Positions 1-64,000 of a stretch of 64,000 nt of DNA are shown in pieces. The notes under the pieces were generated by a model. The model saw only the letters and a list, made by a program, of their open reading frames with translations, was not told the origin of the DNA and did not search any database. Source of the DNA: Acholeplasmataceae bacterium. GTDB lineage: Bacteria; Bacillota_I; Bacilli_A; Acholeplasmatales; Acholeplasmataceae. Within the stretch, counting starts at the first letter, position 1. Every line of letters begins with the position of its first letter. The position numbers were made by a program, and so were the translations under genes. Location of the stretch: contig JAIOQX010000002.1 of the NCBI GenBank assembly GCA_021108415.1, positions 310,001 through 374,000 of the forward strand, written 5' to 3'.

Positions 1-306
1 AAATTCAGGAAGTAAATAATGAAATTGAAAGATAAATCCAATCGATTCGTTTCTTAGTTGAGAAACTTCATTCTTTTTCATTTTTTGTGTATCTCTACCA
101 TTGATGAAAACATCTCCAGAAGTTGCTTTATCTAGTGTTCCCAAAATATTAAGTAGCGTTGATTTCCCACTTCCTGATTGACCAATGATTGAATTAAATG
201 TTCCACTTTCAAAATCAAGTGATAAATCAAATAAGACTTGTGTCGGATTAGGTGTATCAAGACCATATGTTTTATTTATATTTTTTAACTCTACGATTTT
301 AGGCAT
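1..306 (-). CDS. ABC transporter ATP-binding protein, LolD/MacB type (partial)
   Basis: This is the N-terminal 102 residues of an ABC ATPase; the rest lies beyond the left edge. Walker A reads GQSGSGKST and the Q-loop region reads FIFQFHYLLPEF, which is typical of the LolD/MacB/FtsE branch that pairs with FtsX-like permeases. The ATG at 304-306 overlaps the end of the upstream permease gene by 8 bases, so the two are translationally coupled and almost certainly form one complex. In the family, ATP hydrolysis drives mechanical movement of the permease to extrude lipoproteins, peptides or drugs. The substrate cannot be told. The Walker B and signature motifs are outside the window. Confidence 0.9.
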   Translation of the reverse strand, partial: MPKIVELKNINKTYGLDTPNPTQVLFDLSLDFESGTFNSIIGQSGSGKSTLLNILGTLDKATSGDVFINGRDTQKMKKNEVSQLRNESIGFIFQFHYLLPEF

Positions 307-1528
307 TTCTAATCACCTCGATAACTGTCATTTTAGAAGATCTTAATGCAGGGAATAATGCTGATAAAATTGACGCAAACAATGCGATACCAGCAGATAA
401 TGCAATGAATGCAGGATCAATAAATAGCGGTACAACTGGATCTCCCGTCGTTGAGTCAACTGCAAAGGTTACAAACAAGACTGACAATCCAACTCCTAAT
501 AAAACCCCTGCGATTGCACCAAAGACACCTAAAATTGTTCCTTCAAATAAGAAAACTAAAGATGCATCTTTATCTCTTAAACCCATAGCTTTTAAAATGC
601 CAATTTGTCTAGATTTTTGAATTACAGTAATTGCTAGTGTTGATGCAATCCCTAAGACAACTGCAATGATGACAAATATTTGAATCATTAATGATGATAT
701 AGATTGTCCTTGAAGTCCAGATAAAAGTGATGCTTGTTCAACCATCCAATTACTCGTTGTATACGTGTTATCTAATGTTCGATCTATATCAAGTGCTAAT
801 TCTTCTGCTAGAAATGGTTCATTTAATTGCATTTCAATAGACGAAATCACATAAGTACTAATCCCATAAATATTTCTTGCGCCATCAAGGGTACCTATAC
901 CCCAAGCGTTATTCAGTGCTTGAACCCCTAAATCAAAAAATCCTACAACCTTAAATACATCAACCTCAGTACTACCTTGTCTTCTAATATCAATTGTTAT
1001 TGGATTATTTTCATCAAATAATTCAATATTGTTTTCTTCATATTCACTTAAGAATCCTATACCAAGCATGATTTCATCATCAGCACTTGGTAATCTACCA
1101 TAAGTGATTTTTTCTTCTGACTCAAATTTATAAATGCCTTCTGCATTGTCTAGGTCAAGTCCTCTAAAGACAACTTGTTTTTCAATACCTTCTTTTTCAA
1201 CAAATCCAATGACGCTTAACGTTTCAGTCACTGAATTGAACTCAGGAGAAAATGCTCTAATATCATCAATTAATTGTTCATCTGTGATGACTGGTAAATC
1301 TAGGGATATCGTATCCGTGATTTCAACAGTCCGATCAATATCACTTGTAATGGTTAACTGTGAAGTTGATCCAATGGCTGTATCGACTAAATCTTTTTGA
1401 AGTCCTGTAATTAAAGATCCTATAAATACTTGAACAGAAACACCAACTGCAATCCCTAAGACAATAACGATTGTTTGTTTTTTTGCAGACATTAAAAATC
1501 TCCATGCAATGTTAAAAGCTAGTTTCAT
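299..1528 (-). CDS. ABC transporter permease, FtsX/LolC/MacB-like
   Basis: The 409-residue membrane protein has the classic MacB-type layout. One transmembrane helix lies near residues 17-39, a large extracellular region spans about 45-270, and three helices lie in the C-terminal third. The helices around residues 275-305 lead into an ILKAMGLRDKDA segment characteristic of FtsX domains. The start ATG follows GAGGTGAAAGC. The gene overlaps the preceding B12-binding gene (ATGA) and the following ATPase gene. Proteins of this type are mechanotransducing exporters or lipoprotein handlers. The specific cargo is unknown. Confidence 0.88.
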   Translation of the reverse strand: MKLAFNIAWRFLMSAKKQTIVIVLGIAVGVSVQVFIGSLITGLQKDLVDTAIGSTSQLTITSDIDRTVEITDTISLDLPVITDEQLIDDIRAFSPEFNSVTETLSVIGFVEKEGIEKQVVFRGLDLDNAEGIYKFESEEKITYGRLPSADDEIMLGIGFLSEYEENNIELFDENNPITIDIRRQGSTEVDVFKVVGFFDLGVQALNNAWGIGTLDGARNIYGISTYVISSIEMQLNEPFLAEELALDIDRTLDNTYTTSNWMVEQASLLSGLQGQSISSLMIQIFVIIAVVLGIASTLAITVIQKSRQIGILKAMGLRDKDASLVFLFEGTILGVFGAIAGVLLGVGLSVLFVTFAVDSTTGDPVVPLFIDPAFIALSAGIALFASILSALFPALRSSKMTVIEVIRNA

Positions 1529-2175
1529 GCTTTCACCTCATCTGCAAATTTTTTAATATCATCAAAATTATCTAATAAATAATCATATTTGATTTTAGGT
1601 AGTGCTGCTTGATTTTTAAATGCTTGTCCGCCTAAAATGATTTTCACTTCAGGGAAAAAACGTTTTATTTCAGCACAAACTTGTTCAGTGACTACAATAT
1701 TATAAGGATTAGTCACACTAAATGCGATATAATCTGGTTGATAACTACGCAAAGCAGATATGATATCAGCTTTAGGTACGTTTGCGCCAATATATGATGA
1801 ATCAAATCCTTGAAGCAACATAAAATGGCTAACCATGATAGCTGCAATCTCATGATACTCAAATGATGGTGTTAAAACAACAACTTTCTTATGAAGTGAT
1901 TGAATGCTTTCTTTTCTTTTAACGATATATGCATATGAAGATTCTAATATCGTTCTAATAATAGAAGTTCTATGATGTTCTTTCCATATGCAAATTTCTA
2001 CATCATCTACATCACATTCGAAATACATCAAAGATGGTGCTAAAAATATTTTATATAATTCTTCTATTTCAACCTTCTTTGATTCTAATAAAGAAAGTGC
2101 ATATAAAACACTTTGTTCTTTATCTTCTTTTTTTAACAAACTTAAAAATTGATTAAATTCTTTTTCGTATGTCAT
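1525..2175 (-). CDS. Cobalamin-binding domain protein without DNA-binding domain
   Basis: The 216-residue protein joins a helical B12-binding-2 cap (about residues 1-88) to a Rossmann-type B12-binding domain (about 95-216). The cap carries W64 followed by Glu66-His67, the conserved EH of CarH/LitR-type sensors. The Rossmann part has E106-x-His108, where the histidine is the expected cobalt ligand. The N-terminal MerR helix-turn-helix of CarH-like regulators is absent, so this looks like a free-standing sensor or corrinoid protein. I chose the ATG at 2175 because a GGGGAT ribosome site lies just upstream; a longer upstream extension has no such support. The stop overlaps the permease start as ATGA, so all three genes form one operon. 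Function is inferred from family only. Confidence 0.75.
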   Translation of the reverse strand: MTYEKEFNQFLSLLKKEDKEQSVLYALSLLESKKVEIEELYKIFLAPSLMYFECDVDDVEICIWKEHHRTSIIRTILESSYAYIVKRKESIQSLHKKVVVLTPSFEYHEIAAIMVSHFMLLQGFDSSYIGANVPKADIISALRSYQPDYIAFSVTNPYNIVVTEQVCAEIKRFFPEVKIILGGQAFKNQAALPKIKYDYLLDNFDDIKKFADEVKA

Positions 2176-2239
2176 AAAAATCCCCATTTCTATTATAATT
2201 TTTCTTTTTTTAATACTCATATTATATATTAAATTATTA

Positions 2240-2275
2240 AAAATATAAAGAAAAAGCACTTGTAAACAAGTGCTT
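2240..2275 (-). terminator. Rho-independent terminator of recA
   Basis: A perfect 9-bp stem (AAGCACTTG / CAAGTGCTT, loop TAAA, 2254-2275) lies directly after the recA stop. On the minus strand it is followed by TTTTTCTTTATATTTTT. It separates recA from the B12/ABC operon downstream. Confidence 0.85.
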
Positions 2276-2280
2276 AACCA

Positions 2281-3285
2281 TTATTTTTTATCGTATGATA
2301 TATGATAATGTTCTAAAACTTGTTTGTAGACTTTATCATAAACTTCTTTGTTATCTAGTAAAAATTGTTTTGCATTTTCTCTACCTTGTCCAATTTTAGT
2401 GCCTTCATAAGCATACCAAGCACCACTCTTGTTTAAAATATCAAGATCTGAAGCCAGATCAACTAATTCTCCTGCTTGTGAAATACCTTGTCCATAGATG
2501 ATATCTACAACAGCAGTTTTGAAAGGTGGGGCAACTTTGTTTTTAACAATTTTAATTTTTGCTTTATTCCCAACAAATTCAGTACCATCTTTAATAGTTT
2601 CACTTCTTCTAATTTCTAATCTAACTGATGCATAAAACTTTAATGCACGTCCACCTGGTGTTGTTTCTGGTGATCCAAACATCACTCCAACTTTTTCACG
2701 AATTTGATTAATGAAAATTGCAGTCGTATTTGTTTTAGAAATAGCACCTGATAGTTTTCTCATTGCTTGACTCATCAGTCTTGCTTGAAGACCAATATGA
2801 GAATCACCCATTTCGCCATTAATTTCAGCTTCTGGAACTAATGCAGCAACACTATCGATAACAATTGTATCAACTGAACCACTTCTAATTAATGCTTCAG
2901 CAATTTCTAAAGCTTGTTCTCCAGTATCTGGTTGAGATAAGATTAAATTATCTATGTCTACGCCAAGTGCTCTAGCATATTTTGGATCAAGTGCATGTTC
3001 TGCATCAATAAATGCAACATATCCACCAGCCTTTTGTACTTCTGCAATTGCATGAAGTGCTAAAGTGGTCTTCCCTGAACTTTCTGGTCCATAAATTTCT
3101 ATAATTCTTCCTTTTGGATATCCACCTATACCTAATGCGATATCTAATCCAAGTGATCCTGAAGGATTTGCGGCTAAGTTGTGATCTGCTTCATCACCTA
3201 AACGCATGATTGATCCTTTACCATATTGTTTCTCTATTTGTTTCATTGCAGCCTCTAAGGCTTGTGCTCTTTTATCTTTATCCAT
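2281..3285 (-). CDS. recA: Recombinase RecA
   Basis: The 334-residue protein is a complete RecA, the ATP-dependent strand-exchange filament of homologous recombination. Visible landmarks are Walker [10 protein letters not shown], the conserved IDAEHALDP segment, the [10 protein letters not shown] region and the [20 protein letters not shown] segment of the core. It is slightly shorter than the usual 345-355 residues because the acidic C-terminal tail is trimmed, ending in a short HYHISYDKK sequence. The ATG follows GGAGGTG. It lies 45 bases after pgsA, the order also seen in other low-GC genomes, and ends at a strong terminator. Confidence 0.98.
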
Positions 3286-3330
3286 ATCTGCACCTCCATG
3301 CTATTGTATATACGAATGTCTTATTTTACT

Positions 3331-3900
3331 TTAAATACTTTCAAAAACGACTTTTTTATTTTTAACTAAATAATCAATACCACTAATTAATGTAAATAAT
3401 ATTGCAATCCAGAAAATGATATCAGCTATCCAATGTGTAATTCCAAAATCATTAAACAACATTAAAACCAGTGCAATCATCGTTGTTGCTGTTTTAACTT
3501 TACCATATGGTGATGCAGCAATAACTTCACCTTTATCAACTGCAAGCAATCTAATTCCTGTAACTAAAAACTCTCTCATGATCACAATCATTACTGCCCA
3601 AATAGGTACTCTTGATGGATCAATAACCATTAAAAATAATAAGGCAACTAAGACTAAAACTTTATCTGCAATTGGATCTAAGAACTTTCCAAAAGTTGTT
3701 ATTTGATTATACTTTCTAGCGATATATCCATCTAATAAATCAGTTAATGATGCAATCACGAATAAAACCGCGAAAATGAACTGATTAATGGATAATCCAA
3801 GAAATCCAATCATCTCATCTAATGGTTTTATATAAAGAAAAACAATCATCAAGGGAATCATTATTACTCTTAATATCGTTAATTTATTTGCTGTTGTCAT
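3331..3900 (-). CDS. pgsA: CDP-diacylglycerol--glycerol-3-phosphate 3-phosphatidyltransferase
   Basis: This 189-residue integral membrane enzyme makes phosphatidylglycerophosphate, the committed step to phosphatidylglycerol. The CDP-alcohol phosphotransferase motif is intact: DLLDGYIARKYNQITTFGKF followed by LDPIADK supplies the DGxxAR...GxxxDxxxD aspartates. About five hydrophobic helices are visible and the length is standard. It is divergent from rpsT and followed closely by recA on the same strand. Confidence 0.95.
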   Translation of the reverse strand: MTTANKLTILRVIMIPLMIVFLYIKPLDEMIGFLGLSINQFIFAVLFVIASLTDLLDGYIARKYNQITTFGKFLDPIADKVLVLVALLFLMVIDPSRVPIWAVMIVIMREFLVTGIRLLAVDKGEVIAASPYGKVKTATTMIALVLMLFNDFGITHWIADIIFWIAILFTLISGIDYLVKNKKVVFESI

Positions 3901-3959
3901 ATTATGTGCTTCCTTTTCTTTAAATATACATCTATTTTAACATATTTATGCATTAACTG

Positions 3960-3988
3960 TTGTATTTTTAATTTGCTTTTGATATAAT
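3960..3988 (+). promoter_or_regulatory. Promoter of rpsT
   Basis: TTGTAT (3960-3965) and TATAAT (3983-3988) are separated by exactly 17 bases, a standard vegetative sigma-70/A promoter. It places the start site about 20 bases before the AGGAGGTG ribosome site of rpsT. Confidence 0.8.
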
Positions 3989-4016
3989 TAATTGTGCGTT
4001 ATTAGGAGGTGAAATT

Positions 4017-4277
4017 GTGGCAAATATCAAACAACAAATTAAAAGAAACAAAACAAACGAAAAACGTCGTTTACGCAATGCATCATTTAAATCTTCAGTA
4101 AAATCAGCAATTAAAGCTGTTGAAACTGCTGTAGCAGCAAATGATAAAGCAAAAGCAACTTTAGCATTATCTTTCGCTCATAAAAAATTAGACAAGGGTC
4201 AAGCTAAAGGTATCTTTCATAAGAACTTTGTAGGGAGACATAAATCTCAATTAACTAAATCGGTGAATAGCCTTTAA
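4017..4277 (+). CDS. rpsT: 30S ribosomal protein bS20
   Basis: The 86-residue, very basic helical protein matches bS20 along its full length. It starts MANIKQQIKRNKTNEKRRLR and has the alanine/lysine-rich middle (KAVETAVAANDKAKA) and the GIFHKNFVGRHKSQL end. bS20 binds 16S rRNA early in 30S assembly. The start codon is GTG, fixed by a strong AGGAGGTG site at 4004-4011. The gene is monocistronic, with its own promoter and terminator, and is a plus-strand island among minus-strand genes. Confidence 0.97.
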   Translation: MANIKQQIKRNKTNEKRRLRNASFKSSVKSAIKAVETAVAANDKAKATLALSFAHKKLDKGQAKGIFHKNFVGRHKSQLTKSVNSL

Positions 4278-4310
4278 AAAGAAGTCGCATCTAAGATGCT
4301 TCTTTTTTTT
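4278..4310 (+). terminator. Terminator of rpsT
   Basis: The hairpin GCATC-TAA-GATGC, extended by GAA/TTC with a small bulge, is followed by eight T residues (4303-4310). It reaches into the last codon of the convergent exonuclease gene. Confidence 0.85.
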
Positions 4311-4962
4311 ATCTATTTTCGATTTCTCTATATCCACCATATTGAGCAACATATGAAACATACGGCAATCTAATCCCGCTTACGCCATATTTTTTATTAT
4401 ATCCAATCACATTGACATATTTTTCAATATTTGGTAATTCTAAATTCATATTAACTAAAACATTAAAAGTGGCTCTAATATCATCTATTGCTCTATGAGT
4501 ATTTAATACATTTGCTTGATAGGTTGCAACCGCTTGATCTAGTCTATGTGGATATTTATGTCTATCTTTATAAATTGCCATGACATCTAGGATATCATTG
4601 CTAAATTCAAAGTTTGGATTTGCATATCTTCTAATAAAATAATATAAAAATGAAAGATCAAATTGTATGTTATAAGCAACAAGCAATGGATTACCTTCCA
4701 TTAGCTCTAAAAACTTATGACATGCAATTTCTTGTTCTATACCGTCTCTTAACAACATATCATCTGTGATATGCGTGATTTCAATAATTTTAGGTGATAA
4801 TGGTTTATCTGCAATCAATAGTTCATCAAAACTATCAATTTCAACATACTTTCCATTTTGCTTTTCTAATAGAATTGCACCTATTTCTATAATTTGTTCT
4901 CTATCCGGATATAATCCTGTTGTTTCAAAATCAAACAATAGTATTCTGTCATGTTTTACCAT
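4309..4962 (-). CDS. DnaQ-like 3'-5' exonuclease (PolC exonuclease-domain type)
   Basis: The 217-residue protein has the DEDD exonuclease motifs. Exo I is FDFETTGLYP (residues 10-19), Exo II lies in AYNIQFDLSFL, and Exo III is HRAIDDIRAT. It is therefore a metal-dependent 3'-5' nuclease, either a proofreading-like subunit or an RNA/DNA trimming enzyme. It lies directly downstream of holA, whose stop lies just before its own start, and shares the GGAGC ribosome site region. The link with holA suggests a replication or repair role, but the partner polymerase is not shown by the sequence. Confidence 0.85.
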   Translation of the reverse strand: MVKHDRILLFDFETTGLYPDREQIIEIGAILLEKQNGKYVEIDSFDELLIADKPLSPKIIEITHITDDMLLRDGIEQEIACHKFLELMEGNPLLVAYNIQFDLSFLYYFIRRYANPNFEFSNDILDVMAIYKDRHKYPHRLDQAVATYQANVLNTHRAIDDIRATFNVLVNMNLELPNIEKYVNVIGYNKKYGVSGIRLPYVSYVAQYGGYREIENR

Positions 4963-4965
4963 AGT

Positions 4966-5913
4966 TTAAGCTCCTAACAAATATAATTCTAATCCAAGTT
5001 TTTTATCGATCTTTCCACTTTTAATTTCAAAATCAAGTTTACTTAGTTTCTTTAGATGCGTCTCTAGGATATTAAAATCTGCATTTTTAGCATTTTTTAA
5101 TAAATAATAGGCACGTCCACTTCTGATATTAAAGTGTTCTGCGATCTCATCTTGTCTATATCCTTTATCAATAAGTAATTTCGTATGAATAAGTTCTCTT
5201 ATTTTACTTACAATGAAATTTAAGATACGTAGTGGATCTTCATTTCTTGCAACAAGATCATAAAATATTTCTATTGTCTTAGCTTGATCTTTTGCAAGTA
5301 ATGCATTGGTTAACTCAAAAATATTTTCTTCTAAGTTTCTACTTACTAATAAGATAACTTCTTTTTCATGAATCTCTTTACTGTCATAAGAAAACAACAT
5401 CAGTTTTTCAGCTTCTTGAGATAGAAGTAAAAAATCATAATTCGTTCGCTCTATCAAAGCACTAATAGCTTCATCAGTAATAGAGTAGTTAAATTTTTTA
5501 AACATATTTTTAACAAATTCAGGATATTCATCTTTTTTCATGTCACTGATCTTTTCAATCATTGCATATTTCATCAATAGATTTTGTGTCTTGCTTGTTT
5601 TAGGAAGCACATCAGTCATTTCTATCATAACAAATACATCTGGATTTGGTTTTTCAAAGTATGTTGTCCATCTGTTAAAGATATGATCTTCTTCTTTATC
5701 AAGTATATGGATATTTTTGATCACAATTACCTTTTGTTCAGAAAAAAATGAAATGGTTTGCATATCTTCTAATATATCTTCACTCTTATTTTCTAATAAG
5801 TCATATCTCATGATGTTAAATGGGTCAACACTCAATGATTTAATTTTTGCTTCGACTTGATGATGGAGTAAATATTCATTTGGACATTGAAATACATGGA
5901 TTGCTTCAGCCAT
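4966..5913 (-). CDS. holA: DNA polymerase III delta subunit
   Basis: The 315-residue HolA protein is the clamp-loader delta subunit, which opens the sliding clamp. It has the degenerate AAA+ N-terminal half without Walker A and the typical LVARNEDPLRILNFIVSKIR segment of the C-terminal helical domain. I place the start at the ATG at 5911-5913 (MAEAIHVF) because GGAGG sits 7 bases upstream. An earlier in-frame GTG at 5919 is only one base from that site. The gene lies between comEC and a DnaQ-like gene, matching the comEC-holA order of Bacillus. Confidence 0.92.
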   Translation of the reverse strand: MAEAIHVFQCPNEYLLHHQVEAKIKSLSVDPFNIMRYDLLENKSEDILEDMQTISFFSEQKVIVIKNIHILDKEEDHIFNRWTTYFEKPNPDVFVMIEMTDVLPKTSKTQNLLMKYAMIEKISDMKKDEYPEFVKNMFKKFNYSITDEAISALIERTNYDFLLLSQEAEKLMLFSYDSKEIHEKEVILLVSRNLEENIFELTNALLAKDQAKTIEIFYDLVARNEDPLRILNFIVSKIRELIHTKLLIDKGYRQDEIAEHFNIRSGRAYYLLKNAKNADFNILETHLKKLSKLDFEIKSGKIDKKLGLELYLLGA

Positions 5914-5964
5914 AATCACGCCTCCTTATTCATTAATACTATTATACTAAAAATCACTTAAAAT

Positions 5965-8043
5965 TCATAGGAAAGTTGACCATTTTTCTTTCTGATTTTT
6001 CCGTTGATATGATATCGTTCCATTAAGATCAGTTCGATATATAATACAACTTATATTTTGATACCTATTGATTACATTTTCATCAGGAAATCCAAAAGAA
6101 TTTCTAGACGCCAATGAAATGATTGCATAACTAGGGTTAACATAAGATAAAAATTGATCGCTTGATGAAGTATATGAGCCATGATGAGGTACTTTTATAA
6201 CATCACTTTTTAATTGATGATGATATGTATCTACCAAATCGTTTTCTGAAGCTTCTTCTATATCACCGGTAAATAAGAACGATTTATGATTATAAATCAT
6301 TTGGAATACAAGGGATTTATTGTTTTCATTCTCATAATCTTTTAGAGGTCCTAAAAAATTAAATTTAATTGTTCCACACATAACTTGATCGTTTGCTTTT
6401 AATCTTAGAACATTTTGTTCATAAGAGGGATATGTGTAATCATATGCACTTATAATGACTTGTTTTACATAAATTGATTGCATCACTTCTTTTGCTTCTT
6501 TAATATGATCTTGATGCCCATGTGTAAGAATCAAATAATCAAGTTCATAGATCGCTTGGTTTTTTAAGTATGTTGTGATGCCATCAAATGTGTCAACAAC
6601 TGCTTTACAGTCATTGGTTGCTATGATTGTTGTATCTCCTTGACCTACGTCAAGAAAAGTAATGTGTTCTTGTTGTTGTAGTTTTATTACATAAAAGCTT
6701 AAAGACATGAGTAAGATAAGAATTGCAATTCTTTTTGTTACTTGTAAAAAGTTATTTGCATAACAAATAAATATTAATGATGCATAATATAAGACCACTT
6801 GATAGATATCAAACTTTGGTATAAAAAAATCTGTTTGATAAGTAGATAAAAACAAAATAAGTTTTTCAAATGTATTTAGAATTATTGAATAGACATCATC
6901 AACAACTGGAAAAACAAAGGTAAGAATTGCAAAAGGATATAATATGGTTGTAATGATGATAATTATCAAAGGCAACATCAAGATCTGAAAGATATGTATA
7001 TCTTGAAAAAAAGGAAGAATAATGATTGAGATTGCAATAGACATCAAAAACTTCTTTATTATATTTGGAAAACTTTTTAATAATGGATGAATGAGTTCTA
7101 AAAAAACTATAATTAAAAATGTAATTAAAAATCCTTGATGATAAATAAGACCAATATTAATAAGTATTAATAAATAAAACGTTAAGAAAATCATATCTAG
7201 ATTTTGCATATTCATATCAAATCTTTTATTGATCAACTTGATCAGATAAATTACAAACAATCTTAAAACTACAAATGAAAAAAGATTTAAATAGCTGATC
7301 AAGCTATACACTGTAATCGTTATAATGATTTGATATGAAGATTTAATATTAAACATAAACATAAACTTTTTTAAACCAATCATTAACACATAAATATGAA
7401 GCCCAGATATCGTAAATAAATATAGAATATCGAAATTAGCATAAGTTAGTATGGTTTGTTCATCTTTAATTTTTTCACCAAAGATAAATGCTGTTATATA
7501 ATCTGATGCATTTAAGTTTGAGATTTGTTGTTTGAGTTGATCTCTAAATTGAAACATTTGGAATTGATGGTCAATGATATTAACTTCATTAACATCAATT
7601 TTCCCATAAACATGAAAAGACATATAATATTTTTTTAAATCAAATCCAAACTCAACAGTTTGTTCTCTGTAAGCAATGATATCTCCTTTAATATATAAAA
7701 TATCACCTAATTGAAATCTGTTTATGTCATCATAAAAATGGAATTTATAAATACCACATCTTACAGTATATCTTGCATAATGATCATATGTATCCATAGC
7801 AACCACTTTAACATCTTGTTGAATAATATCTTCATTATAACTAATGAATAAGGCATAACTAAGATAAATAACAATCATCATGATAACTAAAAATAAGATA
7901 TGGATTTGTTTTCTAATCCATATCATGTAGATAAAGCATATCAAAAATGACCATATATAAAAAAAGCCTAATATAAAAATAAATAATGCAATCCCATACT
8001 TAAAAAACTCATCCAAGTGTAATATATGGTCTAATCTTTTCAA
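5965..8043 (-). CDS. comEC: DNA internalization channel ComEC/Rec2
   Basis: The 692-residue protein has the ComEC layout. Two N-terminal helices precede an OB-like extracytoplasmic region (about 75-155), and a multi-helix Competence domain spans about 175-455. The C-terminal metallo-beta-lactamase-like domain is marked by FLDVGQGDTTII and THGHQDH, with further histidines in VPHHGSYTSS. ComEC carries single-stranded DNA across the membrane during transformation. The probable start is TTG at 8043, inside the 3' end of comEA, so the genes overlap by 35 bases. The exact start is not certain. Confidence 0.92.
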   Translation of the reverse strand: MKRLDHILHLDEFFKYGIALFIFILGFFYIWSFLICFIYMIWIRKQIHILFLVIMMIVIYLSYALFISYNEDIIQQDVKVVAMDTYDHYARYTVRCGIYKFHFYDDINRFQLGDILYIKGDIIAYREQTVEFGFDLKKYYMSFHVYGKIDVNEVNIIDHQFQMFQFRDQLKQQISNLNASDYITAFIFGEKIKDEQTILTYANFDILYLFTISGLHIYVLMIGLKKFMFMFNIKSSYQIIITITVYSLISYLNLFSFVVLRLFVIYLIKLINKRFDMNMQNLDMIFLTFYLLILINIGLIYHQGFLITFLIIVFLELIHPLLKSFPNIIKKFLMSIAISIIILPFFQDIHIFQILMLPLIIIIITTILYPFAILTFVFPVVDDVYSIILNTFEKLILFLSTYQTDFFIPKFDIYQVVLYYASLIFICYANNFLQVTKRIAILILLMSLSFYVIKLQQQEHITFLDVGQGDTTIIATNDCKAVVDTFDGITTYLKNQAIYELDYLILTHGHQDHIKEAKEVMQSIYVKQVIISAYDYTYPSYEQNVLRLKANDQVMCGTIKFNFLGPLKDYENENNKSLVFQMIYNHKSFLFTGDIEEASENDLVDTYHHQLKSDVIKVPHHGSYTSSSDQFLSYVNPSYAIISLASRNSFGFPDENVINRYQNISCIIYRTDLNGTISYQRKNQKEKWSTFL

Positions 8044-8518
8044 GTGTAGCTGGTCCTATGTTTTTTACATTAATTAATTCATCAATACTACTAAACAATC
8101 CATTGGCTTGTCTATAGACAATCAATGATGCTGCTCTATCTTCTGTCATGCCTGGAATTTCAAGTAAGGTTTGGAAATTTGCACTATTTACATTTATTTT
8201 TTCTGTAATAACAATTTCATCATCAATTAATGATGGAATAAAAATATAGGTATCCTCATCATAAATTTTTGATAATTCTATATCTTGCATATCGACATGT
8301 TCAGTAAACCCATAGGTAAACTTTATAATCTCATCTAAGCGCATCGGCTCATAAAATGTATAGATACCTGGAAAAATAACTTCTCCTCTAATTTCAATTT
8401 CATATCCATCAATATCAATAGCTTCATGAGAAACATAAGTATATACTTCTTTTCTTGGAAATAGAACTAAACATAAAATAAGCGTTGCGATTACAACTAA
8501 AATCATCCATTCTCTCAT
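8009..8518 (-). CDS. comEA: DNA-binding competence protein ComEA
   Basis: The 169-residue protein has an N-terminal membrane anchor (about residues 5-20). A beta-rich SLBB-like region follows (about 40-100: RGEVIFPGIYTFYEP). The C-terminal helix-hairpin-helix pair reads INVNSANFQTLLEIPGMTED and NVKNIGPATLEKIRP. ComEA binds incoming double-stranded DNA at the cell surface and delivers it to ComEC. It overlaps comEC and follows a terminator that closes the yqe operon. No comEB lies between them. Confidence 0.93.
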   Translation of the reverse strand: MREWMILVVIATLILCLVLFPRKEVYTYVSHEAIDIDGYEIEIRGEVIFPGIYTFYEPMRLDEIIKFTYGFTEHVDMQDIELSKIYDEDTYIFIPSLIDDEIVITEKINVNSANFQTLLEIPGMTEDRAASLIVYRQANGLFSSIDELINVKNIGPATLEKIRPYITLG

Positions 8519-8561
8519 TTATATCCCTCCATTATATGATATGGATGATTGATCTATTTTA

Positions 8562-8597
8562 CTTTAAAAAAAATCATCGCTATAAACTAGCGATGAT
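8562..8597 (-). terminator. Terminator of the yqe operon, inside the end of yqeM
   Basis: A perfect 10-bp stem (ATCATCGCTA / TAGCGATGAT, loop of 5, 8573-8597) is followed on the minus strand by eight T residues. The upstream arm encodes the last codons of yqeM, so the terminator is part of the reading frame. Confidence 0.85.
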
Positions 8598-9224
8598 ATA
8601 GTGTTTTCTAGGATCTGGTCCTATTAAAACTTTTATATCTTTAAATCCTAAAGACTTTAAGATTTCTTTATAATAAGTTAAGGGTTTGATATATTGCGTT
8701 AACTTATAAATTTGAGAATCAACAATCACTTCATGATTAAGTGATGATTGTCTTCTTTTAATTGACCATTGATATTTAAACGGTTCATCTTCATCTTCAA
8801 CATATCCATCAAAATCTTCTAACACTGATGGTTTATACACATCAAAGATAAAACGACCATTTACAGTCAATCCATTTTTAATATGTGTAAATATACCTTT
8901 AATCCCTTTGAAAAAGTTCATGACATCAAAGAAGGAGACAACTACATCAACTTTTATAGGTAGGGCATCTCTTAGGTCATGATGATACAAAGGAGCTTTT
9001 AGATTTGCTGTTTTGAGTCTTTCTTGTGCTAAAGCTAACATGTGATCATCATTATCAATTCCAAGTGCATCTAAATTGTGCTTAAGTAGTTCTTCTAATA
9101 AATATCCACTACCACATCCAGCATCTAAAATGACATCATCTTTATTGATAAATGGTAATAAAAAGGTATAGATTTGTTCATAGTCTATATCATTCATCAA
9201 CTGGTCATATATATTCGAAAACAT
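8580..9224 (-). CDS. yqeM: Class I SAM-dependent methyltransferase YqeM
   Basis: The 214-residue protein has the Rossmann methyltransferase motif I VILDAGCGSGYLLEELL (about residues 30-46) and motif II ALGIDNDDHML. Its place directly after rsfS in the yqeG-yqeH-yqeK-rsfS cluster identifies it as the YqeM orthologue. The methyl acceptor is not known. The start overlaps the rsfS stop as TAATG. Confidence 0.85.
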   Translation of the reverse strand: MFSNIYDQLMNDIDYEQIYTFLLPFINKDDVILDAGCGSGYLLEELLKHNLDALGIDNDDHMLALAQERLKTANLKAPLYHHDLRDALPIKVDVVVSFFDVMNFFKGIKGIFTHIKNGLTVNGRFIFDVYKPSVLEDFDGYVEDEDEPFKYQWSIKRRQSSLNHEVIVDSQIYKLTQYIKPLTYYKEILKSLGFKDIKVLIGPDPRKHYIIASL

Positions 9225-9538
9225 TATTTAATCCTTTTTACATCCGTTAATCTTTTATCAAAACCATAGTATTGACGATCTTCTTCAGTAAACAGATGAA
9301 CAATCACTTCATGACAATCCACTAACACCCAAGTGCCACCCTTACCTTCCATATGTCTAATTTCATCTGCACCTAATGCTTTTTTTAAATGATTTACTGC
9401 AGCTGAACCTTGACGTTCATTTGTTGTACAAATGACGAAATAGTCATAAAAAGGGGATGATTTTTGAAAATCATAAACCGCTAAATCCTTTACCTTTAAA
9501 TTTTCTAATGCATCTATTATTTTATCTAATTTTTCCAT
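9224..9538 (-). CDS. rsfS: Ribosomal silencing factor RsfS
   Basis: The 104-residue protein matches RsfS/YqeL/Iojap over its full length. Visible family segments are YDFQKSSPFYDYFVICT, the NHLKKALGADEIRHMEGKG stretch and the WVLVDCHEVIVHLFTEEDRQ block with its conserved VDxxxxxVHxF pattern. RsfS binds uL14 and prevents joining of the ribosomal subunits in starvation. It overlaps yqeK upstream and yqeM downstream. Confidence 0.95.
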   Translation of the reverse strand: MEKLDKIIDALENLKVKDLAVYDFQKSSPFYDYFVICTTNERQGSAAVNHLKKALGADEIRHMEGKGGTWVLVDCHEVIVHLFTEEDRQYYGFDKRLTDVKRIK

Positions 9539-10094
9539 TATTTACCTCCATGTAATAAGCGTAAGCAATCAATTGCTCTTGACTTGGTTTTATATCTTGT
9601 CTTTCTAAATAATTGAGCGTTAACTCCATTGACTTTAAAACAGCTAGATCAATATCTTTTGCTGCTAGGTCATATAAAGCTTTGGTATCTATAAATATTC
9701 TGTTGGGTTCACAATAGTCTGATACAAAAACTATTTTCTCATATATTGACATATATGCTCTACCCCAAACATGTGATTTAATAGCCATTAAGATTTCTTC
9801 GTTTTTCACATTAAAATCTATCTCTAACTGCTTTGCAGCACTTAATGCATGGTAATTAACCGGATAATCTTTATACTTTATAATTTCTTGTTCTGTTAAT
9901 AATTTAATTTGATCTTCTATCGGATCATTTTTTGTATAGTCGTGATATAAACTTGCAATTGCTACAAAATTTTCATCTACGTTATAGATTTTAGCTAGTT
10001 TTATTGCTGTCTCATAGACACCAATGACATGTTCTAATCTTTTAGGATCATGTTTAAGTTTATTTTCTACTTGTTTTTTAATCTTGTTAATCAT
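9522..10094 (-). CDS. yqeK: HD-domain Ap4A hydrolase YqeK
   Basis: The 190-residue HD-domain protein begins with HDPKRLEHVIGVYETAI and carries the metal-binding pair in LYHDYTK (residues about 49-55). A further pattern HALSAAKQL resembles the third metal site. In Bacillus and Staphylococcus YqeK is a symmetrical diadenosine tetraphosphate hydrolase. It starts inside the end of yqeH (ATGA). In Bacillus nadD sits just upstream, but here nadD is missing from the cluster. Confidence 0.9.
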   Translation of the reverse strand: MINKIKKQVENKLKHDPKRLEHVIGVYETAIKLAKIYNVDENFVAIASLYHDYTKNDPIEDQIKLLTEQEIIKYKDYPVNYHALSAAKQLEIDFNVKNEEILMAIKSHVWGRAYMSIYEKIVFVSDYCEPNRIFIDTKALYDLAAKDIDLAVLKSMELTLNYLERQDIKPSQEQLIAYAYYMEVNNGKIR

Positions 10095-11116
10095 TTAAAT
10101 AATGCCTCCGACAAACTGATATGCATCCCTTTTGGATAAGTAACCTTGATGGTATTAGGTCCTAAAATGTGCATAAATCCGATATCTGCAAAAGTTATTT
10201 GCATTTTAGCATCTTTGATTTTAAAACTCTTTTGTTCATAAGCATCTACATAGATTTCAAAGTTTTTCTCTTTTTCACTAAGTAGTGCATCTATTTTTGT
10301 GAAATTTGTTTTATGAATGTTTAGCGTGTTTTTAACGTATAAAACAAGTGTTTGTGATTCTTGTGATGCAGTAATTGCGATAAGTCCTTCTAAAAATATT
10401 GTTTGATTCTCTCTTAATTGATAGATCTTTGGTTTAATCATTTCTAATGGAATAAGTTTCTTATAGGTTTGATAGGGCAGAAATTGATGCACATAGCCTT
10501 TTTGATAAAGTCCAGGCATATCATAGATTTGACGTTTACCTATATTTTTAATAAGCGCTTCTTGAGTCAATCCTGCTTTAGAGAATGCAAGTGCATGTAA
10601 ATCTTTTGTTAAAGCTTTAAATATCGTTGTCTTTCCAGAATTTTGAACGCCAATTAAGTACATATTTTTTTCTGATAAGTTTTGAATATAAACATCTAAA
10701 TTTTGTATATCATAAGGATTTTTTGCACTCATCATAATGATGTCATGATAAGGAATACGCATTAGTTTTGCTTTAATAATGATTTGTTTTAGCATATCAT
10801 CTAGATTTGTACTTCTTGGAAGTAGATCTATTTGATTGATTAAATAAACATATTTAATATTTGGTTCATATCTATAAACTGGATATGTAAATAACATATC
10901 TAGATGTAAAACTGAACTGACCATAAACACGACTGCATCTTGACTTAATTTAGGTAAGTCTTCAGGATGAAAATGCTCATTTACATCTCCGTAATGCTTT
11001 AATTTAAAACATGCCTGGCAGTAATCATGCTCAAGAGATAGGGCATAGCCTACTTTTTGTTCATCGTTGGTTTGAAGTGCTGCTCCACAACCTTTACATT
11101 TAGTGGTCATTGACAT
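10091..11116 (-). CDS. yqeH: Ribosome biogenesis GTPase YqeH
   Basis: The 341-residue protein has the N-terminal zinc-finger cysteines (CKGCG ... CQACF). The GTPase motifs are circularly permuted: G4 NQIDLLPR comes before G1 GVQNSGKTT and G3 DMPGL. This order is diagnostic of YqeH, which assists 30S assembly. It is a little shorter than the Bacillus protein. It overlaps yqeG by 17 bases and yqeK by 4, so the genes are translationally coupled. Confidence 0.95.
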   Translation of the reverse strand: MSMTTKCKGCGAALQTNDEQKVGYALSLEHDYCQACFKLKHYGDVNEHFHPEDLPKLSQDAVVFMVSSVLHLDMLFTYPVYRYEPNIKYVYLINQIDLLPRSTNLDDMLKQIIIKAKLMRIPYHDIIMMSAKNPYDIQNLDVYIQNLSEKNMYLIGVQNSGKTTIFKALTKDLHALAFSKAGLTQEALIKNIGKRQIYDMPGLYQKGYVHQFLPYQTYKKLIPLEMIKPKIYQLRENQTIFLEGLIAITASQESQTLVLYVKNTLNIHKTNFTKIDALLSEKEKNFEIYVDAYEQKSFKIKDAKMQITFADIGFMHILGPNTIKVTYPKGMHISLSEALFK

Positions 11117-11648
11117 ATGCTTCTAACCTACTTTGATATAATTTTGGATATTTCTTGCTAATTTTCTTTAATACATGTTTTTCAATCTTTCGATTAAATT
11201 GAGTGATTTTTCGATCTGATTTGCGTTTTACACTCTTTATTAACGATACTTTTAAACCAGTGCGATGTGCACCCAATACATCAGTCATAATTTGATCACC
11301 AATCACCATAACTTCTTTAGGATTAGATTTACTTAATTTTAAAGCTTTGCGAAATCCAGTTTTTAAAGGTTTAACTGAGTGATAAACATACTTAAAGTCA
11401 GTATCTTTTAGTGCATTTGAGACTCTCTTATATCCACTATTTGACAAAATAACTAATTTAAATGATTTTGAAAGCTCATTTAAAAATGTAATTTGTGAAT
11501 CAGATAATTGATCTTCATCATAACTGATGATGGTATTATCTAAGTCAAAAAACAAGGTAGATATCCCTTGTTTGTTTAATGTTTGATATGGAATTTCAAA
11601 AATGGATTGATAATAAAAATCCGGAATGCATTTTTGATAAAGACCCAT
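11100..11648 (-). CDS. yqeG: HAD-family phosphatase YqeG
   Basis: The 182-residue protein is a HAD III A hydrolase of the YqeG family. The nucleophile motif is FFDLDNTII with both aspartates, motif II lies in LVILSNSG, and motif III is KEVMVIGDQIMTDVLG. Its place directly before yqeH is the usual one. The start overlaps the greA stop as TAATG, which joins the greA and yqe groups into one transcription unit. The substrate is unknown, although related proteins include mitochondrial PGP phosphatase. Confidence 0.92.
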   Translation of the reverse strand: MGLYQKCIPDFYYQSIFEIPYQTLNKQGISTLFFDLDNTIISYDEDQLSDSQITFLNELSKSFKLVILSNSGYKRVSNALKDTDFKYVYHSVKPLKTGFRKALKLSKSNPKEVMVIGDQIMTDVLGAHRTGLKVSLIKSVKRKSDRKITQFNRKIEKHVLKKISKKYPKLYQSRLEAYVNDH

Positions 11649-12157
11649 TAACTAATTTCCAATATTTTGATATCGAATATTTTTCCAGTATCTGTTTTAA
11701 CAGTAATTGTAGATCCGATAACATTTTTGTCTTCGCTTTCTTCTTTTTTACGCGCAAAATCCAATAAAGCTTTACCTATAGCAGATTCGACTGATATTTT
11801 ATTATCAAGCGGATCAACTTCTAAGCTACCTACTAGATGAAAGATTTTTTCTTCGTTGCGATCAACAAATAAAACTTTTACTGATTTACCAATATTAATT
11901 TTATCTTCTGCTGTTTTTCTAATCAGCTTAACGTTTTTAATAATCATTTCAATTTCTTGAATTCTAGATTCGATTCTTGCTTGTTCATTTCTTGCAGCAT
12001 CATAATCTGCATTTTCTGATAAGTCACCTTGTGCTCTAGCTTCTTTTAATGATTCTATATTTTCAGGTCTCTTAACTTCCTTTAAAAATTGTAATTCACT
12101 TTTTAGTTTATCAACACCTTCTTGGGTTAGTTGATATTGTTGTTGTTTGACAGCCAT
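11648..12157 (-). CDS. greA: Transcription elongation factor GreA
   Basis: The 169-residue protein has the N-terminal coiled coil (LTQEGVDKLKSELQFLKEVK) with the acidic tip in GDLSENADYDAAR, followed by a FKBP-like C-terminal domain. GreA enters the secondary channel of RNA polymerase and stimulates cleavage of backtracked transcripts. It lies at the end of the yrr cluster as in Bacillus, although udk, which precedes it there, is replaced here by a YgjP-like gene. Confidence 0.96.
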   Translation of the reverse strand: MAVKQQQYQLTQEGVDKLKSELQFLKEVKRPENIESLKEARAQGDLSENADYDAARNEQARIESRIQEIEMIIKNVKLIRKTAEDKINIGKSVKVLFVDRNEEKIFHLVGSLEVDPLDNKISVESAIGKALLDFARKKEESEDKNVIGSTITVKTDTGKIFDIKILEIS

Positions 12158-12198
12158 AATATTCCTCCTTAAATTCCTTATCTATTATACCTTATTTT

Positions 12199-12858
12199 TT
12201 ATATTATTTCCATTTTTTTCAAGCGTTTTTGAATAACTTTGTGATTTATCATCATTTCATCAAGAACTTGATAAAATGCTTTTGAATGGTTAAACACTTT
12301 ATGATGTGCATATTCATGATAGATTACGTATTCTAAATATATCGGATCAAGTGTCGCAAGAAATGTGTTTAGTGTGATTTCTAGATTTTTCCTATGATAA
12401 CTTCCATATTTAGATTTTAAGTATTTATACTTATAAGGTAATGCTTCTATATCCACTTGTTTGAGTGTTAAAGCTATTCTATCTTTTAATATATCTGTCA
12501 TCTTAATCATTTCTTTTAGATATATTTTTTTCCTAACTTTTTGTATATCTATTTCTTTTGTTTTGCATATGATATGATCATCTTTAATTTCATATGCAAA
12601 CCTGCCAAAAACTATATCTAATTTATAGAATTTGCTCCATAATCTAATTTCATCTGGTTTAAATGACACTTTCCTTTGAAGTCTTTTATACAAGATGTCA
12701 AATTTATGTTCAATTAATATTGCAATATCTTTTTGACTCACATATTTGTTTGCAGTTACATAGATATAATCATCTTTGGCTCTAAAATATATGTTTTTAA
12801 TCTTTTTTCTCTCGATATGATAGGGGATAATACACCCATTTTTCTCTACTTGTTTCAT
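12199..12858 (-). CDS. YgjP-like metal-dependent hydrolase
   Basis: The 219-residue protein belongs to the YgjP/DUF45 family. The zinc motif is IYHEYAHHKV near residue 180, with a third ligand expected in the following FNHSKAFYQVL segment. An upstream SKYGSYHRKNLEITLN block matches the usual KTRWGSCS-like strand. Members have been described as metallohydrolases acting on nucleotides or as putative peptidases, and I cannot decide between these. It overlaps the upstream U32 gene as ATGA. Confidence 0.85.
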   Translation of the reverse strand: MKQVEKNGCIIPYHIERKKIKNIYFRAKDDYIYVTANKYVSQKDIAILIEHKFDILYKRLQRKVSFKPDEIRLWSKFYKLDIVFGRFAYEIKDDHIICKTKEIDIQKVRKKIYLKEMIKMTDILKDRIALTLKQVDIEALPYKYKYLKSKYGSYHRKNLEITLNTFLATLDPIYLEYVIYHEYAHHKVFNHSKAFYQVLDEMMINHKVIQKRLKKMEII

Positions 12859-14036
12859 ATGATTCTGCGAATCATTGCGTAAGCTTCAATCTTTTGATCA
12901 ACTTTAATCTTTAAGATTTGTTTTGGATGTCTTGCTGTATCTATTGGCTCATTTGATTCATCATACATTTCTTTAAGCTCAAATTCAAAACGGTTCCCAC
13001 TTGGATTAAAAACTTCTATCATCGCACCTATTTTAAAATGATTTCTTTGTTCGATAGTTGCGATATGATTAGTCTCATCATAGTCTACACCTAGACCGAT
13101 AAATAATTGCGATGGTTTTTCACTTCTTTGATTAAACAGTTGTTCCTCTACACCTGGTAGTCCTTCTAGATAACCGTGTGATGTCAATCTATTTTCTGCT
13201 TTCATCAAGTCATCATAATAAGGTGTAAAATCATCTATTTTTTTATCTATAGCATAAGTATCGATTAATCTTCGATACGTAGAGACGACTGTTGCGATGT
13301 AGTGTAGAGATTTCATACGACCTTCTATTTTTAGAGATGAAACTTGTGCATCTATTAAATATGGTAGTTGCTCTAATGCTTCTAAATCTTTACTTGACAT
13401 TGAAAACATCTGTTCACTGACTACTTGATCATCTTTGACTAACTCATAATTCCATCGACATGAATGCGCACATCCACCACGATTTGCATCACGATCCGTC
13501 ATGTTATCTGATAGAGAACATCGTCCTGAAAAACTCATACACATACCACCATGTATAAAAACCTCAACATCAGCTTTAGTTTTATGTGTTAATGATTTTA
13601 TTTGTTGTTTTGATAATTCTCTTGCCAGTACGACTCTTTTTACACCTTTATCATACCAATAATTAACCGCATCTGTATTGTATGCAGATTGTTGTGTCGA
13701 TAGATGTACTTCTAGACTCGTATGTTCTAATGCTTGATCGATAATATATGGTGAAGCAGAGATAATCGCATCAACATGAACACTTTCTAAATCTTTTAAG
13801 TATTCTAACACACCTTCTAGATCTTCATTATGCGGAATAATATTAGTAGTCACGTACACTTTTTTGCCTCTTTGATGCGCAAAGTCACAAGCTTCTTTAA
13901 TATCTTCGACTGTAAAATTGGATGCTCTTGCACGAAGTGAAAAATTAATCCCACCTATAAATACTGCATCAGCACCATACATTAAAGCAATCTTTAGTTT
14001 TTCTAAATCTCCAGCTGGAGCTAATAGTTCTACCAT
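12855..14036 (-). CDS. trhP: Peptidase U32 family tRNA hydroxylation protein (YrrO/TrhP type)
   Basis: The 393-residue U32 protein starts MVELLAPAGDLEKLKIAL and has the U32 signature around EVFIHGGMCMSFSGRCSLS. Further cysteines follow in NRGGCAHSCRWNYE and fit an iron-sulfur site. U32 proteins of this type (TrhP, Bacillus YrrO) hydroxylate wobble uridine 34 of tRNA using prephenate. The neighbouring trmR homologue would methylate the product to 5-methoxyuridine. The gene follows a shorter U32 paralogue, the same pair as yrrN-yrrO in Bacillus. Confidence 0.88.
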   Translation of the reverse strand: MVELLAPAGDLEKLKIALMYGADAVFIGGINFSLRARASNFTVEDIKEACDFAHQRGKKVYVTTNIIPHNEDLEGVLEYLKDLESVHVDAIISASPYIIDQALEHTSLEVHLSTQQSAYNTDAVNYWYDKGVKRVVLARELSKQQIKSLTHKTKADVEVFIHGGMCMSFSGRCSLSDNMTDRDANRGGCAHSCRWNYELVKDDQVVSEQMFSMSSKDLEALEQLPYLIDAQVSSLKIEGRMKSLHYIATVVSTYRRLIDTYAIDKKIDDFTPYYDDLMKAENRLTSHGYLEGLPGVEEQLFNQRSEKPSQLFIGLGVDYDETNHIATIEQRNHFKIGAMIEVFNPSGNRFEFELKEMYDESNEPIDTARHPKQILKIKVDQKIEAYAMIRRII

Positions 14037-14037
14037 G

Positions 14038-14919
14038 TTAAGACTCCTTTGTTTTATAAACAGTCTTTTTATAAAAGAATCCCGAATCCCAGTCTTCTTT
14101 ATATAAAGCTTTAATATCTTTAACTAATTTTTTATTTATACTCTTATTTTTATAAAGTTCCGATACTTTTTTTGCATATAGATCATCTTTAAAAATAGAA
14201 TCTATCACTAAATAATCCACATGATTTTCTAGTTGTTCTATATATTCAAGAGATGAAAATACTTTAGATCTAAATACATGTGTTCCAGCCATATCTTCTA
14301 AGATAGGATAGGGTTCATCTGATCTTTGTTCTTCAATTATTTTTAAATTTTGTTGATTATGAAATATATTATCTTGATTTTGATAATCCATAAAATTATT
14401 AATTAATTGTCTTTTTGAATAAAACATATTCAAATGACCATGTCCAACCATAAATAAATTAATTTCTTTATGTTCAGATATTTCTAAGACATCAGATAAG
14501 GTAATCTCTTTTGCGACATAAGCTCCAAAGATACCATCTTTTTTTAAGAAGTTAAAATCATATTTATTGGTTAAAAGCGTTTCTGGATTATAAATAGCTT
14601 TATTGCTCAAGTTTTTAGATTTTAATCTCATTACTGAACCTATATCTGCAACAATAATACCATTCAAATTATTAGTGTCTAATTGATCTAAAAACACACT
14701 AAATTGATCCAACAATTCATCATCTAACATTTGATTGGCTTGTAGGAATATCTCTTTATCTAATGATACAGCAAGTTTTATAGCTTGATTGATTTCATCA
14801 ATAGTAAAAGAATGGGTTAATCTAGTCCCAAATCTTTCATTACCTAAGATAAAACCATCCACTGTTAAAGATAGATTATTTATATTATTTAGATCATATA
14901 ATGTTGTAAGATATTTCAT
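14038..14919 (-). CDS. yrrN: U32 family protein, YrrN type
   Basis: The 293-residue protein has the N-terminal half of the U32 fold, with VDGFILGNERFGTRLTHSF and the FMVGHGHLNMFYSKRQLIN segment where YrrO has its cysteine-rich signature. The cysteines are absent here, so it is probably the non-catalytic partner or a specificity subunit of tRNA hydroxylation. It lies between trmR and trhP with no gap (stop and start adjoin), as in the Bacillus yrrM-yrrN-yrrO order. Confidence 0.8.
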   Translation of the reverse strand: MKYLTTLYDLNNINNLSLTVDGFILGNERFGTRLTHSFTIDEINQAIKLAVSLDKEIFLQANQMLDDELLDQFSVFLDQLDTNNLNGIIVADIGSVMRLKSKNLSNKAIYNPETLLTNKYDFNFLKKDGIFGAYVAKEITLSDVLEISEHKEINLFMVGHGHLNMFYSKRQLINNFMDYQNQDNIFHNQQNLKIIEEQRSDEPYPILEDMAGTHVFRSKVFSSLEYIEQLENHVDYLVIDSIFKDDLYAKKVSELYKNKSINKKLVKDIKALYKEDWDSGFFYKKTVYKTKES

Positions 14920-15480
14920 TTAATCATTCACCCTTTTTGTGATGCTCATTCCATCACCTATATCATAAAATTGTGTATCATACAGATCATGCTCTTTTAA
15001 GAATACTTTAAATTCATTAATTTTTCTAATTAATTGCCTTGTATTTCTATTGACCTTGTTTGGATCAAGATGATGAAAATTAAGATTATCACAAACAATC
15101 ACGCCACCTTTTTTTAAAAATGGTGAAAACTTATCAAAAAACTTTTGATATTGTGCTTTAGCTGCATCGATAAATATCATATCATATTGATCAAGTTTTT
15201 GATCATAGATAAGTGCATCTCCACAGATTAATGAAATATGTTTTTGATAAGACTTAAAATTTTCTTTTGCTTGTACAATCATCTTCTCATTTCTTTCAAA
15301 AGTCGTCACTTTACAGCCTTGTTCAGCCATAAAAATGGCACTATAACCAATAGCGGTCCCAATTTCTAAAACATTTTTTATATGATAATCGTCTATGACA
15401 TCTTTTAAAAACAAAAGCCCATCATCACAAATAATGGGTATGCTATGGTCTTTTGCATATTGTTTTAAACTTTTAAGCAT
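14920..15480 (-). CDS. trmR: tRNA 5-hydroxyuridine methyltransferase TrmR (YrrM)
   Basis: The 186-residue O-methyltransferase has motif I VLEIGTAIGYSAIFMAEQG and the metal-binding region MIFIDAAKAQYQKFF ... VIVCDNLNF. It belongs to the COMT-like family that contains TrmR, which makes 5-methoxyuridine at position 34 of tRNA. The context with two U32 proteins supports that role over a catechol-type function. Its start overlaps the end of yrzB as TAATG. Confidence 0.88.
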   Translation of the reverse strand: MLKSLKQYAKDHSIPIICDDGLLFLKDVIDDYHIKNVLEIGTAIGYSAIFMAEQGCKVTTFERNEKMIVQAKENFKSYQKHISLICGDALIYDQKLDQYDMIFIDAAKAQYQKFFDKFSPFLKKGGVIVCDNLNFHHLDPNKVNRNTRQLIRKINEFKVFLKEHDLYDTQFYDIGDGMSITKRVND

Positions 15481-15746
15481 TATTCGTTTTCTTCTGCCTC
15501 TAATTCATCAAAGAATTTTTCTAAAACTTCATCAAGCATTTCCCATTCTTCATCAGTTTCGATATCTAAAAATGTGCCTTCAGATTCATCTTTAGTATCT
15601 GGTACATATTGTGCAGCAGAAATTTCTTTTGAATCCATAAATTCAAAAATCACGTATTTCTTTCCTTGATGTTCGTGAGTTAATATAATTTCACAAACCG
15701 TTTCATTTCCATCTTCACCAACTAGGGTTAATTTGTTATCATCCAT
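15480..15746 (-). CDS. yrzB: DUF1292 protein YrzB
   Basis: The 88-residue acidic protein matches DUF1292, with LTLVGEDGNETVCEIILTHE, the KKYVIFEF strand and an acidic C-terminal DEEWEMLDEVLEKFFDEL helix. The family is conserved between ruvX and the yrrM genes in Firmicutes, and its function is unknown. It sits between ruvX and trmR with nearly no spacing. Confidence 0.85.
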   Translation of the reverse strand: MDDNKLTLVGEDGNETVCEIILTHEHQGKKYVIFEFMDSKEISAAQYVPDTKDESEGTFLDIETDEEWEMLDEVLEKFFDELEAEENE

Positions 15747-15747
15747 T

Positions 15748-16170
15748 TTAATGATCTCCTTTATTATCTAAATAGTTTTGCAGTATCAGTACTGCAGCTA
15801 ATTCATCTTTTTTTTGTTTTTGTTTATTTCTTTTTTCTTTTCCTTTGGCCATCGCCATAAGCGCTGATTTTGTGGATAATCTTTCATCCCAAAGGATCAC
15901 GTTAACTTCTCTTTTATCTAAGATTAAAGTTTTCATGTCTTGACTTATTTTACCACGAATACCGATATCATTGTTCATATGTTTTGGTAAACCTAAAATG
16001 ACATCAGTTATTTTTTCTTGATCAACAGTTTGACAGATCATTTCAGCTGCTATCTCATATTCATTTTCAATAAACCTATCTGTTTTATAGGTGTGTGCAA
16101 TAATACCAGATTCGCTGATTGCATATCCGATTGTCTTACTCCCTAAATCAATTCCTAAATATTTTTTCAT
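15748..16170 (-). CDS. ruvX: Holliday junction resolvase-like / pre-16S rRNA nuclease RuvX (YqgF)
   Basis: The 140-residue RNase H-fold protein has the YqgF motifs YLGIDLGSKTIGYA, VILGLPKHMNND and LWDERLSTKSA, with the three acidic metal ligands in place. YqgF is involved in 5' maturation of 16S rRNA and was first described as a putative Holliday junction resolvase. It starts inside the end of alaS (ATGA). The small ireB gene that separates them in many Firmicutes is missing. Confidence 0.93.
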   Translation of the reverse strand: MKKYLGIDLGSKTIGYAISESGIIAHTYKTDRFIENEYEIAAEMICQTVDQEKITDVILGLPKHMNNDIGIRGKISQDMKTLILDKREVNVILWDERLSTKSALMAMAKGKEKRNKQKQKKDELAAVLILQNYLDNKGDH

Positions 16171-18746
16171 AGTAATTCCTTTATTTTAGAAATCATTGGT
16201 TCAACTAGCTCGAGATCTTGTGTTCCACCTTGAGCCATGTTGCCTCTACCTCCACCTGATCCATTTGTTAATTTAGCAGCTGTTTTAATGATTTCACCAG
16301 CATTATCTAAGCTACTTTTACAAATAAAGGTTGCTTTATCTAGAGTTAAATTAATCATAAATACAAGCTCTGCACCTATTTTATCATAGAGTGCATCTGT
16401 TAATTGTTTTAGTACTTTAGAATCAATATCTTTTGTAATAATAACTGGTCGTTTGTTATTGATATCAGTGATGAACTGATCAAGATCTGATAAGACATCT
16501 TTTTGTTTTTTAAGTAGAATATCTTTTTCTAGATTTTTAACAAACTCTTTTAAAGATTCAATATAGTTTCTATAGTTTATGATATCTTGGTAACTTCCAA
16601 TCATTTGTGGTGCTTTAGGAAGTTTAATATTTTCATCAAGTTTATGAGCTTTATCCGTAATGAGTTCGATTTCATGGAATAGATTTTCCATAAAATCTTT
16701 AACTTGTTCAACAAGATTTATACCAGTAACACCTTCCATTCTATAAATACCAGATCCAATAGATTCATATGAACAGATTGCAAAATCAATGATTTCTTTT
16801 GTATTAGACACATGCGTTCCACCACAAAATTCCTTACTCCAGTCCATATCAACAACACGAACTACATCACCATATTTTTCGCCAAATAAAGCCATTGCTC
16901 CAATTTTTTTAGCTTCTTCAATCGGTAATTCTTTTATGATGACATCAAGTGGATGTTCTTTAATGTAATGTTTAACAAGTTTTTCAACTGCTAAGATTTG
17001 ATTGTCATTTTCTGTTTCGAAATGATTAAAGTCAAATCTCCAACTCTTTGGAGAAACTTGTGAGCCTTGTTGATTTGCATGCTTTCCAAATAAATCTTTA
17101 ATTGCTTGATGAAATAAATGAGCTGCACTATGATTTCTAATCGTCTTTAATCTCATTTTTTGATCAACAATCGCCAACACTTCTTCGCCTTCTTCAAATT
17201 GGCCTTCTACAATATGTAAGAATTGTCCATGAGGTAGTTTCATCACATCAACAACCTTATAACCGTTAATTGTTCCTTGATCACTGACTTGTCCACCAGA
17301 AGTTGCGTAAAATGGTGTTTGATCTAAAACGATTCCTTCTTCAAATACTTTAATAACTTTTGATTCTGATTGTAGATGTTCATATCCAATAAACTTTGAA
17401 GGTTCATTAAAATTTAAATAAGCTTCTTTTTGAGATTTCATACTTGCAGTGACTGATCTTGCAGATCTTGAACGTTCTTTTTGTAAGTTTAATTCTTCTT
17501 TAAATCCATTTAAATCTACAATGACGCCTTGTTCTTCTGCATATTCTAAAGTCAACTCAATAGGAAAGCCGTATGTATCATATAGTTTGAATGCAGTTTG
17601 TCCAGAAATTGTTTTAGTTTTTTGATCAATCGCATCAACTAAATGTTTTTCACCTTCACTAATTGTTTCTAAGAATTTTTCTTCTTCTTTTAATACAAGT
17701 TTTTTTACGATATCTTTTGTATCATATAAAGCATCATAAAAGACACCCATAACTTCAACAACATCATCAACTAGTTGATATAAGAATGGCTTATCTAAAT
17801 TAAGGATTCTTCCATATTTAACAGCACGTCTTAATAATCTTCTTAAAACGTATCCTCTACCTTCATTAGAAAGCATAGCACCATCGCTAATTGCAAATAC
17901 TAATGTTTTAATATGATCTGCAATCACTTTAAATGCCATTTGACCTTGATATTTAATACCTGTAAGTGATTCAATATGATTCATGATTGGTACAAAAAGG
18001 TCCGTTTCAAAATTCGTTTCAACTTCTTGCAAGACACATGCAAATCTCTCAAGTCCACCACCTGTATCTATGTTTTTAGAAGGTAGTTCTTTATAATCTT
18101 CTCTTGCGACACCATCTTTTGCGTTATATTGAGAAAAAACGATATTCCAAATTTCAATATATCTTTCATTTTCTATATCATCTTTGATTAATTCTGTCCC
18201 TCTTTTGTCATAAGATTCGCCACGATCAAAATATATTTCAGTATCTGGACCACATGGGCCAGATCCTATTTCCCAAAAATTATCATAGGTTGGAATTAAA
18301 TGAGATGGATTGACACCTAAAGATATCCAAATATCTCTTGCTTCTATATCATCTGGATAATAAGTCATATAAAGTTTATCTTTATCAAAACCAAACCATT
18401 TTGAATCTGTTAAGAGTTCAAATCCCCAAGTAATTGCCTCTTTCTTAAAATAATCTCCAATAGAAAAATTACCCAACATCTCAAAAAATGTATGATGTCT
18501 AGCAGTCTTTCCAACATTTTCGATATCATTGGTTCTAATACATTTTTGGACATTTGTTAATCTTGGGTTTGTTGGTTTTTCACTACCATCAAAATATTTC
18601 TTTAAAGGCGCAACTCCAGCATTAATCCATAATAATGTTGGATCATTTTGGGGAATCAATGAAGCTGATTGTTCAATTTTATGTTTCTTTGATTCAAAGA
18701 AATTTAACCAAGTTTCTCTGATTTGTTTTGCGGTCATATATTTCAT
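16167..18746 (-). CDS. alaS: Alanyl-tRNA synthetase
   Basis: The 859-residue class II synthetase is complete. Motif 1/2 regions HHTFFEMLGNFSIGDYFK and the alanylation domain occupy about residues 1-440. The editing domain has the HSAAHLFHQ motif and the CGGTHVSNT zinc/editing motif. The C-terminal domain ends with the glycine-rich GGGRGNMAQGGTQD segment. The ATG follows GGAGGATTTAAA. Expression is controlled by an upstream T-box leader. It is the first gene of a long minus-strand operon through greA and the yqe genes. Confidence 0.97.
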   Translation of the reverse strand: MKYMTAKQIRETWLNFFESKKHKIEQSASLIPQNDPTLLWINAGVAPLKKYFDGSEKPTNPRLTNVQKCIRTNDIENVGKTARHHTFFEMLGNFSIGDYFKKEAITWGFELLTDSKWFGFDKDKLYMTYYPDDIEARDIWISLGVNPSHLIPTYDNFWEIGSGPCGPDTEIYFDRGESYDKRGTELIKDDIENERYIEIWNIVFSQYNAKDGVAREDYKELPSKNIDTGGGLERFACVLQEVETNFETDLFVPIMNHIESLTGIKYQGQMAFKVIADHIKTLVFAISDGAMLSNEGRGYVLRRLLRRAVKYGRILNLDKPFLYQLVDDVVEVMGVFYDALYDTKDIVKKLVLKEEEKFLETISEGEKHLVDAIDQKTKTISGQTAFKLYDTYGFPIELTLEYAEEQGVIVDLNGFKEELNLQKERSRSARSVTASMKSQKEAYLNFNEPSKFIGYEHLQSESKVIKVFEEGIVLDQTPFYATSGGQVSDQGTINGYKVVDVMKLPHGQFLHIVEGQFEEGEEVLAIVDQKMRLKTIRNHSAAHLFHQAIKDLFGKHANQQGSQVSPKSWRFDFNHFETENDNQILAVEKLVKHYIKEHPLDVIIKELPIEEAKKIGAMALFGEKYGDVVRVVDMDWSKEFCGGTHVSNTKEIIDFAICSYESIGSGIYRMEGVTGINLVEQVKDFMENLFHEIELITDKAHKLDENIKLPKAPQMIGSYQDIINYRNYIESLKEFVKNLEKDILLKKQKDVLSDLDQFITDINNKRPVIITKDIDSKVLKQLTDALYDKIGAELVFMINLTLDKATFICKSSLDNAGEIIKTAAKLTNGSGGGRGNMAQGGTQDLELVEPMISKIKELL

Positions 18747-18772
18747 TTTAAATCCTCCTGTAAAATAAATAA

Positions 18773-18960
18773 AAACGCCCTTAGATAAAAAATATCTAAG
18801 GACGAATAAGTTCGCGGTACCACCTTAGTTCTAGGTTTCCCTAGCCCTCTTTATATCGTTAAGGCCGACATACCTTTTGCTCCCAAATAGCTTTCATAAG
18901 TTTTCATCTTCGTTTTCACCATCCACGAAGTCTCTAAAAAGAAAATACTTATTACTCAGT
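18773..18960 (-). promoter_or_regulatory. T-box riboswitch of alaS
   Basis: On the minus strand the leader contains the T-box sequence AAGGTGGTACCGCG (about 18818-18831). A terminator follows, with stem CCTTAGATA/TATCTAAGG, then GCG and a T-run (18772-18802). The upstream Stem I region includes the AGAGA and GGATGGTGAAAA-type elements. The antiterminator bulge reads UGGU, which pairs with an ACCA tRNA end, as for tRNA-Ala with discriminator A. A GCU codon at 18889-18891 is a candidate specifier. Uncharged tRNA-Ala would stabilise the antiterminator and raise alaS expression. Confidence 0.92.
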
Positions 18961-18977
18961 TTGTTCATTGCGTATTC

Positions 18978-19006
18978 ATATTATCATTTTTTTTTAGATA
19001 AGTAAA
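18978..19006 (-). promoter_or_regulatory. Promoter of the alaS leader
   Basis: On the minus strand TTTACT (19001-19006) and TAATAT (18978-18983) are spaced by 17 bases, directly upstream of the T-box leader. The hexamers are imperfect, so this is a moderate call. Confidence 0.55.
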
Positions 19007-19037
19007 GATACTTCATCTTCTTTTATATGAATGCTGT

Positions 19038-19496
19038 TTATTTACTTATTTTTTCATTTGTACAAAGCATTTCATAATGTTTGATACCTTCTTCTATATA
19101 TGGACCTAAAACCGTCTTAAATCCTAGATTTTCATAATAGTTTTTTAGATATGCTTGACCAGATATTCTGATGGGATATCCACTTAAATCTTTTTTTACA
19201 GTTTCCATTAAAAATGTCGCAAGACCAAGTTTTCTATATTTTAAATCAGTAACAACTCTTCCTACAGAATACTCTTCATATTTTAACCCTTGTGGTAGGA
19301 CTCTTAAGTAACTTATAATTTTATCGTTTTCATCTTTAATAAAGTAATGCATTGAATCTTGATCTTTATAATCTGTATCGACATAAAAGATTTTTTGTTC
19401 CATCAAAAAAACAGTATATCTTAAATCGAGCATGTCATATATCTCTTGATTTGTCATTTCAATAAATTTCTTTTTATATATTTTTTTTAAAGACAT
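19038..19496 (-). CDS. GNAT N-acetyltransferase, ElaA-like
   Basis: The 152-residue protein resembles ElaA-type GNAT proteins: LRYTVFLMEQKIFYVDTDYK, DSMHYFIKDENDKIISYLRV, and the acetyl-CoA loop RVVTDLKYRKLGLATFLMET. A C-terminal ISGQAYLKNYYENLGF segment closes the fold. The substrate is unknown. I chose the ATG at 19496, which overlaps the PAP2 gene by 23 bases; a longer frame begins with TTG deeper inside PAP2 and is less likely. A start at residue 14 is also possible. Confidence 0.8.
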   Translation of the reverse strand: MSLKKIYKKKFIEMTNQEIYDMLDLRYTVFLMEQKIFYVDTDYKDQDSMHYFIKDENDKIISYLRVLPQGLKYEEYSVGRVVTDLKYRKLGLATFLMETVKKDLSGYPIRISGQAYLKNYYENLGFKTVLGPYIEEGIKHYEMLCTNEKISK

Positions 19497-20325
19497 ATTT
19501 AAACATATAAGGCGCACCAAGTGCAGCCCATCCTCCAATCATTAAATATCTGATTGCATCAAATATTAAAACTTCTGGGAAAACCAATTTTAGTCCTTCT
19601 TTTATTACTAACGCAATAATGACACCGATGACTACTTTTAAAATTTGATTAATTGTTGTATTTTTAACTTCATATTTAACATATCTTTTTTCTATAAAAT
19701 AGCCAACAGCAAATCCCATAAATCCACCTGCTGCAATATATAAATCATGATTTTTAACAAAGATCATCGCAATCACTAAAAATGGAAGGAGATACAATGT
19801 ATAAATTTCTTCTTTATCATTCATTTTATCTATCCATTTAAACATTAAGATAGAAACGCCAACACTTAAAACAACTCCAACTAATACATCAGATAAATAA
19901 TGTTGAACAAGATAAACTCTTGAGATAGGCACTACAATAATGATAAATAAACCCAACCATTTAATCCAATTCAAGTGATGTTTTTTATATAAATCATATG
20001 CTGTATAACCAAGCACACCACTAGCTTGTGCATGTCCTGATGGAAATGAATACCCTGTTGTTTCATAGCCAAAAGGTGAGTCTATATTTGATTGTGTATA
20101 AGGTCTTGGTCTTTTAAAGATTTCTTTTAATCCACTATTTACCATCGCAGAAATCATAAATGTTAACGCAAATTTATGTGCATATTTCTTATTATAAGTC
20201 CAATATAATATCACTGCGATCACAATAAATGCATATTGATCACCTAAGTTTGTAGATATATAGAAAAACCAATCAAGAATAGGATTTCTAATTGCTTGGA
20301 AAGCTTTGATAATACTTAAGTCCAT
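19474..20325 (-). CDS. PAP2-family membrane phosphatase
   Basis: The 283-residue membrane protein has the three phosphatase motifs KRPRPY, YSFPSGHAQ and SRVYLVQHYLSD near residues 75-155, on six helices of the PAP2 core. A further hydrophobic C-terminal region of four helices (about 175-280) extends it. PAP2 enzymes dephosphorylate lipid phosphates such as phosphatidate, PGP or undecaprenyl pyrophosphate. Its place next to a patatin-like lipase suggests lipid turnover. It overlaps patatin by 10 bases. Confidence 0.88.
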   Translation of the reverse strand: MDLSIIKAFQAIRNPILDWFFYISTNLGDQYAFIVIAVILYWTYNKKYAHKFALTFMISAMVNSGLKEIFKRPRPYTQSNIDSPFGYETTGYSFPSGHAQASGVLGYTAYDLYKKHHLNWIKWLGLFIIIVVPISRVYLVQHYLSDVLVGVVLSVGVSILMFKWIDKMNDKEEIYTLYLLPFLVIAMIFVKNHDLYIAAGGFMGFAVGYFIEKRYVKYEVKNTTINQILKVVIGVIIALVIKEGLKLVFPEVLIFDAIRYLMIGGWAALGAPYMFKYVFKKNI

Positions 20326-21206
20326 AATGCTTCAACCTCAGTTTTCAAATTTTTTTCATCAGATTTTTCCATAGATACATATTGAAACTCATCATCAATT
20401 TCCCATGTGCCATCTTTTTTATACATACCTAATTCAATAAGTTTATTCATAATTGCCTCTCCCATTTTTTCACCATAAAGTGCTTTATTTCTAATATCAT
20501 CAGTATTAAAATCTAGAACATCATAATGTGTGCGACTAAATAAATAATGGGTTTTAAAATTAACTAATAATATTGGATTTGAATTGTATTTTTTATGGAA
20601 AAAAATACCATCAATAGGAATTGCAAATATCACATTACACCCTGCATCAATTAAAGGTTGAACTGGACAGTTATCTAATGTTCCTCCATCGACATAAAAT
20701 TCATCATCGATATTAGTTGATCCAAATAATACAGGAATAGATGCACTCGCAAGTACTGCTTTTAGTGGATCTTTAAACTCATTTAAATAAAATACTTCTT
20801 TTTCCATACGATGGATTAAGACTTGATCAATAAATGAACCTTTTTTAATTTTTGCGGCTGTTGCATATCCATGAATTTTAGATTCTCTAATTTCACTTAA
20901 TTTAATTTCTTCTGTCATCTTATTAAATACATCTTGTAAGCTAAATAGGCCTTGTTTGTCTAGTTTAAACCGATCTAAACCTTTACCATAAATATCTTTA
21001 TTATGCATGTTTTCCCAAACCTCTAACATGCGTTCATAAGAAAAACCTGCCATAACCATCATGGTATTGATTGCACCTATAGACGTACCTGAGACATGTT
21101 TAATTTGTTTTAATAAACCATATTTTCTAAAAGCTTCTAAAACTCCAATTTGATACGAGCCTCTTGCACCCCCGCCACCTAATGCAAGTCCAATTTTAAC
21201 TTCCAT
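20316..21206 (-). CDS. Patatin-like phospholipase (RssA type)
   Basis: The 296-residue protein carries the oxyanion motif GGGGARG (residues 10-16), the nucleophile serine elbow GTSIG (Ser42) and the catalytic aspartate in VDGGTLDNCP. These form the Ser-Asp dyad of patatin lipases that act on acyl lipids. It is of usual length. It lies between smpB and a PAP2 phosphatase, with overlaps that suggest one operon. Confidence 0.92.
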   Translation of the reverse strand: MEVKIGLALGGGGARGSYQIGVLEAFRKYGLLKQIKHVSGTSIGAINTMMVMAGFSYERMLEVWENMHNKDIYGKGLDRFKLDKQGLFSLQDVFNKMTEEIKLSEIRESKIHGYATAAKIKKGSFIDQVLIHRMEKEVFYLNEFKDPLKAVLASASIPVLFGSTNIDDEFYVDGGTLDNCPVQPLIDAGCNVIFAIPIDGIFFHKKYNSNPILLVNFKTHYLFSRTHYDVLDFNTDDIRNKALYGEKMGEAIMNKLIELGMYKKDGTWEIDDEFQYVSMEKSDEKNLKTEVEALWT

Positions 21207-21210
21207 AAAC

Positions 21211-21654
21211 TCACCTATATTTTAAATCTTTTTCTATTCTTCTTTTTGCATCTTTTTCTTTTAAATCTTGCCGTTTATCATAATCTCTTTTCCCTTTTGC
21301 AAGACCAATTTCGACTTTCGCTAATCCTTCATTTAAATATACTTTTAAAGGAATCACAGAATAGCCTTGTTCTCTAGTCTTGCTAAATAAGAATAAGATC
21401 TCTTTTTTATGTAATAAAATTTTTCTAGTTCTAGTTTCATCATGATTATATCGATTAGAATAATCATATTTAGAAATATGCATATTGATAATATATGCTT
21501 CATGATCTCTAAATGTAACATAGCTATCACTAAGATTTATTTTACCTAGACGAATAGATTTAATCTCACTACCCAAAAGCTTTATACCTGCTTCATAGGT
21601 TTCTTCAATAAAATAATCATGTCTAGCTTTTTTATTTTGACTGATAACCTTCAT
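21211..21654 (-). CDS. smpB: SsrA-binding protein SmpB
   Basis: The 147-residue protein matches SmpB over its full length: [18 protein letters not shown], the [19 protein letters not shown] strand and the C-terminal [19 protein letters not shown] tail. SmpB delivers tmRNA to stalled ribosomes. It follows rnr by 6 bases, the normal rnr-smpB order. No ssrA gene was recognised in the sequence around it. Confidence 0.97.
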
Positions 21655-21660
21655 AAAAAA

Positions 21661-23673
21661 CTACCTTCTTGTCTTCTTTGTTGTTTTTTTCTTGTCGATG
21701 ATTCCAAAATCCATCTTCTTTTCGTGTAAATCTACACTTAAAAGTTCAACTTTAATTGAATCACCTAATCTATATTTCTTACCACGTCTACCAATAAATG
21801 TTAATAAGCTTTCATTATACATATAATAATCATCTAATTCTCTTAAAGGTACAAATCCTTCAATACCATTATCGAGCTTAACAAACATACCACTTGGCAT
21901 CATTTGAGAAATGATTGCTTTAAAGTATGTTCCGACTTTATTTTTCATAAATTCACAACTCTTTAATTTGGCAACATCACGTTCCATTTGAACTGCTTTT
22001 CTTTCTTGATCAGAAGTGTGTTTTGCAATATCTGGCATAACTGATTGATAATGATAAACTTGTTTTTTCATATCTGTTGCTTCACCTAAGACAAATAAGT
22101 GAATCAATCTGTGTAAGATTAAATCTGGATATCTTCTAATTGGAGAAGTAAAATGCGCATAATAAGTTGCACCTAATCCAAAATGAATATCTTTTGTATG
22201 AGAATATTTTGCTTTTTGCATTGCACGAAGCAATAACATATGCACCACATAACTATATGGTGTATCTAGTGTTCTTTTCGTTAATGCTTGTAGAGGTTCT
22301 GCTTTACCTAGGTTTTTCATGTTAACAGGAAAACCTAGTCTTGATACCATTTGAAGTGCATTTTTTAATTTAACTAAATCTGGTTTCTCATGAATTCTAT
22401 AAATAGATGGAAGATCTGCATGATACATATGAAACGCAACCGTTTCATTTGCAATCAACATAAATGATTCAATTAACTCTTCTGCATCATCAGTTGTTCT
22501 TTGATAAACATCTAAGACTTTTCCCATCTTATCGATTTTAAATCCTAATTCAGAGCTTTCAAATTCAATTTCTCCACGTTTTTTACGAATCATCTTTAAT
22601 TTATTAGATAATTCATTCATATTTAAAAGCATATCTTCAATTGCTTTATCATTTAAGCTTTTGTTATCCTTTAAAAACTGATTGACTTCATCATATGTCA
22701 TTCTTCGATCACTTTTAATAAACGTTTTTTGAATATGATAATCAATAACTTTTCCGTAATCATCTAATGTCATCATGCAAGATAAAGTTAATTTGATTTC
22801 ATGTGGATTAAGCGAGCATTTGTCATTAGATAGTAAATGCGGTAGCATTGGAATCACGCGATCTGCTAAATAAGCACTCGTTGATCTTGCATATGCTTCA
22901 ATATCTAAAAATGAACCACTTTTAACATAATGGCTAACGTCAGCGATATGTACACCTAATTTATATTGATTATCCTTATAAGTTAAGCTGATCGCATCAT
23001 CTAAATCTTTAGCATCTTTTCCATCAATGGTAATAATTAACTCTTTACTTAAATCTAGTCTATCTTTTTTCTCTTGTTCCATATTGATATCTAAATCTTT
23101 TAAAGAATCCATCACTTCATCACTAAACTTTTCAGGCCATTGATATTGATTGACTATCTTTAATGTAGAGATATCAGGGTCATTAAGATGTCCGATAACT
23201 TTTTTGACATATGCATAAACACAATCTCTATCAATTGATTCTACTTCAAGTAAAACCACATGTCCAGAGACCAATCCTTGATATTCATCAACAACTAATC
23301 TTTTTTCTATAAATGTTTCAGGCTCAAAAAAAAGCCCTTTTTTATGTTTTTTAACGGTTGCGATAACCACTTTTAATGCACGTTCAACAATTTTAATAAC
23401 TTTTGGCTCAACATCTTCTTTAACCAAAACAATATCATCATGCATTGCATCAGATAAATTTTGATATTCGATATAGATATCTTTTAACTCCTGTCTTAAA
23501 AAACCAAAATTTTTCTTTCGGTCTAAGCGACCAATTAAAATATCATGATTTAACATGTAGTAAGGTTCTTCAAAAATCAAATAACTAAAGTCATCTAAAT
23601 TAATTTCTCCTACTTCATCTTTATGTAATTTTCTAGTTTGTTGCTTGTAAAACTCTAAATATATATTTTCCAT
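21661..23673 (-). CDS. rnr: Ribonuclease R
   Basis: The 670-residue 3'-5' exoribonuclease has an N-terminal cold-shock-like region, the RNB domain with the catalytic IDGKDAKDLDDAISL block, the HFTSPIRRYPDLILHRL segment, and a C-terminal S1 domain (FKAIISQMMPSGMFVKLDNG). A basic KKKTTKKTRR tail ends it. The start at 23673 is fixed by GTGAGG placed 6 bases upstream; a GTG four codons earlier overlaps that site and is unlikely. RNase R degrades structured RNA and works with tmRNA, which fits the link to smpB. Confidence 0.96.
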   Translation of the reverse strand: MENIYLEFYKQQTRKLHKDEVGEINLDDFSYLIFEEPYYMLNHDILIGRLDRKKNFGFLRQELKDIYIEYQNLSDAMHDDIVLVKEDVEPKVIKIVERALKVVIATVKKHKKGLFFEPETFIEKRLVVDEYQGLVSGHVVLLEVESIDRDCVYAYVKKVIGHLNDPDISTLKIVNQYQWPEKFSDEVMDSLKDLDINMEQEKKDRLDLSKELIITIDGKDAKDLDDAISLTYKDNQYKLGVHIADVSHYVKSGSFLDIEAYARSTSAYLADRVIPMLPHLLSNDKCSLNPHEIKLTLSCMMTLDDYGKVIDYHIQKTFIKSDRRMTYDEVNQFLKDNKSLNDKAIEDMLLNMNELSNKLKMIRKKRGEIEFESSELGFKIDKMGKVLDVYQRTTDDAEELIESFMLIANETVAFHMYHADLPSIYRIHEKPDLVKLKNALQMVSRLGFPVNMKNLGKAEPLQALTKRTLDTPYSYVVHMLLLRAMQKAKYSHTKDIHFGLGATYYAHFTSPIRRYPDLILHRLIHLFVLGEATDMKKQVYHYQSVMPDIAKHTSDQERKAVQMERDVAKLKSCEFMKNKVGTYFKAIISQMMPSGMFVKLDNGIEGFVPLRELDDYYMYNESLLTFIGRRGKKYRLGDSIKVELLSVDLHEKKMDFGIIDKKKTTKKTRR

Positions 23674-24002
23674 AGTATACCTCACTGTTATTATAACATA
23701 TATGACAATAATATATGCACCTTATATAAACTGTTTCATCTGCTTGTTAAATTAGTTTTAAACCATTAAAGATTGACACGTAACTCGTCCTAAATAAACA
23801 AAAATTGTTAAATATAATTTATAAAACTATGTTAAATATCTATAAACACAATATGCATAAATTAATTAGAACAACTAATTTATGGCTTATTTAGAGACAT
23901 AAGTCTTATCAACTCGCAGTTGAATTATGTCAATTTACAGTAAATAGACTTTTTTATAACTTTAATATATAATTAAGTTACATAACAAAGGGGGACATCT
24001 AC
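23674..24002. other. Intergenic region between rnr and the XRE gene
   Basis: The 329-base divergent region is very AT-rich and holds no open frame or RNA gene I can recognise. It contains the promoters of the two flanking genes; only the plus-strand one is clear. Several short AT-rich direct and inverted patches occur, including CAACTCGCAGTTG at about 23911-23923, which could be an operator for the adjacent XRE regulator. Confidence 0.5.
23945..23973 (+). promoter_or_regulatory. Promoter of the XRE membrane regulator
   Basis: TAGACT (23945-23950) and TATAAT (23968-23973) are spaced by 17 bases. An AGGGGG ribosome site follows at about 23989 and the ATG at 24003. Confidence 0.6.
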
Positions 24003-25112
24003 ATGGATGCTCAAAAGATCGGATTATTTTTATTTAAGTTGCGAAAAGAAAAACATTTAACTCAAAAAGAGATTGCAGAAATTTGTAATGTATCTACACA
24101 AGCTGTTTCTAAGTGGGAAAGAGGAGAATCCATTCCTGATGTAGAACTATTAGAACGATTAAGCATATATTATAATTTAACGATTAATGAAATTCTAAAC
24201 GGCGAAGAAAAACAATCATCGATTGATGCGACTAGAAAGTCTAATATCATTATACTTTCAACTTCAATTTTAGTTTTTCTTTCCTTCTTCTTTACATATG
24301 CTGGTGTTTTATTAAATAATAGTCCAATCAATCAAGATTTAATAATCCTTTATAAGGGATATGAACTTATATTTGATCGAATTAATATCTGGGAAGCACG
24401 GTTAACACAGTTTGTATTCATTATACTAATCATCAATTTAGTGTTATCCATTTTCATTGTGTCCAATGTTATCAAAAAAGAGAAATATGTCTCAATTTAT
24501 ATCATCATTTCATCTATTCTACTAATTTTAGTTTCATTGTTATCTATTGCACACGAATCATTTTATGTATTTCCACAAATCTTCATCTTATTACATGCTT
24601 TAATTACTCTTTTTATGTCAATAAAAGTAAATGATAAAGACCATTTCTTAAGTAAATTAAAAGCTTATAAAACGCTTAAGAAAAACAATGAAGTGCCTTC
24701 TTCCCTATTATTATCTGAAGAAGTTTTAAACTCAAAAGGACTAAAGATTATAAAAATTTTGATATTGCTTATTTCATCTATATTTATTTTATTTTCTATA
24801 TTTGCTATGATTGGCTACATAATTGAGTTAACAACTCCTTCTGCATCTCCAGAAATAGATTTTATATTTCTTATATCAATCTTTTTATTTATCACAGGCA
24901 TAACATCACTAAACAGTTATAAATATATAGGCTCAATATATACATCAGAAATGCTTGTATTTGATGCAATCATCTCCTTGATACTATCAGTTTTAGTAAT
25001 CTTCGTTGTTACCTTCTCGCTTCACTTTGTATTGATTTTAAATATAATTCTTGCTTCCTATTTCATCTATAGTGCTAAAAAATACAGTAAAACTAAACAT
25101 AATTTGAATTGA
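24003..25112 (+). CDS. XRE-family regulator with a polytopic membrane domain
   Basis: The 369-residue protein has an N-terminal helix-turn-helix of XRE type (residues about 5-62: LRKEKHLTQKEIAEICNVS and TQAVSKWERGESIPDVELL). About eight hydrophobic segments between residues 78 and 360 follow. It is therefore a membrane-tethered DNA-binding protein. No sensor or enzymatic domain is recognisable in the membrane part. It is a single-gene unit with its own promoter and a terminator shared with eno. It is the only plus-strand gene in a long minus-strand stretch. Confidence 0.85.
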   Translation: MDAQKIGLFLFKLRKEKHLTQKEIAEICNVSTQAVSKWERGESIPDVELLERLSIYYNLTINEILNGEEKQSSIDATRKSNIIILSTSILVFLSFFFTYAGVLLNNSPINQDLIILYKGYELIFDRINIWEARLTQFVFIILIINLVLSIFIVSNVIKKEKYVSIYIIISSILLILVSLLSIAHESFYVFPQIFILLHALITLFMSIKVNDKDHFLSKLKAYKTLKKNNEVPSSLLLSEEVLNSKGLKIIKILILLISSIFILFSIFAMIGYIIELTTPSASPEIDFIFLISIFLFITGITSLNSYKYIGSIYTSEMLVFDAIISLILSVLVIFVVTFSLHFVLILNIILASYFIYSAKKYSKTKHNLN

Positions 25113-25118
25113 ATACAA

Positions 25119-25158
25119 AAAACGCACCAAGGACTTTATCCTTTGTGCGTTATTTTAT
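25119..25158. terminator. Bidirectional terminator between the XRE gene and eno
   Basis: AACGCAC-c-AAGGA and TCCTT-t-GTGCGTT (25121-25151) form a long stem with a 4-5 base loop. A T-rich tract follows on the plus strand, and a TTTTTTGTATT tract follows on the minus strand. It serves both convergent genes. Confidence 0.85.
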
Positions 25159-25169
25159 ATAAGATTAAC

Positions 25170-26477
<1,308 letters not shown>

Positions 26478-26554
26478 TTATATAGTTTTTGCCTTGTTCG
26501 TTTACATAATTCATTATACACAATAATTCTAATTAAATAAAGCATTCTAATTAA

Positions 26555-26568
26555 TAAAAACGTTTACT
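26555..26568 (-). promoter_or_regulatory. cre-like site upstream of eno
   Basis: On the minus strand AGTAAACGTTTTTA matches the CcpA cre consensus TGWAANCGNTNWCA at 12 of 14 positions. It lies about 90 bases before eno and overlaps the stop of the neighbouring membrane protein gene. A similar element lies before gpmI. This is a motif match only. Confidence 0.35.
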
Positions 26569-27034
26569 TACTGTACTTATATGCATAATAGATACTTATA
26601 ATGAAAAATACTATATCTATTATGTTATTTACATCAAAGAATCCAACACTAAAAGGATTCAAAAATGAAAAGAAAAACCATGGATTTAAAACCTCTACAA
26701 TAGCACTTAATTTTAGAGTTCCGGTTAATAAATAAATCAACCCAATATTGGTTGTTATATTCATCAAATAGAATGCAAGAATAAATGATAAAACACTTAT
26801 AAAACTAAATATAATATGGTGTTCATATACGGATTGTTTAATTCTTCTTGCTGTTAATGAAGCCAAAACAATTAACATTAACCAAGTTAGAGAAAAATTA
26901 AACTGATATGCAATAAATACTTGTAGTGATCCAATTAAAAGTCCACCAACAAAAGCCATAAATAAACCTTGTTTGATGACTTCTATTAGATCGTCTTTAT
27001 GAAAAGGTTGTCTAAGTTGATTTGATATGCTCAT
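26564..27034 (-). CDS. Small integral membrane protein of unknown function
   Basis: The 156-residue protein has four to five hydrophobic segments (AFVGGLLIGSLQVFIAYQF, LTWLMLIVLASLTA, IIFSFISVLSFILAFYL and others) and a short charged N-terminus. I do not recognise the family. The start at 27034 is set by a GGAG site 7 bases upstream, since the earlier TTG would overlap that site. It stands alone between eno and the riboflavin transporter gene, and no function can be given. Confidence 0.65.
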   Translation of the reverse strand: MSISNQLRQPFHKDDLIEVIKQGLFMAFVGGLLIGSLQVFIAYQFNFSLTWLMLIVLASLTARRIKQSVYEHHIIFSFISVLSFILAFYLMNITTNIGLIYLLTGTLKLSAIVEVLNPWFFFSFLNPFSVGFFDVNNIIDIVFFIISIYYAYKYSK

Positions 27035-27120
27035 AAAATTCTCCAATCTTTCTTTATGTATCTATTTTATCAAAAATATGATTATTAATAAACAATATGA
27101 CATTAGATGGTAAATTATGT

Positions 27121-27160
27121 AAATTAAATAAAAAATACCTTATGTTTTAACATAAAGTAT
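27121..27160 (-). terminator. Terminator of the ECF S-component gene
   Basis: On the minus strand ATACTTTATG and CATAAGGTAT (27135-27160, loop of 6, one G-T pair) are followed by TTTTTTATTT. Confidence 0.8.
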
Positions 27161-27175
27161 CTTAATTTGGTTCTT

Positions 27176-27841
27176 TTATAATTCTAAATATTTAATTTTT
27201 GGTTTTAACATTAAAAATATGATCGTAACCAAGCTACCTTTAACTAAATTAAAAGGAATATAAGCAGATAAGACAAATGTTAGATAAGATCTACTTGTAT
27301 AGAAAGAATCTTCAATAAAAGTAAATGCCCAAAAATGTACACGTCCACTTTCAGATAATGCAATGGGTGGAAGTGTTAAAAATAGTGGTGTTGCAAAAAA
27401 GTAGTTGATCGTCGTTAAGACAAAAGTCAAAACTATTGAGATACTTAACGTATAGATGATGTAATCTTTCAAAGTTAATGGATTGCGATCAACAGAGACT
27501 TCATACATAAGCGGTTTAGATTTATCTTTTAACATGCTTTTTGCCATATTAAAAGCAAAAATAATCGCAAAAGATGCAAACATGGCTAACATCTCTCCAA
27601 CTAGATCAGCTGGATCAAAGCCCCTAAATAATCTTCTTGCAATGGTTCTTATTAAAACAACCATGATGGTCTCTTTGCTTCCTAAGACTAAGAGTGCTAT
27701 TAATATAGCAACTTCACTTAAATCTATTTTTAAAAATGAAAAAGGTGGAAACCATGGAATTTCTATTAACGATAAGATAATAGAAACCGCTGCAAGTGAT
27801 ACAACATACAACATTTTTTTTAAACGCAAGTAATTTGACAT
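27176..27841 (-). CDS. ribU: ECF transporter S component, riboflavin type (RibU)
   Basis: The 221-residue membrane protein has about six helices. Its opening, MLYVVSLAAVSIILSLIEIP followed by a hydrophobic segment leading to FLKIDLSEV, is typical of RibU-like substrate-binding subunits of energy-coupling factor importers. The start at 27841 lies 8 bases after GGAGG; the frame continues upstream into the riboswitch but that part is not translated. The FMN riboswitch directly upstream makes riboflavin or another flavin the likely cargo. The shared EcfA/A'/T module is not in the window. Confidence 0.88.
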   Translation of the reverse strand: MSNYLRLKKMLYVVSLAAVSIILSLIEIPWFPPFSFLKIDLSEVAILIALLVLGSKETIMVVLIRTIARRLFRGFDPADLVGEMLAMFASFAIIFAFNMAKSMLKDKSKPLMYEVSVDRNPLTLKDYIIYTLSISIVLTFVLTTINYFFATPLFLTLPPIALSESGRVHFWAFTFIEDSFYTSRSYLTFVLSAYIPFNLVKGSLVTIIFLMLKPKIKYLEL

Positions 27842-27854
27842 TGTTTTGACCTCC

Positions 27855-27889
27855 AAAATAAAATAAAATCGCCAAATTACTTCGGCGAT
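27855..27889 (-). terminator. Regulated terminator of the FMN riboswitch
   Basis: On the minus strand ATCGCC and GGCGAT (27868-27889) form a hairpin followed by TTTATTTTATTTT, just before the ribU ribosome site. It is the expected expression platform of the riboswitch, formed when FMN is bound. Confidence 0.8.
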
Positions 27890-27911
27890 AAAAGACGTCA
27901 AAAAAGACAAA

Positions 27912-28018
27912 TCTTCTTCCATCCAGACTTTACTGTCGGTACTTGAATTTCACAAGTTCAACCCATATGGGTTCGCGGACTTTACCGCCGGTCCCGAATT
28001 ACACGGTGCCCCGAAGTA
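27912..28018 (-). promoter_or_regulatory. FMN riboswitch (RFN element)
   Basis: The minus strand carries the canonical RFN sequence blocks: CTTCGGGGCACCGTG, AATTCGGGACCGGCGG, TAAAGTCCGCGA and, at the 3' end, ACAGTAAAGTCTGGATGG followed by AAGAAG. All six helices can be drawn. It binds flavin mononucleotide and would switch off the downstream importer gene when FMN is sufficient. Confidence 0.97.
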
Positions 28019-28070
28019 TTTACAAACATATTCTATCATAGTTTTTCATAAAATCAACAAAATTGGTAAT

Positions 28071-28084
28071 TGGAAACGTTTTAT
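28071..28084 (+). promoter_or_regulatory. cre-like site upstream of gpmI
   Basis: TGGAAACGTTTTAT matches the core of the catabolite-responsive element (TGWAANCGNTNWCA) with mismatches at the right end. It lies 11 bases before the -35 element of gpmI, a position compatible with activation by a CcpA-like protein. Confidence 0.35.
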
Positions 28085-28095
28085 TTGTAAGTTTC

Positions 28096-28124
28096 TTAAC
28101 TAATTACCTTTTTTTGAGTATAAT
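28096..28124 (+). promoter_or_regulatory. Promoter of gpmI
   Basis: TTAACT (28096-28101) and TATAAT (28119-28124) are spaced by 17 bases. The start site would lie about 30 bases upstream of the gpmI ATG. Confidence 0.6.
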
Positions 28125-28160
28125 AGATATGAAAGAAATTGACAGATGAAGGAGTTTAAT

Positions 28161-29684
28161 ATGAAAAAAAAATTTGCAGCACTTATTATTATGGATGGTT
28201 ATGGACTTGCTGAGCCAAGTGAATCAAATGCAGTATCACTTGCTAAAAAACCATTTTTAGATAAATTATTCAGCGAGTATCCAAAAAATGTATTACAAGC
28301 TAGTGGTGAAGCCGTAGGACTTCCAGAAGGCCAAATGGGTAATTCTGAAGTAGGCCACTTAAACTTAGGGGCAGGTAGAGTTGTCTATCAATCTCTAACT
28401 AGAATTAATGTAGCAATTAAAGATGGATCTTTTTTCAAAAATAAAGCATTCTTAGATGCTATCAAACATGTTAAAAAACACAATTCTAAACTACATATCA
28501 TGGGTTTAGTATCAGATGGTGGTGTTCATGCTTTCCCTACACATATTAAAGCATTACATGACCTTGCAATGCAAAATGGTATTACACCTTATATGCACGC
28601 CTTTATGGATGGTAGAGATACCCCACAAAAAGGTGGTTTAGGTTATTTAGGTGATTTAATTGATCATGGCATGAAGATAGCTACAGTTTCTGGTCGCTAT
28701 TATGCAATGGATCGTGATAACAATTGGGATCGTATACAACTTGCTTATGACAATATGGTATTAGGTACCGGTAAATTATATGAAAATGCACTAGAAGGTA
28801 TAAAAGCATCATATGATCAAGATGTAACTGATGAGTTCATTAAACCTTTCTTAGTAGATAAAAAAGGATTAATCGAAGATCATGATGCAGTTTTATTTGC
28901 AAACTTTAGACCAGATAGAGCAATTAGAATGTCACTAGCATTATCTAATCCAGAAGGTACTAAATTATTTGAAACACCAGGTAAGGCAACATTTGATCTA
29001 TCTCATACATTAAAAGACATCTTCTTAGTATCAATGATGCATTATCATGAAGCAGTTAAAGGCCCTTTAGCTTATGATCTTCAAAAACTAGATAATATTT
29101 ATGGCGAAGTGATTGCTAATGCTGGTTTAAAACAATTAAGAGTTGCAGAAACAGAAAAATATGCTCATGTGACTTTCTTCTTTGATGGTGGTAGTGAAAA
29201 AGATTTAAAAGGTGCGACTAGAATTTTAGTTCAATCACCTAAAGTTGCAACTTATGACCTAAAACCAGAGATGAGTGCTTATGAAGTTAAAGATAAAGCT
29301 GTCAAAGCCATCAAAACTGGTGAATATGACACTATGATTTTAAACTTTGCAAATCCTGATATGGTTGGACATACAGGATCTATTGAAGCTGCTACAAAAG
29401 CAGTTGAAACAGTTGATCAATGCACTAAAGAAGTTGTTGAAGCTATTTTATCAATTGGTGGAGTCGCAATCGTCTTAGCAGATCATGGAAATGCTGAAAA
29501 GATGAGATCAGAAGATGGTCTACCTCATACAGCACATACAACAAATTTAGTTCCTGTAGTGATCACACAAAAAGGCATTAAAGTAAATACTGGTGCCCTA
29601 TGTGATGTTGCACCTACATTATTAGATATTCTAGGCGTTAAAAAACCAAAAGAAATGACTGGACATTCTTTAATTATTAAATAA
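28161..29684 (+). CDS. gpmI: 2,3-bisphosphoglycerate-independent phosphoglycerate mutase
   Basis: The 507-residue iPGM interconverts 3- and 2-phosphoglycerate. It has the alkaline-phosphatase-type metal site (IIMDGYG; LADHGNAEKM; HTAHTTNLVP), the phosphoserine region MGNSEVGHLNLGAGR, and the mobile phosphotransferase domain between. I start it at the ATG at 28161, preceded by AAGGAG, instead of the ATG five codons earlier that contains the ribosome site. Together with eno it covers consecutive glycolytic steps. Confidence 0.97.
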   Translation: MKKKFAALIIMDGYGLAEPSESNAVSLAKKPFLDKLFSEYPKNVLQASGEAVGLPEGQMGNSEVGHLNLGAGRVVYQSLTRINVAIKDGSFFKNKAFLDAIKHVKKHNSKLHIMGLVSDGGVHAFPTHIKALHDLAMQNGITPYMHAFMDGRDTPQKGGLGYLGDLIDHGMKIATVSGRYYAMDRDNNWDRIQLAYDNMVLGTGKLYENALEGIKASYDQDVTDEFIKPFLVDKKGLIEDHDAVLFANFRPDRAIRMSLALSNPEGTKLFETPGKATFDLSHTLKDIFLVSMMHYHEAVKGPLAYDLQKLDNIYGEVIANAGLKQLRVAETEKYAHVTFFFDGGSEKDLKGATRILVQSPKVATYDLKPEMSAYEVKDKAVKAIKTGEYDTMILNFANPDMVGHTGSIEAATKAVETVDQCTKEVVEAILSIGGVAIVLADHGNAEKMRSEDGLPHTAHTTNLVPVVITQKGIKVNTGALCDVAPTLLDILGVKKPKEMTGHSLIIK

Positions 29685-29699
29685 AGAGTTTATATAAGA

Positions 29700-29731
29700 A
29701 AAAAGACGAATGGGCTACCATTCGTCTTTTT
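29700..29731. terminator. Bidirectional terminator after gpmI and the HMA gene
   Basis: A perfect 13-bp stem AAAAGACGAATGG / CCATTCGTCTTTT with loop GCTA lies at 29701-29730. On the plus strand it ends gpmI. On the minus strand the loop contains the TAG stop of the HMA gene, so the hairpin includes its last codons. Confidence 0.85.
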
Positions 29732-29948
29732 CGTCTATACCCACAACTTCTACTTGATATCCAATTTCTTCAACTTTTTTTAAAAGTTGTTCTAATGTAA
29801 CAATATCATTATCATATGTAATCTTTGCGTGTTTGTTTGCTACATCATACTCAAAATGTGTGATTCCTTGTCTGTATAATACGTGTTCAATAGCTGCTAC
29901 ACATCCTGCTGGGTATACATCCTTGCATTTCAGGTACGCAGTTGACAT
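29715..29948 (-). CDS. Degenerate heavy-metal-associated (HMA) domain protein
   Basis: The 77-residue protein has the ferredoxin-like HMA pattern of copper chaperones: an N-terminal strand, a helix CVAAIEHVLYRQG, the strand FEYDVANKHAKITYD and the end EQLLKKVEEIGYQVEVV. The metal-binding CxxC loop is not present; its place reads DVYPAGC with a single cysteine, and another cysteine lies at residue 8. It may bind metal differently or have lost that role. The ATG follows AAGGAG. It is next to a reductase gene on the same strand. Confidence 0.7.
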   Translation of the reverse strand: MSTAYLKCKDVYPAGCVAAIEHVLYRQGITHFEYDVANKHAKITYDNDIVTLEQLLKKVEEIGYQVEVVGIDEKDEW

Positions 29949-29964
29949 TTTATATACACTCTCC

Positions 29965-30816
29965 TTACATCATTTTTTGTATGTAATATTCAATAAGTGC
30001 TTGTGTTCCATTTTCACTAAATCCTTTGTCTGATAAAACTTGATATGCTTTTGTTACAATTTCTAAACCTTTTAAATCTAGGTCTTCTTTTTCTGCCATC
30101 GCAAGTTTTAAATCTTTTAAATAATGTTTAATAAAAAATCCTGGTTCATAGTCTTTATCAATCATTTTTCTACCATTGTTTTTGGCCTGCCATGAACTAG
30201 CAGATCCTCCTGTAATGACATTTAACATACTATCTAAATCTAGATTTTTACTTTTAGCTAATGTTAAACCTTCTGCAATACCTAAGATATTTCCAGCAAT
30301 AACAGTTTGATTGACTAGTTTTGCATACATACCAGATCCAGCATCACCCATATAAGTAATCGTTTTACCCATCAACTCTAAGATTGGTAGAACTTTTTCA
30401 TAAATAGAATATTCTCCACCAACCATAATTGATAAAGACGCATTGATGGCACCTAAATCTCCACCTGTTACAGGTGAATCAAGCATGTATAAACCTTTTT
30501 CTTTTCCTTTTTGATAAATCTCTTTAGCTAATGTAGGTGATGATGTTGTCATATCGACACAAATCGTTTTTGGATTTGCTTCTTTTAGGATCACATCATA
30601 GACTTCTTTTACATCTTCTGGAAATCCAACAATCGTAAAAACAGCATCTACCTCTTTAATACATTTTTTTATATCTTCACAAAATATGCAATCAGGTTCT
30701 AAAGCTTTTGCTTTTGCATCTGTTCTATTATATACATAAACTGTATGGCCTGCTGCTTGGACATGCTTTGCCATCGGAGCACCCATCACACCTGTACCTA
30801 TCCATAAAATCTTCAA
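29965..30816 (-). CDS. NAD(P)-dependent beta-hydroxyacid dehydrogenase (3-hydroxyisobutyrate dehydrogenase family)
   Basis: The 283-residue protein begins with the Rossmann motif IGTGVMGAPMAKHVQAAGH (residues about 6-24). The substrate-binding DSPVTGGDLGAINASLSIMV block and the catalytic lysine segment GMYAKLVNQTVIAGN follow. The family includes 3-hydroxyisobutyrate dehydrogenase, tartronate semialdehyde reductase and succinic-semialdehyde (glyoxylate) reductases; the exact substrate cannot be read from the sequence. The start codon is TTG after GGAG. It follows the alpha/beta hydrolase gene by two bases. Confidence 0.88.
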   Translation of the reverse strand: MKILWIGTGVMGAPMAKHVQAAGHTVYVYNRTDAKAKALEPDCIFCEDIKKCIKEVDAVFTIVGFPEDVKEVYDVILKEANPKTICVDMTTSSPTLAKEIYQKGKEKGLYMLDSPVTGGDLGAINASLSIMVGGEYSIYEKVLPILELMGKTITYMGDAGSGMYAKLVNQTVIAGNILGIAEGLTLAKSKNLDLDSMLNVITGGSASSWQAKNNGRKMIDKDYEPGFFIKHYLKDLKLAMAEKEDLDLKGLEIVTKAYQVLSDKGFSENGTQALIEYYIQKMM

Positions 30817-30818
30817 AA

Positions 30819-31622
30819 TTATGCCACTCCTTTTGTTTTCTTATCCAACCATTTAACAATATCTTTTCTGACTAACTCTTGATCAAGATCATTTAAAATC
30901 TCATGATATGAATCAGGATAAGTAATAATTTGTTTATCTTCCACAGGAACTAAATCATACATTCTTTTACTAAATTCAACAGGGACAATCTTATCAGCTT
31001 CCCCATGCAGAAATAAAACTGGAGTTTGAAATGATTTAATATTTTTATTTAAATATCTAACACCTCCGACCATCATATTGCCTGCTAAAGAAAAATAAAA
31101 TTTCTTTAAATTTAATGGGTCATTTTCATAAGCTTCTTCAACTTCTTTAATTCTTGATAATGAATCATCTGCAAAATCATTCTTTTTAGCTAAAAAGCCT
31201 AGCCACTTATATCCGATGATTCTAAAAGGAAGTACATCCTTTACAAAATAAGATGCTGCAGCACTAGCAATGATTCCATCAACATCATGATATTTTACAC
31301 CATACATATCAACTATCAATCCGCCCATACTATGTCCAAAGATGAATAGTTTTTTTGGGTTTAATTTCTTTTCCATATCTACAAGCACATGTAGATCATC
31401 AATTGTTTGATGATAAGATTTTAATTTGCCTCTTTTTCCTTGACTTTGACCATGCCCTCTTACATCATATCTAACCACTGTATATGATGCATCATTTAAG
31501 GCTTTAGTAAGTGCATCATATCTGCCGCTATGTTCTGCGATACCGTGTGTTAAAATTACTGTTGCTTTTGCATTTTCTACTTCGTCACGTTTAACGTGCA
31601 ATAAGATTCCATTTATTAACAT
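30819..31622 (-). CDS. Alpha/beta hydrolase, monoacylglycerol lipase-like
   Basis: The 267-residue protein is an alpha/beta hydrolase. ILTHGIAEHSGRYDAL forms the oxyanion region, GHSMGG is the nucleophile elbow, the aspartate lies in FLHGEADKIVPVE and the histidine in PDSYHEILND. This matches the lysophospholipase/monoacylglycerol lipase group (Hydrolase_4). The start at 31622 has AAAGGAG at proper distance; a longer frame upstream lacks a site. It is divergent from gcvT. Confidence 0.9.
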   Translation of the reverse strand: MLINGILLHVKRDEVENAKATVILTHGIAEHSGRYDALTKALNDASYTVVRYDVRGHGQSQGKRGKLKSYHQTIDDLHVLVDMEKKLNPKKLFIFGHSMGGLIVDMYGVKYHDVDGIIASAAASYFVKDVLPFRIIGYKWLGFLAKKNDFADDSLSRIKEVEEAYENDPLNLKKFYFSLAGNMMVGGVRYLNKNIKSFQTPVLFLHGEADKIVPVEFSKRMYDLVPVEDKQIITYPDSYHEILNDLDQELVRKDIVKWLDKKTKGVA

Positions 31623-31732
31623 TTTATCGACTCCTTTGACTTTATTATACATCAAAGAAAGCGTTTTTTTAATTTTTACAAAAAATAAATTAATTTTATT
31701 GTACATTCTATTTTAATTCTTAAAATATGTTG

Positions 31733-31738
31733 TATAAT
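31733..31738 (+). promoter_or_regulatory. Likely -10 element of the gcv operon
   Basis: A TATAAT hexamer lies about 30 bases upstream of the gcvT ATG. No good -35 hexamer is visible at 17 bases. No glycine riboswitch was found in the short gap before gcvT. Confidence 0.4.
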
Positions 31739-31768
31739 GAGATTGTAAAAACGATTTGGGAGATGAAC

Positions 31769-32845
31769 ATGAAAAAGACTAGTTTATATGAAAACCACCT
31801 AAAGTTAAACGCAAAAATGATTGAGTACGCAGGCTATTTGATGCCCGTGTATTATCAAGGCATACAAGCAGAGCATCAAAGCGTTAGAACTCATATGGGT
31901 GTTTTTGATGTTTCACACATGGGTGAATTTTTAATTGAAGGCAAAGATGCACTTGCATTTGTAAATTATTTAGTTACAAATACAATTATAGATGATTTAT
32001 CTAAAGTCACTTATGCACTTCTTTTAAATGATGAAGGTTATCCTTTAGATGATTTATTAGTTTATGTAATAGGTAGTGAAAAAGTGTTATTAGTTGTTAA
32101 TGCTGGTAACAGAGAAAAAGATTATGCTTGGGTATTAAAACAAATTGAATCCTTTGATTGTAGCGCTAGAGATATCTCAGATGATTTTTCACAATTAGCG
32201 CTTCAAGGACCTTTAGTCAATGAAAACATTGATAAGCTTTTAGATACAACAGTTTCTGACCTATCTTTTATGCATTATAAAGTGGTTCCTTATATGGATG
32301 GTCATGTGATCATCTCAAGAACTGGATATACTGGTGAAGATGGATTTGAAGTTTATGGACATCATGATTTCATCATTAAACTATGGCAAGATGCACTTGA
32401 TCAAGGCGTTATACCTTGTGGATTAGGTTCAAGAGATACCTTGAGATTTCAAGCTAACCTACCTTTATATGGCCAAGAAATTAGTGAATCAATTACACCA
32501 TATGAAGCAGGTCTTGGTTTTGCGATTAAATTGGATAAAGATAATTTTATTGGAAAAGATGCTTGTATCATCAATAAAGAAAACAAATCTAGAAAATTAG
32601 TTGGTTTTGAACTTCTAGAAAAAAATATACCAAGACATGGATATGAAGTTTATAAAGATGATCAACAAATTGGTCATGTTACAACAGGATATATGTTGGC
32701 GCATGTTGATAAACCTATTGGCCTAGCTTTAATTGATAAAGCACATGGTGCTTTAGATAATGAAATCTTTATAAAGATTAGAAATAAAATGGTTCCAGCG
32801 AAAATTAGAAATAAAAAATTTTATACAAAAAATTACAAAAAATAG
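31769..32845 (+). CDS. gcvT: Glycine cleavage system T protein (aminomethyltransferase)
   Basis: The 358-residue T protein transfers the aminomethyl carbon from lipoyl-H protein to tetrahydrofolate, releasing ammonia. It has YLMPVYYQGIQAEHQSVR, the FDVSHMGEF motif, the folate-binding RTGYTGEDGFEVY block and the C-terminal barrel ending in VPAKIRNKKFY. The start at 31769 follows GGGAG; an earlier ATG at 31727 coincides with the promoter region. It is first in the gcvT-gcvH-gcvPA-gcvPB operon. Confidence 0.96.
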   Translation: MKKTSLYENHLKLNAKMIEYAGYLMPVYYQGIQAEHQSVRTHMGVFDVSHMGEFLIEGKDALAFVNYLVTNTIIDDLSKVTYALLLNDEGYPLDDLLVYVIGSEKVLLVVNAGNREKDYAWVLKQIESFDCSARDISDDFSQLALQGPLVNENIDKLLDTTVSDLSFMHYKVVPYMDGHVIISRTGYTGEDGFEVYGHHDFIIKLWQDALDQGVIPCGLGSRDTLRFQANLPLYGQEISESITPYEAGLGFAIKLDKDNFIGKDACIINKENKSRKLVGFELLEKNIPRHGYEVYKDDQQIGHVTTGYMLAHVDKPIGLALIDKAHGALDNEIFIKIRNKMVPAKIRNKKFYTKNYKK

Positions 32846-32858
32846 GAGGATTTTAAAG

Positions 32859-33227
32859 ATGATTAAAAAAGGGTTATTATATGCGAAATCGCATGAATGG
32901 ATTGATGTAGATGGAAAAACTGCAACGGTTGGTATATCAGATCATGCACAAGATAATCTTGGAGATGTTGTTTTTATTGAATTGCCACAAGTCGGTCAAG
33001 TAATTAAAAAAGGAAATAGTTTTGGGGCAGTTGAATCTGTAAAAGCTGCATCTGATATGTATCTTCCTATCTCAGGAAAAATAATTGATGTAAATAGTGA
33101 ATTAGAAAATACACCTGAATTACTAAATAGTGATCCATATGGCAGTTGGATCGTTAAAATAGAAATCCTAGATGAAAAAGAATTAGATAGTCTTTTAAAA
33201 GATACAGAATATAAAGAAGAAGACTAA
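32859..33227 (+). CDS. gcvH: Glycine cleavage system H protein
   Basis: The 122-residue H protein carries the lipoyl-lysine Lys62 in GAVESVKAASD. HEWIDVDGKTATVGISDHAQ and GDVVFIELPQVG mark the usual beta-barrel. It shuttles the aminomethyl group between P, T and L proteins. It follows gcvT by 13 bases with AGGAGG. A lipoate ligase and the L protein are not encoded nearby. Confidence 0.97.
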   Translation: MIKKGLLYAKSHEWIDVDGKTATVGISDHAQDNLGDVVFIELPQVGQVIKKGNSFGAVESVKAASDMYLPISGKIIDVNSELENTPELLNSDPYGSWIVKIEILDEKELDSLLKDTEYKEED

Positions 33228-33231
33228 ATTT

Positions 33232-34545
33232 ATGCATAAATATTTACCGCATACAAAAGATGAAATCAAAGAGATGCTTAAAGTTGTTAAAGCATCTTCA
33301 ATTGATGAGCTTTTTTGTTCAATTCCAGAGGGATTGAGACTTAAAAATGATTATCAAATCCCATCTCAACTTGGAGATTGGGAATTAACCAAACATATGA
33401 ATGATCTAGCATCTGAAAACAAGGAGCTTTTAATCTTTAGAGGTGCAGGTAGTTATGATCACTATACACCAAGTGCCGTTAAGGCGCTTGTTTCTCGTCA
33501 AGAATTTTTAACTTCTTATACACCTTATCAACCAGAGGTTGCGCAAGGTACCCTACAATACATTTTTGAATATCAATCCATGGTCTGTGAACTCACAGGT
33601 ATGGATGTATCTAATGCATCTATGTATGATGGTGCAACTTCTACTGCTGAAGCAATGTTTATGGCGCATGCTCAAACAAAGAAAAATGATATCTTAGTCA
33701 GTTCAACTCTAAATCCAAAAATCATTGAAGTCATTAAAACTTATGCAAGATATAGAGATATCAATGTGATTTTAGTTCCTAGTCACAATGGAGTCACAGA
33801 TCAAGCATTTATTAAAGATAACATAGCAGATAAAATGGGTGTGATTGTTTCAAATCCAAATTACTATGGCATCATTGAAGATTATAGTTTATTAAGTGAT
33901 GTTATCCATCAGGAAAATGCATTATTTATCTTAAATCAAGAAAGTCAATCACTTGCGTTATTAAAAACACCAGGTGAACTTGATGTTGATATAGCATGTG
34001 GAGATCTTCAAGCACTTGGAGTTCCTCTATCATTTGGTGGTGCTTATATTGGATATTTAGCTACCAAAAAAGAGTTGGTCAGAAAAATGCCAGGTCGTAT
34101 TTGTGGCATTACGACTGATGTTGATGGTAAACGAGCTTTTGTTTTAACGCTTCAAGCTAGAGAACAACATATTAGACGTGCAAAAGCTAATTCTAATATT
34201 TGTTCAAATCAATCTTTAAATGCCTTATTTGTAACTATCTATTTATCTTTAGTTGGAAAAAAAGGATTTCAATTATTCGCAACTGAAGCCCTAAATGGAT
34301 CACACTATTTATATAACAAATTATTAGAAACTAAAAAGGTTGAAATAGTCTATAATCAACCATTTTTTAAAGAGTTTGTTTTAAAAGCTAATTTTGATGT
34401 ATCAGCTTTTGATGCTTATTTAATTGAAAAAGGTATTTTAGGTCCACTTCATATTGGTGATAACAATTTATTGTTTGCAGTCACTGAAAAGAGAACTAAA
34501 GCAGAAATTGATAAGCTTGTTGAAATGGTGGTGAACTTCAAATGA
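33232..34545 (+). CDS. gcvPA: Glycine dehydrogenase (decarboxylating) subunit 1
   Basis: The 437-residue protein matches the N-terminal half of P protein as found in split-subunit organisms, with YLPHTKDEIKEML at the start, the FRGAGSYDHYTPSAV segment, the PYQPEVAQGTLQYIFEYQS block and a GGAYIGYLATK region. It forms an alpha2-beta2 complex with GcvPB. It carries the PLP fold but not the PLP lysine. Its ribosome site is weak, so coupling to gcvH is likely; the stop overlaps the gcvPB start as ATGA. Confidence 0.96.
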   Translation: MHKYLPHTKDEIKEMLKVVKASSIDELFCSIPEGLRLKNDYQIPSQLGDWELTKHMNDLASENKELLIFRGAGSYDHYTPSAVKALVSRQEFLTSYTPYQPEVAQGTLQYIFEYQSMVCELTGMDVSNASMYDGATSTAEAMFMAHAQTKKNDILVSSTLNPKIIEVIKTYARYRDINVILVPSHNGVTDQAFIKDNIADKMGVIVSNPNYYGIIEDYSLLSDVIHQENALFILNQESQSLALLKTPGELDVDIACGDLQALGVPLSFGGAYIGYLATKKELVRKMPGRICGITTDVDGKRAFVLTLQAREQHIRRAKANSNICSNQSLNALFVTIYLSLVGKKGFQLFATEALNGSHYLYNKLLETKKVEIVYNQPFFKEFVLKANFDVSAFDAYLIEKGILGPLHIGDNNLLFAVTEKRTKAEIDKLVEMVVNFK

Positions 34546-35990
34546 CAAAACTATATGATACACTTATTTTTGATTTATCCAAAAAAGATAGAATCGGATA
34601 TCAATATCAGTCAAAAGGATTAGATACGGTTCAACTTCCTTCTCATCTGTTAAGAGCACAACCTGCAAAGCTACCAGAAGTTTCAGAATTTGATGTGGTT
34701 AGACATTATACCAATGTCAGTCAAAAAAACTTTGGTGTTGAAACAGGATTTTATCCACTTGGTTCTTGTACAATGAAATACAATCCTAAAATTAATGATG
34801 AACTTGCTAATCTTTCAGGGTTTGCATATATTCATCCACTTCAACCTGCATCAACGATGCAAGGTCACTTAAAAATTTATTATGAAACACAACAAATGCT
34901 ATCAGAAATATCAGGACTTGCAGCATATTCTCTTAATCCATTTGCAGGTGCACATGGTGAACTTGCGGGTTTAATGATTATTAAAGCTTATCATCAAAAA
35001 CATAACGATCTAAAGAGAACAAAAATTATCGTTCCAGATTCTGCACATGGAACAAATCCAGCAAGTGCAACCGTATCTGGTTTTGAAGTAGTTGAAATTA
35101 AATCAAATTTAGATGGTACAGTTAATGTTGATGCTTTAAAAGAAGTTTTATCAGATGAAATAGCTGGACTCATGTTAACTAATCCAAATACTGCAGGTGT
35201 ATTTGAAAAAGATATTTTAGAAATATCAAAGCTTGTACACAATGCTGGTGGTCTTCTATACTATGATGGTGCCAACTTAAATGCTTTATTAGGACAAGCA
35301 AAACCTGGTGACATGGGCTTTGATATCACACATATTAATCTTCATAAAACATTTTCAACACCACATGGTGGTGGTGGTCCAGGATCTGGTCCAGTAGGTG
35401 TTTGTGAAAAGCTAGTAGAATTCCTTCCTAATCCAATTGTAGTTAAAAACGGTGATCATTACACACTTGATATCGCAAAGGATTCTATCGGCTATTTAGG
35501 CATGTTTTACGGCAATGCAAGCGTCTATATAAGAGCTTATGTTTATTTAAAAACGCTTGGAAAAGAAAACTTAAAAGATATCGGATCTCTAGCTGTATTA
35601 AATGCTAATTATATTAAAGATTCTCTAAAAGATTTATATGAACTTCCAATTAAAGGACATTGTATGCATGAGTTTGTATTTGATGGTCTAAAAGATAAAT
35701 CAACAGGTGTTAAAACCCTTGATATTGCAAAAAGATTATTAGATTATGGATATCATGCACCAACGATTTATTTTCCTTTGATATTTCATCAATCGATGAT
35801 GATTGAACCAACTGAAGTTGAATCTAAAGATACCCTTGATGAGTTTATTCATATCATGAGAGTTGTTGCACAAGAAGCTATTGATCATCCTGAAATTGTT
35901 AAATCTGCACCTCATAACACGTTGGTTAGACGATTAGATGAAGTAAAAGCAGTCAAAAATCCAATCTTAAAGTACAAAGACATTATCTAG
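34542..35990 (+). CDS. gcvPB: Glycine dehydrogenase (decarboxylating) subunit 2
   Basis: The 482-residue protein is the C-terminal half of P protein and holds the PLP lysine (Lys269 in DITHINLHKTFSTPHGGGGP). LGSCTMKYNPKIN, PDSAHGTNPASA and TNPNTAGVFE are further family blocks. With GcvPA it decarboxylates glycine and loads the aminomethyl group onto GcvH. It is the last gene of the operon and is followed by a strong terminator. Confidence 0.97.
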   Translation: MTKLYDTLIFDLSKKDRIGYQYQSKGLDTVQLPSHLLRAQPAKLPEVSEFDVVRHYTNVSQKNFGVETGFYPLGSCTMKYNPKINDELANLSGFAYIHPLQPASTMQGHLKIYYETQQMLSEISGLAAYSLNPFAGAHGELAGLMIIKAYHQKHNDLKRTKIIVPDSAHGTNPASATVSGFEVVEIKSNLDGTVNVDALKEVLSDEIAGLMLTNPNTAGVFEKDILEISKLVHNAGGLLYYDGANLNALLGQAKPGDMGFDITHINLHKTFSTPHGGGGPGSGPVGVCEKLVEFLPNPIVVKNGDHYTLDIAKDSIGYLGMFYGNASVYIRAYVYLKTLGKENLKDIGSLAVLNANYIKDSLKDLYELPIKGHCMHEFVFDGLKDKSTGVKTLDIAKRLLDYGYHAPTIYFPLIFHQSMMIEPTEVESKDTLDEFIHIMRVVAQEAIDHPEIVKSAPHNTLVRRLDEVKAVKNPILKYKDII

Positions 35991-35999
35991 AATATAAAG

Positions 36000-36037
36000 A
36001 TGATACTCCTCTTATAAAGATGGGTATCATTTTTTTA
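36000..36037 (+). terminator. Terminator of the gcv operon
   Basis: ATGATAC-t-CC-TCTT and AAGA-t-GG-GTATCAT (36000-36030, loop ATA) form a 13-pair hairpin with two small bulges, followed by seven T residues. Confidence 0.85.
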
Positions 36038-36047
36038 CATAATATAG

Positions 36048-36059
36048 GTCAATGTTGAC
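36048..36059. promoter_or_regulatory. Palindrome over the -35 of the padR gene
   Basis: GTCAA-TG-TTGAC is a perfect inverted repeat that contains most of the TTGACT -35 hexamer. Its place suits an autoregulatory operator for the PadR-like protein encoded just downstream. Confidence 0.4.
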
Positions 36060-36083
36060 TTATATTAAATCTTGTGTTATATT
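36055..36083 (+). promoter_or_regulatory. Promoter of the padR-nmrA pair
   Basis: TTGACT (36055-36060) and TATATT (36078-36083) are spaced by 17 bases, upstream of the GGGTGAT ribosome site and the ATG at 36100. Confidence 0.7.
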
Positions 36084-36099
36084 TGACTGGGTGATAAAA

Positions 36100-36489
36100 A
36101 TGCATGGAATTATAAAAGCAATGCTAATTAAAGAATTAATAGAAAAAGATTATGTCATTGGATACCAATTTAAAAAAACAATGAACGCTACAAATATCGT
36201 AGTTTCTAATGGCGCAATCTTCTATAATCTTAAAAAATTTGAAGACATGAACTATGTTTATACCAAAATGGAAGGTAAATCAAAGAAATATATATTAACG
36301 CCTTTAGGCAAAAAAGAATTTACCAAACATTTAGATTTAGTACCTAAAAGTATTGAAATTACGATGCAAGAATTAGGTAGCCAAATTCCGTTTATCGATT
36401 GGACAAAAGTTAAAGATGTTTCAAAATTTTCAAACTCAATAGAAAAATTAAATGTATTAATCAAACAATTATTGGAGGAAATCAAATGA
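36100..36489 (+). CDS. PadR-family transcriptional regulator
   Basis: The 129-residue protein has a PadR-type winged helix: a start MHGIIKAMLIKELIEKDYVI, the recognition region in NGAIFYNLKKFEDMNYV and the wing KSKKYILTPLGKKEF. A short C-terminal helical region follows. PadR proteins usually repress a neighbouring gene in response to small molecules. I chose the ATG at 36100, since the longer frame begins inside the promoter. It overlaps the NmrA-like gene as ATGA and probably controls it. Confidence 0.83.
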   Translation: MHGIIKAMLIKELIEKDYVIGYQFKKTMNATNIVVSNGAIFYNLKKFEDMNYVYTKMEGKSKKYILTPLGKKEFTKHLDLVPKSIEITMQELGSQIPFIDWTKVKDVSKFSNSIEKLNVLIKQLLEEIK

Positions 36490-37319
36490 TATTAGTTATT
36501 GGATCTTCAGGAAACATAGGAAAGCATGTATTTAATTATTTAAAACAAGAAAAACAAATCGTAAAAGAGGGTTTATATAAACCAGAAAAAGAAACTGATT
36601 TAGCAGTCAACTTTGATTTTTTGGATTATAAAACATTTGATCAAGCATTAAAAGATGTCCAAAAAGTCTTTTTTATTAGACCACCACAACTAGGAGATCC
36701 AAAAGATATATACCCTTTTCTTGATGCTTGCAAAGATAAATCAATCAAACAAGTTGTGTTTGTCTCATTAATGGGCGTTGAAAAAAACCCTATTCCACCT
36801 CATGCGAAAATAGAGAAATATATTAAAAAGATCAACTTAGATTATACATTTATCAGACCAAGTTTCTTTATGGAAAACCTTATCTTTCCTCACGGGAAAG
36901 ATATTAAAGCATCAAATCAGATTATAGTTCCAGCAAAAAAATCAAAAACTTCGTTTATTGCAGCTAAAGATATTGGAGCTATTTGTGCACATGTTTTAAT
37001 TCATACGACAGATCAGATCAATCAAGCATATACGATTACTGGACCTGAAGCACTAGATTACGTGGAAGTTGCTAAAAAATTCAGCAAACATCTCAATAGA
37101 CAAATCATTTATACGAATCCATCAATGCGTGTTTATGGTAAGCATATGATTGAACTTGGATTTGATAAAGGATATGTTAAGATAACTAAACTACTCTATT
37201 TTATGACTCGTTTAGGAACAACTAAAAAAACAACACAGACATTTGAGACCATCATGAAAAGAAAACCAACTACTATGGATGAGTTTATTAAAGACAATTT
37301 AAATACTTGGACGGACTAA
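36486..37319 (+). CDS. NmrA-like NAD(P)-binding protein
   Basis: The 277-residue atypical short-chain dehydrogenase begins ILVIGSSGNIGKHVFNYL, a Rossmann glycine-rich loop. It continues with VVFVSLMGVEKNPIPPHAKI and RPSFFMENL, the hallmark of NmrA/NAD(P)H azoreductase-like proteins. Members are redox sensors or quinone/NADPH reductases. The pairing with a PadR regulator suggests a response to an electrophile or redox agent, but this is inference. Confidence 0.82.
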   Translation: MILVIGSSGNIGKHVFNYLKQEKQIVKEGLYKPEKETDLAVNFDFLDYKTFDQALKDVQKVFFIRPPQLGDPKDIYPFLDACKDKSIKQVVFVSLMGVEKNPIPPHAKIEKYIKKINLDYTFIRPSFFMENLIFPHGKDIKASNQIIVPAKKSKTSFIAAKDIGAICAHVLIHTTDQINQAYTITGPEALDYVEVAKKFSKHLNRQIIYTNPSMRVYGKHMIELGFDKGYVKITKLLYFMTRLGTTKKTTQTFETIMKRKPTTMDEFIKDNLNTWTD

Positions 37320-37333
37320 AGACATATTAAACT

Positions 37334-37364
37334 AAAAAAAACAATCTTGCGATTGTTTTTTTAT
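37334..37364. terminator. Bidirectional terminator between nmrA-like gene and GH94 gene
   Basis: AAACAATC-TTGC-GATTGTTT is a perfect 8-bp stem, flanked by A-runs on the left and T-runs on the right. It ends the plus-strand pair and the long minus-strand glycan operon. Confidence 0.85.
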
Positions 37365-37377
37365 ATGTTTTACTCTT

Positions 37378-40300
37378 TTAATTTGACCAAACTTCAATAT
37401 GGATAGGTTCCTCTGTATTTAAAACTAAATTCTTATCAATGATATATCCTGATTGTCTGTAACTATTTTGAGTTTGTTTATATGAAACACCTAGTCCATT
37501 AATTAATAGTTTTTCATCTCCATAATGATACGTGATCTTAATTGTCTTATCTTCAAATTGACTCGTAAAAGTTAATCCATCTTGTGCTTTAGTAATCACT
37601 GGGTCGATATGTAGGTCTTGATGATATTGACCAACACCTAAAATATGATGAATGATTTGGTGAATAAAAATACCTGGGCCAGATGAATATAATCTCCAAC
37701 CACCTTTAACTTTTATGTTTCCTTGTCTAACTAACTCGAAATCTTTTTTTGCTTCATATCGATTATTAAAGTCCGCGTCCGAACTAGAAAAATACATATT
37801 ACTTTGTCTAATTTCTGCGTTTTTTACATGTTCTTTCATTTGAATAGGTACAATTTGGAATATCGCATTATATGCTCTTTGAGATGCACCAATTTTTGCC
37901 ATGGATTCAATATATCTTATATGTGCATGCACATATTGAAGACCAATTTCTCTTCCAAAATTAGCTGCAGTTTCAGCTCTAACAAAATAAGTCTTTTTCC
38001 CACCTTCGTATTTTACAGCTGTATCCATGAGTCTCACGCCATCTGGATGCATAAAAATTTTATCAATTAGATTTATATAGTCATTCATGACTTCTTTTTC
38101 TGCAAGTTCTGAGATAAATGATCTTACAAATGGTAGTAATCTATATTTCAATCCAGTTTTTTGATCTCTTGGGTGTAGTAAATAACTTAATTGATTATTA
38201 TCTTCAAATACAACAAAACCAGAAGGAATACCATCTACAATCATATATTTTTTGTAATCTGCTTTAATATTTTTTGCAAGTGCTAACAACTCTTCAGATA
38301 ACTCTTTATCCTTAGATTCTAACTCAGCACCTAATAGATGCACTGATTCATAAAGTAGCGCTACTGTCCAACCCGATACCATCTTTGTCGTTAAATCATG
38401 ATTTGCTGGTTGTAGCGTATCATCCCAATCGCCTCCACCATATCGTGGTAGATACGTATTTGGTATAAATGATTCTTTTATGGTATTAATTTGTTTTTTG
38501 ATATGTTCAATTAGTCCATAGCTTTCAGTAAATTCATTTTTATGCATTGACATATAAGGCACTTTTTCATCCAATATAGAAAAATCAGAAGTTGCTTGTA
38601 GATAATACCCAAGTGTTCTTAGTGGCCAAATAATGATATCCCCATGCGCTTCATGAGCTTGAATTTGATAGAACTTACCAAACATAAACCATTGAGGAAA
38701 ATCACCATTTTCAATGAATTGTCTTTGATATACTTTAAGTAGGATTTCTCTTATTAAATCATATTTCCCTGCAGCTGCAAACAATTCAACAGGACCTTGG
38801 CATACATCTCTTGTTCCCCAAGCTGCACCATTATATTGTTCTAGACCATGTGGTGATGCGTAATGAACAAGCGCATTATGTGTATACCAAAACAATGTGT
38901 CATTAAGTTTGTTCATGTTTGCTTGATCATCTTTATGTGCTAATTCTGCTTGATTTAAAATTGATTTAAAATACTTAGTGCCTAATTCATCTGCTTGTTC
39001 ATAAGATAAATCGGATGCTTCAAATTCATCAAAACTTGCTTGAGTTTTTATTGAAATCTCACTTGAATCATTATATTTTAAGATAAATAATCCATGTTGT
39101 TCTTCAAGACCTAAAAAATCTGATTCTGAAATGATTTGTGCAGATTTGCCAATTGTCATCTTGTATTTTAAGTTAGGATACTTCATGGCTGCCATGGTTT
39201 TTCCTGATATGCTAAATAAAACACTATCTTCTTCTTGTTGATAAGTAATATCTCCCATATACTCATTGACATCTAATAAAATTTGTTGAGTTATGATAAA
39301 ATCGTATTTCTTATGGTTTTTAGAATATATCTTTAAAGATTGAGATGCTTTATGGATATCAACACTCACATCGACAATTAAAGCATCATCTTCAAATGCA
39401 TAATACCATCTTGTTGTTGCGCCACCCATTTCATAATATGATGGAATCGATAAGATATGATATTTGCCATCTTTTTTTATATAGATTCTTTGTCCAGATA
39501 TTTTTTGTACATTTAAAGGATTTCTTAAATCACCTAAAAATTTATTAAACGATGTATTACCTAATACGATGTGACTATTAAATATACCAAACATAAAGTT
39601 AGTTGTAGCCATCACATGATCACTTACATGCAAGATATCACCATGGATCATTAAATGTCCATGTGGTCTTTCAACTAATTGTTCTTTTTCTTTTAATACA
39701 ACATGGTGGTGATGGTCAGTAAAAAATGACAAAGTTTTATCTAAGTTTTTTTCAATATGTCTTTGATTTGGAAACAAAGCACTGACTTGTGTTTCTGTAA
39801 GATCATCACCATTTAAAACATGATATCGTTGATAAGTAGAATTTAGTTTGGATAAAGTTATATCTGATTCTATCTGGTAAGGCAACATATCAATATCAAT
39901 CATATCTTTAGTTTCACTGTTTAATCTTTCAGCTTCGTAATATCCATAAAATGAAAAATGAGCTTTTTTATTTATAGATATCTTTTCGCTTTGAATGGTT
40001 AAATATGAAAATTCATATTGTTTAATCACTGATTCCAATTTATCAATATATAAAGCTTCAGGTAATTGAGTAGATTTATATGATTTACCAAAAAACTGAA
40101 ATCCATCAGTTGAAAATCCGATATTATTAGAATAACTTCCTATTTGTAGATATTGTGGTGCACCTTGATTTTGTTTAGCTGATAAAGTATATCCATGATT
40201 ATCTTGTTTGACCTTATAATCAATATACTGAACGGTATAAGCTTCAGAAGATAGAACACTTGATTTATTTTGAATCGCTACATCTTGTCCATAAAATAGT

Positions 40301-40659
40301 TCTACATCTTGCGTTTTTTCAGACTCAAGTGTCACATGGATATCCCATTGAAATGCTCCAACGATTAAATCTAATTGATAGTTTATATCTTTAAAACGTC
40401 CTTTATATACAACCTTATCATCTAAAAATTCAACATGTGTCAAAACATCTCTACAAATAAGAGCAGTTGATTCAAAAGATCCGTTTATCTTAGTTCTCAT
40501 ATATACATTCATTAAAGATCCATCTAAAGCATTTCCTTTTAATAGATTAATTTGATAATCATGATATGAAACATCATATATATCTCCAGTTTCTAAAAAT
40601 CGAAAGGTTAACCCACCTTTATGGATTGTATTTAATTTCAGATTGTTTTTTATAATCAT
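37378..40659 (-). CDS. GH94 1,2-beta-oligoglucan phosphorylase
   Basis: The 1093-residue protein has the length and layout of the 1,2-beta-oligoglucan phosphorylase (SOGP) branch of GH94, longer than the 780-820 residues of cellobiose phosphorylase. A long beta-sandwich N-terminal half is followed by the (alpha/alpha)6 barrel with PHGLEQYNGAAWGTRDVCQG and then GGDWDDTLQPANHDLT. Asp747 in WDD is the expected general acid. SOGP releases alpha-glucose 1-phosphate from beta-1,2-linked glucans in the cytosol; there is no signal peptide. It overlaps GH3 as ATGA and ends the operon. Specificity is inferred from subfamily and context. Confidence 0.85.
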   Translation of the reverse strand: MIIKNNLKLNTIHKGGLTFRFLETGDIYDVSYHDYQINLLKGNALDGSLMNVYMRTKINGSFESTALICRDVLTHVEFLDDKVVYKGRFKDINYQLDLIVGAFQWDIHVTLESEKTQDVELFYGQDVAIQNKSSVLSSEAYTVQYIDYKVKQDNHGYTLSAKQNQGAPQYLQIGSYSNNIGFSTDGFQFFGKSYKSTQLPEALYIDKLESVIKQYEFSYLTIQSEKISINKKAHFSFYGYYEAERLNSETKDMIDIDMLPYQIESDITLSKLNSTYQRYHVLNGDDLTETQVSALFPNQRHIEKNLDKTLSFFTDHHHHVVLKEKEQLVERPHGHLMIHGDILHVSDHVMATTNFMFGIFNSHIVLGNTSFNKFLGDLRNPLNVQKISGQRIYIKKDGKYHILSIPSYYEMGGATTRWYYAFEDDALIVDVSVDIHKASQSLKIYSKNHKKYDFIITQQILLDVNEYMGDITYQQEEDSVLFSISGKTMAAMKYPNLKYKMTIGKSAQIISESDFLGLEEQHGLFILKYNDSSEISIKTQASFDEFEASDLSYEQADELGTKYFKSILNQAELAHKDDQANMNKLNDTLFWYTHNALVHYASPHGLEQYNGAAWGTRDVCQGPVELFAAAGKYDLIREILLKVYQRQFIENGDFPQWFMFGKFYQIQAHEAHGDIIIWPLRTLGYYLQATSDFSILDEKVPYMSMHKNEFTESYGLIEHIKKQINTIKESFIPNTYLPRYGGGDWDDTLQPANHDLTTKMVSGWTVALLYESVHLLGAELESKDKELSEELLALAKNIKADYKKYMIVDGIPSGFVVFEDNNQLSYLLHPRDQKTGLKYRLLPFVRSFISELAEKEVMNDYINLIDKIFMHPDGVRLMDTAVKYEGGKKTYFVRAETAANFGREIGLQYVHAHIRYIESMAKIGASQRAYNAIFQIVPIQMKEHVKNAEIRQSNMYFSSSDADFNNRYEAKKDFELVRQGNIKVKGGWRLYSSGPGIFIHQIIHHILGVGQYHQDLHIDPVITKAQDGLTFTSQFEDKTIKITYHYGDEKLLINGLGVSYKQTQNSYRQSGYIIDKNLVLNTEEPIHIEVWSN

Positions 40660-42794
40660 GATTTACCTCCTTTAAAAAATTCAATACTTGTACTTAAGAC
40701 ATCTTCACTACTTGATCCAATCATTAATTCAAAAATACCTGATTCTAACAAAGTATCACCTTTTGGATCATAATATGATAAATCATTTTTAGATATTTGA
40801 AATGTAACTGTCTTTATTTCTTGTGGATTTATCCATACTTTTTTAAATCCTTTTAACTCTTTAACAGGTCTTGCGTAGTATGAATGTACGTCATTAATAT
40901 AAAACTCTACAATTTCAAATCCTGGAGTTTGACTTACATTTTTGACATCAACTGATATATCTATGACATCATTTATATACATTTGTTCATTTGAGATTGT
41001 TAAATTAGCATATTCAAAGTTTGCGTATGATAATCCAAACCCAAATGGAAATAACGCTTCATTTTCTTCATCTAAATAATGGCTATCATATTCACCGTAA
41101 ACCCCTCTTTTATGCGGTCTTCCTGTGGATAAGTGATTATAATATATAGGGACTTGTCCCCCATGTCTTGGATATGACATCGGAAGTTTTCCAGATGGAT
41201 TAGTTTTTCCACTTAAAACATTTGCGATTGCTTCATGCGCCTTACTTCCTAGGTAGAACACATCTAAGATTGCATCTGCTTCTATCAAAGGCGTTAAGAC
41301 AAATGGTCTACCATGATAAAGTAGAATAATGATTTTCTTATTTAATGATTTAGCAAAATCAAAGAATTGTTGTTGTCCTCTTGGAAGATGTAAATCAACT
41401 TTTGAATGAGCTTCTCCAGCTTCGTATTCATTTTCACCTAAGGCTAGAATGATTTGATCTGCTTCTTTAATACGCAATAGTTCTTCTTGACTATAATCTG
41501 GTAACAAACTAGCTTTAACAAAATCAACATTTATATGTTTATCTTTTAATTGTTCTGCTAATTTAGTATTTAAATTATTATCTCCATGACCAGCCCATGC
41601 GCCATTAGTTCTGATGGTTTCAGCATAAGGTCCTAATATACAATACTTAAGTTTCTTTGATAAAGGTAATACATCTTCATTTTTAAGTAAAACAATACTT
41701 TCTTCTGCAAACTTTTCTGCGACATCTAAATGTTCTTTTGCAAAAATAATTTCCGCTTCTTTTTCTGGATGAGCACCTCTATATGGATCCTCAAATAAAC
41801 CCAAGTCTTCTTTTAATTTTAAAATGCGATAAACTGCTTGATCAATTTGTTTTTCATCAATCTGATTTTCATCAAGTAAATCTTTTAAATGATTCGTATA
41901 ACAAGTCGATTGCATTTCAATATCAAGACCAGCATCAAGTCCTCTTAATGCTGCTTCTTTATCATCTTTTGCAACACCATGTGCAACAACTTGATGCAAA
42001 GAATCATAATCTGAGATAACTACACCATCAAATCCCCATTTGTCTCTTAAAACGTCTTTTAATAGAAAACGATTAACAGTTGCTGGAATTGAATCAATCG
42101 TGTTAAAAGAGGTCATAACAAGCTTAACACCTGCATCTACTGCAGCTTTATAGCTTGGAAGATAAGTGTTAAATAATGAATAGTTTGATACATCAACAGT
42201 ATTATAATCTCTACCTGCTTCTGATGCCCCATATGCAGCAAAGTGTTTCACGCAACATGCGACTTGATCTTCTTGTTTGACATCATTTCCTTGATATCCT
42301 TGAACAATACATTTAGAAAATGCTGATGATAAATACGGATCTTCACCAAAACCTTCAACAACTCTTCCCCATCTAGGATCTCTTGATACATCAACCATCG
42401 GTGAAAAGGTCACTTGAACTCCTGAAACTCTAGATTCTTTAGCTTGTATTTTAGCCGCTTGAAAAGCAAGTTCTGGATTCCAAGATGCGGCCATTGCAAT
42501 AGGTACCGGAAATATTGTTTTATATCCATGAATGATATCAGCCATAAAAACGAGTGGGATTTTATGTCGACTTTCTTTTAAATACTTTTTTTGAATTTGG
42601 ATCATTTGTTCAGCACTATTGATGCCTAAAACTGATCCTGAATGAAATACTTTTTCTTTATTTAAATTAAGTGCAGTAACTTCTCCAAAAACTTTAACAT
42701 CGATGTCTTCGATGAAAAAGAATGGTGCAAGCTGCATCAATTGTCCAATTTTTTCTTCAATTGTGAGCGAACTCAATAATTTGTGAATATCCAT
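40656..42794 (-). CDS. GH3 beta-glucosidase
   Basis: The 712-residue GH3 enzyme has the nucleophile Asp262 in GFDGVVISDYDSL, the substrate loop KHFAAYGASEAGRDYN, a second alpha/beta domain with the likely acid/base region GENEYEAGEAHSKVDL, and a C-terminal fibronectin-III-like domain. It has no signal peptide. GH3 enzymes clustered with SOGP in Listeria hydrolyse sophorose and short beta-1,2-oligosaccharides, the role expected here. The start at 42794 follows AAGGAG; an upstream ATG lies too close to the LacI gene. Confidence 0.9.
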   Translation of the reverse strand: MDIHKLLSSLTIEEKIGQLMQLAPFFFIEDIDVKVFGEVTALNLNKEKVFHSGSVLGINSAEQMIQIQKKYLKESRHKIPLVFMADIIHGYKTIFPVPIAMAASWNPELAFQAAKIQAKESRVSGVQVTFSPMVDVSRDPRWGRVVEGFGEDPYLSSAFSKCIVQGYQGNDVKQEDQVACCVKHFAAYGASEAGRDYNTVDVSNYSLFNTYLPSYKAAVDAGVKLVMTSFNTIDSIPATVNRFLLKDVLRDKWGFDGVVISDYDSLHQVVAHGVAKDDKEAALRGLDAGLDIEMQSTCYTNHLKDLLDENQIDEKQIDQAVYRILKLKEDLGLFEDPYRGAHPEKEAEIIFAKEHLDVAEKFAEESIVLLKNEDVLPLSKKLKYCILGPYAETIRTNGAWAGHGDNNLNTKLAEQLKDKHINVDFVKASLLPDYSQEELLRIKEADQIILALGENEYEAGEAHSKVDLHLPRGQQQFFDFAKSLNKKIIILLYHGRPFVLTPLIEADAILDVFYLGSKAHEAIANVLSGKTNPSGKLPMSYPRHGGQVPIYYNHLSTGRPHKRGVYGEYDSHYLDEENEALFPFGFGLSYANFEYANLTISNEQMYINDVIDISVDVKNVSQTPGFEIVEFYINDVHSYYARPVKELKGFKKVWINPQEIKTVTFQISKNDLSYYDPKGDTLLESGIFELMIGSSSEDVLSTSIEFFKGGKS

Positions 42795-42808
42795 GTTATC
42801 TCCTTTAA

Positions 42809-43768
42809 TTAGCAAGACTCTCTAATAATAATTTGTCCTTCTGGGTGCTTAACTTCATTTAATTTCTTATCTTTAATGAGATCAGAAAGTGCTTGTGCAA
42901 CACTTTTACCCCATTTTAAATGATCAATACCAATAGTTGTTAATTTAGGGGTTAAATATTCGCCTAAATAAATATTATCAAATCCCGCTAGTGCTATATC
43001 TTTAGGCACATGTATCTTCATCTCTCTAAGTGCTTTCATTAATCCAATTGCGGATTCATCATTCGCACAGTAAACAAAACGAGGTTTTTTCTCTTCTAGT
43101 CCAATTTGTTGACCGATTTGATACCCACCTTGAATCGTAAAGTCACCTTGATAGTACTTATGGTCGTTGATATTTTCATCTTTTAATGCTTGTTTAAATC
43201 CATCATATCGATGATTGTTGTTAAATGAATCATTTGGACCAGAAAGATATGCAAAATCTCTATAGCCTTTTTTAACCATCTCTCTAATGAAGTTATATAC
43301 AATACCTTCATTGTCGATAACAGATGAATAAATATTTTTACCTTCTATGATTCTGTCTAAGACAAATGTAGGAAAATCGTGAGATGCAAAGTTTTTTAAA
43401 CATTCATCAGTTAAATTATTATCAAAGATGATTGCACCATCTACTTGTCTTTCATTCAATAAGTTTTCTGATGATTTGCCTGAACTAACGATAATGTTAA
43501 ATCCGTTTTCTTGTAAATTCTGTCTAATACCTTCTAATACATCACTAAAGATTGGACCGCTAAATCCATAAACAAAAACTCCTATATTCCCAGTTTTTTT
43601 TGTTTTTAAATTTCTAGCAATTCCATTTGGATAATAGTTTAGTGATTTGGCTGCATCTAAAATACGTTGTTTTGTCTCTGGGTGTACACTAGGTAGGTTG
43701 TTTAGAGCATATGATGCTGTTGAAATGGATACACCAGCTTTTTTTGCGACGTCTTTTATTGTAGGCAT
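42809..43768 (-). CDS. LacI-family transcriptional repressor of the glycan locus
   Basis: The 319-residue regulator has the LacI helix-turn-helix TIKDVAKKAGVSISTASYAL (residues 3-22), the hinge helix around ILDAAKSLNYYPNGIARNL, and a periplasmic-binding-protein-like sensor domain. It is third in the operon it probably controls. LacI proteins bind palindromes with a central CG. GAAACGTTTC-type sites are present at two promoter regions of this locus (46598-46611 and 52561-52578), with a variant at 52649-52660. The inducer is likely a sophoro-oligosaccharide, by inference from neighbours. Confidence 0.9.
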   Translation of the reverse strand: MPTIKDVAKKAGVSISTASYALNNLPSVHPETKQRILDAAKSLNYYPNGIARNLKTKKTGNIGVFVYGFSGPIFSDVLEGIRQNLQENGFNIIVSSGKSSENLLNERQVDGAIIFDNNLTDECLKNFASHDFPTFVLDRIIEGKNIYSSVIDNEGIVYNFIREMVKKGYRDFAYLSGPNDSFNNNHRYDGFKQALKDENINDHKYYQGDFTIQGGYQIGQQIGLEEKKPRFVYCANDESAIGLMKALREMKIHVPKDIALAGFDNIYLGEYLTPKLTTIGIDHLKWGKSVAQALSDLIKDKKLNEVKHPEGQIIIRESC

Positions 43769-43772
43769 AAAG

Positions 43773-45380
43773 TTAATCTCCTATCTTTAATATGCATGAA
43801 AAATATGGGGGTAATACTACTTCTTTATCAAATACAAAATTCTGATAATTTGTATGTATGATTTCAAATTTTTCATGTGGTAGTTTGAATGATATATCAT
43901 GATCTTTAAATGAACAAATTATCAAAAATTTTTCCTGTTTATAGCTTCTGTAGTAACTAAAATGATCTTTATTATCTTTTTCATATAATTGGAAATCTCC
44001 TAACCTAAAAACTTCATTGGTTTTTCTAATTTGAAAAAGTTTCTTAAAATATGCAAATACACTTTGTTGATCAGCTAAATCTTTAGCTGCATTTAAGTCT
44101 TTATAGTTTGGATTGACACCCAACCAAGGTTCTTTATTGCTAAACCCTGCATAAAGCGTATCATCCCATTGAAACGGTGTTCTAGAATTATCTCTTCCTT
44201 TTGCATATATAGATTCCATAATATCTTTATGGTTGATGCCTTGTTTTTTTAAAATATCGTATATTTGTAAAGTCTCTATATCTTTATATTTAGAAATATC
44301 TTCATGTTTGATACCAGTCATCGCAATTTCTTCACCTTGATAAACAAATGGTGTGCCTTGCATACCATAGATTAATGTTGCAAGCATCATTGCACTATGT
44401 TTTGGATATAAAAGTGAACCATATCTGGTTAAAGCTCTTGGTTGATCATGATTAGCTAAAAACAATGCATTCCAACCTTGTTTGTAGAAGGTATGTTGAA
44501 CTTTATTAAATGTTTCTTTTAATTCTAGGACATCAAGCTTTTTTAAAGCCCATTTACCTTTGCCTGGAATCTCATCTAATCCGATATGTGAAAACTGGAA
44601 TACCATATCTAGATAAGGGTTATCCTCTGATGTTAGCTCTGATGATCTCTTAATTGATAAACCAGGAGTTTCTCCTACGGTCATGATATCTCTTGATTTA
44701 AAACAAGTCTCATTTAATTCTTTCAAGTAAGTTTCTAGATAAGGTCCATCTGCAAGCATTTTTTTATCAATATCTTTTCCAATCAAATCAATGACATCCA
44801 ATCTAAATCCATCAATGCCTAAATCTAGCCACATATTAATCATGTCATAGATTTCTTGTCGCATCTCTTTATGATGCCAGTTTAAGTCTGGTTGGGATTT
44901 GGCAAACAAATGAAAATAATAAGACTTACTTATTTCATCATATGTCCAAGCAGGTCCACCAAAAATCGATTCTATATCCGTTGGTTCATCTCTCCAAATA
45001 TAGTAATCTCTATATTTAGGGTCATTTGCCTTACTCTTTTTAAACCATTCATGCTCATCAGATGTATGGTTAATCACTAAGTCCATAATGAGTCTCATTC
45101 CTTTATCATGAACTTTTTGAATGAGTGATTTCATATCATCCATCGTACCAAATATCGGATTTATTTTATGGTAATCACTAATATCATAACCATTATCTCT
45201 CATGGGTGATTGATAGACTGGTGATAACCATATCACATCAACACCTAACGTTTTTAGATAATCAAGCTTTGATGCGATTCCATTAATGTCTCCAATGCCA
45301 TCGTTATTAGAATCTTTAAAGCTCAATGGATATATCTGATAGACAAGTGCATCTTTAAACCATTTTATTTTCTTTTCCAT
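43773..45380 (-). CDS. GH13 alpha-glucosidase (oligo-1,6-glucosidase-like)
   Basis: The 535-residue cytosolic enzyme starts KDALVYQIYPLSFKDSNNDG with the GH13 calcium-like motif. It has DLVINHTSDEHEWF, nucleophile Asp195 in GFRLDVIDLIG, acid/base Glu237 in TVGETPG, and the third aspartate in FLANHDQPRALTRYG. A valine after the nucleophile is typical of alpha-1,6-active members of GH13_31, whereas alpha-1,4 enzymes often have alanine. It is out of theme among beta-glucan enzymes and may deal with alpha-branches or a second substrate. It overlaps the upstream gene by 16 bases. Confidence 0.88.
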   Translation of the reverse strand: MEKKIKWFKDALVYQIYPLSFKDSNNDGIGDINGIASKLDYLKTLGVDVIWLSPVYQSPMRDNGYDISDYHKINPIFGTMDDMKSLIQKVHDKGMRLIMDLVINHTSDEHEWFKKSKANDPKYRDYYIWRDEPTDIESIFGGPAWTYDEISKSYYFHLFAKSQPDLNWHHKEMRQEIYDMINMWLDLGIDGFRLDVIDLIGKDIDKKMLADGPYLETYLKELNETCFKSRDIMTVGETPGLSIKRSSELTSEDNPYLDMVFQFSHIGLDEIPGKGKWALKKLDVLELKETFNKVQHTFYKQGWNALFLANHDQPRALTRYGSLLYPKHSAMMLATLIYGMQGTPFVYQGEEIAMTGIKHEDISKYKDIETLQIYDILKKQGINHKDIMESIYAKGRDNSRTPFQWDDTLYAGFSNKEPWLGVNPNYKDLNAAKDLADQQSVFAYFKKLFQIRKTNEVFRLGDFQLYEKDNKDHFSYYRSYKQEKFLIICSFKDHDISFKLPHEKFEIIHTNYQNFVFDKEVVLPPYFSCILKIGD

Positions 45381-46582
45381 TTGAGCACTTCCATTCCATT
45401 AATGATTGTGTGATGACTCATAAAAGCTTTATAAACTGATCTTTTTTTTACTGCATCTATCATCAGTAATATTAAGCCTTGATTAATTCCGTAATATCGA
45501 GGTGAAATCCATTTTTTTCCATCTTCCAAATTAAACGCATCATAAAAACCATATGGTCCATATAATCCATCAATATCTTTCATATCAAGATATGCTTGAT
45601 ATGAGATTTCTTTAGTAAATGGAAAAGATCCTAGCGCACTAGAAGGTGAGACTGTTCCATCTGTTCTTAATTTATCAAATACATTCGGTAAAGCATGAAA
45701 CACTCTATATCCATTTGGTGTGTCACTTGCGGTAAACCCGAAGAATGTTTTAGAAAATGTCTTATAAATATGTTGATGGTCAAGACTACATTTGATGTGA
45801 TTAAGTGTTGCAAGTCTAGCGTTTTCAAACCAAGAGATACCTTGTTGATCATAGATGTTTTCTAAGTCTAGGAATGCTAATGGAAATTGATACACAAATA
45901 ATGTATTTCCTGGGGTAATGATAAAATCTTGGTGATTATGTGTCGCTTTCATACGATCAAAATCATTATATAAATCAAGAGCTTCTTTTGGATTTTTATC
46001 CGCAACAAATAAATACATCATTAATTGTTCAGCAAACATATCCCATTGATGAATAAATCCTGGGATGTCTTTGATATAGTCTCCATCTTTGTTTGGATTA
46101 AAAGCCATGTGTAAATATTTTTTGTTGTTTCTTTCAAATATAAAATGTTTCCAATCAACACGTTCCATAATTTGATTAGCCAGAACTTCTACTTCATCTT
46201 TAAAATAAGATGAAACTGCAACCACACCACAAAGACAAAGTGATGTATCGATTGTAGAAATTTCATTTTTCTTATATCTTTCTGCTGTATTAAAATCTAA
46301 AAAATGAAAGAAAAACCCATGATAATTAGGTACATTATATAATAATGTTTTTAAAGTTAGATATGCTTGTTTTTTTGCTTTTTCAAAAGTTATATACCCA
46401 TTGTCTACTCCAATAACTAAGGAAGACAAATAAAATCCTGTTGATGCAATAGACGCAACTTCTAATCTTTGTGTATGATCAAGAGAAAGCCCAAAACCTT
46501 TTGAGTTTTCATCTAAATTTGTATATGTTTGAAAATAATTAAATATTCTTTTTTGTAAGTCATCTAAATTAGATAAATCCAT
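45365..46582 (-). CDS. GH144-like beta-1,2-glucanase, cytosolic paralogue
   Basis: The 405-residue protein belongs to the Glycoamylase/PF10091 fold family that includes GH144. Segments shared with the lipoprotein paralogue at 53928-55283 include GFGLSLDH, EVASIASTGFYLSSL, GFFFHFLDF, EISTIDTSL, SDTPNGYR and YGPYGFYDAFN. It lacks a signal peptide and is thus cytosolic. An exo-type role on imported oligosaccharides (release of sophorose) would fit, since some GH144 enzymes are exo-acting. The start at 46582 follows TGGGAG. It is the first gene of the LacI-controlled operon. It could instead act on another beta-glucoside. Confidence 0.72.
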   Translation of the reverse strand: MDLSNLDDLQKRIFNYFQTYTNLDENSKGFGLSLDHTQRLEVASIASTGFYLSSLVIGVDNGYITFEKAKKQAYLTLKTLLYNVPNYHGFFFHFLDFNTAERYKKNEISTIDTSLCLCGVVAVSSYFKDEVEVLANQIMERVDWKHFIFERNNKKYLHMAFNPNKDGDYIKDIPGFIHQWDMFAEQLMMYLFVADKNPKEALDLYNDFDRMKATHNHQDFIITPGNTLFVYQFPLAFLDLENIYDQQGISWFENARLATLNHIKCSLDHQHIYKTFSKTFFGFTASDTPNGYRVFHALPNVFDKLRTDGTVSPSSALGSFPFTKEISYQAYLDMKDIDGLYGPYGFYDAFNLEDGKKWISPRYYGINQGLILLMIDAVKKRSVYKAFMSHHTIINGMEVLKWKRK

Positions 46583-46597
46583 GATTTTCTCCCAAAA

Positions 46598-46611
46598 TTG
46601 AAACGTTTCGA
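46598..46611. promoter_or_regulatory. LacI-type operator in the divergent GH144/GH35 region
   Basis: TTGAAACGTTTCGA contains the perfect palindrome GAAACGTTTC (46600-46609). It lies just downstream of the minus-strand -10 and upstream of the plus-strand gene, so one bound repressor could control both. The sequence matches a second, longer palindrome before the large lipoprotein gene. Confidence 0.8.
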
Positions 46612-46622
46612 TACCTAATTCT

Positions 46623-46651
46623 ATTTTATATGATAAAATATAAAAAAACAA
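46623..46651 (-). promoter_or_regulatory. Promoter of the GH144-GH13-lacI-GH3-GH94 operon
   Basis: On the minus strand TTGTTT (46646-46651) and TAAAAT (46623-46628) are 17 bases apart. The palindromic operator lies in the initially transcribed region, a classic repressor position. Confidence 0.55.
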
Positions 46652-46691
46652 TCATTTTGTACAAATTTATGTTAAATAAGGAGCTATTTAT

Positions 46692-49007
46692 ATGTCAATC
46701 AAAACAAAAGACTATCGCTTTGTAAAAAACGGGAAGTATCACTTAATTTTAGCTGGTGAAATACATTATTTCAGACTACCAAAAGAATCTTGGGAAATGC
46801 ATCTTGATATCGCAAAATTAACTGGAATCAATACGATTGCGACCTATGTCCCATGGATTATACATGAAGAAATATATCGTCAATATGAATTTAGTAATGA
46901 CTATGACTTAGCTCATTTTATTACTTTATGTAAGAAGAAAAATCTTGATGTCATCTTAAAACCCGGACCTTTTATCATGGCAGAGTTAAAAAATGAAGGA
47001 TTGCCATATTGGCTTTATGAAAAATATCCAGAAATCATTCCTAAAACTTGGGAAAATCGCGCAGTAACTACACCAATGATAGATTACCTACACCCTACTT
47101 TCCTTAAAGAAGTTTATGTTTGGTATCAAAAATTAATAAACATTCTATCACCATTTATTAACTCAGTTGATAATCCTATTGTAGGTATTCAATTAGATAA
47201 TGAAGTTGGTATGTTATCATGGGTATCTAATCAACCAGAATTAACAAAAGATATCATTTCATCACTAAAAGCTCATCTACCGTCTTTAGTTAATCCTTAT
47301 CATCCAGCACATGATGAGAGTCTAATCTATCATGATACATTAGAAACTTTAATGAGAAAAAGATATGAGTCATATATTCAAAAACTTAAAGCATATTTTA
47401 AAGAATTAGGTTTAAAAGATATACTATATTTTATTAATATTCATGGCACATCAAACGGTAGAGGAAAAAACTTTCCGATTGGTGTAAGTCAACTAATTGA
47501 CACTTATAAATCACATGCAGATATTTATCCTGGACTCGACTTGTATTTTGGAAATATTGACATCGAAAACTTCCATGATTTATACATCGTAAATGCATTT
47601 GTAAAATCAACCTCAAAAGATTTAAAGCCTTATGGAACTTTAGAATTAAATGTTGCAGATGGTAATTTTGGTGACAATTTAGCGATACATCTTCTACCAT
47701 CATCGATTGATTTTAAAATACGTCTTGCATTAATCCAAGATCAAAAGTTTTTAAATTATTATTTACTAACTGCAGGTATTAATCCTAAGCTAAAAGCACC
47801 TAAAGCTGATGACTTAAATCAAAGAGTTGCCATTACAGGTGCAAGACATGGATATGCAGCACCCATACAAGTCGATGGAAGTTTATTGTATACTTATGAT
47901 ATCTTAAAAAAGACAACTCAAATGATAAACAATTTTACTTACTATCTTTCTTCTATGAAAGAACAAACTGATGATATTGTTGCTTGTTTTATGATGGATA
48001 GCTATAAAACTGAATATCATATGCCTTCATCAGATACCATTCAAAAGAAAAATGATAACTTATCTCTACATAGAAACTCAGTATATTGGGATACGCTTTT
48101 AAAACAAATGCTTCTTCTCAATTATAGTTTCAAAAGTTTTTGGATAGAGGGTGAACTTACTATTGATCCTGCTATTAAATTGTTTATCACAAATACATCA
48201 ACATATATGTCAACATCGAACCAAGAAAAAATAGTCGAATACTTAAAAACTGGAGGTAAGGTTATTTTTGTAGGAGATCTGCCAACAAAAGACTTATTTG
48301 GTCAAGACCAAACAACTTTAATTGATTATCTAAATCTTGAACCTGTAAGAAATTATTATGATTGGGAAGATCATTTGCTAACACTAACCTCTGATGTAGA
48401 GATTTATGGTCAGAATGAATTTAGAAGTTTTATTGCACAAAGTATAAAAACTGATGAGAAACCATTGTTTAGACATTTAATCACTAAAGAGGCTATCGGT
48501 GTTAAATCAAAACAATACGTTTGGATTACATCCAATTATCCAGGTCATCTTGTATATACAAAAGATATCCTTGATCACTTAAACATTCAAGGAACACTCA
48601 CAATTAAGAAGCAAAAAGGATTTATACTATCATTTAAACAATCTTATCAAGACATCAATTTATATCATCTCATTAATTTAGAACATTTCAAGCAATCTGT
48701 CACACTTTATGAAAACGAAATTGTCTTGTTTGATAATCACCAAATTGACATAAACGCTCAAGAAGCGTTAATGCTTTGGACAAATATTAGAATAAATCAA
48801 GAAACATTCATTTATTTGACTGGAGAAATACAGTCCTATACAAAAGATTCATACACTTTAAATATTGATCATAAGACAGTCTATCTTAAAATAAGAACAG
48901 ATCGCAAATTAATCAACGATTCTGATGTCACTTCATCATATCAAAATGGTGTATATGAGATTATTATTAAAGATGTTTCTGATCAAATCGTATTAAAATT
49001 TCAATAA
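46692..49007 (+). CDS. Divergent GH35-family glycosidase
   Basis: The 771-residue protein has the GH35 beta-galactosidase-like barrel in its first 330 residues: LAGEIHYFRLPKESWEMHL, GINTIATYVPWIIHEE, LKPGPFIMAELKNEGLPYWL and the acid/base Glu171 in QLDNEVG. The usual SEFY nucleophile region is replaced by GTLELNVADGNFGDN, where Glu318 is the candidate nucleophile. No signal peptide is present. The C-terminal half contains a glutamine-amidotransferase-like and beta-sandwich region. GH35 members have been reported that act on beta-1,2-glucosides as transferases, so this context favours a non-galactosidase role. The ribosome site is AAGGAG. Confidence 0.78.
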   Translation: MSIKTKDYRFVKNGKYHLILAGEIHYFRLPKESWEMHLDIAKLTGINTIATYVPWIIHEEIYRQYEFSNDYDLAHFITLCKKKNLDVILKPGPFIMAELKNEGLPYWLYEKYPEIIPKTWENRAVTTPMIDYLHPTFLKEVYVWYQKLINILSPFINSVDNPIVGIQLDNEVGMLSWVSNQPELTKDIISSLKAHLPSLVNPYHPAHDESLIYHDTLETLMRKRYESYIQKLKAYFKELGLKDILYFINIHGTSNGRGKNFPIGVSQLIDTYKSHADIYPGLDLYFGNIDIENFHDLYIVNAFVKSTSKDLKPYGTLELNVADGNFGDNLAIHLLPSSIDFKIRLALIQDQKFLNYYLLTAGINPKLKAPKADDLNQRVAITGARHGYAAPIQVDGSLLYTYDILKKTTQMINNFTYYLSSMKEQTDDIVACFMMDSYKTEYHMPSSDTIQKKNDNLSLHRNSVYWDTLLKQMLLLNYSFKSFWIEGELTIDPAIKLFITNTSTYMSTSNQEKIVEYLKTGGKVIFVGDLPTKDLFGQDQTTLIDYLNLEPVRNYYDWEDHLLTLTSDVEIYGQNEFRSFIAQSIKTDEKPLFRHLITKEAIGVKSKQYVWITSNYPGHLVYTKDILDHLNIQGTLTIKKQKGFILSFKQSYQDINLYHLINLEHFKQSVTLYENEIVLFDNHQIDINAQEALMLWTNIRINQETFIYLTGEIQSYTKDSYTLNIDHKTVYLKIRTDRKLINDSDVTSSYQNGVYEIIIKDVSDQIVLKFQ

Positions 49008-49012
49008 AATGC

Positions 49013-49045
49013 AAAAAGGTATAATCGATTTTGATTATACCTTTT
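49013..49045. terminator. Bidirectional terminator between GH35 and the large lipoprotein gene
   Basis: AAAAAGGTATAATC and GATTATACCTTTTT form a perfect 14-bp stem (49013-49046) with loop GATTTT. It has T-runs on both strands and so ends both convergent genes. Confidence 0.88.
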
Positions 49046-49083
49046 TTATTATATAACTTATTATGTATGATTAATGTATGTTT

Positions 49084-52000
49084 TTATTCTGCGTCAACAA
49101 AACTTACCATTGTTGCTAGTGTTGCATAAGTTCCAGTTAAATCTGAAGAAGGTACAGAAGCTATATTGAATGCAATATACTCATAGTCTCCCCAGAATGC
49201 GTCATCTAAAACGATTGTGCCAGTTAAATAACCAGTTCTCATCATAACTGTGTATGTATTGTGATCATAGCCGATATAAATAACTTTAATTTGATATCCA
49301 GCATCAACCACGATTGAGCCTTTACCATCAAATGAAGCTTTTGATAATACATTTGATGCTGCAAAACCTAAGTCAAATGCTGTAGTTCCAGTTGTAATTG
49401 ATGTTGCATTGTCATTGTAATAACCTTGTTGGAAGCTTAATGCTGTATCAACATGATCAACTAAAACTTCATCAAACATTGAGAATACTAATTGATTTGG
49501 TAATGTAGCTAATTCACCAGATATATCAGTTCCACCTGTTGTAGATGAAATATTAAATGCGATATATTGATAATCTTTATACATAGCTTCAGTTATTAAG
49601 ACTGCTTCACTGTAATCACCAGTTCTAAATAATACTTTATATCCTTCTTCTGCTGAATAAGATAAGAAGATTAATTTAACTTTATATCCAGTTTCTGGAG
49701 TAATGATTGTTCCAGCAGGAATAAACTGTCTAGGAACTACATCAGATGCTGCATATTGTTTAATGAATGAAGTATCACCAGTCGTAATTGAAGTTGCACC
49801 GCCACCCCAATATCCACTTGTAAATGTAAGATCATCGCGAACAAATGTTAATTGATTAACTAACGTATCTAACTCACCAGAAATATCTGAAGTAGGAGCT
49901 GTAGAGAAATTAAATGCGATATACATATCAGTTCCCCAGAAAGCATCATCTAATGTGATTGTTCCAGTTAAAGCAGCAGTACGGAAAGTTACTTGATAAT
50001 TTCCATATCCATCATAAGATAGATAAATTACTTTTAATGCATAACCATCAGCAACTACGATTTCAGAAACGCCATCAAAATATGCTTTAGATAAAACATT
50101 TGATGCTGCATATTTTTTATGGAAATCAGTATCGCCAGTCGTAATTGATGTTGCATTGTCTGCCCAGTAACCAGTTACTAAAGTGATTTCTTGGTCATAA
50201 TGAATCACTTGATTTGGATGCATATCAACATACATGTCGATATCTTCAGGAAGAAGAGCTGTTGTTTCATCTGTAGTTGTTACAATAAATCCTATAATTG
50301 CTTTATCTTCAGCAAATGTTGGATTAACCCAAAGTTGTTCTGTTTGATAATCACTTACATAAGATGCTGTATAAACTTGATCTGCAAATGTATAAACTAC
50401 ATAAGCAAACTTATAACCAGCAGGTACTTCAATTACTGTGTCTAAATTATAGAAAGCAGGAGTTAAAGGACTTGAGATTAAATGATTTGGAGAAGCTGTT
50501 ACTGATGTATCATCAGTCATCACATATCCATTTGTCCATTCAAGATCATAGTCAATATGATTATCTAATGTTCCAGTAGGATGATAAAGTGTTAACATAC
50601 CAGCAACTTCTGCTAGTCTTGCACTAATATCGCCTGTTGGTACAGATGAGATATTAAATGAAATATATTGATAATCTCCCCAGAATGATTCACTTACGTA
50701 AGTGTATGCAGCTGATGAATTGTTATTTCTATGAACAACTTTAAATCCATCGCCATCTCTTTCTAAGAAAATTACACGGAATTGATAACCATTTTCAATC
50801 ATGATTGAAGATCCAACAGGTAATAAACCTTTTGGAATTGGTGTAACAACTGCATAATTATTATACAATGCGTCTGTATCAGGAGAAACTGAAGTTGCTC
50901 CATCTGAGTAGAAACCTTGTGCAAATTCAAATGCTAATTCATCACCGTAATCTATATCAGCAGTTTTAGCGATTGAAACATTTTTGAAATATAGCTTAGT
51001 TAGAATATCATCTGCTCCAGTAAAGCCATCTTGATTTCTCATAGAACCAAACCAGAATTGTAGATTTCTATTCATAACTGTAGCATCTACAGCAACAGAG
51101 AAATCAAATGTATATGTATCCCATTCAGTTGTTAATGCTTGTGCAAAACTAATATTTTCTAAACCAACACCACCATTACCTTCCATTGCAACGATTATTG
51201 ATCTAGCAACGTCAGCTTTAGCTTGGAAAGTTAAACGATATTCACCAGCGAATGCTGCTAAATTTTGTACTTTAAATTGATTTTCCCAAATATTACCATC
51301 TACTGAGTCTACATTTGTAATATCAACTTCTACCACTTCATCAACAGTAGTAACTGTTAAGCCACCTCTAGTTGATTCATACCATGTTTCCCAACCCACA
51401 GGAACACCAGTAACAGCGTCTACATCAGCAAATCCTGGAATTTCAAATGCGTCAGCAACATACAATGTTCTAGTAAACGTAGTTGTTTCATTATCACTAT
51501 CAGTTACACTATATACAAATGTATATGTACCTTTTACAGCTGGAGAACCAACAACAAATGGTACTTCTGAAGTGTCAGTGTAAGTTACATCGTCTAATGT
51601 AAGTACATCTCTATCATCACCAACTGTTAAGCCACCTTTAATTAAAAAGTTCGTTGCACCAACTGGTAATAAGATATTAGTTGTTGCAGTTAATGTAGGT
51701 GCTTGGTTTTCTAATTCTGGACCAGCAACGATTGATACATTAGAAATATAAACTGTACCTAATACTGTTTGTTCAGCTGCAGGAACACCATCCACTTTAT
51801 GGAAAGTACCTAAACCAAATTGAAGTTCAACACCACCAGTTGAATCCATTGTTGTGAAAAAATCAATTGAAACTACTACATCCGATGTAGTAACATCAAC
51901 AACATGATTGTTAATTGGTTTCTTATCTAATCCGCCACCTTGAATATTAACCATCATCTTACGAGCTGCATCAGCTTTAACTGTAAAATTAAGTGTATAA

Positions 52001-52536
52001 GATTCAAATGCTTTTAACACTAATGTTTTTTGAGATAATTGAACATCCCACCAGTTATTATCCATAAGAATAGATTGTGCTGTAATATCTATTTCAGCAA
52101 CACCATTGTTTACAGAATAAGTAGCAGCAACGTCTTGAGATTCATTAACCCAAGTTGCCCAACCATTAAGGTCATCTGAGAAATCACCATTAACGAAACC
52201 AGCTAAACCCATAACAGATACAACACGTTGTTTGACTGCTTCGTTCCCAGCAGCATCTGATACTGTATAAACTACAACATAATCTCCAGCACGATTAACG
52301 TTAACTGTGTCTCCAGATACAACGATAGCGCTTGTTAAGTCACCATCAACATCATCTGTTGCACTAACGCCAGCCATTGGATCAAAAGCTTCACCTACAG
52401 AAATTTCAACTGTAGCTACACCAGTGATCACAGGTTTTACTGTGTCTGTATCACCAACTGGTTCTTCACCATCTTTACATGCAACAATTGCAAATAACAT
52501 GGTAAACATTAATAAAAATAAACTAATTTTTTTCAT
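49084..52536 (-). CDS. Large modular lipoprotein with repeat domains, putative glucan-binding
   Basis: The 1150-residue protein has a lipoprotein signal with lipobox FAIVAC (Cys about residue 20). An Ig-like domain follows (about 35-110, DUF5011-type: TDDVDGDLTSAIVVSGD). Next come a carbohydrate-binding-like jelly roll (about 112-275), a second Ig-like domain (about 285-365) and a second jelly roll (about 366-525). Five repeats of about 120 residues fill the C-terminal half, marked by GYWADNATSITTG, AASNVLSKA, VIYLSYDG, DDAFWGDYEYIAFN and SDLTG-like blocks. No catalytic domain is seen. It probably binds glucan at the cell surface. The start is set to the second of two adjacent ATGs because GGAGG is 5-6 bases from it. 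Confidence 0.8.
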   Translation of the reverse strand: MKKISLFLLMFTMLFAIVACKDGEEPVGDTDTVKPVITGVATVEISVGEAFDPMAGVSATDDVDGDLTSAIVVSGDTVNVNRAGDYVVVYTVSDAAGNEAVKQRVVSVMGLAGFVNGDFSDDLNGWATWVNESQDVAATYSVNNGVAEIDITAQSILMDNNWWDVQLSQKTLVLKAFESYTLNFTVKADAARKMMVNIQGGGLDKKPINNHVVDVTTSDVVVSIDFFTTMDSTGGVELQFGLGTFHKVDGVPAAEQTVLGTVYISNVSIVAGPELENQAPTLTATTNILLPVGATNFLIKGGLTVGDDRDVLTLDDVTYTDTSEVPFVVGSPAVKGTYTFVYSVTDSDNETTTFTRTLYVADAFEIPGFADVDAVTGVPVGWETWYESTRGGLTVTTVDEVVEVDITNVDSVDGNIWENQFKVQNLAAFAGEYRLTFQAKADVARSIIVAMEGNGGVGLENISFAQALTTEWDTYTFDFSVAVDATVMNRNLQFWFGSMRNQDGFTGADDILTKLYFKNVSIAKTADIDYGDELAFEFAQGFYSDGATSVSPDTDALYNNYAVVTPIPKGLLPVGSSIMIENGYQFRVIFLERDGDGFKVVHRNNNSSAAYTYVSESFWGDYQYISFNISSVPTGDISARLAEVAGMLTLYHPTGTLDNHIDYDLEWTNGYVMTDDTSVTASPNHLISSPLTPAFYNLDTVIEVPAGYKFAYVVYTFADQVYTASYVSDYQTEQLWVNPTFAEDKAIIGFIVTTTDETTALLPEDIDMYVDMHPNQVIHYDQEITLVTGYWADNATSITTGDTDFHKKYAASNVLSKAYFDGVSEIVVADGYALKVIYLSYDGYGNYQVTFRTAALTGTITLDDAFWGTDMYIAFNFSTAPTSDISGELDTLVNQLTFVRDDLTFTSGYWGGGATSITTGDTSFIKQYAASDVVPRQFIPAGTIITPETGYKVKLIFLSYSAEEGYKVLFRTGDYSEAVLITEAMYKDYQYIAFNISSTTGGTDISGELATLPNQLVFSMFDEVLVDHVDTALSFQQGYYNDNATSITTGTTAFDLGFAASNVLSKASFDGKGSIVVDAGYQIKVIYIGYDHNTYTVMMRTGYLTGTIVLDDAFWGDYEYIAFNIASVPSSDLTGTYATLATMVSFVDAE

Positions 52537-52560
52537 CATTTCCTCCTATTTTTTTGTTTT

Positions 52561-52578
52561 AATCGAAACGTTTCGATT
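52561..52578. promoter_or_regulatory. LacI-type operator before the large lipoprotein gene
   Basis: AATCGAAACGTTTCGATT is a perfect 18-bp palindrome between the promoter and the ribosome site. The core GAAACGTTTC is identical to that of the operator at 46600-46609. Confidence 0.85.
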
Positions 52579-52590
52579 ATAGAAACTTCT

Positions 52591-52612
52591 AATGCATCAT
52601 TTTCGATGCATT
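52591..52612 (-). promoter_or_regulatory. Hairpin in the leader of the large lipoprotein mRNA
   Basis: AATGCATC and GATGCATT form a perfect 8-bp stem with a 6-base loop. It is not followed by a T-run on the minus strand, so it is not an obvious terminator. It may stabilise the mRNA or help process it. Confidence 0.45.
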
Positions 52613-52639
52613 AAATGTCTTTTTTCTTATTATATTTTT

Positions 52640-52668
52640 AGTATACTTGAAACCGCTTTCTTTATCAA
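52640..52668 (-). promoter_or_regulatory. Promoter of the large lipoprotein gene with operator in the spacer
   Basis: On the minus strand TTGATA (52663-52668) and TATACT (52640-52645) are 17 bases apart. The spacer holds GAAAGCGGTTTC (52649-52660), a near palindrome of the LacI/CcpA type. This would let a repressor block polymerase binding directly, apart from the second operator downstream. Confidence 0.7.
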
Positions 52669-52685
52669 GTGTTTTGAGCACTTTT

Positions 52686-53909
52686 TTATTGATATTGTGA
52701 AACGGTTACCTCAAACATTTGCATATAAGCATTATTTACTGCTTCTTTAGCAATTAAAAGATCTTGATCAGTCATTGTTGATGGTTTATATTCAATATCA
52801 TCAATAGAGTAACCAGTTATCGTTTTAAACCACATAAGAGCTGTAACATAGCGTCCATAAGTGTTTAAGTGGTAGCCGTCACGATTCATATTATCACCAA
52901 CTACACTTGAGCGTACATTTTGAATTGCTGTGCCTGCAGGAATGATTTGTCTAAATGTTTCATCATTTAAAATCAAGTTTTGATTTACATTCATAATTGC
53001 TTCGTACATAGTCATTTGATCACGATCATATGTAGGAAAACCACTATGTGTAGAATTTTGAGCATAAGCCCATGTTTGATGCCACATAAATGTAGTATCT
53101 GTTAGTTTGTTTTCATTTACATAATCAACTAAATCATCTAAAAAAGGTTGATATGATTCTTCTACACCTGTTAATGGACTTGCTTGTTGCATAGTTATAA
53201 TATCCCATTGTTCATCTAATAGACCAATAAGTAAACTCTTATTGCCTTTATTTTCCCATTCATTATCAAAGTTTTTTTCATATCGATAACTTGATGTGCC
53301 ATTAGTGAATGTATTATAGTGAGTTTCTAGTGAAGAACCACCAATATAAAGATAAGCAAATGTTACATTTGTAATACCATAGTCAGCTGCAATTTCTCCT
53401 AAATAAGTCATTGCATCTTCACTAAAACTATTTCCGATTGCTAATACTTTTAAAGAATCACTATAATCTTTAACACCAGGAGTTGTTCCATCTCTTGTAA
53501 TTGACTTAACAGAAACGTATGCTGATGATGACATATCTTTACCCTTAATTCTAAGCATACTTTCACCAATCACACTACCTACAACGCTTAAATAACTGTC
53601 AGTAGATCTTTGGTTAAAGTTAATGTTTTTCATTGTTTCATCAACAACAAATTTACCATCTTCAACTTTACCAAATAAGTATTCTATTGAATCAAACTCA
53701 CCATCAATTAATACATGTTTTTCAATCGTTTCCCCAACATTAATTTCTAACATATAAGGAGATTCTAACGTACCTTCTCCAACAAGACCTACAACAGAAA
53801 TATCTATTGAGTCTGGTCCTTCATCTACAACTTCTTCTTCCTCTTTTGCGCAAGCCGCAAACATACCAAGTGATGCAACTAGCAGTAAAACCATCCAAAA
53901 CTTTTTCAT
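52686..53909 (-). CDS. DUF4886 SGNH-hydrolase-like lipoprotein
   Basis: The 407-residue lipoprotein has a signal with lipobox FAAC (Cys20) and an N-terminal Ig-like part (about 30-130). The DUF4886 SGNH domain (about 148-390) has block I SLKVLAIGNSFSEDAM with the nucleophile Ser and a C-terminal DGYHLNTYGRY block with the Asp and His. SGNH enzymes remove ester groups. As cyclic beta-1,2-glucans often carry substituents such as succinyl or phosphoglycerol, removing such a group is possible, but this is inference. It follows the GH144 lipoprotein gene by 18 bases. Confidence 0.78.
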   Translation of the reverse strand: MKKFWMVLLLVASLGMFAACAKEEEEVVDEGPDSIDISVVGLVGEGTLESPYMLEINVGETIEKHVLIDGEFDSIEYLFGKVEDGKFVVDETMKNINFNQRSTDSYLSVVGSVIGESMLRIKGKDMSSSAYVSVKSITRDGTTPGVKDYSDSLKVLAIGNSFSEDAMTYLGEIAADYGITNVTFAYLYIGGSSLETHYNTFTNGTSSYRYEKNFDNEWENKGNKSLLIGLLDEQWDIITMQQASPLTGVEESYQPFLDDLVDYVNENKLTDTTFMWHQTWAYAQNSTHSGFPTYDRDQMTMYEAIMNVNQNLILNDETFRQIIPAGTAIQNVRSSVVGDNMNRDGYHLNTYGRYVTALMWFKTITGYSIDDIEYKPSTMTDQDLLIAKEAVNNAYMQMFEVTVSQYQ

Positions 53910-53927
53910 TTTTATATCCTCCTTTTT

Positions 53928-55283
53928 CTATTCAACATTTAAAAATCCCAGGTTAATTAACCCTTGTCTAACATTTTCATTTTGCATGAAATATGTCCAA
54001 ATTAACTCAGATCGATAATTTTCAATCATGAGTAATGAAATACCTTTGTCAATACCTAAGTAATCCGAGTCATACCATGGTGTGATTGCAGCTATTGTTG
54101 GATTGTAAAATGAATCAACAGGACCTAAATTATAAGCATCTTTTAATCCATATTCACCTATTAGTCTTGAGTCATCGTAAAAATTCTGAACTGCCATTAA
54201 AGATTCATATTCTAAGTAATTAACTGAAGCAACCGCTGCATATGGTGCAATCGTTCCATTATGACTATTAGATTTAGCTGTTTGCGCACCATAAGCTCTA
54301 TATTCATTTGGTCCATCAGATGCTGATATACCCCATGAAGTTTCGCTATAAGTTACATATCGATCTGCATAATCTTGAGTATATAAATAATTTGCTCTTG
54401 TAGCCATCGTTGCATTGGTAAACCAATCGGTACCTTGATAATCTATAATATCTCTAAAATCAATAAATGCATGTGAGAATTGATGTTGAAATAATGATCC
54501 GTCATGTGTGTAGTAATACGGTCCAACAATTTCACCTGTGGTTGTTGATTCATAAGTTCCATAATAATTAACTTTAACTCTAGATTTAACTGTTTTATAT
54601 AATGAGTCATCTGTTGGATATGTGTCAGAACCTGCAGCAAGAACATATAAGATCATTTGTTCAGATATATGATCCCATGCGCCTCCAAATCCATCTTCTG
54701 GCTTATAGCCCATATAAAACATGTTATTACTATCGTTTACATACCAAGTCCAATCAACACCATCATAGATTGTATTTGCTAAATCTTTAACTGTGCCACC
54801 AAAATATTCAGCAACCACTAAAGCTCCTGCAATCATAAGTCCAGTATCGATTATAGAAACTTCAGAATTCCAAGCTCTAAGACCTGTAGACATATTTAAA
54901 AAGTGATAATAAAAACCATTTGTTCGCTCAAGAGTCAATAAATTTTCAAGAGTTTTTTGTGCTCTTTCTTGACCTTCTGCTTCTGTAATCCAACCATTTT
55001 CAACACCAGCAGGAATACTTGCTAATGAAAATCCAACTGAAGCTACTGAAGCGATAGTTGCATTTCCTGGGTATCTATCTCTTGATAGCCCATAACCTGG
55101 TGATCCTTCTTGATGATTGGTTTGTTCCCAAAAAAAGTTAAAAGCCAATTCTGCTTCGTTATATAATATTTCTTTTTGAACCTTTAGAGGGTCATCAACG
55201 GGAACTTCTGTTTCTTCTTTGTTGCACGCTGTTATGGTTACTAAACTCAGTAACAATAAAAGTAACAATAGTGTTTTTTTCAT
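53928..55283 (-). CDS. GH144-like endo-beta-1,2-glucanase lipoprotein
   Basis: The 451-residue protein has a lipoprotein signal with lipobox ITAC (Cys20) and then an (alpha/alpha)6 barrel of the PF10091/GH144 kind. Segments include EQTNHQEGSPGYGLSRDRYP, TIASVASVGFSLASIPAGVE, GFYYHFLNMSTGLRAWN, EVSIIDTGLMIAG and SASDGPNEYRAYG. GH144 members cleave beta-1,2-glucan, the founding enzyme being endo-acting. Its surface location fits initial depolymerisation before ABC import. It is often labelled 'glucoamylase family', but the alpha-amylase type of chemistry is not implied. It directly follows the second permease pair. Confidence 0.78.
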   Translation of the reverse strand: MKKTLLLLLLLLSLVTITACNKEETEVPVDDPLKVQKEILYNEAELAFNFFWEQTNHQEGSPGYGLSRDRYPGNATIASVASVGFSLASIPAGVENGWITEAEGQERAQKTLENLLTLERTNGFYYHFLNMSTGLRAWNSEVSIIDTGLMIAGALVVAEYFGGTVKDLANTIYDGVDWTWYVNDSNNMFYMGYKPEDGFGGAWDHISEQMILYVLAAGSDTYPTDDSLYKTVKSRVKVNYYGTYESTTTGEIVGPYYYTHDGSLFQHQFSHAFIDFRDIIDYQGTDWFTNATMATRANYLYTQDYADRYVTYSETSWGISASDGPNEYRAYGAQTAKSNSHNGTIAPYAAVASVNYLEYESLMAVQNFYDDSRLIGEYGLKDAYNLGPVDSFYNPTIAAITPWYDSDYLGIDKGISLLMIENYRSELIWTYFMQNENVRQGLINLGFLNVE

Positions 55284-55285
55284 AT

Positions 55286-56221
55286 CTATTCTCCTGTAAT
55301 TCCTGCTCTATCAATACCTTCAATAAACCATCTTTGCATGATGAAGTATACCAAAAGCATTGGTGCAATGATCAGCATAGTCGCTGCCATTCTAACTGCT
55401 TCGTTCGCATAATTAAGTGCTTGCGAACTACCTAAAATCGATGAATATTCAGAAACAAAATCTGCTAATCTCATTTGTAAGGTTTCGACACCGTTACCTA
55501 AGAATAATGTTGAGATGTAGGTTTCGTTCCAATACCATACAAAACTAAATAAGAAACTTGTAATAAATGATGGTATAGACAATGGAATTGCGATTTTAAA
55601 ATAAATGTAGAGTCTACTTGCGCCATCAATTTGTGCTGCTTCATCTAATACCATAGGAATCATTTTATAGAATTGGTAAAAGATTAATATAAAGATAGCT
55701 GAATTAAGACCTTGCCCAAGTGTTGCTGGTATGATGATTGACCAAACAGTTTCTAAGATACCTAAATTAAAGAATAACACATATTTAGGAATCATCGTCA
55801 CTTGTGGTGGAATAATATAGGTTGCTACAACTAAAGCTAATAAAGTCTTTTTAAATGGGAAATTAAATCTCGCAAATCCATAACCAACCAAAGATGCAAT
55901 AATTGTTTGTAATATTGCAGGAAGCAATGTTACAGCAACACTTGATCCCATTGTTTCAAAATATTTTAAGACCGTAAATGCATCACTATAATTATTAAAA
56001 TATAGAGCTGTTGGTACTTGACTTACCATCGGATTTAATAAATCTTGCAAGCTTTGGAAACTAAATGAAACCATATGAAGTAATGGATATACATATACAA
56101 AGCCAATGGTTATAAGCAACAAATAAATTAAACTACGAAATACGATACCATCTGTTAGTTTATAGCCAAACAATTTTCTTCTAATCGTGTGTTTATTGAA
56201 TAATCTTGTTTTTTGTGTCAT
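55286..56221 (-). CDS. Carbohydrate ABC transporter permease, MalG-like (second pair)
   Basis: The 311-residue membrane protein has six predicted helices and the EAA loop LDEAAQIDGASRLYIYFKIA (about residues 195-214) that docks the ATPase. It belongs to the CUT1 family of oligosaccharide importers. It starts 2 bases after the MalF-like gene stop and precedes the GH144 lipoprotein gene by 2 bases. With the MalF-like neighbour it forms one heterodimer. No solute-binding protein is dedicated to this pair in the window. Confidence 0.9.
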   Translation of the reverse strand: MTQKTRLFNKHTIRRKLFGYKLTDGIVFRSLIYLLLITIGFVYVYPLLHMVSFSFQSLQDLLNPMVSQVPTALYFNNYSDAFTVLKYFETMGSSVAVTLLPAILQTIIASLVGYGFARFNFPFKKTLLALVVATYIIPPQVTMIPKYVLFFNLGILETVWSIIIPATLGQGLNSAIFILIFYQFYKMIPMVLDEAAQIDGASRLYIYFKIAIPLSIPSFITSFLFSFVWYWNETYISTLFLGNGVETLQMRLADFVSEYSSILGSSQALNYANEAVRMAATMLIIAPMLLVYFIMQRWFIEGIDRAGITGE

Positions 56222-56223
56222 GG

Positions 56224-57219
56224 CTATCTCCTAACTTTCTTGATTTTAGGTTTTCTCTGATAGGCAATAAGCATCACAGTGATGCCTAAAATCATTGCAA
56301 CAATCAAGAAATAAACCCAAGCTAGTGCAGCAGAATATCCATACCCTCTAGAGGTATCAAACATCAGTGTTTGAATATGTTTGATAATCGAGTTGGTAGA
56401 AAATGTTGCAAGCATAACAATCGTATAGACAGCGCTCACTAAGATTATGTTTCTTAATGAAGGTAGGGTAATCTTCCAAAAAGATTCCCATGGAGATGCA
56501 CCATCAATTTGTGCAGCTTCATATATTTCTTGGTCTATTTTTTGTAAGCCTGCTAAAAATAGGACAATTTGCACACCAGAAAACCAAAGAATAATAATAA
56601 TTTTAGAAAATAAATTAGTGATTGGTTCTGCTAAAATTGCAGGTAATATAGATTCAATTGTTTCAATGACAGCTAATTGTTGAATGAGTGGTATAGATCC
56701 TGCTTCTTGTTGTAACAATTCATTAATAACAGGTCCACTTACAATAATAACCGGGAGGAAATATATAGATCTAAAAAATCCTCTTAATTTAATTTTTTGA
56801 TTGAGTAATATCGCAATTAACATAGAAACAATTAATATAATAGGTAATTGTAGAACAATATCGCCGATAAACTCACGCAAATAATCAATAAACTCTAAAT
56901 CTGTCGTAAATATTTGAATATAATTGGTAAGTCCTACCATCTCAAACTGTATCCCTTCACCACCAGTAATGGTCACTTTGTTTAAACTGTAATATAAAGA
57001 GTTTAATAAAGGGTAAAGTGTTAATGTAATAAATCCAAATATCCAAATTGAAATGAACGAATATCCTTGTAAACTTTCTCTTAGGCGATTGGTAATCTTT
57101 TGATGAAATTTATTAAACCATATGATTTCTTTATTTGATATGCGAATAAACCAGTTATGTGTGAGCACATACCCTATTTTTTTAAACACGTTTTGGATGA
57201 TATGAAGTGTCTTTCTCAT
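56224..57219 (-). CDS. Carbohydrate ABC transporter permease, MalF-like (second pair)
   Basis: The 331-residue permease has an unusually long basic N-terminal tail of about 50 residues before the first helix (FISIWIFGFITLTLYPLL). Five further helices follow, and the EAA loop YEAAQIDGASPWESFWKI lies near residue 240. It pairs with the MalG-like gene that follows. It overlaps the DUF5696 gene as ATGA, so translation is coupled. Confidence 0.9.
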   Translation of the reverse strand: MRKTLHIIQNVFKKIGYVLTHNWFIRISNKEIIWFNKFHQKITNRLRESLQGYSFISIWIFGFITLTLYPLLNSLYYSLNKVTITGGEGIQFEMVGLTNYIQIFTTDLEFIDYLREFIGDIVLQLPIILIVSMLIAILLNQKIKLRGFFRSIYFLPVIIVSGPVINELLQQEAGSIPLIQQLAVIETIESILPAILAEPITNLFSKIIIILWFSGVQIVLFLAGLQKIDQEIYEAAQIDGASPWESFWKITLPSLRNIILVSAVYTIVMLATFSTNSIIKHIQTLMFDTSRGYGYSAALAWVYFLIVAMILGITVMLIAYQRKPKIKKVRR

Positions 57220-59468
57220 GGATTAATCACCTCATATTCCATTGCATTTACTGATACACCTTCGACGACAACATCGTTTCCTGAATAATTTATGTAGATA
57301 ACTGTATGATTGGTATACGTATTTTTAACAACACCTAATCCTAGGACTTCTCTTGATATGAAACTTTGTCCTGTGACATTTTTTAATGCATCATTAACAA
57401 ATTCATATTGAGAAACTATTTCATTTTTCCAATCTTCATATCTTGATGTAAAGATGTTATTTGATCCTGTATTAAGTAATAAATACGACGCTTCATGAGT
57501 AATATAAAACGAAGGATAAACACCATAATCAATCATTCTTAGTAATTCATTTGTTTTATTAGAAAAGAAATTACTTGAACGTCCATATGTTGTTTGATAT
57601 CCAGATAAGACCATTGCATAAAATGGTACGGTATCACTAAATTTAGACTGTTGACTTGAATACATCGGTATATCATAGATCACGTCAGCAAACCATAAAT
57701 AACTAAATGGTTTTTCTATCGCAACATCATCTGTTACTTGAGCTAGATTTTGAAACAATTCTATGGATTCAGAACGACTTAAATCTGTTGTGTAATCTGT
57801 GTATAATGCATTTCCTAAAAAGTTAAATGCTAGCTTGTCAACACCATAGTCTTGCATCGCAGCTAGTGAATCATTTAATTCTAAAATTGCTTGATCCAGT
57901 TTATACATATAATAAGCTTGATCGGCAATGAGAATTTCTTGACTAATAGATTGTGCTACATCTCTTGTGCTTACACTATTATTTAATGATGAAGCATAAG
58001 GATATGATACTGTATAAAATAGATCAACTGCATTTGATAGCGAATTATTTAAATCTATAAAGTCTGACTTAGAGCCTACTTTTTTCTCAAACTTATTATA
58101 ATTAGGCGCATTAAAACTATATCCATCATTACCATAACCGTGATATGTTATATCTAAATTAGTAATATTATTTAATTCTAAATCATTGATAATGTTTTGT
58201 AATTCTTCTGTTGTTGTCATTGAAAAAGTGCTTCTGCCTATCAATGCTTTTTTATTTTCTGCAGCTAATACATCTAAGTGCAGTGATATATTTTGAAGCG
58301 CATTTAATCTTTCTAATTGGTAATTACTTACTAAATGCTCTTGATATAAATTAGCCATACCAACATAATTTGCTTGATCATTGGTTAAAAACTGATAGGT
58401 TTGTTTGATGTCATATTGACTTCTATTTTCTTGGATAAGTCTAATACTGCTTGTTTGACTTTGATTTAAGAACTGTGTATAACTTGATCTAAATTCATAA
58501 GTCACATAAGTCCAATTCATATCAGATTGGTTTTGTGCAGGTACATGTGTTAAGATTGCATTTCCTGCACCTTTTTCAATAATAGATAAAAATCCATTTT
58601 GATCAACACCATGAACCATACCATACACATTTGCATATAAGTACTCTTCAGTACTTTCTTGATTTAATCCAATATCCGCACTATAGAACTTTTTAGTGTA
58701 TACTTCTTTACCTTTAACATCGTCAACTCTAATTAATGCCCCTACACCATCAGGTATCATAATATAACCGGGTGTTCTCAATCTTTTCGTAGCTGCAAAA
58801 AATGGAAATAGTGTCATGGAAGCTAAAGGATTCGTTCCATTTTCAACAATAGTTTCATAAGGTACTTCATAGTGAAGACCCATGTCATCTATATAAACAT
58901 ATAGTGTTACTTGTACTTTAGAAAGTCCAAAAGTTATATTTGCTTTATATCCAACTCGACCATCTGTTAGTGGTTGATAAGTAAATCTACTACTTGGAGA
59001 AAACATAGTTTCCTCGCGTAGATTTGTTCCCATATAATAATTGATTATGATTGGTGAATTAAATTTATTTTGCCAAGTTAGATTGCTACCCACATCACCT
59101 AGGTCATATAAAGGGTTATCTACATCAAAATAATCGTAGTCAAAAGAAGATCCCCATATATAGCCGTTTTCAAGTTCAACAATTCTAAATGATAAATCTT
59201 GATCATTAACATAAAGTTCTATATTTGATGTATCATTTTTACCTAAAAATGTATATCCATCAAGATCAACATATGGATTGGTTGCTACATCATAGTTTTC
59301 TGTTTGTGTATATCTATTTGATAATAAACTTGATGTTGATGGTGCAATATTTTGAGTTTCTAAGACAAAATCCTGTACAACAGTATCTTGTGCAAAAACT
59401 ATATTTGCTGTAAATACAATGATGAAGGTAATTAAAATGATAAGAAATATTCTTTTAATGTTTATCAT
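57216..59468 (-). CDS. DUF5696 extracytoplasmic protein
   Basis: The 750-residue protein has a signal peptide of about 26 residues ending FTANIVFAQ. The rest is extracytoplasmic, with DUF5696-type features: YIMIPDGVGALIRVDDVKGK, ITNLDITYHGYGNDGYSF and YPSFYITHEASYLLLNTGSN. The N-terminal beta-rich part (about 60-260) and a middle alpha/beta part (about 370-600) resemble glycosidase-like barrels, although I see no certain catalytic pair. It is always near sugar ABC permeases in genomes I recall. It may handle glucans at the membrane. The operon overlaps on both sides are ATGA. Confidence 0.75.
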   Translation of the reverse strand: MINIKRIFLIILITFIIVFTANIVFAQDTVVQDFVLETQNIAPSTSSLLSNRYTQTENYDVATNPYVDLDGYTFLGKNDTSNIELYVNDQDLSFRIVELENGYIWGSSFDYDYFDVDNPLYDLGDVGSNLTWQNKFNSPIIINYYMGTNLREETMFSPSSRFTYQPLTDGRVGYKANITFGLSKVQVTLYVYIDDMGLHYEVPYETIVENGTNPLASMTLFPFFAATKRLRTPGYIMIPDGVGALIRVDDVKGKEVYTKKFYSADIGLNQESTEEYLYANVYGMVHGVDQNGFLSIIEKGAGNAILTHVPAQNQSDMNWTYVTYEFRSSYTQFLNQSQTSSIRLIQENRSQYDIKQTYQFLTNDQANYVGMANLYQEHLVSNYQLERLNALQNISLHLDVLAAENKKALIGRSTFSMTTTEELQNIINDLELNNITNLDITYHGYGNDGYSFNAPNYNKFEKKVGSKSDFIDLNNSLSNAVDLFYTVSYPYASSLNNSVSTRDVAQSISQEILIADQAYYMYKLDQAILELNDSLAAMQDYGVDKLAFNFLGNALYTDYTTDLSRSESIELFQNLAQVTDDVAIEKPFSYLWFADVIYDIPMYSSQQSKFSDTVPFYAMVLSGYQTTYGRSSNFFSNKTNELLRMIDYGVYPSFYITHEASYLLLNTGSNNIFTSRYEDWKNEIVSQYEFVNDALKNVTGQSFISREVLGLGVVKNTYTNHTVIYINYSGNDVVVEGVSVNAMEYEVINP

Positions 59469-61456
59469 CTTAAAAGCACCTCCCTAATGATTCCAAATAA
59501 ATAATCAAACATTTGACTTAATAAAACATAAATTAAAAATAATATAAGTGAAATCATGACCATAGTAAAGATCGTTAATACAAGGTTCTTAATCAATTCC
59601 GATAAGCTATAGCCATGAATTTCTTTAACCATAATAACAACTAGCAATATAGACCAACTGTTTCTAACAAATAAGAGTGCTTGATATATAAATACTTCAT
59701 TCTGTGTCATGATGTTACTTAAAATTACTATTGGTATTGTAAATAACACAAAAGGAATCAATGCATACGCTGTTGAAATATAGACGTCTTTAAACCAACC
59801 TTCACCATTATTTAATGTTGAAATCAAATAATTAGAAAAGACAAATAAGATGATAGCTCCTAATATAATTGCTGTATATCTTAAAAAGTTAAAACTTGTC
59901 ACATCATTAGTTGAAAACACAAATGATGTTAAATAGACTGCAAAAATTGAAACAATCACTATACCTGCATAAATAATATTTGCAGATGTATAAGATGATT
60001 TGTGTCGATGCTTAATCTCATAAAATGTATCTAGAGGATGTCTAAAGATAGATAAAGATAGTTTTAATTCTCTATATATCCTAGCTTTATTTAAATTAAC
60101 TTCCATTTTTCTTATTGGTTGATATATTTGATAATGATTGTCTACTGTTTTTAAACCCTTCTTTAAAACTAATCCAGCCACCAATAAGATTAACATTAAA
60201 CCTAAATAGCTTTGTAGCCAATCATATCTAATTTGCCAAAATGCTTCTGAATATCCACCTTGATCATATGCAATTAAATAGTATTCAAGTGCACCTTGAT
60301 AATCCATTTCTCTATAAAGAGCTCTTGCGATTGAACTATTTGCTAGTGCGAAGACGCTATTCATTCTTAATACTTCTTCCCATTGTTCAATTGAATATAT
60401 CCCATTTTTAAAATCAATGAGCCCTTGATGAATGATTGCTGCAAATTCAGATCGTTCTAGAATTTGAATTTTATTTGTTCCCTTATCTAATACATAAATA
60501 TGATTATTAGAATCAACTGCAAAATCAACAGGATTGACAAATAAGCCTAGTACTCTTCCACCTTTATCAATACCACCAAATTGGAAAATTAAATTTCCAT
60601 AACTATCGTATTCTGAAATCGTTCCTTCAGATGAAAGTGTATAAATATTTTCAAAATCATTTGTGACCACTGAAACAAGCATTTCTTCTGAGGATTCTTC
60701 TAAGATAATTGATGAAGATATATTAAACTTTTTAAGTTGTCTATCTGTTGTATTACTTACTGTAAATACTGACCCTGAGTTATCAAGCGTCACATTTGAT
60801 GGAGAAATTGGTATGTTTTTTGCAAATTCAACACCAAAGAAATCAGCTACACTTTTGTACCATGATGTAGTTGTGCTATTGGTTCCAAAGAAACTCAAGA
60901 ACTCTCCAGCATAATTCAATTGAATTAGACCACCAGTTGAACCCTCTCCTACGACATAAATAACACCTCTTGGACCGGTTGCAACTTTAATTGGTACAAA
61001 TGGTGAATCAGAACCAAAAATAGGCTCAGTTGGTCTTAAAATTGTATCCAGTAATACTCCTGCTTCATCATATTTATAAACTGCTTTATTACCTTTATCA
61101 GCAACATATATATTATCGTTTTCATCTACATGAATACCTGTTGGAACATTAAGTCCTGTAACTAACTCTAATGCTATGCCCTCTTGATCAACTTTTAGGA
61201 TACGTTTGTTTCCAGTATCAGCTATATATACATAATCATCTTTGATATACATATCTTCTGGAGCATTTAAAGTATACTCCGTACTAAAATAACCTGCTGG
61301 TTCATAAGCGGTTTGCGTTAAAACATATCGTCCTTTAGGTCCTATCGTATAGGTTTCATAAGGAACTGATTGTGTTGTAACCGCAGAGATATCAATGGTT
61401 ACACTTAAGATGATTGATAAAACAAATAAGGATGCAATCCATATTTTTTTCTTCAT
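59465..61456 (-). CDS. NHL-repeat and YIP1-domain membrane protein
   Basis: The 663-residue protein has a signal peptide, then an extracytoplasmic beta-propeller of NHL repeats (about residues 60-345; DMYIKDDYVYIADTGNKRIL, DNIYVADKGNKAVYKYDE, NHIYVLDKGTNKIQILERS). A helical TPR-like region follows (about 350-410), then a transmembrane helix (about 415-435) and a YIP1-type domain with about five helices (470-660). The propeller could bind sugar or a partner outside. The protein may act as an accessory part of the adjacent ABC system. Its operon neighbours are permease genes on both sides of the DUF5696 pair. Confidence 0.8.
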   Translation of the reverse strand: MKKKIWIASLFVLSIILSVTIDISAVTTQSVPYETYTIGPKGRYVLTQTAYEPAGYFSTEYTLNAPEDMYIKDDYVYIADTGNKRILKVDQEGIALELVTGLNVPTGIHVDENDNIYVADKGNKAVYKYDEAGVLLDTILRPTEPIFGSDSPFVPIKVATGPRGVIYVVGEGSTGGLIQLNYAGEFLSFFGTNSTTTSWYKSVADFFGVEFAKNIPISPSNVTLDNSGSVFTVSNTTDRQLKKFNISSSIILEESSEEMLVSVVTNDFENIYTLSSEGTISEYDSYGNLIFQFGGIDKGGRVLGLFVNPVDFAVDSNNHIYVLDKGTNKIQILERSEFAAIIHQGLIDFKNGIYSIEQWEEVLRMNSVFALANSSIARALYREMDYQGALEYYLIAYDQGGYSEAFWQIRYDWLQSYLGLMLILLVAGLVLKKGLKTVDNHYQIYQPIRKMEVNLNKARIYRELKLSLSIFRHPLDTFYEIKHRHKSSYTSANIIYAGIVIVSIFAVYLTSFVFSTNDVTSFNFLRYTAIILGAIILFVFSNYLISTLNNGEGWFKDVYISTAYALIPFVLFTIPIVILSNIMTQNEVFIYQALLFVRNSWSILLVVIMVKEIHGYSLSELIKNLVLTIFTMVMISLILFLIYVLLSQMFDYLFGIIREVLLR

Positions 61457-61465
61457 GTCATCCTC

Positions 61466-62338
61466 CTATTTAATTCCAGAATGTGCCATTGTATTCATCA
61501 CATTCTTTTGTAAAAAGATAAATATAACTAAATTAGGTATAAACATAATTAAAGATGATGCAGCTGCCATTCCAGTACCTGCAACGGCATTTGTACCCGT
61601 TGTTAATGTTGACATATAAAATGCGAAAGTTTTTAGACTTTCATCATTGATATAATTTGTAGATGTTCCAGCATCATTCCATATTGATTGAAAAGATACA
61701 ATTGCAATGGTTGCTAATGCGGGTTTTATTAAAGGTAGAATGATTTTAAAATAAACCTGAAAATTATTTGCTCCATCCATTCTAGCAGCTTCTAATAATT
61801 CTTTAGGAATTTGATCTATAAACTGTTTGATTAAAAATAAACCAACTGGTATAGCAAGTCCTGGAAGAATATGCACCCAAAATGTATCAATAAGGCCTAG
61901 ACTTTCTATAATCAAATATCTTGGAATTACAACTGCTGCACCTACAAACATAAGTGCAATATTATTTGCAATAAGCATTGGTTTTTTAATTTTAAAGTCT
62001 AATTTAGAAAGCGCAAACCCTGCAATACTGCTTACAAAAATTGATGCGAACACAACAACAATTGCGATGAGAATACTATTAAATAAGTATCTAGACATCG
62101 GTATTGTGGTGGTTGATGAAACTTGGAAAAGATCTGTAAAGTTTTTAAATGAGGGGTTTCTAACGAAAAACTTAGGTGGCCACTCAAATAGTTCAGAGAT
62201 TGGCTTAAACGCGTGATTAAAAATATAGACAATAGGCATTGCCATGAATAGTGCAACCGGAGTCAATATAAGAATAAATTTAATTTGACTCTTATGGAAG
62301 CGTTGAGGATTGATTTTCGTCGCATTATATGAACTCAT
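61466..62338 (-). CDS. Carbohydrate ABC transporter permease, MalG-like (first pair)
   Basis: The 290-residue CUT1 permease has six helices and the EAA loop LEAARMDGANNFQVYFKIIL (about residues 183-202). It follows the MalF-like gene by 2 bases with an AAGGAT ribosome site, and pairs with it and with the solute-binding protein upstream. Confidence 0.92.
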   Translation of the reverse strand: MSSYNATKINPQRFHKSQIKFILILTPVALFMAMPIVYIFNHAFKPISELFEWPPKFFVRNPSFKNFTDLFQVSSTTTIPMSRYLFNSILIAIVVVFASIFVSSIAGFALSKLDFKIKKPMLIANNIALMFVGAAVVIPRYLIIESLGLIDTFWVHILPGLAIPVGLFLIKQFIDQIPKELLEAARMDGANNFQVYFKIILPLIKPALATIAIVSFQSIWNDAGTSTNYINDESLKTFAFYMSTLTTGTNAVAGTGMAAASSLIMFIPNLVIFIFLQKNVMNTMAHSGIK

Positions 62339-62340
62339 AA

Positions 62341-63276
62341 TTAATCCTTCTCTCCAAATATTTTATATGCCGCTCTACCAAATATATAAACCATGATTAA
62401 AAGAACTATAGATACAGTTGCTGCATAGCCCATTTCATATCTTATAAATCCATAGTCATCAATATGCGTTACAATTAATTGCCCAGCATTTTGAGGTGTC
62501 GGATTTTGTCCCGAAAGCTGGACACCAATAGATCCTGCATTAAAGGTTGCTACTAAGCTCATGACTGCTCCAAAAAGCATCTGAGGTTTCATAGATGGAA
62601 TGGTAATAAAAAATATTTCTTGGAATTTATTGCTCATTCCATCAACATAGGCAGCCTCATACAGTGTTTGATCAATATTTAGAACACCTGCAAGCATTGC
62701 TAAAAATCCAATACCCATTGAACTCCATAGGGTAACAACAATCATAATTGTCATTAAATAATCTGGATTTGTAAGCCATTGAATCGGTTGTTCTATTAAA
62801 TTAAAGTTTAATAAAATTGAATTTAAGTATCCATTTGCATCACCTGAAAATATTATTTTCCACATTACTGCCATTGCAACACCAGCGGTCATTGATGGTG
62901 AATAAATAATAAGTGCAAAGACGGTACGGATCTTAGAAGGAAGTTGTGCGAGTAACCATGCTAAAAAGAATCCTAGCATATATCCCACAGGACCTACAAT
63001 TAATGCAAATTTTATTGTATTTGGAATAACATTTTGCATAAAGATATCATCACTGGTAAACAGTGAGATATAGTTGTTTAATCCTACATAGGATGGTGTA
63101 TTTAATAAATTAAATGATGTTAATGATAATAACATCCCCATCGCAACTGGAATCGTAATGAATGCAAAGAAAGCTAGGAAATATGGCATGATAAATAAAT
63201 TTCCTGTTAACTCATCTTTACCCCATTGTATTTTCTTTTTCTTTTTAGGGATTGGTGTCATTTGTGCATCAACCAT
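62341..63276 (-). CDS. Carbohydrate ABC transporter permease, MalF-like (first pair)
   Basis: The 311-residue permease has six helices. A lysine-rich N-terminal segment ([14 protein letters not shown]) precedes the first helix, and the EAA loop [20 protein letters not shown] lies near residue 215. I place the start at 63276 because TAGGTGA sits 6-7 bases upstream. It overlaps the solute-binding protein gene by 8 bases at that start. It belongs to a CUT1 oligosaccharide importer. Confidence 0.9.
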
Positions 63277-64000
63277 TATTTTCACCTACCCATAAAAACA
63301 GTGTATCTTTTGTTGGTAAAACATAATCTTTTAAGACATTGCCTTGTTTATCAATAAATTTGAATTCAATCATTTTTCTTGTGATTTCTTTATCAATAAT
63401 GATGGTTGCATCTTCAATTGCTGTTCTAACATTTTCTCCATCATAAACAACCTTGTTCCATATATTAGATATTTCTCTTTCTAACATATAACTAGCTGGT
63501 GTTTTTGCTGTATCGTAAACCCATTGCCATTGTTCCATAAAAGTATCTTTATGCTTCGTGTTCCAACTTAATTGTTCAAACGCTTCATAATTAGAAGTAT
63601 TCCACATGTACTCAGCACCCATTGCATTAATTAAATCTTCGGAATATGTGACTTGAGTTTCTGTTTCTGACCACCACTTCAAAAATTCCCATGATTCATC
63701 TTTTTGATCTGAATTACTAAAAATCATTGCAGATGTAGAAGAACCATCGTATGAGCGATCGACAATACCTTCATCATTTTCTACTCCAGGAAGTAATGCT
63801 ATATCCCAAAGTCCTGCAATTTCTGGAGCTGCATGAAGCAGTTGAATGTACATGCCAAAATCACCTATACCCATTGGCATATTTCCATATCTAAATTGAT
63901 TGAAAAAACTACCAACTTCTAAAGGTAAACTGTATATATTATATAAATCTGTCATAAATTTAATTGCTTCAATAGTTTTAGGATCATCTAGGGATGATGC
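63269..64000 (-). CDS. Extracellular sugar-binding lipoprotein of the ABC importer (partial)
   Basis: The last 243 residues of a MalE-like solute-binding protein are present, and the frame is open to the right edge, so the N-terminus lies outside. [17 protein letters not shown] helix, an [19 protein letters not shown] segment and a C-terminal [20 protein letters not shown] segment are typical of cluster-1 sugar-binding proteins. An extra C-terminal tail is seen ([20 protein letters not shown]). It overlaps the MalF-like permease gene and would deliver oligosaccharides to it. Confidence 0.88.

What the first reader, a model, noticed from the sequence alone, without database searches (positions are those of the whole stretch)
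46598..52668. A small LacI regulon with operators in three distinct promoter positions
GAAACGTTTC lies downstream of the -10 at 46600. A perfect 18-bp version lies in the leader at 52561, and GAAAGCGGTTTC lies exactly between the -35 and -10 at 52649. The regulator gene is inside one of the controlled operons, giving negative feedback. The double site at the big lipoprotein gene suggests tight control of surface exposure, or joint control by LacI and CcpA.
Basis: partly seen in the sequence, partly recalled or inferred. Interest (0 to 1): 0.6.

Follow-up and report, generated by a model that had tools for sequence, protein, structure and literature searches.

The report
LacI regulon for beta-1,2-glucan use
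A small sugar-utilisation switch in an Acholeplasma-like bacterium: one dedicated LacI repressor appears to control three neighbouring transcription units through near-identical DNA sites, while the uptake and surface genes carry a second, general 'better sugar is present' lock; it is a well-supported new example of an ordinary kind of bacterial gene control.

Summary
ATCGAAACGTTTCRAT at 46597-46612 and 52560-52579 is the operator of the window's own LacI (42809-43768). A whole-genome scan finds TNGAAACGTTTCNA exactly three times in 1.78 Mb: these two and a third 3.7 kb beyond the window, before the ABC substrate-binding gene that heads the transport operon. Across 88 family genomes, 26 of 27 with a LacI ortholog (>=51% identity) carry TCGAAACGTTTCRA and 1 of 61 others does (Fisher p=5e-20; reversed control 0 of 88). 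The site at 52649 has another register (GAAANCGNTTTC) and is a CcpA-type cre in the 17-bp spacer between -35 and -10. A strong cre lies within 200 bp upstream of the operator at 32 of 37 surface/uptake promoters and 1 of 13 enzyme-operon promoters (shuffles 0.4 and 0.1). The genome has a CcpA-like protein and HPr kinase. Reading: LacI repression with autoregulation on every unit, plus catabolite repression on uptake and surface genes only. Binding, effector and repression are inferred. New member of a known kind.

The parts
46597..46612 (-). LacI operator 1, ATCGAAACGTTTCAAT on the minus strand; centre about 18 bp after the -10 of the GH144-GH13-lacI-GH3-SOGP operon (lac O1-like, about +12) and 22-24 bp before its ATG
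   Evidence: at the same place in 9 of 17 relatives examined
46623..46651 (.). inferred divergent promoters: minus-strand -35 TTGTTT (46651-46646) and -10 TAAAAT (46628-46623); plus-strand extended -10 TATGATAAAAT (46629-46639) for GH35
   Evidence: no transcription data
45365..46582 (-). GH144-type (PF10091) enzyme, first gene of the operon (ATG at 46582; the 46651 TTG start is unlikely)
43773..45380 (-). GH13 alpha-amylase-family enzyme
42809..43768 (-). LacI-family regulator, 319 aa, inside the operon it is predicted to control
40656..42815 (-). GH3 beta-glucosidase-type enzyme
37378..40659 (-). [quoted passage not shown]
   Evidence: Pfam SOGP domains; best PDB hit 5h3z E=3e-239
46692..49007 (+). 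divergent GH35 protein, best solved relative beta-1,2-glucosyltransferase 7vkw; possibly under operator 1 as well
52560..52579 (-). LacI operator 2, 20-bp perfect palindrome in the leader of the surface lipoprotein gene, centre 70 bp after the -10 and about 31 bp before the ATG
52648..52661 (-). cre-type site AGAAAGCGGTTTCA in the spacer between -35 and -10 (CcpA-type, not a LacI operator)
52640..52668 (-). core promoter TTGATA-17-TATACT of the lipoprotein gene
52590..52613 (-). leader stem-loop between -10 and operator 2
49084..52539 (-). surface lipoprotein (1151 aa; Ig-like and CBM_4_9 domains) under cre + operator 2
52686..64000 (-). transport/surface operon (DUF4886 lipoprotein, GH144-type lipoprotein, permeases, accessory proteins) running to the SBP gene at 66281-67732, headed by cre + operator 3 beyond the window (67749-67762)
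   Evidence: single transcript inferred from spacing

Best explanation
This is a local LacI-family regulon for uptake and breakdown of beta-1,2-glucan (sophoro-oligosaccharides). The LacI protein binds ATCGAAACGTTTCRAT at three places. At operator 1 it sits just after the start point of the enzyme operon that contains its own gene (blocking initiation, with negative feedback), and probably also overlies the upstream part of the divergent GH35 promoter. At operators 2 and 3 it sits far down the leader, just before the ribosome site, where it most likely blocks elongating polymerase. Imported oligosaccharide would release it. The lipoprotein and transport promoters carry in addition a cre inside the core-promoter spacer, where CcpA with HPr-Ser-P would exclude polymerase when a better sugar is present. 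So catabolite repression closes uptake and surface capture, and the specific repressor closes everything. Shown by sequence: sites, registers, positions, genome-wide uniqueness, conservation, co-occurrence. Inferred: binding, sign of regulation, effector, roadblock, CcpA action.
For: Only 3 exact genome-wide matches, all in the locus. 26 of 27 against 1 of 61 co-occurrence of site and LacI ortholog in 88 genomes, reversed control 0. Of 61 sites in 27 genomes, 41 lie on the lacI contig and 40 of these within 25 kb. Near-invariant recognition helix in the 16 orthologs of >=53% identity among 17 relatives examined, with the operator at the same place before the first enzyme gene in 9 of the 17. 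Enzymes and solved relatives fit beta-1,2-glucan. Cre >=10/11 within 200 bp upstream of the operator at 32 of 37 surface/uptake promoters against 0.43 expected, 1 of 13 at enzyme promoters. CcpA-like protein (293 bits, below the curated 442) and HPr kinase (352 bits, cut-off 240) present. Literature: LacI motifs are mostly even palindromes with central CG (PMC4052901 passages); cre overlapping promoters represses (PMC3463425 passages); acholeplasmas have CcpA and HPrK (PMC5138195 passages).
Against: No binding, expression or effector data exist. One ortholog-bearing genome (G018, 51% identity, 77% complete) has no exact site and one genome without ortholog (G079) has one, inside an ORF. At the looser cut E<=1e-60, 26 of 33 genomes with a hit have the site; the 51% cut was chosen after seeing the gap between 43% and 51%. 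In L042-L044 the enzyme operon lacks the operator. The CcpA candidate is below the curated cut-off. The genomes are related, so the counts are not independent.
Confidence: 0.83

Rival explanations
1. All sites, including GAAACGTTTC, are variants of one global CcpA-type element and the local LacI is irrelevant.
For: Both are LacI-family palindromes with a central CG; CcpA candidate and HPrK present.
Against: The exact operator occurs only 3 times in the genome, all in the locus, tracks the LacI ortholog in 26 of 27 genomes and is absent from 60 of 61 others although acholeplasmas generally have CcpA (PMC5138195). The registers differ by one base per half-site.
Confidence: 0.04
2. The 52649 site is a second, weaker operator of the same LacI, so the lipoprotein promoter has two LacI sites, perhaps looped over the conserved 85 bp.
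For: Centre-to-centre distance is 85 bp in window, G087 and G086, about eight helical turns.
Against: Different half-site spacing. The element fits cre at 10 of 11 positions. Similar cre-type elements lie at 20 places genome-wide (<=1 mismatch), 15 outside ORFs of >=100 aa. At other promoters its distance to the operator varies from 25 to 177 bp.
Confidence: 0.07
3. Another of the eight LacI paralogs (for example C3:354285, with a similar recognition helix) is the true binder.
For: Eight LacI proteins in the genome; the C3:354285 helix VSVSTVSYALS resembles VSISTASYALN.
Against: Co-occurrence is with the cluster's own LacI. Six genomes whose only hits at E<=1e-60 are 39-43% identical lack the site. 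The upstream region of the C1:526050 paralog carries a different spacing, CGAAAACGTTTTCG.
Confidence: 0.05
4. Operators 2 and 3 act mainly after transcription starts as RNA elements of the leader (palindrome plus stem-loop next to the ribosome site) rather than as protein sites.
For: Both lie 23-31 bp before the ATG and leaders hold stem-loops.
Against: The DNA letters are held exactly, beyond what pairing needs, and track the LacI ortholog; operator 1 is at the classical lac O1 position.
Confidence: 0.01

Closest known systems
Local LacI/GalR sugar-catabolic regulons (e.g. the LacI-TF set of PMC4052901)
   Same: Even palindrome with central CG, regulator inside a controlled operon, few operons, carbohydrate genes in one cluster
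   Different: Operator centres lie only 22-31 bp before the start codon in the window, nearer than the 140-30 bp zone that paper gives for more than 75% of sites; beta-1,2-glucan pathway and Acholeplasmataceae host
Bacillus subtilis CcpA/cre catabolite repression (PMC3463425)
   Same: cre consensus and promoter-overlapping position, HPr kinase and CcpA-like protein present
   Different: Here the cre recurs inside the core-promoter spacer or near the start point, with a specific LacI operator downstream; CcpA candidate scores below the curated cut-off
SOGP/SGL beta-1,2-glucan gene clusters (Listeria innocua, Ignavibacterium album; PMC8861115, PMC12102758 passages)
   Same: SOGP (GH94), GH3, GH144, SBP-dependent ABC transporter, GH35 glucosyltransferase-like protein
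   Different: No regulator or operator is described in the passages seen; the present cluster adds a large CBM lipoprotein, GH13 and DUF4886
Acholeplasma laidlawii CcpA regulon and 28 predicted TF sites (PMC5138195)
   Same: Same bacterial order, similar promoters, CcpA with three carbohydrate operons
   Different: Its site table is a supplement I could not open, so overlap with this LacI is unknown

Membership tests
LacI-family local regulator and regulon | LacI HTH plus periplasmic-binding-like domain | tested here: met
   PF00356 65 bits, PF13377 101 bits
LacI-family local regulator and regulon | even palindromic operator with central CG | tested here: met
   20-bp perfect palindrome 52560-52579; criterion from PMC4052901
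LacI-family local regulator and regulon | few sites, confined to the pathway genes | tested here: met
   3 exact sites in 1.78 Mb, all in the cluster
LacI-family local regulator and regulon | site co-inherited with the regulator | tested here: met
   26 of 27 against 1 of 61 genomes
LacI-family local regulator and regulon | protein binds the site and is released by the sugar | not testable with these tools
   needs purified protein and ligand
CcpA/cre catabolite repression (site 52649) | match to cre consensus TGWAANCGNTNWCA | tested here: met
   10 of 11 positions as scored
CcpA/cre catabolite repression (site 52649) | CcpA and HPr kinase in the genome | tested here: inconclusive
   HPrK 352 bits over cut-off 240; best CcpA candidate 293 bits, below 442
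CcpA/cre catabolite repression (site 52649) | glucose-dependent repression through the site | not testable with these tools
   needs expression data
beta-1,2-glucan utilisation cluster | SOGP, GH144, GH3 and SBP-dependent ABC transporter together | tested here: met
   SBP matches a family-1 solute-binding protein
beta-1,2-glucan utilisation cluster | enzyme activity on beta-1,2-glucan | not testable with these tools
   homology only

The most novel reading that the evidence does not exclude
The uptake and surface promoters form a reusable 'two-lock' module: a cre built into the core promoter, a leader stem-loop, then a LacI operator acting as a roadblock just before the ribosome site. The stem-loop would form behind polymerase stalled at the repressor and decide whether it waits or is released. 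Repressor, operators and genes travel together between genera as one unit.
Probability: 0.12. Interest if true: 0.55.

Novelty: new member of a known kind. Interest (0 to 1): 0.4.

Why it matters
It gives a specific operator, a regulator and a predicted target list for beta-1,2-glucan use in Acholeplasmataceae, and shows from 88 genomes that repressor and operator are inherited together. It separates two lookalike palindromes by register and suggests a simple logic: catabolite repression gates uptake and surface capture, the specific repressor gates everything. All of it can be tested with gel shifts and reporter fusions.

Tried and rejected
Counting the palindromes with one mismatch in the window alone: not above chance, so the case rests on exact matches genome-wide and on conservation. 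Reading 52649 as a LacI operator: rejected by register and by its company with cre sites elsewhere. A candidate at 52698 (GTGAAACGGTTACC) fits neither operator nor cre by eye and was dropped. Rfam search of eight leader-bearing loci: 0 matches. Literature: the 10-mer GAAACGTTTC in full text gave 20 papers; by title and abstract start, none concerns beta-1,2-glucan or this regulator. Searches for SOGP with repressor/operator (12 of 6,504 listed) and LacI with sophorooligosaccharide (20 of 18,787 listed) showed no paper on a regulator of this pathway among the listed titles; papers outside the library and all supplements were not seen. Automatic promoter picking chose a wrong promoter for the window's operator 1 and for L189; the one given rests on alignment with relatives. 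The class lists used (37 surface/uptake, 13 enzyme) were assigned by me, not blind to the promoters; of 61 sites the remaining 11 are 9 second sites of divergent pairs and 2 that lie inside open reading frames (L176, L182). L183 was classed as uptake although its best cre score is 8.

Full report
Observation. The leader palindrome is 20 bp, TAATCGAAACGTTTCGATTA, 52560-52579. The site at 46600 is ATCGAAACGTTTCAAT read on the minus strand. The site at 52649 is AGAAAGCGGTTTCA on the minus strand, in the 17-bp spacer of TTGATA/TATACT. With one mismatch allowed the window holds no more such palindromes than shuffles do (3 each, against means 1.71 and 1.73).

Genome-wide test. The window is C1:310001-374000 of a 1.78-Mb assembly with eight LacI-family genes. 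TNGAAACGTTTCNA occurs exactly at three places: operators 1 and 2 and C1:377749. The last, 3.7 kb beyond the window, stands before a 483-aa ABC substrate-binding lipoprotein gene (66281-67732 in window scale). From there ten closely spaced minus-strand genes run back to 52686. Their transcription as one unit is inferred from spacing.

Genes. Operator 1 heads GH144-type enzyme, GH13, LacI, GH3 and SOGP. SOGP matches solved structure 5h3z (E=3e-239). The GH144-type protein matches endo-beta-1,2-glucanase 5gzh (E=2e-26; best hit 8xul). The divergent GH35 protein is nearest to beta-1,2-glucosyltransferase 7vkw (E=6e-46), an enzyme type described from a beta-1,2-glucan cluster (PMC8861115, passages). 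The substrate is therefore most likely beta-1,2-glucan; activity is untested.

Conservation. The LacI protein drew 80 loci from named genomes. I examined 17 in detail: L034-L049 and L054. Thirteen of the 17 hold the exact 10-mer; L039 (contig starts inside the first gene), L042, L043 and L044 do not. In nine (L034-L038, L040, L041, L046, L047) it stands directly before the first enzyme gene as ATCGAAACGTTTCAAT. In L043 and L044 that gene follows its neighbour closely, with little room for a promoter. The recognition-helix segment (I/V)STASY is kept in 15 of the 16 relatives of >=53% identity; L038 has ISTVSY, as has L049 at 42%. Of the 65 loci L048-L053 and L055-L113, 9 hold the exact 10-mer.

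Co-occurrence. In 88 genomes of the family, 33 have a LacI hit at E<=1e-60; 27 of them at >=51% identity and 6 only at 39-43%. TCGAAACGTTTCRA is found in 27 genomes, 61 sites; the reversed control pattern in none. The overlap is 26 genomes. G018 has an ortholog and no site. G079 has a site, inside an ORF, and no ortholog. Fisher p=5e-20; the genomes are related, so this is descriptive, and the identity cut was set after seeing the gap. Of the 61 sites 41 lie on the contig of lacI, 40 of them within 25 kb. The four other genomes of the window's own genus lack both ortholog and site (one has a 39% hit); the closest ortholog (83%) is in another genus (G087, the same 83% match as L034, strain zrk7), which suggests transfer or loss of the whole unit.

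Two elements, not one. The LacI operator is GAAAC|GTTTC. The 52649 site is GAAANC|GNTTTC, one base wider per half. It fits the cre consensus at 10 of 11 positions as scored, and is close to the strong-cre consensus TGAAAGCGCTTTCA of PMC3463425 (passages). The genome has 20 such sites with <=1 mismatch (reversed control 10), 15 outside ORFs of >=100 aa. The operator-3 promoter also has a cre-type spacer, TTGTAA-taAGTAAGCGTTTGCAt-TATAAT (9 of 11). I sorted 50 operon-heading operators into 37 surface/uptake and 13 enzyme-operon promoters. Scanning up to 200 bp upstream of the operator, a cre of >=10/11 is present in 32 of 37 and 1 of 13; 30 dinucleotide shuffles give means of 0.43 and 0.13. By my reading of the printed contexts, 22 of the 37 lie in a -35/-10 spacer, and most of the others at or just after the -10. 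Cre overlapping a promoter represses in B. subtilis (PMC3463425). HPr kinase is present over its cut-off. The best CcpA candidate, C4:97527, is below the curated score, but acholeplasmas are reported to have CcpA (PMC5138195, passages).

Positions. At enzyme operons the operator centre lies 16-19 bp after the -10 in most cases; with the start point 6 nt after the -10, the commonest case reported for three Mollicutes including A. laidlawii (PMC5138195), that is about +10 to +13, as for lac O1 (recalled). At the lipoprotein operon it is 70 bp, at the transport operon 124 bp. In all three units of the window it stays 22-31 bp before the start codon. Block of initiation at operator 1 and roadblock at operators 2 and 3 is my inference.

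Divergent GH35. In the five genomes with a divergent GH35 (window, L034, L035, L046, L047) the stretch ATTTTATATGATAAAAT is kept next to the operator; five with the operator but without that gene next to it (L036-L038, L040, L041) have other sequence there. It reads as two overlapping, opposed -10 boxes, so one operator may serve both directions.

Leaders. A stem-loop lies between -10 and operator 2 in the window, G086 and G087 (z -5.9, -5.0, -2.4). Transport leaders fold variably: z -1.6 (window), -6.2 (G086), -2.7 (G087), -0.6 (L153), -1.8 (L154). No Rfam family matches in eight loci. Its role is unknown.

Verdict. What is new is the specific assignment, the family-wide conservation and the regular placing of the cre.

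Noticed in passing
window 52590-52613; L185, L188, L186, L187: Stem-loop in the leader between the -10 and the LacI operator, kept in position with changed letters in two relatives; no Rfam match.
   Followed up: partly
window 46623-46639; L034, L035, L046, L047: ATTTTATATGATAAAAT, two overlapping opposed -10 boxes between the GH144 operon and GH35, seen only where GH35 is divergent.
   Followed up: partly
L157, L159, L161, L164, L166, L168, L171, L172, L173: In one genus two LacI operators about 150-155 bp apart lie upstream of a surface lipoprotein gene and, where the other side was read, a divergent membrane protein of about 375 aa.
   Followed up: no
L028 (G000:C1:523000-529500), upstream of the LacI gene at C1:526050: Another LacI gene has CGAAAACGTTTTCG next to its start and further AAACGTTTTC copies upstream, a different operator spacing in the same genome.
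   Followed up: no
window 37378-64000 and beyond: The four other genomes of the window's own genus lack the LacI ortholog and the operator; the closest ortholog is in another genus, which suggests transfer or loss of the whole cluster.
   Followed up: partly
window 28073-28082: GAAACGTTTT, one mismatch from the operator core, about 64 bp before a 512-aa ORF (28146, +); not tested further.
   Followed up: no

Follow-up and report, generated by a model that had tools for sequence, protein, structure and literature searches.

Many Gram-negative bacteria make beta-1,2-glucans, both cyclic and linear. Proteins described for the use of these glucans include the GH144 endo-beta-1,2-glucanase XcSGL (PDB 8xul; PMC12102758) and, in the available part of its source, the characterised GH35 enzyme IALB_1185 from a beta-1,2-glucanase gene cluster of Ignavibacterium (PMC8861115). 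The closest described systems for holding glycans at the cell surface are the SGBP-B and SusE/SusF type proteins of Bacteroidota, i.e. non-enzymatic strings of Ig-like and carbohydrate-binding module (CBM)-like beta domains encoded in glycan utilisation loci. A Gram-positive surface hold on beta-glucan by several CBMs is likewise known from Blautia producta, whose BpGH16MLG carries four CBM4 modules on the enzyme itself (PMC10318527). Here we compare these systems with a locus of an Acholeplasmataceae genome, contained in a stretch of 64 000 nucleotides (hereafter the window, to which coordinates refer), in which, in contrast to BpGH16MLG, such modules sit on a separate non-enzymatic lipoprotein.

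The genes of the locus are arranged in the order SOGP, GH3, LacI, GH13 and PF10091 (all on the minus strand), GH35 (plus strand), the lipoprotein, DUF4886 and PF10091, followed by two ABC permeases, a DUF5696 protein, an NHL-Yip1 protein, two more permeases and a solute-binding protein. The first gene (37378..40659, minus strand) encodes a 1,2-beta-oligoglucan phosphorylase-like protein with SOGP domains (GH94 superfamily), and its best PDB match, which spans the full length, is 5h3z (E 3e-239). A family scan identified the LacI-family regulator of the locus (42809..43768, minus strand). The two PF10091 genes encode a GH144-like protein by Pfam (45365..46651, minus strand) and a lipoprotein (53928..55283, minus strand) that is closest to XcSGL (E 1.5e-58). 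Since SOGP matches 5h3z and PF10091 matches XcSGL, i.e. the PDB matches supply both the SOGP and the GH144-type endo-beta-1,2-glucanase by which such a locus is defined, the assignment as a beta-1,2-glucan utilisation cluster, already made in an earlier note on this DNA, is sound as homology.

The lipoprotein gene (49084..52539, minus strand; ORF, Pfam and repeat alignment) encodes 1150-1151 aa, the usual start giving the 1150 residues claimed before, and comprises a signal with lipobox, an Ig-CBM-Ig-CBM core and five C-terminal repeats. Its N-terminus, MKKISLFLLMFTMLFAIVAC, is a lipoprotein signal, with the signal peptide and lipobox (AIVAC, cysteine C20) at 52477..52536 on the minus strand. 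Two Ig-like and two carbohydrate-binding-like domains had been proposed for the N-terminal half, and Pfam finds both pairs between residue 37 and about residue 527 (Bact_surface_Ig-like, 9e-22; CBM_4_9, 1e-13), all on the minus strand: Ig-like domain 1 (PF16403, residues 37-108, 52213..52428; Pfam), CBM4/9 domain 1 (PF02018, residues 114 to about 271, 51724..52197; Pfam and strands in the model), Ig-like domain 2 (residues about 276-361, 51454..51711; Pfam and model) and CBM4/9 domain 2 (residues about 370-527, 50956..51429; Pfam and model), the last matching Rhodothermus CBM4-2. The core domains score 52.2 bits with PF02018 against a gathering cut-off of 25.9, and their folds match 1gui and 2y6k; the five repeats differ from them and do not match this profile, which rules out that they are further CBM4/9 copies. 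As the earlier note had it, Pfam detects no enzyme domain in the lipoprotein, and the DUF4886 domain (PF16227) is absent from it and present in the neighbouring gene; an NCBIfam scan of the protein gave zero matches. Lacking any enzyme domain, the lipoprotein is ruled out as an enzyme.

The full-length model shows nine beads, nearly all beta (pLDDT 83.9), whose order in space is not fixed at a pTM of 0.37, and its top Foldseek matches include the CBM4 structures 1gui and 2y6k and the Bacteroides SGBP-B 7kwb. Lipobox, Pfam and Foldseek together describe a lipidated, non-enzymatic, Ig/CBM-modular protein of the SGBP-like functional class, and it is a variant within the SGBP-like multi-CBM lipoproteins, not a separate category. 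The proposed analogy with SusD/E-type glycan binding therefore stands in its functional sense, closest to SusE/F or SGBP-B, and fails as membership, because the protein is all-beta and has no SusC/SusD partner (a scan of the ORFs at 37378-63955 found no SusC, SusD or TonB family). SusD itself has a helical, TPR-containing fold, which rules out membership for a nearly all-beta model. Like the Bacteroidota proteins, the lipoprotein is a non-enzymatic string of Ig- and CBM-like beta domains in a glycan utilisation locus. In contrast to them, it belongs to a lineage without an outer membrane, import is assigned to an ABC system, its repeat domains are unrelated in sequence, and the arrangement in the model is uncertain at the pTM given above.

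The earlier note had placed five related repeats of about 120 residues in the C-terminal half, and pairwise alignment combined with shuffling confirmed them, i.e. R1 (residues 531-662, 50551..50946), R2 (663-780, 50197..50550), R3 (781-899, 49840..50196), R4 (900-1030, 49447..49839) and R5 (1031-1150, 49087..49446), all on the minus strand. Every pair scored above 500/500 shuffles except R2-R3, which scored 39 where shuffled sequences averaged 32. Identity reaches 59 % between R3 and R5, 45 % between R3 and R4, about 35 % between R1 and R3-R5, and about 25 % between R2 and either R4 or R5. Therefore, the repeat claim is correct: R1, R3, R4 and R5 are clear repeats and R2 is a divergent but real member, whose subtype, according to alignment and tree, is also kept at the second array position of other species. 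The blocks said to open and close each repeat need correction, as the GY(W/Y)xxxATSITTG opening is exact in R3-R5 only, R1 having GFYSDGATSVSP and R2 GYVMTDDTSVTA, and of the SGEL-like closing block R1 and R5 keep only a weak form and R2 none. Five positions of the repeat (Y10, W11, Y52, Y67 and F95) hold W, Y or F in 90-98 %, a conservation that speaks for a glycan-binding module but may alternatively reflect core packing.

The repeats had been called unfamiliar, and they do lie outside known families: Pfam (CBM models included) and NCBIfam gave zero matches on the repeat region, the repeat profile found no sequence in the PDB, and PHROGs returned no family, its single weak matches being exemplified by phrog_1537 (4e-4, in 1/42 repeat members). 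The profile search with the aligned repeats, meant to expose a family of unrelated role, hit none, and in genomes the profile matched only DUF4886 hydrolases or lipoproteins from loci like that of the window. The AlphaFold model of R3 (pLDDT 96.9) is mainly beta with short helices. Against the PDB, Foldseek gave nothing below E 0.04, with top matches at a meaningless TM of about 0.2; with no related fold among solved structures, homology gives no guide to where a ligand would bind. The sole significant Foldseek match of R3 was a viral model (BFVD A0A8S5PM33; TM 0.63, E 1e-4, 18 % identity), and the weaker ones include tail-fibre-like models and one phage GDSL-lipase model. Beta domains of this sort are found in the tails of Firmicute phages and in secreted SGNH proteins, which is a lead only. 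In fold, a single repeat comes closest to models of the phage tail type; in sequence, tblastn of phage records with two repeats (the first residues of one query being approximate) gave only noise. This likeness, together with a repeat copy number ranging from 0 to 7, would suit generic surface spacer or adhesion modules, kin to phage tail-fibre beta domains and with no specific glucan role, a reading that we regard as unlikely given where the repeats occur, how they are ordered and what precedes their genes, as set out below.

DUF4886 is an SGNH family without proven activity, and the characterised SGNH families mostly add or remove acyl groups on carbohydrates (PMC9487903). The DUF4886 lipoprotein of the window (PF16227, SGNH clan; 52686..53909, minus strand; Pfam) adjoins the repeat lipoprotein, is itself without repeats, carries GNSFS and RDGYH catalytic-type motifs and aligns to the DUF4886 structure 4i8i over 254 residues. 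In other species, the DUF4886 hydrolases share the repeat module with our lipoprotein. A search with the repeat region matched 9 of 61 relatives, and a profile (A1) built from 42 repeats added one more (G008). DUF4886 is present in 10/10 of these repeat-bearing relatives vs 4/51 of the others and, class-wide, in 13/13 repeat-positive genomes vs 13/382 others, while SOGP is present in 9/13 repeat-positive genomes vs 22/382 others and in 14/26 DUF4886 genomes vs 17/369 others, all being raw genome counts that ignore shared ancestry. Repeat matches in a phylum-wide sample were confined to the class. Defined by profile match and linkage to DUF4886, both of which the window repeats show, the family is an unclassified repeat domain tied exclusively to DUF4886 genomes, which is a new result. 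This restriction and the strong association with SOGP argue against generic spacers.

Among the relatives, DUF4886 is followed by 1 to 7 repeats in G028 (twice), G031, G043 and G054, with split or partial genes of this kind in G048 and G025, and in the wider class such proteins are found in G078, G086, G116, G277, G325 (twice), G363 and G237. The repeats are therefore not specific to this scaffold, being elsewhere a C-terminal module of DUF4886 enzymes. A clear SOGP is missing from four repeat-bearing genomes of the class (G028, G116, G325 and G363), which leaves room for a ligand other than plain beta-1,2-glucan. Beside the DUF4886-repeat genes of G043 and G048 lies a gene for an 859-aa protein, for which Pfam and the PDB gave no match and the other large neighbours no homologue.

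It is common for secreted proteins to be anchored by tandem modules at the C-terminus. Seen this way, repeats on DUF4886 proteins of varied context could bind the cell's own surface, i.e. a lipoglycan or other envelope polymer, thereby tethering the protein or DUF4886 to the cell. However, a lipobox is already present in the lipoprotein of the window and in several DUF4886-repeat proteins, and the repeats are confined to this one locus in the window genome, its other Ig/CBM lipoproteins lacking them, which makes such anchoring very improbable.

The neighbourhood of the two genes allows another reading. A repeat-less DUF4886 gene directly adjoins the repeat lipoprotein in the window, G021 and G050, no repeat-bearing genome lacks DUF4886, and five tandem copies suit a scaffold with several docks, all of which could be explained if the repeats were protein-protein docking modules of a cellulosome-like scaffold that keeps DUF4886, possibly together with the glucanases, on the membrane. 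Yet in other species the whole array is fused to DUF4886 itself, where self-docking would be pointless, no dockerin-like partner domain was seen on the neighbouring proteins, and DUF4886 and the adjacent glucanase of the window both bear lipoprotein signals of their own. Docking is thus quite unlikely.

Core and repeats are separate parts, since the orthologous lipoprotein occurs in several SOGP loci without repeats. Orthologues of the core (E<1e-100) were found in 11/61 relatives, 11/11 of them with SOGP, and a contig scan with the full protein gave one match, in an Acholeplasmataceae MAG (nearest named relative) with no repeats and no DUF4886 at its locus. The core lipoproteins in the loci of G007, G023 and the JAAYKO MAG stop after the second CBM, so the core does not depend on repeats for its role; the JAAYKO locus has neither repeats nor DUF4886. 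In G007, a glycerophosphodiesterase-family gene lies between the lipoprotein and DUF4886 genes. G010 and G032 carry a doubled CBM core in one frame of 938-941 aa. The G237 locus is a mirror image of the window, with PF10091 followed by a lipoprotein that lacks repeats and by a DUF4886 protein that carries five, and G050 has a plain core lipoprotein near SOGP and, 450 kb away, DUF4886 and a repeat lipoprotein.

The history of the array is reflected in a tree of 68 repeats from lipoprotein-borne and enzyme-borne arrays. Repeats at position 2 of the lipoproteins of the window genome (G000), G021 and G050 group with those of the DUF4886 proteins of G325, G025, G043, G048 and G237 (support 0.96), and the position-4 repeats of G000 and G021 form a clade with those of G025, G325, G043 and G048 (support 0.83). 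Position 1 also groups across hosts, in a joint clade with support below 0.8, and positions 3 and 5 show some mixing. Because positions form clades across hosts, the array of five repeats is an old one that evolves as an ordered unit and has passed between genes; such exchange of a whole repeat array between enzyme and lipoprotein, read from the repeat sequences, is a new result. The single repeats on lipoproteins at such loci in G008 and G277 (a giant protein) lie in other clades, which suggests that repeats were transferred independently on further occasions. Distinct, position-conserved subtypes also point to selected, non-interchangeable roles, at odds with generic spacers.

The doubly regulated promoter claimed for the lipoprotein gene is real at the level of sites. 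Upstream of the gene lies a promoter-like site (-35/-10, TTGATA / 17 nt / TATACT; 52640..52668, minus strand), with a cre-like site (CcpA consensus) inside its spacer (52647..52661, plus strand; chance expectation 0.76 per window), then a 9-bp perfect inverted repeat, TAATGCATC-N6-GATGCATTA (52590..52613), and a perfect 16-bp LacI-type palindrome, ATCGAAACGTTTCGAT (52562..52577), directly ahead of AGGAGG. Downstream, a bidirectional terminator-like hairpin (49013..49046) follows both the lipoprotein and the GH35 gene. Allowing up to two mismatches, the palindrome has 3 copies in the 1.78-Mb genome vs 0 in a reversed control, the second (1 mismatch; 46597..46612) ahead of the GH144-like PF10091 gene and the third at G000:C1:377748, 3.7 kb past the window end. 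With at most one mismatch, it is also found in G050, G043, G048, G021, G008, G007, G237, G025, G028, G325 and JAAYKO (a copy in G031 has two), where it precedes the lipoprotein, DUF4886 or DUF4886-repeat gene, or a gene next to it. Orthologues of the locus LacI occur in most palindrome-bearing genomes with 52-83 % identity (38 % in G325), and ATCGAAACGTTTCGAT is probably the operator of this regulator. That the site stands ahead of the DUF4886-repeat genes of G043, G048, G050, G028 and G325 also where these lie apart from the glucan locus, i.e. that a putative glucan-locus operator precedes repeat genes, is a further point against generic spacers.

Because its repeats are shared with DUF4886 hydrolases and its gene lies inside a glucan cluster, the lipoprotein probably catches beta-1,2-glucan for the enzymes, as its genomic context indicates. 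We give a probability of roughly 60 % to the reading that it is a surface beta-1,2-glucan binder whose repeats form a new CBM family for the substrate of DUF4886. The Ig-CBM-Ig-CBM core would then be the conserved, locus-specific part that binds beta-1,2-glucan, and the repeats would bind the DUF4886 substrate, most likely beta-1,2-glucan still bearing acyl or similar substituents, the five-repeat array raising avidity and keeping the decorated polymer near the membrane. The separate DUF4886 lipoprotein would strip the substituents, the GH144-type enzymes would cut the glucan chain, and the ABC system would import the oligosaccharides for degradation by SOGP, GH3 and GH35. The array would serve DUF4886 in trans here, on the neighbouring lipoprotein, and is fused to it in other lineages.

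That DUF4886 may act on decorated glucan is an inference made in several steps. Osmoregulated periplasmic glucans of Gram-negative bacteria are often substituted, O-succinyl being the most widespread substituent and phosphoglycerol a known one, according to the available parts of PMC4726272 and PMC3818809. Removal of phosphoglycerol would fit, given the glycerophosphodiesterase-family gene of the G007 locus. It is tempting to go further and see in the repeats a CBM family for acylated or phospho-substituted beta-1,2-glucan, in DUF4886 the esterase that strips these groups, and in the array a module that moved between enzyme and lipoprotein and works in cis or in trans; this more specific version is tentative and, for now, rather doubtful.

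The proposed role gives two uncharacterised families a testable function at once, i.e. the repeat, which has no Pfam entry and no solved fold, and DUF4886. The comparison shows that a whole repeat array can pass between an enzyme and its neighbour. It further suggests that an SGBP-like surface lipoprotein serves wall-less, monoderm bacteria in the use of beta-1,2-glucans.

The orthologous β-1,2-glucan locus of the related genome G007 carries a gene for a 610-aa protein with a glycerophosphodiesterase domain (GDPD, PF03009; locus L064, 7852–9684), flanked by the lipoprotein and DUF4886 genes, a placement hinting at phosphoglycerol-decorated glucans. In two other genomes, the DUF4886-repeat gene and the LacI gene are adjoined by a gene for a lipoprotein of 854–859 aa that belongs to no known family (L032, 5647–8226; L033, 5965–8529). 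Within the locus of the window there is also a GH13 protein (43773–45380), which might target the α-1,6 link of α-1,6-cyclised β-1,2-glucan (PMC11228985).

Some relatives have broken or incomplete loci. In G021 (L034), the lipoprotein orthologue (77 % identical) is split across three frames and DUF5696 across two, and so decay or an assembly error is indicated; the same kind of break, an internal stop, is found in the DUF4886-repeat gene of G048. The locus of G028 (C1, 908796–910141) is partly lost: no clear copy of the phosphorylase-like SOGP was found in this genome, while the LacI orthologue is retained next to a 111-aa lipoprotein remnant, as is a DUF4886-repeat gene preceded by the operator.

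Between the promoter and the LacI operator of the window lies a perfect 9-bp inverted repeat, TAATGCATC-N6-GATGCATTA (52590–52613), a candidate third regulator site or hairpin. The PF10091 ORF (45365–46651) opens with a TTG at 46651, upstream of the operator at 46597; its true start is probably further downstream.

Class-wide, SOGP occurs in 14/26 genomes with DUF4886 (window gene 52686–53909) vs 17/369 genomes without it, counted regardless of shared ancestry. For DUF4886, a family of no known activity, this co-occurrence amounts to a separate prediction of function.

What the first reader, a model, noticed from the sequence alone, without database searches (positions are those of the whole stretch)
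52686..53909. DUF4886 SGNH lipoprotein next to the surface beta-1,2-glucanase
Block I GNSFS and block V DGYHLN are intact, and the gene directly follows the GH144 lipoprotein gene. Natural cyclic beta-glucans are often substituted, and a surface esterase would remove the groups that block the glucanase. This would assign a substrate to a family of unknown function.
Basis: inference. Interest (0 to 1): 0.55.

Follow-up and report, generated by a model that had tools for sequence, protein, structure and literature searches.

The report
Surface esterase for beta-1,2-glucan use
A bacterium related to Acholeplasma carries, inside its gene set for eating beta-1,2-glucan, a surface enzyme of a family with no known function that probably strips acyl groups off that sugar polymer, and the link recurs in related genomes under one shared DNA control signal.

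Summary

The link holds beyond this genome. In 6 of 160 genomes of the order DUF4886 lies 0.4-2.4 kb from GH144. In 6 more it lies elsewhere, but with the exact palindrome TCGAAACGTTTCGA, the mark of the GH144 loci, 15-34 bp before its start codon. At up to one mismatch the palindrome occurs in 28 of 28 GH144-positive and 0 of 8 GH144-negative genomes tested. A ~116-residue repeat without Pfam family, here in the next gene, was found in the order only with DUF4886 (15 of 15 loci). Six other GH144 loci hold an unrelated acetyl esterase (AXE1); one holds a glycerophosphodiesterase under the palindrome.

Limits: no activity was tested. DUF4886 also sits in other glycan loci and near no GH144 in 20 Bacteroidales loci, so the substrate can be assigned to a subgroup, not to the family. 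Acetyl or succinyl esters are plausible; phosphoglycerol would need the other enzyme. Block III has Gln241, not the usual Asn.

The parts
52686..53909 (-). DUF4886 (PF16227) lipoprotein-like protein, 407 aa; catalytic domain residues 154-394 (nt 52728-53450); N-terminal beta-rich part about residues 37-137
53928..55283 (-). GH144-type endo-beta-1,2-glucanase lipoprotein (GH144a); E208, F265, Y331 align with XcSGL E239, F286, Y367
49084..52539 (-). 1151-aa lipoprotein: Ig-like domain and two CBM_4_9 stretches (residues 1-536), then five copies of a DUF4886-linked repeat (residues 537-1151)
49087..50931 (-). five-copy repeat region (about 116 aa each; units 50584-50934, 50224-50547, 49840-50190, 49480-49833, 49096-49443); unit model pLDDT 97.3, beta-rich; no Pfam family or PDB sequence relative found
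52563..52576 (.). exact palindrome TCGAAACGTTTCGA, 23 bp before the start codon of the repeat-lipoprotein gene, behind the DUF4886 gene: proposed operator of the cluster's LacI
46598..46611 (.). same palindrome with one mismatch, at the GH144b start and before GH35
45365..46651 (-). second PF10091 protein (GH144b), no lipobox seen; E and F kept, Phe at the clan Tyr position
46692..49007 (+). GH35 protein; closest solved structure is the beta-1,2-glucosyltransferase 7vkw
43773..45380 (-). GH13 protein; closest solved structure oligo-1,6-glucosidase 1uok
42809..43768 (-). LacI-family regulator of the cluster
40656..42815 (-). GH3 protein; closest solved structure Lin1840 (4zoa)
37378..40659 (-). 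1,2-beta-oligoglucan phosphorylase-type protein (SOGP domains); closest 5h3z
55286..57219 (-). two ABC permease genes (55286-56221, 56224-57219)
57216..61456 (-). DUF5696 protein (57216-59468) and NHL-repeat/Yip1 membrane protein (59465-61456)
61466..63955 (-). second ABC permease pair and the end of a solute-binding protein that runs past the window; the run of genes begins at G000:C1 377.7 kb with an exact palindrome 16 bp before the first start codon

Best explanation
The gene encodes a cell-surface serine esterase that works with the neighbouring GH144 lipoprotein. Shown: the domain, the intact Ser/Asp/His, the SGNH-like fold of the model, the place in a beta-1,2-glucan locus, and a shared palindrome in twelve genomes. 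Inferred: the Ig/CBM/repeat lipoprotein holds extracellular beta-1,2-glucan at the cell surface; DUF4886 removes ester-linked acyl groups (acetyl and/or succinyl) by the usual Ser-His-Asp acyl-enzyme route; GH144a then cuts the bared chain; oligosaccharides enter through the ABC transporter and are finished inside by GH144b, SOGP, GH3, GH35 and GH13; LacI, bound to the palindrome, keeps the set off without substrate.
For: Domain and triad. Fold: model pLDDT 92.5; 4i8i Z 39.7, rmsd 1.3, 255 aligned; then SGNH enzymes, among them acetylxylan esterases 7ddy (Z 14.0, rmsd 3.1, 177 aligned) and Axe2 4jj4 (Z 13.7, rmsd 3.3, 185 aligned). Locus: best solved relatives of the neighbours are beta-1,2-glucan enzymes. 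Position: DUF4886 and PF10091 matches 437-2421 bp apart, same strand, in 6 genomes of 4 genera. Palindrome: 28 of 28 GH144-positive genomes given (of 42) and 0 of 8 negative ones given (of 118) at up to 1 mismatch, 26 of 28 with an exact copy (p 3e-8, uncorrected for relatedness); exact copies 15-34 bp before the start codons of DUF4886 genes away from GH144 in G004, G077, G148, G149, G150, G154. The LacI near DUF4886 in G150 and G154 nests in the LacI clade of GH144 loci, while no LacI was labelled in the stretches read of their own GH144 loci. Repeat: all 12 genomes found with the window sequence alone also have DUF4886, in the same ORF or the next gene (p 8e-13). AXE1 lies about 2.6 kb from PF10091 in 6 of 42 GH144 genomes (read directly in two). 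A phosphodiesterase gene of the GDPD family stands beside DUF4886 under the exact palindrome in G015. Such glucans carry succinyl and/or acetyl groups (PMC11842490, passages).
Against: No activity data. 36 of 42 GH144 genomes have no DUF4886 near GH144, and 30 of 42 have neither DUF4886 nor AXE1 there, so the function is optional. Other DUF4886 copies lie in other glycan loci. Two copies of this regulon are altered at block I (G017 Ser to Arg, G004 Gly to Glu); sequencing error not excluded. The usual block III Asn is missing. The regulon copies fall in two clades whose relation the tree leaves open, so repeated recruitment is not proven. That LacI binds the palindrome is inferred.
Confidence: 0.66

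Rival explanations
1. A general surface acetyl esterase: DUF4886 removes acetyl from many glycans with no preference for the beta-1,2-glucan backbone and is taken up by whichever glycan locus needs it.
For: DUF4886 occurs with GH130 and 2-epimerase genes, with GH2, GH88, heparinase and GH94/AXE1 genes in Bacteroidales; L045 of a GH130 locus sits in the same clade as L040 and L046.
Against: 10 of the 11 rows in the two relevant clades belong to loci or genes with the palindrome, which suggests a specialised subgroup.
Confidence: 0.22
2. The protein is mainly a glycan-binding or scaffold lipoprotein whose enzymatic activity is minor or lost.
For: Tight association with a repeat of unknown function; two regulon copies altered at block I; usual block III Asn absent.
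Against: Ser161 kept in 57, Asp344 and His347 in 58 of 58 domains, the window protein included.
Confidence: 0.07
3. The target is not beta-1,2-glucan but another polymer used at the same time, and the shared palindrome reflects co-use.
For: In G148 the DUF4886 and repeat-lipoprotein pair lies 451 kb from PF10091; 5 of 21 DUF4886 genomes have no PF10091.
Against: DUF4886 lies between GH144a and the CBM lipoprotein in G000, G086 and G087; the three GH144-negative DUF4886 genomes tested (G003, G008, G011) lack the palindrome.
Confidence: 0.05

Closest known systems
BACUNI_01406 (PDB 4i8i), DUF4886 of Bacteroides uniformis
   Same: same Pfam family, 42-43% identity, Z 39.7 over 255 residues
   Different: function not given in the record; its gene context was not examined here
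SGNH acetylxylan esterases (AlAXEase 7ddy, Axe2 3w7v) and CE3 2vpt
   Same: fold, and Ser / Asp-x-x-His arrangement
   Different: about 12-15% identity; Gln at block III instead of Asn; 7ddy and 3w7v are named acetylxylan esterases (titles)
beta-1,2-glucan cluster of Ignavibacterium album with IALB_1185 (PMC8861115, passages)
   Same: two GH144 proteins, GH35 glucosyltransferase, SOGP homologue, putative Sop-binding protein
   Different: the words esterase, SGNH and lipoprotein do not occur in its main text
Listeria innocua SOGP cluster (PMC8861115, passages)
   Same: SOGP, a sophorose-preferring GH3 and a Sop-binding protein; Lin1840 is the closest solved relative of the window GH3
   Different: whether it has GH144 or DUF4886 was not examined

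Membership tests
DUF4886 (PF16227) | profile match above the curated cut-off over the whole domain | tested here: met
   276.7 bits against 26.7, profile 1-242 of 242
[quoted passage not shown]
   present in the window protein; kept in 57, 58 and 58 of 58 domains; features from PMC9487903, passages
SGNH hydrolase superfamily | Block II Gly | tested here: met
   G191, 56 of 58, by sequence position only
SGNH hydrolase superfamily | Block III Asn in the oxyanion hole | tested here: inconclusive
   Gln241 follows the strand 237-240 and is kept in 57 of 58, Asn in 1; spatial equivalence not measured; the review lists DUF4886 in the superfamily and describes other members without this Asn
SGNH hydrolase superfamily | alpha/beta SGNH fold | tested here: met
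   predicted model: 4s1p Z 17.1 (rmsd 2.7, 180 aligned), many SGNH esterases Z 12-14
SGNH carbohydrate esterase | hydrolysis of an ester on a carbohydrate | not testable with these tools
   no assay
GH144 (neighbour 53928-55283) | closest characterised relative in GH144, and clan residues E, F, Y | tested here: met
   8xul E 1.5e-58; E208, F265, Y331; no tree of the clan was built
GH144 (neighbour 53928-55283) | endo-beta-1,2-glucanase activity | not testable with these tools
   no assay
beta-1,2-glucan utilisation locus | GH144 with SOGP, GH3, transporter and binding protein | tested here: met

The most novel reading that the evidence does not exclude
These loci are built for naturally decorated, ring-shaped beta-1,2-glucans, including those closed by one alpha-1,6 bond. 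GH144 cuts beta-1,2 bonds, the GH13 oligo-1,6-glucosidase relative removes the alpha-1,6 link, DUF4886 (or AXE1 in other genomes) removes acetyl or succinyl, and in at least one genome a surface GDPD enzyme removes phosphoglycerol. DUF4886 of this subgroup would be the first known deacylase of beta-1,2-glucans, and the repeat a new glucan-binding module that moves between the esterase and its partner lipoprotein.
Probability: 0.28. Interest if true: 0.72.

Novelty: new variant of a known kind. Interest (0 to 1): 0.57.

Why it matters
DUF4886 is one of five SGNH families listed without any known function in a 2022 review (PMC9487903, passages). Gene position, a shared palindrome and domain fusion now name one testable substrate class for a defined subgroup. 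They also suggest that bacteria that eat beta-1,2-glucans must deal with the groups attached to them; the word esterase does not occur in the main text of two papers on beta-1,2-glucan enzymes (PMC8861115; PMC11842490) and occurs once, in a general sentence, in a third (PMC12102758). The work also exposes an uncharacterised repeat domain tied to this family.

Tried and rejected
Family-wide link to GH144: rejected. Among Bacteroidales 72 of 247 genomes have a DUF4886 match. I fetched 20 of the matches, the 19 best and one more; DUF4886 was found again in all 20 and GH144 in none of them at E 0.001 in six-frame segments of up to 20 kb. The ORF list had missed DUF4886 in L106.

Phosphoglycerol as substrate of DUF4886: rejected on chemistry (general knowledge). 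Fold of the repeat unit: no Foldseek match at E 0.001; the best VIA-align Z is 5.1 (rmsd 3.3, 78 aligned), which I do not read as kinship; whether the fold is new is open. A scan of public genome contigs with the window protein gave only 3 loci. DUF4886 and AXE1 never share a GH144 locus (6 and 6 of 42), but chance alone gives no overlap with probability 0.37. Two weak repeat matches in genomes not in the DUF4886 lists (G242 E 5.5e-4; G527 E 2.0e-4) I take as chance. One-mismatch palindromes without a recognised cluster gene downstream (G024, G044:C94, G075:C3, G150:C3) I take as chance; the reversed control pattern hit 5 of 36 genomes once each. For G024 this is its only site, so its GH144 locus probably lacks this operator. 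The exact site in G014:C34 has no ORF of 100 aa or more just behind it in the stretch read. Promoter-like matches in the region (31) were fewer than in shuffles (mean 40.8).

Rows dropped: the tree left out L034, L036, L101 and L039 as duplicates or near-duplicates and domains under 190 residues; G077 (C215, C226) was not in it. The 30 rows were my choice and left out the long fused copies, among them the two with an altered block I; one search counts 58.

Full report
What is there. The ORF 52686-53909 (minus strand) is a 407-aa lipoprotein-like protein with a complete DUF4886 domain. The Ser, Asp and His of an SGNH esterase are intact; over 58 family domains they are kept in 57, 58 and 58. 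Gln241 (57 of 58) stands where the usual block III Asn is expected. The AlphaFold2 model is confident (mean pLDDT 92.5) and matches the DUF4886 structure 4i8i (Z 39.7, rmsd 1.3, 255 aligned), then SGNH enzymes, several of them acetylxylan esterases (Z 13-14, rmsd about 3.1-3.4, about 170-185 aligned).

The locus. The upstream neighbour 53928-55283 is closest to 8xul, XCC2207, which I take for the GH144 beta-1,2-glucanase XcSGL (PMC12102758, outline and passages), and keeps the three clan residues. Other genes have beta-1,2-glucan enzymes as best solved relatives: GH35 with the glucosyltransferase 7vkw (E 5.8e-46; the next clearly different protein, 6jow, 3.6e-31; 7x87, labelled beta-galactosidase but of the same 724 residues, I take for a variant of the same protein), SOGP with 5h3z (E 3e-239; that this entry is a SOGP is recalled), GH3 with Lin1840 (E 2e-190). 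The order binding proteins, two permeases, NHL-Yip1, DUF5696, two permeases, GH144a, (DUF4886), (Ig-CBM), (GH35), GH144b, GH13, LacI, GH3, SOGP recurs, with gains, losses and cut ends, in the loci I read.

Co-occurrence. In the order, DUF4886 is found in 21 of 160 genomes, two of them only as weak partial matches (G005, G006), and PF10091 in 42 of 160. 16 genomes have both, 5.5 expected, p 3e-7 without correction for relatedness. In 6 genomes (G000, G001, G015, G017, G086, G087; four genera) the two matches lie 437-2421 bp apart on the same strand; in G001 the Ig-CBM gene lies between.

A shared palindrome. TCGAAACGTTTCGA lies exactly at 52563 before the repeat-lipoprotein gene, with one mismatch at 46598 by GH144b and GH35, and exactly again 16 bp before the first gene of the run outside the window. 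In 36 genomes that I chose (28 of 42 PF10091-positive, 8 of 118 negative) it occurs, at up to one mismatch, in 28 of 28 and 0 of 8; 26 of the 28 have an exact copy. The reversed control hit once in each of 5 genomes. Sites with a recognised target lie before the first binding-protein gene, the Ig-CBM lipoprotein, GH144b/GH35, DUF4886, a repeat lipoprotein of about 850 aa, a CitMHS-type transporter, or a GDPD gene; a few have none (see Tried and rejected). Exact copies stand 15-34 bp before the start codons of DUF4886 genes in six genomes where PF10091 is far (G004, 131 kb; G148, 451 kb) or on other contigs (G077, G149, G150, G154). In G004 and G149 this is the only site found. In G150 and G154 the regulator gene near this DUF4886 nests within the LacI clade of GH144 loci, while no LacI was labelled in the stretch read of their own GH144 loci. 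Counting genes with the palindrome in front and genes inside a palindrome-bearing GH144 locus, DUF4886 belongs to this regulon in 12 of 21 DUF4886 genomes of the order. That LacI binds the palindrome is inferred.

Which copies. In a tree of 58 domains the regulon copies fall in two supported clades (95/94 and 100/100), with one other member, L045 of a GH130 locus; whether the clades are sisters is unresolved. Other copies lie in GH130/2-epimerase loci (G004, G158) or a DUF1861 locus (G154) or elsewhere; in Bacteroidales beside GH2, GH88, heparinase, GH94 and AXE1 genes (10 neighbours chosen from the 94 listed). The family is broader than one substrate.

A DUF4886-linked repeat. The next gene, 49084-52539, ends in five repeats of about 116 residues. 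Searched with the window sequence alone, the repeat occurs in 12 of 160 genomes, all with DUF4886, in the same ORF or the next gene (in G087 the next gene is broken into three ORFs). With a profile it occurs in 13 of 160 genomes at 15 loci, 10 fused and 5 adjacent (the profile holds rows from most of these loci). In 392 genomes of the phylum, a sample that overlaps the order, 11 match, 10 with DUF4886 in the same ORF or next gene and 1 weak match without. In 247 Bacteroidales, one fused case and one weak match without. No Pfam family (scattered weak hits, best E 0.0013) and no PDB sequence matches, and the fold search gave nothing reliable. The CBM proteins read in GH144 loci of G012, G014, G147 and G158, which have no DUF4886 there, lack it; so does that of G148, whose repeat sits with its distant DUF4886. 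By inference it binds the polymer for DUF4886.

Other enzymes for attached groups. AXE1/CE7 acetyl esterases lie about 2.6 kb from PF10091 in 6 of 42 GH144 genomes, all of one genus; two were read directly between LacI and GH3. In G015 the gene behind DUF4886 encodes a 610-aa protein with a GDPD phosphodiesterase domain (E 4.6e-32), a signal-like start and a membrane-like end (by eye), about 15 bp behind the exact palindrome. In G031, G033, G041 and G044 a CitMHS-type anion transporter (E about 1e-29) is divergent from the 850-aa lipoprotein with two palindromes between them; uptake of a released acid such as succinate is a guess. All this fits a substrate that carries groups.

Substrate. [quoted passage not shown] glucans of Dickeya dadantii carry acetyl and succinyl (PMC4726272, passages). 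The GH13 protein is closest to oligo-1,6-glucosidase 1uok (E 1.4e-165) and has a DVI motif that I recall as marking alpha-1,6 specificity. Hence the bold reading that these loci handle decorated, partly alpha-1,6-closed glucans.

Literature. DUF4886 was found in one paper, and of PF16227, BACUNI_01406 and 4I8I only PF16227, in the same paper; it lists the family without function. A search for at least two of GH144, acetyl esterase, SGNH and acetylesterase found 244 papers; none of the 15 listed holds GH144. I saw passages of five papers (PMC9487903, PMC12102758, PMC8861115, PMC11842490, PMC4726272), none in full.

Verdict. The link to beta-1,2-glucan use is well supported for this subgroup; the esterase reaction and the acyl group are inferred; the family-wide assignment is not supported.

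Noticed in passing
L042:7655-9484: In G015 a GDPD-domain protein (PF03009, E 4.6e-32) is encoded behind DUF4886 in the GH144 locus, just after an exact palindrome; candidate for phosphoglycerol removal.
   Followed up: partly
L116:592-4137: A Bacteroidales DUF4886 fused to the same repeat lies next to a GDPD/DUF4996 gene and a histidine-phosphatase-like gene, a second DUF4886-GDPD neighbourhood.
   Followed up: partly
L125, L126, L133, L145: A CitMHS-type transporter is divergent from the 850-aa lipoprotein with paired palindromes; in L125, L126 and L133 a GDPD-domain ORF converges on it.
   Followed up: partly
window:57216-61456: DUF5696 and an NHL-repeat/Yip1 membrane protein recur with the ABC permeases in the GH144 loci read, and also in a GH130 locus of G158 and a DUF4886 locus of G306; their role is unknown.
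   Followed up: partly
window:45365-46651: The second GH144-like protein has Phe at the clan Tyr position; 19 of 21 such proteins aligned (duplicates included) lack Tyr, against 6 of 26 of the GH144a kind.
   Followed up: partly
window:43773-45380: GH13 oligo-1,6-glucosidase relative inside a beta-1,2-glucan locus; labelled in 16 of the 25 GH144 loci read, several of them cut.
   Followed up: partly
L041:4947-7526: Approximately 850-aa repeat lipoprotein without Pfam match, behind DUF4886 in L041 and L043; relatives directly behind the palindrome in L090, L122, L125, L126, L131, L133 and L145.
   Followed up: partly
L002:2637-14851: In strain zrk7 the repeat lipoprotein frame is broken into three pieces and the NHL-Yip1 and DUF5696 frames into two each; sequencing errors or decay.
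   Followed up: no
L046:1474-3822 and L047:7998-10829: Two regulon DUF4886 copies are altered at block I (Ser to Arg in G017, Gly to Glu in G004).
   Followed up: no
L104:6965-18127: A Bacteroidales DUF4886 beside AXE1, GH94, GH3 and GH130 genes: a glycan locus with two esterase families.
   Followed up: partly
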